A DNA stretch of 21,842 nucleotides from positions 1-21,842 of the IMG/VR virus record IMGVR_UViG_3300007871_000319. One strand, given 5' to 3'. This document shows positions 1 to 21,842 of the stretch, piece after piece (positions within the stretch are counted from its first letter, which is position 1; each line of letters starts with the position of its first letter). The DNA comes from a virus. The notes below the pieces were generated by a model. It had not been told where the DNA came from. It saw only the letters and a program-made list of their open reading frames with translations, and did no database searches. The translations under genes were made by a program, and so were the position numbers.

Positions 1-53
1 CGAGATCTACACTAGATCGCTCGTCGGCAGCGTCAGATGTGTATAAGAGACAG
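1..53 (+). other. Illumina Nextera i5 adapter (assembly artefact)
   Basis: Bases 1-12 match the 3' end of the Illumina P5 primer, 13-20 are TAGATCGC (i5 index 501), 21-34 are TCGTCGGCAGCGTC, and 35-53 are the Tn5 mosaic end AGATGTGTATAAGAGACAG. Biological sequence starts at base 54. Read on the minus strand, the adapter adds an artificial C-terminus (beginning ...VSYTHLTLPT) to the tail-tip gene, which should be trimmed. The adapter shows the contig ends here because of the library and gives no information about a genome end. Confidence 0.98.
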
Positions 54-1776
54 CCCCCCGATCCAGCAGGATTTTTGCCGCATTGAAAGTAGATTCATTG
101 ACCATTTGAAAGAATGAATGCGTGAGGGGATCATAAACGCCACCACCCTGCGCGTTGACGCCGCTGTCCACGTTCATGTTATAGGTAGCCACAAGAGACT
201 CATTGGCAACGTCAATCTTGTGAATGCGGTCGTTGACCGAGCCGTCCTCAATCCACAGGTGTCCGTTGACGATGCCACGGTGCCAGGTCGACATGTCGTA
301 ACTACCAATGGCATTGTTCGGCAAGTCAAGTTTACTCAGGAAGCCACCGCCACTGTCGCCTAAGCTGTCGGCGTCAAAAAAAGCGATCACGTCATCCGAC
401 GCACTGGAGCCGTCTTTCTGGCTTCCGACTATGAGCTTGCGTGTTGCTTTGTCGAAAGCGATGCGCTCGGCGGCCGCGATATATGCAGAGACATCATATT
501 CAGTGCCGGTATCGCCGGGGCCGTCAACGACCATGATGTAGGTTGACAAGGCGGAACTGCTAGGATCGCTGCACACGGCATACGCGCGGCCGTTGTCATC
601 GTCGACTGCTATCTGCTGCACGTCCTCGGGGCAGATGACCTCCCAGTAGTTTTCCGATCCGTAAGCCAAGGTCGACCGATGCACCACCCACAGGCGCCAG
701 AGATGCAATACACTGCGGAAATACAGGAATGGCGCGTTACTGTTCTTGACTACACGATACCTTCCGCCGCCGTACTTGCCGGGACTTGCCGACCAGGTCG
801 TGCCGTTGTCGGTGATCTTTTCCAGCGTCACGCCATCCAGCTTCACAAGCCGAAACAAATTGGTGCCTACCGACGCGCCAGTATAAATGATATTGTTCTC
901 GTCGATGTCATAGCACAGAGTCGAGGCAGCCGGTATCTCCGGATTAGCGACAGTCGGTACGCCGTCGACGCTCCAGTCGCGATTCAACACGACCGCGCCT
1001 GTGATGATGTTGAACTTGTGCCACTGCCAGGCCCACTGAAAATAGATGTGGGCCAGGTCCCCGCCGTAACGCACGCAGTCGGAACCGAAGACGCCGAAGG
1101 GCACACTGTACAGAGGCACATACGGATACGCATCAGATGCCGAGCGTGTTACCTCGAAGGTGAAGTTGGGGATTCTGTTTCCAAAGCGCTCAAGCGGAAA
1201 CTGATAGAAAACAACGTAGGCCATGCCCCTGTGCCCCGGCACGTTGCCAACACCTTCGAACGACTCTATAATGCCGTCCGGTTCCTGTGTGGCGCTGCCG
1301 GTATGTACGCGCATATCAAGGTTGGCGATGGCTACTATTTCGTCATTCTCCGCGCGTAGGCTGTAGATCAATTTTGTGTCGGCCCATACCCGCAGTATCC
1401 TGTCGATCTCACCCTCGCACAGTCCAACGGCAAAGGTTCCGAAGTAGTAGTAGTTCGTGTACTCAATCGTCTGGCCGCCGACGTCTTCTACCTTGTGCGT
1501 TGGCACTTCCTGTATGTCGGTCGCCCATATCATGTTGCCCGCCATACGCACGGTGCCCCACAACTGCGGAACCGGTGCGGCGTAAGACGATGTTTGCACT
1601 TGCAGCCGGTCCAGGCGCGGCCCTTCGATGCGAACGGGATCAATCGGGAATAACCAGCGGTTGATTTGACCACCAGTCCAACCACCGATGGCAGCACCGA
1701 GCCACGGAGCGCCGAGCGCCGAGCCGACCGCGTAGCCCAAGACCGTGAAGGCTATCGGTATTACCTGATCAGCCAT
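54..1776 (-). CDS. GTA gp15-like tail-tip/baseplate protein, 3'-truncated, with beta-propeller-like region
   Basis: This is probably the large tail-tip (host-contact) protein at the end of the tail operon. The N-terminus has a Gly/Ala-rich hydrophobic stretch (about residues 13-34). It is followed by EGPRLDRLQVQTSSY, APVPQLWGTVRMAGNMIWAT, a YYYFGTFAVGLCEGEI segment and FGNRIPNFTFEV (about 198-209). This order is typical of Rhodobacter gene transfer agent gp15-like tail proteins. After about residue 215 it leaves that pattern and shows repeated strand-rich units such as AVDDDNGRAYAV (about 390), AFDKATRKLIVGS (about 440) and YDPLTHSFFQMV (about 550), which look like beta-propeller blades. About 574 codons are genuine; the remaining 16 residues come from the adapter at 1-53. 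Family members are usually much longer, so most of the C-terminus is missing. It starts 3 nt after the NlpC/P60 stop. Confidence 0.85.
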
Positions 1777-1779
1777 CGA

Positions 1780-2214
1780 TCAATCTACTCCGTGAAAACG
1801 TAGGTAAGCCACGATGCGACCGGTCCTGAACGACGTGAGCGACCGGAGAGGCTGCTCTACTACCGCGCGAAACTGCGCGCTCGCGTGGATGACGGTGGCG
1901 CGTTCTGTCAAGATACCCACGTGACCCAGTCGGTCTTCACAACTTATGACGACGATATCGCCCGGAGACGCGAGCAACACAGGAACACGATTTGCGTAGT
2001 CACCGAGCAACTGATAAAGTGCTGACAGCGGCATGAGACCGGAATATCCCTGAAACTCTTCCCGTCTCCCGAAGGTATCGTTGAACACGCACAAGAGAAG
2101 ACCACCGCAGTCTAAGCCGCGCCGGCTACGCCCCAAGCGCTTGAAAGGCACGTCGACGTAGGAGCGCGCCGTCGCAATCAAGTTATCGCGAATGGTGTCC
2201 ATACCTCTATTCAT
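1780..2214 (-). CDS. NlpC/P60 family tail-associated cell-wall peptidase
   Basis: This is a papain-like NlpC/P60 peptidase that probably cleaves peptidoglycan stem peptides from the tail tip during DNA entry. The catalytic cysteine lies in GLDCGGLL (Cys36), the catalytic histidine in LGHVGIL (His98), and the third polar residue is His110 in TVIHAS. The fold starts with the expected helix (NLIATARSYVDVPFK). At 144 aa it is a single domain, the same size as the GTA gp14-type peptidase, which sits in the same place between DUF2163 and gp15 genes. No signal peptide is seen, consistent with virion incorporation. It overlaps the DUF2163 stop by 8 nt. ATG 2214 and the in-frame ATG at 2202 are both possible; the second has AGAGG very close to it. 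Cytoplasmic lysis use is less likely because no holin or antiholin is clearly adjacent. Confidence 0.92.
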   Translation of the reverse strand: MNRGMDTIRDNLIATARSYVDVPFKRLGRSRRGLDCGGLLLCVFNDTFGRREEFQGYSGLMPLSALYQLLGDYANRVPVLLASPGDIVVISCEDRLGHVGILTERATVIHASAQFRAVVEQPLRSLTSFRTGRIVAYLRFHGVD

Positions 2215-3088
2215 ACTCCGGTGACCGCTGCTTCACGACGTCAAACGCCCGGTCCGGTCCCGGTAAATAAGGCTCGCCGCGAAAGTTGTCCACGTTATCG
2301 AACGTGTCTCTGCAGGTGGCCAACTGCTTGTCGCAGCCGTAGGTGACGCTATACGTGTCGCCCACTTCAATGGCATTCGGCATCGTATCGAACAAGACAA
2401 ATTCGTCCGTGCCAGCGTCGAATGATTTGATTTCCATTTCGTAGCCGTTGTTATTGCCCGAGGTCCACGTGAGTTTACCAAAGCGAAAGACATCGGATGT
2501 TTCGGTCCTGCCGGTGTCAATGAAAGTACGATAGTCCGAAGCCGACGTAACCGTTCCGGTGCGCCAGTACGTGCCGGCTGAATCCTCGACATCAATGCCA
2601 CAGTCGCTGTCGCCTAAGCGAGCACGGCAACCAGGCGTATATAAGTCGGTCAATTGCTGTGCCAGCAACTGAGCTTTGCCGCGCGCCTCCACACGCACGG
2701 CGTGATCCTCGATCTTCACTTCGCCCAGCTTCCAGTCTTTGAGATAATACATGACGCCTTGTGACGTGTCCGCGTAGTTGATTGCGAAGATGTCCAGTGA
2801 TGCAAAGTCGAACAGGCCGGCTTCTATGTCAGCCTCTGCAATCTTGGCGGCCTCGAGAAATGCCAGCACGTCAAGATTGTCCACCGCCAAGGCCAGGTTC
2901 TGTGACAATTCCGTCGGCAGCATGCCGGACGCCGATTCATAAGTGTCGCCGTCATAGACGATGTCGGTATCATGGTCGGTGAAGAAAAACTCCTGTGCAT
3001 CGGTGCGCTCAATGCGCCAGCAGGTCGCCAGAGTGGTGCTCTCACCGGCTAGGTGGGTCTTCAAGTCATTGCCGATCGTTTTACTCAT
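2207..3088 (-). CDS. DUF2163 / BR0599-type tail tip (hub-like) protein
   Basis: The 293-aa protein matches the DUF2163 plus C-terminal phage_BR0599 architecture (GTA gp13-like), a structural component of siphovirus tail tips between the DUF2460 protein and the NlpC/P60 protein. Visible signs are the N-terminal ATCWRIERTDAQEFFFTDHD region, the SGMLPTELSQNLALAVDNLD segment, the cysteine motif YTPGCRARLGDSDCGID in the middle, and the C-terminal CDKQLATCRDTFDNVDNFRG followed by GEPYLPGPD. The paired cysteines are a hallmark of this family and may bind a metal or form disulphides. Its start overlaps the stop of the cysteine-rich gene (TAATG), and no strong ribosome site lies upstream, so it is probably translated by coupling. 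Confidence 0.9.
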   Translation of the reverse strand: MSKTIGNDLKTHLAGESTTLATCWRIERTDAQEFFFTDHDTDIVYDGDTYESASGMLPTELSQNLALAVDNLDVLAFLEAAKIAEADIEAGLFDFASLDIFAINYADTSQGVMYYLKDWKLGEVKIEDHAVRVEARGKAQLLAQQLTDLYTPGCRARLGDSDCGIDVEDSAGTYWRTGTVTSASDYRTFIDTGRTETSDVFRFGKLTWTSGNNNGYEMEIKSFDAGTDEFVLFDTMPNAIEVGDTYSVTYGCDKQLATCRDTFDNVDNFRGEPYLPGPDRAFDVVKQRSPEYE

Positions 3089-3480
3089 TAGAAAGAGGTC
3101 TCGTCTTTGATTATCGGTTTCGGCCCCGCAGGAATTGGTGGCGGTTTATCAGGGCCATCGGACTGACTCTTCAGGGCATTTAGTTCGTCGTGCAGTAGTT
3201 GCTTTTCCCGCTCAAGTCTATCGACCCTACGCCCCCACTGCTCAATTATCTGCCAATCCTGCATGCGATGATCTTCATCACCGTATAAAGGCCTGGCTTT
3301 CACTCCCGTTACCTGCGGCAACGCGACCAATCGCTTGCAAATGCAGTTTGGGCACAGCAGCCCACCGAGATCGTGGTTGTCGCTTATAAGACACCACAAG
3401 TCATCAGGAATGAGCATATCGCACGGGAATTGCTCATAAGCAAGCCCGCAATCATTGCAACAAGCAACTTTCTTACACAT
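3088..3480 (-). CDS. Cysteine-rich, probably zinc-binding protein with C-terminal coiled coil
   Basis: I do not recognise a named family. The 130-aa product has cysteines at the N-terminus (MCKKVACCNDCGLAYEQFPC) and a second knuckle, GLLCPNCICKRL (about residues 40-50), as expected for a treble-clef or rubredoxin-like zinc site. A short heptad-like coiled coil follows (VDRLEREKQLLHDELNALKS, about 86-105), then a Pro-rich tail. A good ribosome site (AGGGAGAG, about 8 nt upstream) supports ATG 3480. It lies 15 nt after the dockerin-like gene and overlaps DUF2163 by one base, so it belongs to the tail-tip transcript. Tail assembly or a host-directed regulatory function are both open; nothing in the sequence decides. 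Confidence 0.75.
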   Translation of the reverse strand: MCKKVACCNDCGLAYEQFPCDMLIPDDLWCLISDNHDLGGLLCPNCICKRLVALPQVTGVKARPLYGDEDHRMQDWQIIEQWGRRVDRLEREKQLLHDELNALKSQSDGPDKPPPIPAGPKPIIKDETSF

Positions 3481-3495
3481 GTTTTGTTCTCTCCC

Positions 3496-4008
3496 TCACT
3501 GTACTGTGTCAGCCATTACGATAGAATCGTAGTCAGGAATTGCCGGCGCCTGATAAACGTGCCGTCGAAAATCGTAGCGCTCGACAATGATGTCAACGAT
3601 GACGCTGTCGCGTTTAACCACGATCGTCCTTTGCACTGGCCTAACGACCGTGTCCCAGCGCGTCGTCACCGTCACGTCGAGTAGGTAAGGTGGGACTTGG
3701 TCAGAACAGGTATCGACGAATCGCTCCACCACAAATTGACAACCCAGTGAGTCGCCGGCAAAGATGTAGGCGACCAGTTTCGTCAGATCGGACTGATTGA
3801 CACGGCCGTTGCAATCAACGTCTCCAAGTGGCAGTCCATCGTAAAGGCTGCGAGCACAGTAATCGCCAGCCAACAGAATAACGCTTAGGGACAGGAAGAA
3901 GGCCACTGCCCCACACATAACGTGTAGGGCAGTACCATTTGTGCTGTGCTTGTGATAATACTGCTGTTCGAAGTTCTCGGTTGCCTTCCACCTCCATTTG
4001 TGTTGCAT
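3496..4008 (-). CDS. Membrane-anchored protein with dockerin-like EF-hand loop
   Basis: The 170-aa product has a basic/aromatic N-terminus (residues 1-27), one transmembrane helix (about 28-47, ALHVMCGAVAFFLSLSVILL) and then a segment resembling half of a type I dockerin repeat: GDVDCNGRVNQSDLTKLVAY (62-81). The 12-residue loop D63-V-D65-C-N67-G-R-V-N71-Q-S-D74 fits a calcium-binding EF-hand. The positive N-terminus predicts N-in topology, so the loop and the Thr/Val-rich C-terminus would face the periplasm or exterior. There is no lipobox. The gene sits between DUF2460 and DUF2163 in the tail-tip block. The ribosome site before ATG 4008 is weak (AGGT about 11 nt away), and expression may rely on coupling to the 43-aa gene ending 7 nt upstream. 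Function unknown; lysis (spanin-like) or superinfection exclusion are guesses. Confidence 0.75.
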   Translation of the reverse strand: MQHKWRWKATENFEQQYYHKHSTNGTALHVMCGAVAFFLSLSVILLAGDYCARSLYDGLPLGDVDCNGRVNQSDLTKLVAYIFAGDSLGCQFVVERFVDTCSDQVPPYLLDVTVTTRWDTVVRPVQRTIVVKRDSVIVDIIVERYDFRRHVYQAPAIPDYDSIVMADTVQ

Positions 4009-4015
4009 GTTAACG

Positions 4016-4147
4016 TTACCTGTATTGGGACAAACGGCGTCCTAGGTCACGTCGTTGTCGTTTGCGTGTCAAGTACCTACGAAACCAACCTGCTGCATGC
4101 CATGTAGCTGCGCAGCCGATTATGATTATTACCAACAGCCACCACAT
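4016..4147 (-). CDS. Small single-pass membrane protein, 43 aa
   Basis: This short frame fills the only gap between the DUF2460 gene and the dockerin-like gene, with 7 nt free on each side. The translation starts MWWLLVIIIIGCAATWHAAG, a clear transmembrane helix, followed by a strongly basic tail (RRYLTRKRQRRDLGRRLSQY, residues 23-42). The positive-inside rule puts the tail in the cytoplasm. AGGG lies about 5 nt upstream of the ATG. The exact fit between neighbours and the coherent membrane design support a real gene. It could be a holin-like or host-membrane-directed protein, but no homologue is recognised. Confidence 0.6.
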   Translation of the reverse strand: MWWLLVIIIIGCAATWHAAGWFRRYLTRKRQRRDLGRRLSQYR

Positions 4148-4154
4148 GACTGCC

Positions 4155-4751
4155 CTATGCCTTTAATTCGACGACAGGCACGTCGGCGCCACGGGCTTGA
4201 TAGGTTTCGAGCGCCACCGGCAAATAGTCGGCATCGAAGCGAACCGGAATGTCGAACTCGAAATCAGCGGTGATGATTTCGCCGCTGCCGGGAGCCACGG
4301 TGAATGTCACGATACCCGTGCTGTCGTCTACTGTCCAACCGGAACCTTGTGCGACGCTGTCGATATAGACGGCTACCGTCGTTTCAATGGGCTTCAAGAT
4401 GAGGCGTGTGTGAGTCGTAGCGCCAGACGTGTAAGTTTTGACAAGCTGAAAGGTCTTCGTGCTCCCGTCACCCTCGCCGATCTGCTCTCCGGTTGCGCTG
4501 TAGTCGTCATGATTCTTGAAACGAAAGCCGTGCATCCGACCGCAGCGGGCATAGAAAAACTCGCGTAGCGTATCGAGGTCATCCTGTGACTTGACGCCAT
4601 AGGCGACATTCCAGCGTTCCCGTGCGTACGTCCAATTCTGATTGCGCTGCTCATGGCCGCTACCAAGCTGCACCACGTCTGTCGAAAATTCAGGCCCGCC
4701 GATGCTGCCGTAACTTATGTCGGTCGGGAAACGTACATCATGAAAGGCCAT
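4155..4751 (-). CDS. DUF2460 distal tail protein
   Basis: The protein begins MAFHDVRFPTDISYGSIGGP, the signature N-terminus of DUF2460 phage proteins (GTA gp12-like, distal tail protein role), followed by VVQLGSGHEQRNQNWTYARE, the usual second motif, and FFYARCGRMHGFRFKNHDDY. The C-terminal half (LILKPIETTVAVYIDSVAQG, WTVDDSTGIVTFTVAPGSGE) is the beta-sandwich part of the family, ending with FDIPVRFD. The 198-aa length is normal. I choose ATG 4751 over the upstream ATG 4760 because AAGGTG lies about 7 nt before it and the family starts MAFHD/MAFLE. It overlaps the preceding gene by 14 nt. It is expected to join the tail tube to the tip hub. Confidence 0.92.
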   Translation of the reverse strand: MAFHDVRFPTDISYGSIGGPEFSTDVVQLGSGHEQRNQNWTYARERWNVAYGVKSQDDLDTLREFFYARCGRMHGFRFKNHDDYSATGEQIGEGDGSTKTFQLVKTYTSGATTHTRLILKPIETTVAVYIDSVAQGSGWTVDDSTGIVTFTVAPGSGEIITADFEFDIPVRFDADYLPVALETYQARGADVPVVELKA

Positions 4752-5061
4752 CACAATCACCTTCTGTGTGCTGTCGCCTTACTGGCAATCTGCGCCTGCC
4801 GCGCTCATAGTTGCTGTACTCGTCTTGTATTTCAAGCCCATCTTCATTGAGTGCCAGGACCCTGTAGCCACCCCGGGGTTCCCAATCTATGCCTAAATGG
4901 GCTTCGATTTCATTCAGCAGGTACACGAATTTGTCTTGCCATTCATGCGGCATAGATTGAAGAACTGCTCGTGGTAAAGTCAAGTAATTCGCGTAGCTCA
5001 ATTCGAACCATGTATGAATTGCGCCATCCTCATAAATGACAACGTCTTCTTTTCTCGCCAT
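4738..5061 (-). CDS. Hypothetical tail-region protein downstream of tape measure
   Basis: I do not recognise a characterised family. The 107-aa product contains HTWFELSYANYLTLPRAVLQ SMP and WQDKFVYLLNEI, a sequence style I associate with conserved unknown proteins found right after the tape measure gene in siphoviruses with DUF2460/DUF2163 tail tips. The C-terminus is basic (YERGRRRLPVRRQH). No signal peptide or membrane helix is present. Its ATG overlaps the tape measure stop by one base (TAATG), and its end overlaps the DUF2460 gene by 14 nt, so it is translationally embedded in the tail operon. A role in tail-tip assembly is inferred only from position. Confidence 0.8.
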   Translation of the reverse strand: MARKEDVVIYEDGAIHTWFELSYANYLTLPRAVLQSMPHEWQDKFVYLLNEIEAHLGIDWEPRGGYRVLALNEDGLEIQDEYSNYERGRRRLPVRRQHTEGDCDGLS

Positions 5062-7988
5062 TACAGATTCCTCCGGCCACGTCCTATGGCCACCGCCGCA
5101 CGCGCCATCAACTGCGCCTCGCTCGCCTTGAATGATCGGATATCCGGTGTGGCCACGTTGAAATTGATATTCGTCACATCGGCTCCCTGTCCAAAAGCAC
5201 CCCAGGCACCGCGCCGGTTGAATTTACTGAGCGGTATGATTGCCTCGGGACCGGCCTCGCCGGCCATTACCAGTTGCGGTCTCGTGACAATGCCGCCGTG
5301 TTGCATCGCCGGAACCTCAGCCACCCCAGCGCCGATGTCCGGTCCACCGCCGAGCCAGCTAGGAACCGACTTCGCCAGGTACTGCAAAATGGTAGTGGCT
5401 AAAGCCTTAATGATGTTCGCGATTTCGTCGGCAGCATTGCGAGCCACCATGGTCATAATATCATTCCAGAACATCTTCCAGAACTCGCCGATGCTCAAGA
5501 TTTCACCCCTGAAGGTGCCGGTAGCTCGCTGCAACTCCTGTGTCAGAAAATCGGTCAATACGTAAGTCATGCTGCCGGTTATCTCTTCCACGATCTTGTC
5601 CATGGCATCCTCTGTCGCGCCCACAAGATTCTCGAATTCGTCACTCAGGCCCGCAACTTCCTTCTGCATGGTCTTGTAGACGATGCCGGCGTTAACGCCC
5701 ATGTCGGTGAGCCGCTGAGCCTCGTCGTTGATCTGTGAGATTCGCAAGGCGCGGTACTGTTCCCAAATGGCCGACTGTTCGTCTGCCGTCATTTGGTTCT
5801 CGCGCGCCACCCTCGCCAGCAATTGAAGTTCCGCGTCACGGGCCCGGCTTGCATCGTAAGTAGTACGCGTCGGACCACTATCGATCTCGGACCGCAAATT
5901 CTGTACGCGCTTGTGCATCAACTGGTAGACCAATATCGCATTGTGGCCGGCCTCAATCATGGCTTGGGCTTCGGCGTTAATTTGTTCGATACGCAGATTC
6001 TTGTACTGTTCCCAAGCCGACGCTGCCTGTGACGCGGTCAGGTCCGTGTACTCCAAATACTCGCGCAGCATGTTGATTTCAGCCGAACGTAAGTCATCGA
6101 CGGTCACCTTAGTTGTCTTCAGAGCATCATCAATGCTCGCAATGCTTGGTATCACCTTATCGGCGTCAAAAGCCGCTATCAATTGTTCAACCGCACTGGT
6201 CGTTTGGTCGGTGGTGCTCCGCATGGCGCTTTGCTTTGCGGCAATTTCGTCGAATACGGAAGTGTCGCCCTGGAACACTAAGCGTATCGTCTGTTCGGGC
6301 GTAAAGTCGGCGGCCGTCGGCGGCAGTCCCTCAAGCCGTTGTAAGCCCGCGTAGTCCATCGCAAAGATTTCCTGCACGCCACGCGGGTCGAGACTCTCCC
6401 TGAACTTGCGCCAGGCGTCGCTTGCCGTTCCGGTATAGGCTGCGAATGCTCCACTCCAGTGCTTGCCGATGTCGGTAAACTGCGTGGTGAATTGCTCCCA
6501 GGCGTAAGCGACATCGTCAAACTGCAAGGTGATCGCGCTGCTTAGCGTGCGCACAGCGTAATAGACGAGCTCGAGAACGTCACCGACAAAATACCCGATC
6601 GCTCCGAGCGCATTGCCGACCAATGAGCCTACCGACTTGACGAGATATTTCGCAAAGGCGTAGATCGTGTCACCGATCTTATCCAACCACAGGATCATCG
6701 CCTGTAGAGGGCTAGGATCAATCGATAGCGCCTTCTCTATTGCACGGCCCGCGTCACCCACATCATCCGCGGTCCGTTTCGCTGCGTCGCCAATGTTATC
6801 AAAGGCGCTCACTATGCCAGTCGAGAAACCCCCGACGAGATCGGCTATCGCGGCAATGATAGCCGCGACTGTACTGATAGCAGTCGTAATGACGCTGACG
6901 AACGCAAGGATAGCTCGCTTGTTCTCGCGCACCCACTCGGTCATCCACTCTATGGATCGTCGTAAGCCGCTACCGAAGTTCTCGAAGGCGCCTAGGGCCA
7001 CGTCCTGTACCGTCGACACCAACGTCTTGTAGGCGCCCGAGACAGTGTCACGCATGATAGCCGCCAACCGCTCAGCTTCACCACCGGTGTTCGCCAGCGT
7101 CTTTTGAAACTCCTTAGTCGCATCTACGGCGTTGAACAGAACAGCAGCAGCCCTGCCGGCACGCTGACCGAAGAGGCCGATCATTTGTGCCGCCGTGTAG
7201 CCGTCGTCTTTGAGATTCTTGAGCACCGAAAGCAGGTCGGCACTCTTGTATCCCATATCCTGTGCAATCTTAGCCGCCTGCTGCATGGCCATTGCAAGCT
7301 GCGTGCCTGCCATGGAGCTTTGGATTCCCGAGTCTCCGAGCTTGCCGATCATGCCTGCTAGCTCTTCGATCTCATAACCGAACGCCTTGGCCACGGGAGC
7401 CGAGTATTTGAAAGCCTCCGCCATCTGCTCCATGTTGGTATTGCTACGCGTCATGGTGCCGACAAACACGTCATTGACGCGCGTCAATTGTTCAACCGGC
7501 AATTGGAATGCGGTCAGGGCGTTAGAAGCAATGTCGGCGGCACGACCCAAGTCCACGTTAGCAGCCGTAGCCAGATCGAGCACTCCCGGAAGAGCCGCAG
7601 TAGCTTTAGTCGCATCAAAGCCCGCCATGCCGAGAAACTGCAAGGCATCACCGGCCTGCTTTGCCGTCCATTCAGTGGTAGCGCCCATTTCGCGCGCCTT
7701 GGCGGTGAGCATTTCCATTTCCTGTGACGTTGCCCGCATAACGCCGCCGACGGTTGCCATGGTCTGCTCGAATTCCATTCCGAGCGTCGCCGCTTTCTTT
7801 AGGCCCCCGATGAAACCGGCCATAACGCCGACGCCGGCCCCGAGCGCAAGCATGCCGGCGAGTGGCTTCAGCGTAGATTTGACGGAACGCGAGAAGTTCC
7901 CGAGCGCTTGCTGCGAGCGCATCAAGCCAGCCGTCAAGCCAGTAGTGTTCGCCTCGAGATGTGCGGTCAGTGTTCCTATGTTCGGCAT
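5061..7988 (-). CDS. Phage tail tape measure protein (TP901 type)
   Basis: The 975-aa product sets tail length and is ejected during infection. The N-terminus has the tape-measure opening (LTAHLEANTTGLTAGLMRSQ) and a Gly-rich membrane-active segment (about 48-70). The TP901 core follows (about 75-310), including GVMRATSQEMEMLTAKAREM, TTEWTAKQAGDALQFLGMAG and NVDLGRAADIASNALTAFQL. A second hydrophobic run lies at about 355-385 (ILAFVSVITTAISTVAAIIA). A 68-residue unit is duplicated at 636-703 and 719-786. The C-terminus (MQHGGIVTRPQLVMAGEAGP) is the typical end of many tape measures, where proteolytic processing may occur. At roughly 1.5 angstroms per residue the length suggests a tail near 145 nm (inference). 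The start lies 4 nt after the gpT-like stop. Confidence 0.97.
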   Translation of the reverse strand: MPNIGTLTAHLEANTTGLTAGLMRSQQALGNFSRSVKSTLKPLAGMLALGAGVGVMAGFIGGLKKAATLGMEFEQTMATVGGVMRATSQEMEMLTAKAREMGATTEWTAKQAGDALQFLGMAGFDATKATAALPGVLDLATAANVDLGRAADIASNALTAFQLPVEQLTRVNDVFVGTMTRSNTNMEQMAEAFKYSAPVAKAFGYEIEELAGMIGKLGDSGIQSSMAGTQLAMAMQQAAKIAQDMGYKSADLLSVLKNLKDDGYTAAQMIGLFGQRAGRAAAVLFNAVDATKEFQKTLANTGGEAERLAAIMRDTVSGAYKTLVSTVQDVALGAFENFGSGLRRSIEWMTEWVRENKRAILAFVSVITTAISTVAAIIAAIADLVGGFSTGIVSAFDNIGDAAKRTADDVGDAGRAIEKALSIDPSPLQAMILWLDKIGDTIYAFAKYLVKSVGSLVGNALGAIGYFVGDVLELVYYAVRTLSSAITLQFDDVAYAWEQFTTQFTDIGKHWSGAFAAYTGTASDAWRKFRESLDPRGVQEIFAMDYAGLQRLEGLPPTAADFTPEQTIRLVFQGDTSVFDEIAAKQSAMRSTTDQTTSAVEQLIAAFDADKVIPSIASIDDALKTTKVTVDDLRSAEINMLREYLEYTDLTASQAASAWEQYKNLRIEQINAEAQAMIEAGHNAILVYQLMHKRVQNLRSEIDSGPTRTTYDASRARDAELQLLARVARENQMTADEQSAIWEQYRALRISQINDEAQRLTDMGVNAGIVYKTMQKEVAGLSDEFENLVGATEDAMDKIVEEITGSMTYVLTDFLTQELQRATGTFRGEILSIGEFWKMFWNDIMTMVARNAADEIANIIKALATTILQYLAKSVPSWLGGGPDIGAGVAEVPAMQHGGIVTRPQLVMAGEAGPEAIIPLSKFNRRGAWGAFGQGADVTNINFNVATPDIRSFKASEAQLMARAAVAIGRGRRNL
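5631..6083 (-). repeat. Tandem 68-codon duplication inside the tape measure gene
   Basis: Residues 636-703 (nt 6083-5880) and 719-786 (nt 5834-5631) align without gaps; by hand I count 28 of 68 identical residues. The best-kept core is WEQYKNLRIEQINAEAQ versus WEQYRALRISQINDEAQ. The offset is 83 residues. The units look helical and are separated by a 15-residue linker. It looks like an old duplication that lengthened the tape measure. Confidence 0.75.
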
Positions 7989-7992
7989 GCTG

Positions 7993-8343
7993 TCATCTTC
8001 TGCGCTTTCGTTCTCGTTTGCGGCCCTTAGTCATCACCACCAAATCCATGAGCAACTTCTTCTGGTCAGCCACCGTCTGACGTCTTTTTGGTTGTGGCTC
8101 CTGCGGCATAAAGTCTTGTGGCTTAAAGGCACGCCTGCCACGTCCACGGTTGACGTTCGCAATCGTTGCAGCAACCATGCCGGTGCGCCAGTGCGCGGGC
8201 ATTTCACCGAACGGTTCAACTCGATAATACGCCATCCATTCCTGCAACTGCCTACTGCTCAATTGACACAGCAGATGATCCGGGTGCGCATACCCAAGGG
8301 CCAGAGCTAATCGGAAATAGAAGCGTCGCTCTGGCCGTCCGAT
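7993..8343 (-). CDS. gpT-like (DUF4035) tail assembly chaperone domain, made by -1 frameshift as G-T fusion
   Basis: This frame encodes the T part of a lambda-type G/GT chaperone pair. It carries the DUF4035-like signature RRFYFRLALALG ... SSRQLQEWMAYYRVEPFGE, then VAATIANVNRGRGRRAFKPQ and a strongly basic C-terminus (KGRKRERKRRR). There is no ATG; the best free start would be TTG at 8262, which would cut the conserved helix. The frame is open upstream into the G gene and is reached by a -1 slip at 8343-8349, giving a 234-aa fusion (118 residues of G plus 116 of T). The G-T product would bind the tape measure and recruit tail tube protein during tail assembly. The tape measure gene follows 4 nt later. 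Confidence 0.88.
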   Translation of the reverse strand: MGRPERRFYFRLALALGYAHPDHLLCQLSSRQLQEWMAYYRVEPFGEMPAHWRTGMVAATIANVNRGRGRRAFKPQDFMPQEPQPKRRQTVADQKKLLMDLVVMTKGRKRERKRRR

Positions 8344-8349
8344 AAATTT
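8299..8349 (-). promoter_or_regulatory. Programmed -1 ribosomal frameshift signal: slippery site plus stem-loop
   Basis: Reading the minus strand, nt 8349-8343 are AAATTTA in the frame A-AAT-TTA, a canonical X-XXY-YYZ slippery heptamer (the same one used by Rous sarcoma virus). Six nt later comes GGCCAGAGC (8336-8328), which pairs perfectly with GCTCTGGCC (8307-8299): a 9-bp stem with a 20-nt loop. The stop of the G gene (8307-8309) lies at the base of the 3' arm. Slippage joins the G frame to the gpT-like frame. Confidence 0.93.
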
Positions 8350-8696
8350 TCGGTTAGCTCGGCAAGGTCTTGTTTCGAGAATCCCGCTAACCGTTGCGCT
8401 ACCATGAACACGCGGTCCAGTGCTCGCGCCGAGCGCTCACCCAACTTCTGCGCTTCCGCGAACGTAAATATCAAGTCGCCGTTGGCATCCACGATAGTCA
8501 GCGTTGCCATTTTCGCGCGCACGTTAGCCATGTTCAGATCACCACCACCAGTGCGTAGCGACTGCTCGAATTCGTCACGGGCCTTACCGCTCAATGTACG
8601 TACCCTAACCGCACCACCCCACTCCAGCACTTCAACTTCCTCGATGACTATATCGTGAGCATCGAGGATGGCTTGTTTGTCCAGCAGATTCGACAT
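8307..8696 (-). CDS. gpG-like tail assembly chaperone (unshifted product)
   Basis: The 129-aa product (MSNLLDKQAILDAHDIVIEE, then VEVLEWGGAVRVRTLSGKAR and NVRAKMATLTIVDANGDLIF) matches the small tail assembly chaperones encoded between tail tube and tape measure genes. These coat the tape measure and are absent from the finished virion. The family's W-G-G-x-V-R-V-R strand motif and the helical ARALDRVFMVAQRLAGFSK part are present. A strong ribosome site (GAGGGAGAG about 6 nt before ATG 8696) fits abundant production. A fraction of ribosomes should slip to -1 at 8343-8349 and make the G-T fusion. The last 12 residues are dispensable in that fusion. Confidence 0.9.
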   Translation of the reverse strand: MSNLLDKQAILDAHDIVIEEVEVLEWGGAVRVRTLSGKARDEFEQSLRTGGGDLNMANVRAKMATLTIVDANGDLIFTFAEAQKLGERSARALDRVFMVAQRLAGFSKQDLAELTENLSDGQSDASISD

Positions 8697-8711
8697 TGTT
8701 ACTCTCCCTCG

Positions 8712-8726
8712 GCTTAGCTGCTAAGC
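8712..8726 (-). promoter_or_regulatory. Short hairpin at the end of the tail tube gene
   Basis: A perfect 6-bp inverted repeat (GCTTAG / CTAAGC) with a 3-nt loop covers the tail tube stop codon. It is not followed by a U-run, so it is not a standard intrinsic terminator. It may slow 3' decay of the abundant tail tube message or reduce read-through into the chaperone gene. Confidence 0.35.
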
Positions 8727-9133
8727 GTCACCTCTCCGGTGATCTTCATTGTCACAGCTACGGTCACCGCCTCACCGGTCGGCATGTTCGGCGGCAAATC
8801 CATAACGAAGGCGGCGAACTCGAACGTCGTATTGCCGGTATCCGGCATCACCAGTTGGTAGTTACGCGAATCATCGCTTCCGTAGTCGGCGAACAGGTCG
8901 TCATAGGCGTCCAGCGTGAAGTTCATGTCGAAGGTCAGTTGCCCGCCATCGCGAAAGCCGGCGATGAACTCTCGATAACCGCCGGTACTGTCGAGGTTCG
9001 TCACGTCGATCAATTCGCGCGTCATGCCCGGACCCGTGATATTTTTGACTTCCGCTAAGGCCGTGAATGCTTCAGCAGAAGCCCCGTCGCCTCGCTTTAG
9101 CTGTGTTCCTACCGCCGCAATTGCATCACTCAT
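8714..9133 (-). CDS. Major tail tube protein (lambda gpV / TTP-like)
   Basis: The 139-aa protein has the plan of siphovirus tail tube proteins: GTQLKRGDGASAEAFTALAE, then VKNITGPGMTRELIDVTNLD, STGGYREFIAGFRDGGQLTF and DMNFTLDAYDDLFADY, ending in the conserved strand pair with GEAVTVAVTMKITGEV. It polymerises in hexameric rings around the tape measure. Location between the tail terminator and the chaperones is the conserved one. A good ribosome site (GAGGAG, about 8 nt before ATG 9133) fits high expression. No extra Ig-like decoration domain is present. Confidence 0.93.
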   Translation of the reverse strand: MSDAIAAVGTQLKRGDGASAEAFTALAEVKNITGPGMTRELIDVTNLDSTGGYREFIAGFRDGGQLTFDMNFTLDAYDDLFADYGSDDSRNYQLVMPDTGNTTFEFAAFVMDLPPNMPTGEAVTVAVTMKITGEVTLSS

Positions 9134-9150
9134 TGGCTTGTCTCCTCATG

Positions 9151-9168
9151 GGTAACATCCCTGTTACC
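9151..9168 (-). promoter_or_regulatory. Hairpin upstream of the tail tube ribosome site
   Basis: GGTAAC (9168-9163 read on minus) pairs with GTTACC (9156-9151) across a 6-nt loop. It overlaps the stop codon of the 48-aa gene and sits just ahead of the tail tube Shine-Dalgarno. There is no U-run, so a terminator is unlikely; a 5' stabiliser, processing site or weak translation control is possible. Confidence 0.3.
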
Positions 9169-9310
9169 AAAAGATCGTTTTGAGAATATCGACGACCGCC
9201 GTCACCACGCTCGTATCTTTCTTGTTCGTCTTTGGGTCTTCCTTAAGCGCAAAACAGGGCGCCGCCAGACCAGCGATCATCAGTACGATAATCATCTTCT
9301 TAAGCATCAT
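9164..9310 (-). CDS. Tiny exported protein with Sec signal peptide, 48 aa
   Basis: This frame lies in the gap between the tail terminator and tail tube genes. A strong GAGGAG precedes ATG 9310 by 3 nt and an adjacent ATG at 9307 by 6 nt, so the second may be the true start. The N-terminus MMLKKMIIVLMIAGLAAPCF has a basic n-region, a hydrophobic core and a signal peptidase I site after Cys-Phe-Ala (residue 21). The cysteine is preceded by Pro, so it is not a good lipobox. The mature peptide is 27 residues, Lys-rich then hydrophobic (VVTAVVDILKTIFW), possibly amphipathic. No family is recognised. An envelope-targeted role such as superinfection exclusion is inferred only from export. Confidence 0.65.
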   Translation of the reverse strand: MMLKKMIIVLMIAGLAAPCFALKEDPKTNKKDTSVVTAVVDILKTIFW

Positions 9311-9321
9311 CTTCTCCTCGG

Positions 9322-9717
9322 CTAAGCCGTTGTCCTATGTATCCTAAAATTGGCCGTGAACTCCGGCCTCCGATTATCATCCCAACCAACGAACATGACA
9401 TCGGACATCAGCCAGATACCGATATAGCGCGCCGAGTTGATCGTTTGGTTCGCCAGCGCATGCAGCTCGTCCCGCACGGCTTGCGCCAGTTCATGTGTTG
9501 CGGTATAGGCGCCCTTGTCTCCGCGTGCGGAGATCTGAATCGTCGGTCGTTCGTAAACGAAATTATCTTCATGTTCAAAGCCGCCGGTGTCGAGTATGCA
9601 CACACATTGATCAGGTGTCGTCGGCGTCTCGCCGACAAAGAGATTGGTCCCGAACGTCAACCCCAGCGACGAGATACTTTCGAGAATGTCCTTTATGTCC
9701 TCACTGGGCGCGTTCAT
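9322..9717 (-). CDS. Tail terminator / minor tail protein (lambda gpU-like)
   Basis: The 131-aa protein sits between the HK97 gp10-like neck gene and the tail tube gene, where the tail terminator is found. Its sequence has the pattern of such proteins: LTFGTNLFVGETPTTPDQCV, a strand ending VYERPTIQISARGDKGAYTA, then a helix (THELAQAVRDELHALANQ) and the C-terminal strand RRPEFTANFRIHR. The protein would form a hexameric ring that stops tube growth and binds the head connector. It shares a 4-nt ATGA overlap with the preceding gene. Family identity is by context and general pattern, not by a single decisive motif. Confidence 0.8.
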   Translation of the reverse strand: MNAPSEDIKDILESISSLGLTFGTNLFVGETPTTPDQCVCILDTGGFEHEDNFVYERPTIQISARGDKGAYTATHELAQAVRDELHALANQTINSARYIGIWLMSDVMFVGWDDNRRPEFTANFRIHRTTA

Positions 9718-10070
9718 GCTGGTCTCAACTTTCCGGTGAATAGCGCTATCAACTCATCTTTGGACATCTTGAGCGCAGTTTCAAGGTACTTCCAGTCACC
9801 GACCTTGTAGCGCTTCGCAATCTCGTGCACGTACACCGCGTAGTTGGCGGTATATCCGATCTCACCGATGATGCGGCTTCCCTCGACCCTCATCTTGGTA
9901 TAAGCACTCTGCCGCAAGTTGCCGGTGTCCTTCGGTGTCAGCGGCAAACTACGGCCCTTCACGAGCAACGTCGCTGCAGTCATGGTCTTCCGCGCCGCCT
10001 TCTCTTTGTTCTTCAAGTGCTTACGCAGCGAGTGCATTAGCGCCTGCTGTCCTGTGATTGTTACTTTCAT
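9714..10070 (-). CDS. HK97 gp10-like neck protein
   Basis: The 118-aa product contains LPLTPKDTGNLRQSAYTKM, IGEIGYTANYAVYVHE and VGDWKYLETAL, the classic core of the HK97 gp10 family (head-tail or neck component). The N-terminal KNKEKAARKTMTAATLLVKG is the usual helix. I prefer ATG 10070 over GTG 10076 because it forms an ATGA overlap with the stop of the upstream gene, the overlap seen repeatedly in this operon. The protein is expected to act at the interface of connector and tail terminator. Confidence 0.9.
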   Translation of the reverse strand: MKVTITGQQALMHSLRKHLKNKEKAARKTMTAATLLVKGRSLPLTPKDTGNLRQSAYTKMRVEGSRIIGEIGYTANYAVYVHEIAKRYKVGDWKYLETALKMSKDELIALFTGKLRPA

Positions 10071-10429
10071 AGCCACACCTGGCGCAGAAACCGACCGCCA
10101 GCGACATCAGGGCTCTTGGCATAACCACGAATCTCGTAAGCAGCGGCAATCGACAGCGGATCACCTTCTTCTGCCGACGACAAGTCGGCCAGTGTCCCTA
10201 AGTACAGATAGCCTTCGGCGACCACATCCTGTGCTAGATATACGACGGCACGTGACCGCACTTCACGCCCTCGCAGGTCTATGAACAATTCCTGCTTGTC
10301 CTCCCAGCGCACTGCCACCTCCACGGGATCGGCGAACGTACGCCCGCCCGCGCCGTCGCTGACAGGATTGCCCCAATATACCGCTGTCTGATTTAGCTTA
10401 CCGGATATGAACTTACTACGCCCCGTCAT
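10067..10429 (-). CDS. Head closure / stopper protein
   Basis: The 120-aa product (KFISGKLNQTAVYWGNPVSD, GAGGRTFADPVEVAVRWEDK, FIDLRGREVRSRAVVYLAQD, then GYLYLGTL and a C-terminal FLRQVWL) has the beta-barrel-like pattern of siphovirus head-tail joining or stopper proteins (HK97 gp7 / SPP1 gp16-like). Proteins of this kind close the portal channel after packaging and receive the tail. The position between the adaptor and gp10-like genes agrees. It overlaps the adaptor stop by one base and ends in a 4-nt overlap with the next gene. The assignment rests on pattern and order. Confidence 0.8.
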   Translation of the reverse strand: MTGRSKFISGKLNQTAVYWGNPVSDGAGGRTFADPVEVAVRWEDKQELFIDLRGREVRSRAVVYLAQDVVAEGYLYLGTLADLSSAEEGDPLSIAAAYEIRGYAKSPDVAGGRFLRQVWL

Positions 10430-10791
10430 CAGGCTATCACTTTCACCTCTGCCGGCCGCTTGCCGGATTCGATTTCCTTCAAGATACCGTGATGGTCGAG
10501 AATCATTGCCTGCTGGCCATAGCGCGAGTGCTTTAAACCCATGCCTGTCTTACCCTCGTACTTTGAGGCGGCGTTTCCGATCTTCTCTTCGGTAATCTGC
10601 GCGTCCCTCATACACGTGAAGTGTGCCGCCAGATATGCCTCAATCTCCCGCAGCAATGCCTCACCGTAGCTCTCTCCCGTCAGTGTGGCGCTGACGAACG
10701 TTTGGGCTGTGCGCAGAAACGGCGTCACGTCTTCACGCGTTAGGGCCGTGTCCATAATGTCGAGCACGTCTTGCTCGGTTGCATAAGGCAT
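10429..10791 (-). CDS. Head-tail adaptor (connector) protein
   Basis: The 120-aa product opens with MPYATEQDVLDIMDTALTRE and has the helices AQTFVSATLTG and LLREIEAYLAAHFTCMRD, followed by KYEGKTGMGLKHSRYGQQAM and ILDHHG. This combination (a helical bundle with a C-terminal arm) is typical of portal-binding adaptor proteins (HK97 gp6-like) in phages with this tail type. It begins one base after the sulfotransferase stop, with GAGG about 9 nt upstream of the ATG. In most related genomes this gene follows the capsid gene closely; here ten enzyme genes stand between them. Confidence 0.75.
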   Translation of the reverse strand: MPYATEQDVLDIMDTALTREDVTPFLRTAQTFVSATLTGESYGEALLREIEAYLAAHFTCMRDAQITEEKIGNAASKYEGKTGMGLKHSRYGQQAMILDHHGILKEIESGKRPAEVKVIA

Positions 10792-10792
10792 G

Positions 10793-11482
10793 TTAGGTCC
10801 TCACTTTCTCTGTCGGCGCGTGCCACAGGCTAGGATCAACGAATGCGTCCACGCGTTGCTTGTTCCACCTCAGTCCACAGCATGCAGCGATTGCGTGCAT
10901 TGTCGCGTGGCGCCCCGTCACCACATCATTGGACCATACAACTCTGATGTCACACCCCACGTCAGCCATTTCGTCGAACCGCAACTTGTGAGCGCTTAGC
11001 CATGTCCTCCAGCCATCGGCTGTGTGATATGCCCGCATGAAGCTGGTACGTAAACAGGACGCTATTATGTCATCATCTGGTCGCCTGAGAATTATCCAGC
11101 GAGCATCGGGAAAAGCCGCGTGCCACAGTGGCCACAGAAGGCATAGCTTGGCTCCCTTGTAGAACCACGGACCACCGCTGTATCCCTGTCGTTCCATGAT
11201 TCCAAGTACGGCATTACGAATACGCGCAGCTTCCGTTGGAATGCTGTCGCGAACACGTGCTATATCCGGCAACGGGTTTTGCCCCATACGATCAGCACCG
11301 ATGCTAACGAGGTAAGGCTTCACGATCCTGTTTCGTATCTCCTGATTCTCGAACATGCCCTTCTTGTTGTTGCTGTTAGGACCGGACATAACCCCACCGA
11401 ACGCACCGCAGAGATTAACAATGCCGGCAACGAGAGAAGTGCCCGACCGTGCCGCGCCGGTTATGAGAATCGGGGGTTGCAT
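10793..11482 (-). CDS. PAPS-dependent sulfotransferase
   Basis: The 229-aa protein has the two PAPS-binding elements of the sulfotransferase superfamily: an N-terminal phosphosulfate loop, LITGAARSGTSLVAG (residues 6-20), and a 3'-phosphate motif, RWIILRRPDDDIIASCL (128-144), with Arg133/Arg134 and Ser142. WFYKGAKL (about 106-113) fits the acceptor/catalytic region. It would transfer sulfate from PAPS to a hydroxyl or amine of an unknown acceptor, most likely a sugar. ATG 11482 is chosen over the longer ATG frame at 11524 because AGGAG lies about 7 nt upstream and the P-loop begins right after the start, as is usual. It overlaps the APS-kinase-like gene by 22 nt, which fits a PAPS donor and user pair. 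Confidence 0.87.
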   Translation of the reverse strand: MQPPILITGAARSGTSLVAGIVNLCGAFGGVMSGPNSNNKKGMFENQEIRNRIVKPYLVSIGADRMGQNPLPDIARVRDSIPTEAARIRNAVLGIMERQGYSGGPWFYKGAKLCLLWPLWHAAFPDARWIILRRPDDDIIASCLRTSFMRAYHTADGWRTWLSAHKLRFDEMADVGCDIRVVWSNDVVTGRHATMHAIAACCGLRWNKQRVDAFVDPSLWHAPTEKVRT

Positions 11483-11826
11483 ATTTCGTCTCCTGTCGGT
11501 TCTTCGTACGTGGTTCCTTCCCACAGCGTGCCGCCTGGAATATAGATTAATACTGACTCTTCGAACAACGCTCTGGCTTCATCGCGCCATATACGCTTAG
11601 GTGAAACGCAAGCGACGATTGCCATTCCACCGTTAGCTTCCGCTCCCGCAGCCTCCTTAGCAAGCCGCATGATATTAGCGCGACGCCCTTCATCATCAAA
11701 TGACGCTGGATGCTCATGTCGCATTTCCTCACCGTCGCAGACAAGACAAGAATTCATCTGTGCTTGCAATTTACGAGCCAGCGTCGTCTTGCCGGCTCCT
11801 GCCCGTCCCGTTATCCAGATCACCAT
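11461..11826 (-). CDS. Short adenylylsulfate (APS) kinase-like P-loop protein
   Basis: The 121-aa product starts MVIWITGRAGAGKTTLARKL, with a Walker A motif at 7-15, then CLVCDGEEMRHEH (Asp31-Gly-Glu-Glu, the APS kinase LDGD-x-R position), FDDEGRRANIMRLAKEAA and AIVACVSPKRIWRDEARALF, which track APS kinases (ENIRR, AFISPYR). APS kinase makes PAPS from APS and ATP. Typical enzymes are near 180-200 aa; this one jumps from the VYVDTP strand equivalent (IYIPGG) almost directly to GTTYEEP. It lacks the Lys/Arg-rich lid with the FTGID motif that closes over APS. It may be a minimal kinase, a kinase for another phosphate acceptor, or inactive. TGATG overlap with the cupin; the sulfotransferase follows. 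Confidence 0.82.
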   Translation of the reverse strand: MVIWITGRAGAGKTTLARKLQAQMNSCLVCDGEEMRHEHPASFDDEGRRANIMRLAKEAAGAEANGGMAIVACVSPKRIWRDEARALFEESVLIYIPGGTLWEGTTYEEPTGDEICNPRFS

Positions 11827-12164
11827 CAGGTTGTCTCCATGTCACCGCCAGGCTTGGCGCGTTCAATGTCGCCGTCGTCGTATTCAACGAACATCTCCTC
11901 AATCATGGTACTGTCCTCATAAGCACGGAACTCATGCCATACGCCGGGTGCGACGCTGAACTCCTGTCCGACGGTCAATGTCACTTCGCCGTCTGCAGTT
12001 ACAATACCGACTTTACCTGAGAGCACAACAAATAAATTGTACTTTTCGCGGTGCCGGTGCCAGGAGCAGCGGGTGCCCGCTCTCAACTTCAGATAGCTAT
12101 TGGCGTGGGTTGAGTCCTGTCGCAGCAACCAGCGCTCCCCCCACAACTTCTGTTCCCTAATCAT
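11826..12164 (-). CDS. Cupin-fold protein (mannose-6-phosphate isomerase C-terminal-like)
   Basis: The 112-aa product is a single cupin barrel. Motif 1 is G30-TRCSW-H36-R-H38-REKYNLFVVLSG and motif 2 is VGQEFSVAPGVWHEF, with His77. The usual glutamate of motif 1 appears replaced by Asn43, so metal binding would use three histidines and perhaps Asn43. Single cupins of this shape act as sugar epimerases, isomerases or binding proteins. ATG 12164 is chosen over TTG 12218 and ATG 12197 because it gives a modest 8-nt overlap with the GT2 gene and starts at the conserved KLWGERWLL strand. In this block a role in nucleotide-sugar or acceptor modification is plausible but not shown. Confidence 0.8.
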   Translation of the reverse strand: MIREQKLWGERWLLRQDSTHANSYLKLRAGTRCSWHRHREKYNLFVVLSGKVGIVTADGEVTLTVGQEFSVAPGVWHEFRAYEDSTMIEEMFVEYDDGDIERAKPGGDMETT

Positions 12165-12903
12165 GTTGCGCTGCCCGCTGTTTGCAATTAGCCGCATACA
12201 ACCGCTTGTTGTGCTCAAGCAGGCGTCGGTACTCAGCCTTCGGTATCACCTGGTGCGCGCGACTGTGGTCTTGGTGCACCGTCAACAGATCATCGCGTAG
12301 CACAAACGGCACACCGGCCGCCTCGATCCTGTCACGGAAATCGTCATCGTCATACCCGATACCTTCAGCGAAGCGCTCGTCGAAGCCACCAATCCGGTGA
12401 TAAGTGGCTGCTGGCAGCGCCGTGCAAAAGTGCAGGCGCCGGTTGTTGAGCACGCCGTGCTGGTACCACATGTGATGCTGATAAGTGAAGCTTTCAAAGC
12501 CATCAGGCATGGTGCACTTTACGCCACTCTCGCAAGCACACACTACGTAGCAGTCGTGGTGTTGCTCGAACTCATGGTCGAGACCAGACAAGATATTGCT
12601 TTTGTGAAAGCCCTCGGGATTAGAAATGACGAGGTACGTGCCGTGCGCGAGCCGGGCCGCTTGGTTGAATGACAGCACTGGGCTGTGACATGATTCACGA
12701 GGTGGAGTCTGCTGAACGTAAGCCAGAGGTACCATGTCGTTGAAGCCCGGCAGCATGTCAAGCACAGCATCATCATTCTTGCTGTCGATCACAAGGATGA
12801 TTTCATAGTCGCGCCGATCATGGTAGTGGTGGGCGAATGATGCCAGGGTGCGTGTAAACTGCTCGACGCGCTGGTAATACGGTAACAGGATACTGTACTT
12901 CAT
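12157..12903 (-). CDS. GT2-like family glycosyltransferase
   Basis: The 248-aa product has a GT-A-type N-terminus (MKYSILLPYYQRVEQFTRTL, strand then helix), EIILVIDSKNDDAV (nucleotide-binding Asp40/Asp44), SFNQAARLAHGTYLVISNPE (80s-90s, the region of the DXD, here Asn-Pro-Glu), and an acceptor-side GGFDERFAEGIGYDDDDFRD (172-191) with the expected acidic base cluster. It should transfer a sugar from an NDP donor. The N-terminal LPYYQR replaces the more common IPTYNR pattern. Length is close to a minimal catalytic domain; no membrane segment is present, so it is cytoplasmic. A strong GAGGGAG site precedes ATG 12903, and the start overlaps the GT32-like stop by 4 nt. Confidence 0.88.
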   Translation of the reverse strand: MKYSILLPYYQRVEQFTRTLASFAHHYHDRRDYEIILVIDSKNDDAVLDMLPGFNDMVPLAYVQQTPPRESCHSPVLSFNQAARLAHGTYLVISNPEGFHKSNILSGLDHEFEQHHDCYVVCACESGVKCTMPDGFESFTYQHHMWYQHGVLNNRRLHFCTALPAATYHRIGGFDERFAEGIGYDDDDFRDRIEAAGVPFVLRDDLLTVHQDHSRAHQVIPKAEYRRLLEHNKRLYAANCKQRAAQHD

Positions 12904-13730
12904 GTTATCTCCCTCTTGCTAATCTCACGGTGGACTGCATGCACGTGGTCGAGCAGCGGTCCGGTGTAGGCGTAGATATTCGTGTCGTCGATAGTGGTCA
13001 TGTGCTGCGGCAGACGCCAAGAGCCGGCGTACCAGTGAATGCCAACAGTGGCCTCTGATAGTTGTAGCGGTTTTCCAGCATGTAGTCTGTCATCACGCCA
13101 ACTTGGCACCGGATAGACACAGGACGCGGGTAGCGTTGCGACGCCTGGCGTCCACCGAGCCGGATAACGCCTAAGGCAGCGTTCCAGGGCATACCGGCCC
13201 GCGCTCTGATAAACTCGCGCGTCGTAGCTGACCAATGCTTCGCGTTTAACCTCGTCTATGAACGCTGCTTGCAACGCGGATAGCATAAAGCCGACCGGAT
13301 AGCAGGTGCGACCCCGATCACTGGATTGCACCGGCAGCCATACGCTGGCATTATCACCCAATACCAGCATCGGCTTGACATAGAGAATATCAAAATCAGA
13401 CCAGACGCCCCCGAATGTCCACAGCAGATGCCATCGTAAACAGTCTGACTTGATTACTTCCGGAGTATCTGCCGCAAGCCCAAGGACATCGAAATTGAAC
13501 GCTCGCAGGGTCGCGTACTGTGCAAGTGAGTCGAACCAATCCACGCCCCCCTCGGCGTGGACTGATTGTTCCCGTGATTTCCACGGTTCTGCCGTGCTCG
13601 TGCGTGTCGGGTACCATACGTGTATGTGCCAGTCTGGATTGAAGTGGGCGAAGGACATGACCGTCAACAGGCGCATGTACGACAGCGGTCTGTTGCGCCC
13701 CCAGTACAAGTGCGTCAGCTTCGGTATCAT
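12900..13730 (-). CDS. GT32-like glycosyltransferase with DXD motif
   Basis: The 276-aa product begins MIPKLTHLYWGRNRPLSYMR, the typical opening of DXD-containing GT32-type transferases (MIPKIIHQIW). It carries SDCLRWHLLWTFGGVWSDFD (95-114): the conserved Asp-x-x-Arg, the Tyr/Phe-Gly-Gly and the metal-binding Asp112-Phe-Asp114. A later GIHWYAGSW resembles the C-terminal His-x-x-x-x-W of this family. It would add a hexose or HexNAc to an acceptor. I choose ATG 13730 rather than the GTG at 13769 because it gives an ATGA overlap with the upstream gene and matches the family start. No membrane anchor is visible. Confidence 0.88.
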   Translation of the reverse strand: MIPKLTHLYWGRNRPLSYMRLLTVMSFAHFNPDWHIHVWYPTRTSTAEPWKSREQSVHAEGGVDWFDSLAQYATLRAFNFDVLGLAADTPEVIKSDCLRWHLLWTFGGVWSDFDILYVKPMLVLGDNASVWLPVQSSDRGRTCYPVGFMLSALQAAFIDEVKREALVSYDARVYQSAGRYALERCLRRYPARWTPGVATLPASCVYPVPSWRDDRLHAGKPLQLSEATVGIHWYAGSWRLPQHMTTIDDTNIYAYTGPLLDHVHAVHREISKREIT

Positions 13731-15277
13731 ATGTGGTCGTCCCGCCGGCGAATATGGCAGCAGTGCCACACGTTGTCGTCGGTAGCCTTCGTCGGGTCGT
13801 GTCGGCGCGGTGGCACACGTTTAACCACTTCACCGCCTGCAGCCGTCACAAGCCTCTCGAAGTGCTCCGCTGTACGCCGTACCAAGCCACGCTTCTGTCG
13901 CCCGATGTCTTCTGCGTAGACTTCCGGTCCCGGTGGTGCCGCATATTGGATTGATAGCAGCCCTACTGAATTAAGGCTGCGAATCGCATGTTTCAGTAGG
14001 CCATACAAATCTATGTCCGTCATGTGCTGCGCCACCAAGTGGCAGAGTGCGAACTCGAAAGTCTTGTCAGGCAAGGCCTCCGGCTCGGTGTACCCGCACT
14101 CGGTAACGTCAGCCACGCTTGTAACCGCCGATTCGACGATGTCCAACACCGACACCGCCCCGGTCAACCGCTTCAAATCTCGTGTGCAGGCGCCGGTACC
14201 GACGCCGATATTGAGCACATGATGACCACGTATCAGTCGATCTGACAATTGGTGAAACTTGAGTACGCCGCTCAACCGCGATCCTGTCAAGTATCGTTTG
14301 GCGCCAGTCTCGTGCTGCTCTTGCCAGAATTCGTGCATGGCCGCTCCATAGGCCTGCTGCCATGAGCTATCGATATGCGGGCCGCGCTGCCATCCACCCG
14401 CTACCATCTGGTGGTAGTTCCACCAGAAATCGCACCGGAGACACAAGCTGCTCGGTCGTCGCCACAGCGTTTTGAAACCAGTCTCAATCTCTTCCCATGT
14501 ATCGGTCAAGATGTTCGCGAACTTAGTCTCACTACGGATAACGTCGTAGGCGCAGAAACAGCAGTCGCCGTTCGGCTTGACTTGCAGTGCGCCTTTGTAG
14601 CCGTCGCAAACCCAGTTACGATACATGATTGAGCGGTCGATCACTCCAGTAATCGTCTTGCCGCCCCAGTGGATTTCTGCGTCCCGGGCCCACTGGACTC
14701 GGTGACCATCGAAGGCCGCTTGCACGCGTCGCCTGTCATGGCCGGTGACATCGTTGCAGCCGATCTCAATCTGAAATGCTGGTTTGTGCTTGTTGCGATA
14801 GGCGATGAACGCCAGGGCATTGTCGTAGCACTGTTGCCAGATCAGGCCCGTTAGACGTTCAAAGTCCTCTCCGGTAGTCACGAAAGACAGCGTGATGTTG
14901 GTGCACGTCTCCAGAATGTCATCGAACTTGTGCGGAGTCAGCATCGAGGCGTTAGTGTTCAATCCCAAGTATGGGGTCATCACGTTGATGCTGCGCCCGT
15001 AGCGAATCTTGTTGAATATGTCACGGTCTGCCAGTGGCTCGCCAAAGCAGAACATGGCGCCGATCTTTAGATTAGCAGCTTTCACCTTGTCGGCTATCGC
15101 CCTGAAGGTTTCCTGTGACATCCAACTCACTGGCCGTTCCATGCGGTCATAGAGACAGAAAGTGCACCGGGCATTGCAGAAATTGGTTGTTTCGACGTAG
15201 ACCAGCTTAGGATATCGGGCAATATCCCAATGGTGCCGCATCTTTTCGTGGCATTCTGCTAGCGTCGGTACAGGCAT
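13727..15277 (-). CDS. Radical SAM/SPASM-like enzyme fused to a class I methyltransferase
   Basis: The 516-aa product joins two enzymes. The N-terminal radical SAM part has the Fe4S4 motif TTNFCNARCTFCLYD (Cys34, 38, 41) and FCFGEPLAD (Gly79-Glu-Pro). A cysteine-rich C-terminal part (GDCCFCAYD around 240; SLCLRCDFWW around 280) is SPASM/twitch-like and probably holds an auxiliary cluster. From about residue 350 a Rossmann methyltransferase follows: HHVLNIGVGTGACTRDL (motif I), VLDIVESAV, FEFALCHLVAQHMTD and the post-motif strand SVGLLSIQYAAP. The two parts are in one frame with no stop between them. It overlaps the upstream methyltransferase by 19 nt. ATG 15277 has only a weak ribosome site; ATG 15241 is an alternative. 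Substrate unknown. Confidence 0.88.
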   Translation of the reverse strand: MPVPTLAECHEKMRHHWDIARYPKLVYVETTNFCNARCTFCLYDRMERPVSWMSQETFRAIADKVKAANLKIGAMFCFGEPLADRDIFNKIRYGRSINVMTPYLGLNTNASMLTPHKFDDILETCTNITLSFVTTGEDFERLTGLIWQQCYDNALAFIAYRNKHKPAFQIEIGCNDVTGHDRRRVQAAFDGHRVQWARDAEIHWGGKTITGVIDRSIMYRNWVCDGYKGALQVKPNGDCCFCAYDVIRSETKFANILTDTWEEIETGFKTLWRRPSSLCLRCDFWWNYHQMVAGGWQRGPHIDSSWQQAYGAAMHEFWQEQHETGAKRYLTGSRLSGVLKFHQLSDRLIRGHHVLNIGVGTGACTRDLKRLTGAVSVLDIVESAVTSVADVTECGYTEPEALPDKTFEFALCHLVAQHMTDIDLYGLLKHAIRSLNSVGLLSIQYAAPPGPEVYAEDIGRQKRGLVRRTAEHFERLVTAAGGEVVKRVPPRRHDPTKATDDNVWHCCHIRRRDDHI

Positions 15278-15966
15278 ATCTGTATGAGTCCGTAAGCTGG
15301 GTAGCGCACGTCACGCGTGGCGACCAATGTCATGTCCTTGAAAAATAACGGCACAGTCTGCCGCGTGAATTCTCGCACATGCCCCTCCACTAGCCGCGTC
15401 TGGTCATAGCCGGGCATCTCCGCGCCGTAATCTCGCGCGTGTTTGCCGCCAAGTGGGTAGGTTACCAGCAGGTGCCCTCCGGGTCTGACTAACAGCTTGA
15501 TGTCGTCACACAAGGCCATGACGTTACACGATAGATGCTCCAGGACCTCGGACACAACCACAATGTCATATTTTTTGGCCGGCAGGGTGTCGGTGCACAG
15601 GTTAAAGTCAATCAAACGCACACCTTCGACATCATACTCCGCGACTTGCCCCTTCAGTTCACGCACGATGATATCGTAAAGATCGATGGTACACGCGGAA
15701 TTGGCGGCCTTCCAGCAGTAGGACGTGTACGGGTACCAAGAACCGAGCTCGCAGGCCGTATTGATGGTGACAGGATCAATGTGATTGTCGTTACAAAGCT
15801 TTAGCATGCCCTCAAAGCGCGGCCAGTGATTAACGAAGTAACTCAGAGAGTCTGGGTTACCACCACGCTCACGATAGAATTGGGCGATCCCGTCGTAGAA
15901 GTCAGTCAACTTAGTAGTGACAAAATCGGCAAAGTCCTGACGATAGTGTTCCAATGACGGATTCAT
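15259..15966 (-). CDS. SAM-dependent class I methyltransferase
   Basis: The 235-aa protein has a Rossmann methyltransferase core: ACELGSWYPYTSYCWKAANS (71-90, motif I with Glu-Leu-Gly-Ser in place of GxGxG), TIDLYD (acidic end of strand 2), VRLIDFNLCTD (Asp120 region), YDIVVVSEVLEHLSCN (133-148, motif IV) and VRPGGHLLVTYPLGG (160-174). This looks like the ubiE/methyltransf_11-23 type acting on small molecules or sugars. An N-terminal helical extension (1-65) may form the acceptor lid. The start overlaps the rSAM stop by 4 nt (ATGA); only a weak GGGG lies upstream, so it is probably coupled. It may provide O-methylation of the same product that the radical SAM proteins modify. Confidence 0.9.
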   Translation of the reverse strand: MNPSLEHYRQDFADFVTTKLTDFYDGIAQFYRERGGNPDSLSYFVNHWPRFEGMLKLCNDNHIDPVTINTACELGSWYPYTSYCWKAANSACTIDLYDIIVRELKGQVAEYDVEGVRLIDFNLCTDTLPAKKYDIVVVSEVLEHLSCNVMALCDDIKLLVRPGGHLLVTYPLGGKHARDYGAEMPGYDQTRLVEGHVREFTRQTVPLFFKDMTLVATRDVRYPAYGLIQICLYRR

Positions 15967-17075
15967 ACGAATGCCCCGTGCGGAATGTCCATGTCTATGA
16001 AGCGGTTAATTGTTCGGTTGCGGTCAAGAAACTGACAGCGCTCACAGCCGCGTGCATCGAAATTGAGGTAATCCTGGCGATACTCCTCACTTGTCCACAG
16101 TTGCTCAAGTGTCTGGTTGGCCAATGAAGCCACGAGACCACGCTTTCGATAAGACATGACGCAGCAGCGGTATACGTTCAAATCAGCGCCGATGTAAGGT
16201 ACCAATGTCTGGAATGGACAACGCTTGAACTCCGGACTACCCTGCAGAAGTTCACCGAAACGCAAGTCGAAGTTATTGATGACTCGGAACGTGTCAGTCG
16301 ATAACGTGACGGCCATGCGGCAGCGCCTAGCCGCGTCTTCGCCGAAGCCGTCGAAGTACGACGCGTTTTGAGCTTGAAAGACGGCAGAAAGGCGAATGTT
16401 GTCGACACCCAGGTCCCGGGCTAGTTCAACTCCGCGAATCACTTCCTGCCAATTGTCCTCTGTTATCACGTAGCCGATGCCGATGACAAGGGATGACTGA
16501 GCCTTGTTGCGTGCAGCCACAAGCGCCTTGATGTTCTCAAGAACCTCCGCCAACACAGTGCCGGGCACGCGCCGCTCTTTCTGATACGTGTCCGGCGTTG
16601 CGCAGTCCAGCGATATACGGACCCACGTCGCAGACAGTAATGCTGCGCGTATGTCCTCTCCCATCTTCCAACCGTTAGTTACGAGCGCGGTCTCCATGCC
16701 TAAGCTGCGCGCATAGTTCATAAGGCCAGCACAATGTGGATGCACCGTCGGCTCACCACCGCCGGTGAATTCAATCGCCTTGACTCCCATCTTCGCGCAA
16801 TCGGACAATATGCCGCGAGCTTTCTCGTACGGCATCATGCGATGTGGATTTCTCCGCAACGTGCCATCCGGTCTCTTTTCCGCGAAGAACTCCGTGTATC
16901 CGTCTATGCGGTATGCGCAAAAGTTGCAGTTCTGGTTACACTTGTCTGACGGAACGAAGTGCACGTGTATCGGAGCCGGCACGCGGCTCAGGCGCAACGC
17001 GTGCAGTCTGTCCAGGTGCATCAATATCTTATCGTCTCGGTAGACGTTCTCAGGCATGTGGTACCATCCAATCAT
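15963..17075 (-). CDS. Radical SAM protein with SPASM/twitch-like C-terminus
   Basis: The 370-aa protein has the radical SAM cluster motif SDKCNQNCNFCAY (Cys46, 50, 53), EFTGGGEPTVHP (105-109, SAM amino-group contact), ALVTNGWKMG, and WVRISLDCATPDTYQ (ribose/substrate region). The C-terminus has Cys286, Cys304-305 and a Cys344-x-x-Cys347 pair, consistent with a SPASM or twitch auxiliary Fe-S cluster. SPASM enzymes commonly act on peptides or on sugars, in reactions such as C-C or thioether formation, epimerisation and dehydrogenation. The start is either ATG 17075 (26-nt overlap with the GT8-like gene, GAGGTG about 10 nt upstream) or ATG 17057 (8-nt overlap, GGATGG about 6 nt upstream). The methyltransferase follows with an ATGA overlap. 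Confidence 0.92.
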   Translation of the reverse strand: MIGWYHMPENVYRDDKILMHLDRLHALRLSRVPAPIHVHFVPSDKCNQNCNFCAYRIDGYTEFFAEKRPDGTLRRNPHRMMPYEKARGILSDCAKMGVKAIEFTGGGEPTVHPHCAGLMNYARSLGMETALVTNGWKMGEDIRAALLSATWVRISLDCATPDTYQKERRVPGTVLAEVLENIKALVAARNKAQSSLVIGIGYVITEDNWQEVIRGVELARDLGVDNIRLSAVFQAQNASYFDGFGEDAARRCRMAVTLSTDTFRVINNFDLRFGELLQGSPEFKRCPFQTLVPYIGADLNVYRCCVMSYRKRGLVASLANQTLEQLWTSEEYRQDYLNFDARGCERCQFLDRNRTINRFIDMDIPHGAFV

Positions 17076-17748
17076 GCTGAGTTAGCACCTCGTGCGGGCG
17101 CGGTGTCCCGTGGAAACAGACTATGCTCGTATCGTCTGGTAACGGCAAGCCAGCCCGCAGCACATGATGCTTGTAACTGATTATGCCGGGCTGCACTGTT
17201 TGTACTGCAATGATTCGGGCGCCAGCATCCTCTAGGGCTTCTGTGATATAGTTTTGGTCGCCGCGATATCGCTTGTCGCCCAGCTCCAGTGTGATGCCGC
17301 GCGGCAATACCGAGAATGTGCTGCGTTGACTTCTCATCTTGTCCAATAGGCCGGACAACAACCAGGTGAAGTCGCCGTTCCAACCCATGATGCCTGATGC
17401 AAAATTGAGGTCGCGAAAGCCCCGCAACATGATGATTTCATTGGTGGCTAATGTGTGGACGGCAGCAAGTAAAGGCTCGATGCTGCCAACTAAAACGGTG
17501 TCGAGGTCTAGGTAGAGCACCGGCCCCATGATTCTGAATACTTCGAGCTTTGACCACCAGGCTGGTAAATCGTGTCGCAAGTCCACCACGTGACAGCCAA
17601 TTCCGTCCAACGCAAAGGCCGTGAGGTCGGTCAGAAGCACGCATTGATGTGGTCGCGATACGTGAAGATCGACCATGCGCAGGAGCCGATGCACATAGTC
17701 CACGTCATAGTCACCACCACTCTTGAGCACGAAAGCGATCGTGTTCAT
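17050..17748 (-). CDS. GT8-like glycosyltransferase
   Basis: The 232-aa product looks like a short GT-A fold transferase: MNTIAFVLKSGGDYDVDYVH, HQCVLLTDLTAFALDG, then WWSKLEVFRIMGPVLYLDLD with the metal-binding DLD at 81-83 and TVLVGSIEPL after it. Near the end CFHGTPRPHEV (213-218) matches the His-x-x-G-x-x-K/R-P metal- and phosphate-binding motif of GT8-like enzymes. Similar proteins occur in uncultivated phages. It would transfer a sugar from an NDP donor using Mn/Mg. A strong AGGAG lies about 8 nt before ATG 17748, and the start shares an ATGA overlap with the upstream gene. No membrane segment is present. Confidence 0.87.
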   Translation of the reverse strand: MNTIAFVLKSGGDYDVDYVHRLLRMVDLHVSRPHQCVLLTDLTAFALDGIGCHVVDLRHDLPAWWSKLEVFRIMGPVLYLDLDTVLVGSIEPLLAAVHTLATNEIIMLRGFRDLNFASGIMGWNGDFTWLLSGLLDKMRSQRSTFSVLPRGITLELGDKRYRGDQNYITEALEDAGARIIAVQTVQPGIISYKHHVLRAGLPLPDDTSIVCFHGTPRPHEVLTQHDWMVPHA

Positions 17749-18413
17749 GGGTAGATCTCCTGTGGATCGACGATGGGAAACTCGCCCAGTGCACTTCCCG
17801 GTGTCGCGTTTATAATCTCGACTCCCATCTGCTTCGCGTCACGCGCGATGAACGGCCACGGCCGCAGAAAGCGCGTATAGGGGTCATGTTTCGGGATGCC
17901 CGCCGTCGGGTGTGTCGTATGCCAGTTATTGTTGCCGTCTATCTTGCGCATATCATAGCCCAAGAGGATGATGCGGCGCACGCCGAAGTGTACCGCCAAG
18001 TTGACGGCACAGGCGCCGGAACTCAGATTCCAAGCTAGGCGATGTGGTTGTGGTTGCAAGCCCTGCGGTGAATTGCGCCGCTCAACTACTCGAACGAATG
18101 GCTTATGAACATGCGATGGACAGACGGTTACCTTAAGGCCCGGGAAATACTGTAATCGCCGCTCATGCGATGACAGCCACCGACAATCGCCGTAGAACAG
18201 CACGTCGATCCAGTCGGCCAGTTGGTAGGCGTTATTGACCGCGATGACGCGACTCCCGCGTAACCTCTCAATGTCAACCTGTGCTAGGCTCGGACCACCG
18301 CCTAATATGAAACACTCGCCGTCAGGCCACAGCTTAGGTACCGTCCACAGGGGCTGTGGCTTCCTCGCCGGTTGCTTCACCGGTGGTCGATTCGTCACCT
18401 TTACCGTCACCAT
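17745..18413 (-). CDS. DUF115/GT42-like protein (putative sialyltransferase-like)
   Basis: The 222-aa product has the layout of the DUF115 / CstI-like group: ECFILGGGPSLAQVDIERLR (33-52, Gly-Pro-Ser-Leu nucleotide-binding loop), VIAVNNAYQLADWIDVLFYG (56-75, with Asn-Asn-Ala), GDCRWL, then SSGACAVNLAVHFGVRRIIL LGYDM (about 130-155, Gly-x-x-A and Leu-Leu-Gly-x-Asp). These are seen in GT42 sialyltransferases and in the motility-associated DUF115 glycosylation proteins. The catalytic His/Tyr of GT42 cannot be assigned safely. ATG 18413 is supported by GGAGAGGGAG about 7 nt upstream, even though this places the first 80 nt inside the previous gene in another frame. It is the first enzyme gene of the block. 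A sugar transfer role is probable; the donor is unknown. Confidence 0.7.
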   Translation of the reverse strand: MVTVKVTNRPPVKQPARKPQPLWTVPKLWPDGECFILGGGPSLAQVDIERLRGSRVIAVNNAYQLADWIDVLFYGDCRWLSSHERRLQYFPGLKVTVCPSHVHKPFVRVVERRNSPQGLQPQPHRLAWNLSSGACAVNLAVHFGVRRIILLGYDMRKIDGNNNWHTTHPTAGIPKHDPYTRFLRPWPFIARDAKQMGVEIINATPGSALGEFPIVDPQEIYP

Positions 18414-18789
18414 GTGCCTGCTCCCTCTCCTGTTCCTCTGCTAACCTGCGGGCATCTTCCTCCTGTTGCTCTGCTTCTTTGCGGGCGACATCATTGACCA
18501 GCGCGAACGCGTCGGAACGGCGCAGCGGCGCATCGTTAAGATTCCCGCCGCTGCGCTCGTTGTATACATCGTACCAACCGCCGCCGCGTCCAACAAGGCG
18601 AAGATGTGACACTGGAAGTTCTGGCGCGTCCACTACGGGACCGCTGTCAATGCAAACGAATTTGTCACGGCCACCACGTAGTGCCGATTCGTCGCATTCC
18701 ACTTCATCTCCGGGCCGTAGCACGTGCACCTTGCCGTCAAGGCGCATCGAATGTGCGCCGACACCGGATTTCATTCTGAACAACGCCAT
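18334..18789 (-). CDS. Hypothetical protein with charged C-terminal tail, next to capsid gene
   Basis: I do not recognise a family. The 151-aa product begins MALFRMKSGVGAHSMRLDGK, has a small beta-rich part (VHVLRPGDEVECDE, FVCIDSG) and SHLRLVGRGGGWYDVYNERS, then a helical, strongly charged stretch (ARKEAEQQEEDARRLAEEQE, about 103-122), ending in a Gly/Glu/Thr-rich acidic tail. ATG 18789 is chosen because GGGAGG lies about 5 nt before it and 11 nt separate it from the capsid stop; the longer open frame upstream is inside the capsid gene. This type of small protein between capsid and connector genes is common and may be a structural or accessory head protein. Its last 80 nt overlap the start of the DUF115-like gene. 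Confidence 0.78.
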   Translation of the reverse strand: MALFRMKSGVGAHSMRLDGKVHVLRPGDEVECDESALRGGRDKFVCIDSGPVVDAPELPVSHLRLVGRGGGWYDVYNERSGGNLNDAPLRRSDAFALVNDVARKEAEQQEEDARRLAEEQEREQAHGDGKGDESTTGEATGEEATAPVDGT

Positions 18790-18800
18790 GCGAACCTCCC

Positions 18801-19793
18801 TTAGCTGGCGTGTACGATACCGCAGTTGCCATCCTGATCGGCGCGAATCTGCGGCACCATGATTTCCATCACCTTGAAGTGACTTACCATTCCGCCCTCG
18901 GTGTTCCACTCGACCACTGTCGGCTGCAGGCCGATGACCATGCGCACGCTCTCCTGACGCATCTCGGCCAGAATCACGTTGTCGTTGGTGAGCTTGTCGG
19001 ACACCTTGACATCCTCGACACCCTCGATCTCCTTGATACGAGCACGAATCGTCTTCCCACCGGACCAATTGGCAGTAGAGTATTCGTCGTCAAGTGGCGC
19101 GTCGAAGTTCGTGGGAATGTAAAGAATCCACGGGCCGTAATGTTTGGCGTCGATGGCCGCCTGCTTCATCGTCAACACGTCCTGAATGACGACGGCTCCG
19201 GTGGCCGCGCTGTCGTCCCAGTTGGCCGTCAGCGAAGCAGTGCAACGATTGGGGTGGTTCATGTAGCCGTAAATGGTGCCGCCACCGTACGTGATACCAC
19301 CGGTACCGACAAACAGTAGCGTTTCCAGGAATTCTGCGCACTTTGTCGTCGCAATTGCCGTCTGAGTCATGTCCAGCGCCATACCGAGCTTACGGCTGGC
19401 CTCCAGCCTTCTGATGTTGAAGCTGAAATCCTTATGGATAATCGGCAGCGGCAAGTAGTTCATGGCGTACTTGACAGCATCGCTGGCGCTGCGCTTGACG
19501 GCGGTCATGTCCATTTCGGCCGCCGACATATCGCTCAGGTCCTCGTACTCGAGAACCGTCGTACCGAGGCCGTTGGTGATGTTAAATACCAGGCCACGGC
19601 TCACGAGATCATTGGCGCCAACCAGTCGGTCGCGGGAAATCTGTACGACAGTGTCGTCCATGGCCTTCCATTCGTCTTTGCGCAGCAGTGTGTTGGTCCG
19701 CAGCGCATTGACGTTGAAGCCGCTATTGAGCAGGCGGCTCGCCACGTTTCCGGTGATGCCTTGATTCGTGATAACGTCTGTGATAGCATCCAT
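18801..19793 (-). CDS. Major capsid protein (encapsulin/linocin-type HK97 fold)
   Basis: The 330-aa protein has the encapsulin/linocin M18-like capsid pattern, including PLPIIHKDFSFNIRRLEASR (about 115-134), ALDMTQTAIATTKCAEFLET, LLFVGTGGITYGGGTIYGYM (the P-domain/E-loop region), and the A-domain stretch ILYIPTNFDAPLDDEY, VIGLQPTVVEWNTEGGMVSH and KVMEIMVPQIRADQDGNCGI at the end. Such capsid proteins assemble without a long N-terminal delta domain, which fits a separate scaffold upstream. AGGAG lies about 9 nt before ATG 19793. It follows the decoration-like gene by 28 nt. Confidence 0.95.
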   Translation of the reverse strand: MDAITDVITNQGITGNVASRLLNSGFNVNALRTNTLLRKDEWKAMDDTVVQISRDRLVGANDLVSRGLVFNITNGLGTTVLEYEDLSDMSAAEMDMTAVKRSASDAVKYAMNYLPLPIIHKDFSFNIRRLEASRKLGMALDMTQTAIATTKCAEFLETLLFVGTGGITYGGGTIYGYMNHPNRCTASLTANWDDSAATGAVVIQDVLTMKQAAIDAKHYGPWILYIPTNFDAPLDDEYSTANWSGGKTIRARIKEIEGVEDVKVSDKLTNDNVILAEMRQESVRMVIGLQPTVVEWNTEGGMVSHFKVMEIMVPQIRADQDGNCGIVHAS

Positions 19794-19821
19794 GCTATAA
19801 ATCTCCTAGTCTCGCGGTTTC

Positions 19822-20280
19822 TCAGACGATCCTGATCGTGATGCGGCCCGACGGGTCAGCGCCACTGGAACCAGACATGTCGACCGCTTCGAGAGCGACG
19901 GCGACGATAGACTGAACAGCGATGTCACCAACTGATACATCGGTGTCAACCACACGCAAAGTCCCGTCACCCTGCGATTCCAGTTTGCTGCCAATAACGG
20001 CGGTCTCGCCGTTGGCCAAAAGTGCGTAGACCTGATCGCCCGGACGAAAGATGCCACACAGGACCTGCTTGTTGGTGGTCGCGTCATAGGCCTCGGTGAT
20101 TTCCTTGCCCTGTAGCTCATCCTCGATGGCGAACAGTTTCTCAGCAAAGCCGCCTGCAGTTGAGTGCGCCTGAATAGTGCCGGCGCTCGTAATCTCACAC
20201 AGGTGGCCGGGAGTGATCGCGGCTGCGGCGGTGTATTCCTCGCGCACCGGATCACCCTTGATTGTTATGGTGTTAGCCAT
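19822..20280 (-). CDS. Putative capsid decoration (head cement) protein
   Basis: The 152-aa protein begins MANTITIKGDPVREEYTAAA and contains ITPGHLCEITSAGTIQAHST, AEKLFAIEDELQGKEITEAY, FRPGDQVYALLANGETAVIG, KLESQGDGTLRVVDT and ALEAVDMSGSSGADPSGRI. This is a well-conserved small protein type encoded between the scaffold/protease and the major capsid genes of many siphoviruses, beta-sandwich rich and probably a head decoration or cement protein. A direct experimental function is not known to me. The ribosome site AAGGAG, 9 nt upstream, overlaps the stop of the preceding gene (TAAGGAG), which implies coupling. Confidence 0.82.
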   Translation of the reverse strand: MANTITIKGDPVREEYTAAAAITPGHLCEITSAGTIQAHSTAGGFAEKLFAIEDELQGKEITEAYDATTNKQVLCGIFRPGDQVYALLANGETAVIGSKLESQGDGTLRVVDTDVSVGDIAVQSIVAVALEAVDMSGSSGADPSGRITIRIV

Positions 20281-20294
20281 AAGTCACGTTCTCC

Positions 20295-20834
20295 TTATCC
20301 TGTTGCGGCATTAGTGGCCGCAAGGTCCCACACCTGAGGCGCCGGCGGCGGCGCGTCATCGTTGACTACTGGCATAGCCGCATTACCACCGGCGCCGCTG
20401 TAGTCGACCGGAACGTTACCAAGCGCAGCAAGTGCTTCCAACTCGGCAATTGACCGGTTTGCCAACTGCTCGGCCGTGAACTTACAACGCTCATTGGCCA
20501 GTAGGGCTGCAACCAGGGTGTCCTTCTGCGCCTTGTCACGTTCCAGTGCGCGGGTGAGCGTCTCTCGCACTTCCTCTGGCGCAGCGTTAACGTACTCGTC
20601 GACCGACGGCATTGTTGCGGCCGGCTCAGGCGGTGTAGCAACTGCCGCCGGTGGGCTAGGCTCGCTAGCATTGGCAACGGGCGCAGCCTCAGCGGGCGGT
20701 GCAGCGGCGCACGGCACTATCTTCTGCAAGAGTTGCAGTTCCTGCGCCTCTAGCCACTCGCGATCATCTTCACCGAAATCGCTTTTGTCGTTGGCGATCA
20801 ACGCATCGGCGATTTCCTTGATTGTAGGGTCCAT
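20295..20834 (-). CDS. Probable nested scaffold protein (in-frame internal start)
   Basis: An in-frame ATG at 20834 is preceded by AGAGGAG with 9 nt spacing, the strength used by true starts in this operon. It would give a 179-aa C-terminal product, MDPTIKEIADALIANDKSDF..., made of a short helix, an Ala/Pro-rich linker and a helical end (RDKAQKDTLVAALLANERCK). The start falls at the boundary between the folded DUF2213 part and the low-complexity scaffold-like part. Nested scaffolds of this kind are known for lambda C/Nu3. The site may be coincidental. Confidence 0.5.
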   Translation of the reverse strand: MDPTIKEIADALIANDKSDFGEDDREWLEAQELQLLQKIVPCAAAPPAEAAPVANASEPSPPAAVATPPEPAATMPSVDEYVNAAPEEVRETLTRALERDKAQKDTLVAALLANERCKFTAEQLANRSIAELEALAALGNVPVDYSGAGGNAAMPVVNDDAPPPAPQVWDLAATNAATG

Positions 20835-21842
20835 TGCGCCTTTCTCCTCTGTCGGTGTTGCGCTATTGGTTATCTGCGGCTCAGCACCTTGATTGCTGAC
20901 CGGAACGTACTCTCGTTTCTCCACGACTTCGACCGGGTCACCGGAAAGCGTTACCTCACCATCGTCGGTGGCCGCGTAGCCTTGCTTATACAGCTTTGAC
21001 GTTCCGGCCAGGCCACCTTCAGATGGGTTGCTGCCGCGTGCCTCGTAGACAAAATCGTTGTCGTACACGTCGCGCACGAAGTGTATCCAACCGGCATTGT
21101 CCAGTGCATCGATCGCGGTTTGCAACTTGTGGCGAATGTCGTCGTGGCTAGGCTCGTTGGCGAACAGCTTGCCGAGGCCGTCCACGACAAGCGACTGCCA
21201 TAAGACTTTGAATTTGTGCATCATGCCATCCTCGTTAACCTCCAAATCAGCGTCAAAATGCCTATTCAAGAGCGAGCGCGCCTTGCGCTGCGCCGATTCC
21301 TTTGCTTGCTCCGGAATGTTCGCCTGCGAACCGCGTCCACCGATGACGGCGCGCAGGGCACCCTCGTTGAGCTTGCCAGTGCCTGGATTCACCACGGGAA
21401 AGAAGATCAAGCCCCGTTCATTGTCGGCGCCGCCTTCGCCCAACAGCGTTTTGCCGGCGATCCAGTTGCGCATTGCCGCTGGCGCATCAGCAACGCGTGA
21501 TGGCACCTCGTCGGGTCGACCACCTTGCCTACGATAGTAGGCGTCGCGGTACGCGGTGAAAGTCGTTGAGACTCCCGCCCACGAGACCGATTCCGTACCG
21601 TCAAACTTCGGCGTGCGTGCGCTGCTCCGGACATTGACACGCACACCACAGCCGTCTTGCCAGTTGCAGGCCCCCTCTTCTCCCGGCAGCAATGCCAAGT
21701 GGTCTGGCACGTGGTTGATTAGACGCGCCCGATAGTGCTCGCCGTTCCAGTCGCCTTCCCCCGGTACCTCGTCTGCCCACAATCCCGTAGATACCTCCAA
21801 TGGCCTGCCCGATGTCAGGTAACTCATGGCAAGCGGGGCGAT
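20295..21842 (-). CDS. DUF2213-type prohead protein (scaffold/protease region), 5'-truncated
   Basis: Open to the right edge, so the N-terminus is missing; the first in-window ATG (21827) lies inside the conserved run LTSGRPLEVSTGLWADE and is probably internal. The visible 515 residues contain NHVPDHLALLPGEEGACNWQ, the conserved core of DUF2213 prohead proteins, then WIAGKTLLGEGGADNERGLI FFPVVNPGTGKLNEGALRAV IGGRGSQA, a distinct domain (WQSLVVDGLGKLF ... WIHFVRDVYDNDFVYEARGS), and an Ala/Pro-rich tail followed by a helical end. These proteins stand where a prohead protease or scaffold is expected, just before decoration and capsid genes. Protease catalytic residues cannot be identified in the visible part. 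The stop overlaps the next ribosome site. Confidence 0.85.
   Translation of the reverse strand: MAPLAMSYLTSGRPLEVSTGLWADEVPGEGDWNGEHYRARLINHVPDHLALLPGEEGACNWQDGCGVRVNVRSSARTPKFDGTESVSWAGVSTTFTAYRDAYYRRQGGRPDEVPSRVADAPAAMRNWIAGKTLLGEGGADNERGLIFFPVVNPGTGKLNEGALRAVIGGRGSQANIPEQAKESAQRKARSLLNRHFDADLEVNEDGMMHKFKVLWQSLVVDGLGKLFANEPSHDDIRHKLQTAIDALDNAGWIHFVRDVYDNDFVYEARGSNPSEGGLAGTSKLYKQGYAATDDGEVTLSGDPVEVVEKREYVPVSNQGAEPQITNSATPTEEKGAMDPTIKEIADALIANDKSDFGEDDREWLEAQELQLLQKIVPCAAAPPAEAAPVANASEPSPPAAVATPPEPAATMPSVDEYVNAAPEEVRETLTRALERDKAQKDTLVAALLANERCKFTAEQLANRSIAELEALAALGNVPVDYSGAGGNAAMPVVNDDAPPPAPQVWDLAATNAATG

Follow-up and report, generated by a model that had tools for sequence, protein, structure and literature searches.

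The ten-gene block at 10793–18413 is read, with moderate confidence, as an allelic form of a conserved locus for virion decoration. Its cytosolic enzymes would provide a virion protein with a glycan that is variable, capped with sulfate and primed by a DUF115 glycosyltransferase. The window is the whole virus record (21,842 bases) and belongs to a virus of bacteria. On the minus strand, the modules follow each other as head genes, ten-gene block, connector genes and tail module (ORF list and PHROG matches). All ten ORFs of the block were intact and lay on this strand, which is the virion-gene strand. According to PHROG, capsid and decoration genes flank the block on one side and connector and tail genes on the other. 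Neighbouring block genes overlapped by 1–62 nt (several times by 4 nt), and the gap between the last one, a sulfotransferase gene (ST), and the structural gene HT1 was 1 nt. Translational coupling of the block with the virion genes is likely because of these overlaps and the 1-nt gap. The GC content of the block equalled that of its surroundings. Catalytic motifs were intact in the enzymes checked, i.e. both radical SAM proteins, the glycosyltransferases (GTs), the cupin, the kinase and the ST. Four GT-family proteins were encoded (Pfam, PHROG and model fold). The earlier note, made from the letters of the DNA, had described ten genes on one strand chained by overlaps over this span, and all of these ORFs were present. 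Its family calls were borne out by Pfam and, for the DUF115 and GT8-like genes, by PHROG. Its proposal of one cassette, co-expressed with the virion genes by position and serving a modified and sulfated glycan, was likewise supported.

The block fills a slot with constant borders. One border is the gene of the major capsid protein (MCP; 18801..19793, minus strand; phrog_771/264), whose product was 36% identical to the MCP of Brevundimonas phage MaInes. The other is HT1, a head completion/head-tail gene (10429..10791, minus strand; phrog_302, phrog_37884; DUF4054 weak). A small MCP-adjacent protein, adj (18334..18762, minus strand), carries the motif GGGWYDV.N..SG..LND.PL and is an accessory protein or a candidate acceptor. 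It had no Pfam or PHROG match, and homologues were found in nearly all cassette-bearing relatives. No conserved Ser/Thr-rich tail or extension was seen in the adj homologues read or in the candidate acceptors.

A scan of viral contigs with the MCP found 11 relatives. In the five closest (47–56% MCP identity), DUF115 was always at the same place, and GT8 and ST were present where the contig reaches (L006 ends inside DUF115). Among the six relatives at 34–40%, one (L007) had DUF115 alone and the other five had no cassette. The scan with the ST gave 158 viral contigs, 80 of which were kept. At 83 ST loci, the structural gene after the ST was HT1 in 80 cases and HT2 in 2, and the contig ended in 1. 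Where an MCP was found upstream, DUF115 started 374–865 bases past it at all loci but one (L043), where the cassette lies between HT1 and HT2. An alignment of 22 MCPs, used for a scan not selected for ST, found 558 relatives, the 80 closest of which were read. Of the 46 complete slots among these best 80 of 558, some of them on near-duplicate contigs, 46 contained DUF115 and 43 contained the ST. As mostly cassette-bearing phages went into the alignment, this statement on the DUF115/ST slot is valid for this clade only. The constant core of the slot is DUF115 first and ST last. The smallest cassettes consist of adj, DUF115 and ST (about 1.8–2.4 kb from MCP to HT1), and the largest comprise about 9 kb. 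The word "inserted", used in the earlier note, is therefore misleading: the slot was always occupied in the near clade, and it is a conserved slot rather than the site of a single insertion.

The fixed first gene encodes a DUF115/Maf/GT42-like glycosyltransferase (17745..18413, minus strand). It matched phrog_4603 (E 7e-40), which is labelled 'alpha-2,3-sialyltransferase'. Its score against Pfam PF01973 was 22.5 bits and thus under the curated cut-off of 34.6, and its profile matched CstII (E 4e-5). The best PDB match of the AlphaFold2 model (pLDDT 93) was Maf 5mu5 (Z 16.0); the CstII sialyltransferase reached Z 13.2, and 173–188 residues were aligned with these structures. Judged by its model, the DUF115 protein has a Maf/GT42-type fold, with a putative CMP-nonulosonate donor and a putative protein acceptor. 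Maf1 glycosylates flagellin in the cytoplasm (PMC4065374). A KdsB/NeuA-type CMP-sugar synthetase was located among the terminase/portal genes of two relatives with a transketolase-type cassette, which is consistent with a predicted CMP-activated donor for DUF115. The nonulosonate synthase NeuB was sought in 32 relative records and was absent from all of them, so a host-made donor must be assumed in most cases.

Pairwise identities of DUF115 and MCP were correlated, with a Mantel value of 0.62 over 24 common loci. The same measure gave 0.55 for MCP and decoration protein and 0.48 for MCP and HT1, so that DUF115 tracked the MCP no less strongly than the structural genes did. The correlation of ST and MCP was weak (0.24), the ST identity range being restricted by the way in which the loci were found (selection). 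These correlations would fit a DUF115 that recognises the capsid side and an ST that recognises the changing glycan.

The fixed last gene is the ST (10793..11482, minus strand; PF13469, Sulfotransfer_3, E 1e-7, 32.9 bits vs a cut-off of 27). By homology, it starts at the ATG at 11482 and not at 11524. The 5'-phosphosulfate and 3'-phosphate binding motifs were RSGTS and RRPDDDIIAS in the window, and residues R12, S13, T15, S16, R133, R134 and S142 were invariant across 40 homologues. The best PDB match of the model (pLDDT 94) was a tyrosylprotein sulfotransferase (TPST; Z 16.0), followed by bacterial PAPS sulfotransferases (Z about 13). By Pfam, fold and motifs, the protein is a predicted PAPS sulfotransferase, and the fold leaves the acceptor unsettled. 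No match was obtained with tblastn of the ST against annotated phages or with the ST profile against PDB sequences; the structural matches came from the fold comparison. A scan of genomes for a host turned up the ST in two MAGs (in one of them by itself), a prophage region in one isolate and two weak matches in Nocardioides. Sulfotransferases have been catalogued in phages with no function known for them (PMC10580990). Through the slot, many of them obtain a common genomic location, a partner enzyme and a role that can be tested.

The ST could also be a protein sulfotransferase that acts directly on tyrosines of virion proteins, with DUF115 and the cargo acting separately. The higher similarity of its model to TPSTs than to bacterial STs and the minimal cassettes of DUF115 and ST only (L135, L140, L159, L173, L178 and L183) agree with such an activity. 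We nevertheless regard it as improbable, since the ST tracked the capsid gene less than DUF115 did, two STs stood together with sugar cargo in some slots, and a common fold does not fix the acceptor.

The proposed supplier of PAPS is a compact APS kinase without the lid region (11461..11826, minus strand; PF01583, E 4e-17). It comprises 121 residues and keeps the P-loop and the APS-binding core (GRAGAGKT, DGE..R and SPKR). The profile of the compact family matched APS kinases (E 2.5e-22) up to about position 100, and the family ends at the point at which full-length enzymes have the start of their lid. Its score was below that of the full-length equivalog TIGR00455 (58.9 bits vs a cut-off of 138.7). 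When the compact family was scanned alone, 72 viral loci were found, and 48 of the 72 had an ST within a flank of roughly 3 kb. HT1 or HT2 was also present at 46 of these 48 loci. Some of the other 24 adjoined a divergent Sulfotransfer_3 protein. This co-occurrence supports PAPS supply by the predicted kinase. If virions of these phages do carry variable sulfated glycans, the interpretation of APS kinases in phages as 'sulfur metabolism' would need revision.

The middle genes of the window, referred to here as cargo, begin with a GT8-like glycosyltransferase (17050..17748, minus strand; phrog_1962, glycosyltransferase, E 2e-32), which is common in the slot. It carries the DxD motif that was intact in the block GTs, had no Pfam match and showed a weak profile match to GT8/glycogenin. 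It is followed by a radical SAM/SPASM enzyme (15963..17075, minus strand; PF04055, E 2e-18, SPASM), for which sequence comparison gave cytosylglucuronate decarboxylase as the only relative of solved structure, and by a SAM methyltransferase (15259..15966, minus strand; PF13489, E 7.5e-9). Next is a radical SAM/SPASM-methyltransferase fusion (13727..15277, minus strand; PF04055 and PF08241), with which an exact-peptide scan found nothing. CX3CX2C was intact in both radical SAM proteins. The GT32-like glycosyltransferase (12900..13769, minus strand; DXD; PF04488, Gly_transf_sug, E 1e-5) probably starts a few codons inside its ORF. A GT2/GT7C-like glycosyltransferase (12157..12903, minus strand; PF02709, Glyco_transf_7C, and PF00535) precedes a sugar-isomerase-like cupin (11826..12218, minus strand; PF07883, Cupin_2, E 2e-10). 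The cupin had intact metal motifs (HxH...PGxxH) and was WbuC-like with a score below the cut-off, and its cluster occurred at 11 slot loci, window included.

SPASM radical SAM proteins and methyltransferase fusions also occur in peptide maturation (weak NCBIfam matches), and phage glycosyltransferases are able to modify DNA (PMC12619734). A block making a small molecule or a RiPP-like modified peptide, or modifying DNA, is very unlikely all the same: what stays constant is DUF115 and ST, the radical SAM genes being optional cargo, and in the block no gene was identified for a precursor peptide, an exporter or nucleotide modification.

The cargo was exchanged between relatives. Elsewhere, it comprised an SDR, a zinc alcohol dehydrogenase, split transketolase halves, a nucleotide-sugar dehydrogenase and an NAD epimerase, as well as B12-binding radical SAM proteins, extra sulfotransferases, methyltransferases and GT2, GT9 and GT29-like domains. 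The identifiable families were sugar or group-transfer enzymes. At an MCP identity of >90%, relatives had cargo in common; at 70–90%, 22 of 28 pairs shared none (DUF115/GT8, ST and adj clusters were omitted from this count). One relative, L108, has the order of the window: DUF115, GT8, radical SAM, another gene, radical SAM-methyltransferase, GT32, GT2 and ST. It lacks the cupin and the APS kinase. Its radical SAM and radical SAM-methyltransferase proteins were each 59% identical to those of the window, within a range of 36–59% for the syntenic copy. The GT32-like and GT2-like genes were syntenic in L172 too.

Variable middle content would also be expected of a passive moron or insertion without function, and this explanation is extremely unlikely. 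Among the closed slots read, >90% had conserved ends; motifs were intact, overlaps were tight, and a syntenic copy existed at 36–59% identity. The earlier note had suggested a search for conserved synteny in viral collections and had named occurrence only here, scattered nearest relatives and broken active sites as signs of a passive insertion. Each of these signs fails: the slot recurs in viral contigs, L108 repeats seven window genes in order, and the active-site motifs are preserved.

A serotype-conversion (Gtr-like) cassette, for which a membrane flippase or a membrane-bound transferase was the criterion, was rejected as the main reading, as 481 of 488 slot proteins were without a predicted membrane segment.

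A modification of the host envelope late in infection, for competitor exclusion or for the release of progeny from receptors, is a related alternative. Loci for surface polysaccharides typically contain GT2, GT32, cupin, epimerase and nucleotide-sugar dehydrogenase families, and phage glycosyltransferases are known to serve in serotype conversion (PMC12619734). We consider this rather unlikely, given slots almost without membrane proteins, the late-gene position and a Maf-type core linked to capsid evolution. The earlier note had left the choice between virion surface and host envelope. The virion is favoured over the envelope on account of the solubility of nearly all slot enzymes, of the Maf-like nature of DUF115 and of the way in which DUF115 tracks the capsid gene. 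Its further suggestion of receptor masking found no support in the analysis. The position near capsid genes is linkage, and the target is not proven by it.

For virion decoration, the following course is conceivable. Upon late expression, DUF115 would act in the cytoplasm and attach the first sugar, probably a CMP-activated one, to a structural protein, the likeliest acceptor being the capsid protein or adj. The GT8, GT2 and GT32-like enzymes would extend the glycan, and the radical SAM enzymes, methyltransferases and cupin may rework sugars or donors. PAPS would be made by the compact APS kinase, and the ST would cap the glycan with sulfate. Given the exchange of middle genes among relatives, the sulfated glycans would differ even from one related capsid to the next. 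The acceptor, the donor, the order of steps, the sulfate on virions and the benefit are what we infer. The weak tracking of the capsid gene by the ST and the missing cassette in more distant MCP relatives count against virion decoration, as do candidate acceptors in which no conserved Ser/Thr-rich extension was seen, the dispensability of pmgO and pmgQ in phage P1 and a compact kinase without the full-length region.

A wider version is plausible and falls a little short of what we would call probable: uncultured tailed phages that form a large clade may have a particle 'serotype locus' with a capsid-tied Maf-like primer, exchangeable cassettes and a cap made by ST and compact kinase, giving antigen-like variable sulfated surfaces. 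If virions carry variable sulfated glycans, particles would be diverse in an O-antigen-like manner, and their adsorption, stability and recognition could be affected.

We found neither the slot nor sulfated phage virions described in the open-access literature. By its genes, the window system is probably a form of virion glycosylation for which no earlier description was found, the modification itself being putative. A DUF115-ST pair is also present in a prophage region of Euryhalocaulis caribicus JL2009. There, it is flanked by a head morphogenesis protein gene and that of the head maturation protease, and the head-gene backbone differs from that of the window. One late region of phage P1 contains pmgO, with 29% identity to the DUF115 protein of the window, and pmgQ, with about 30% identity to the GT8-like gene. 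Both are non-essential in the laboratory according to CRISPRi (PMC10695390). In a D3-like Pseudomonas phage, an unbroken DUF115 frame lies directly 3' of the MCP, and in CcrColossus, DUF115 follows a large tail gene and is followed by more sugar genes. P1 and D3-like phages are simpler relatives: as in the window, a DUF115 relative stands in a late or head-gene context, but no sulfotransferase, radical SAM or APS kinase was annotated alongside in the stretches read. The slot supplies a testable function for pmgO/pmgQ and for the D3-like DUF115 genes.

Chloroviruses and giant viruses encode their own capsid glycan enzymes. Unlike the window, these are eukaryotic viruses with another capsid and other enzymes. 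The O-glycosylation of flagellin with nonulosonic acids by Maf resembles the window in that Maf was the best match of the DUF115 model and acts cytosolically on protein. The window DUF115 differs from Maf in being shorter and phage-borne, and no NeuB-type gene accompanied it in the 32 records. In mycobacteriophages, capsid and tail tube subunits of the virion are glycosylated (Freeman et al. 2023, as reported in PMC12619734 and PMC13313380). According to these reports, phage-encoded glycosyltransferases and methyltransferases are involved, as would be the case in the window. Compared with what is reported there, the putative decoration system of the window differs by its Maf/GT42-like core, its ST and APS kinase, its fixed slot in the head operon and its swappable cargo.

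The small protein encoded next to the major capsid protein (MCP) gene (window 18334–18762, motif GGGWYDV-N) occurred almost exclusively where DUF115, a Maf/GT42-like glycosyltransferase, was present. The APS kinase of the sugar and sulfate cassette (window 11461–11826) belonged to a compact family without the lid region, which was found at 72 viral loci. It is possibly a minimal PAPS-forming enzyme.

The tail genes (window 1780–4760) were of the gene-transfer-agent type and comprised DUF2460, a phiJL001 Gp84/BR0599 baseplate hub and an NlpC/P60 peptidase. This gene type hints at an alphaproteobacterial host for the virus. The leftmost ORF ended in SYTHLTLPTSDLV (window 1–60), which we take to be a translated sequencing-adapter artefact, frequent in assemblies. 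Adapter sequence thus probably makes up this end of the contig, where the tail protein is probably truncated.

Two relatives carried a KdsB/NeuA-like CMP-sugar synthetase gene amid their terminase/portal genes (L104, 6163–6894; L105, 6988–7728). In a further relative (L023, 2–2782), the slot occupied by the cassette encoded a protein of 926 residues with a GT29 (sialyltransferase family) domain, which is unusual for phages.

Downstream of its MCP gene, Pseudomonas phage FBPa47 had an uninterrupted DUF115 frame (~6924–7642 of locus L101), where the annotation shows other hypothetical genes. Phage P1 carried pmgO (DUF115) and pmgQ (GT8-like) at 3593–6151 of locus L100. This pair looks like a simpler relative of the window cassette in a laboratory phage.
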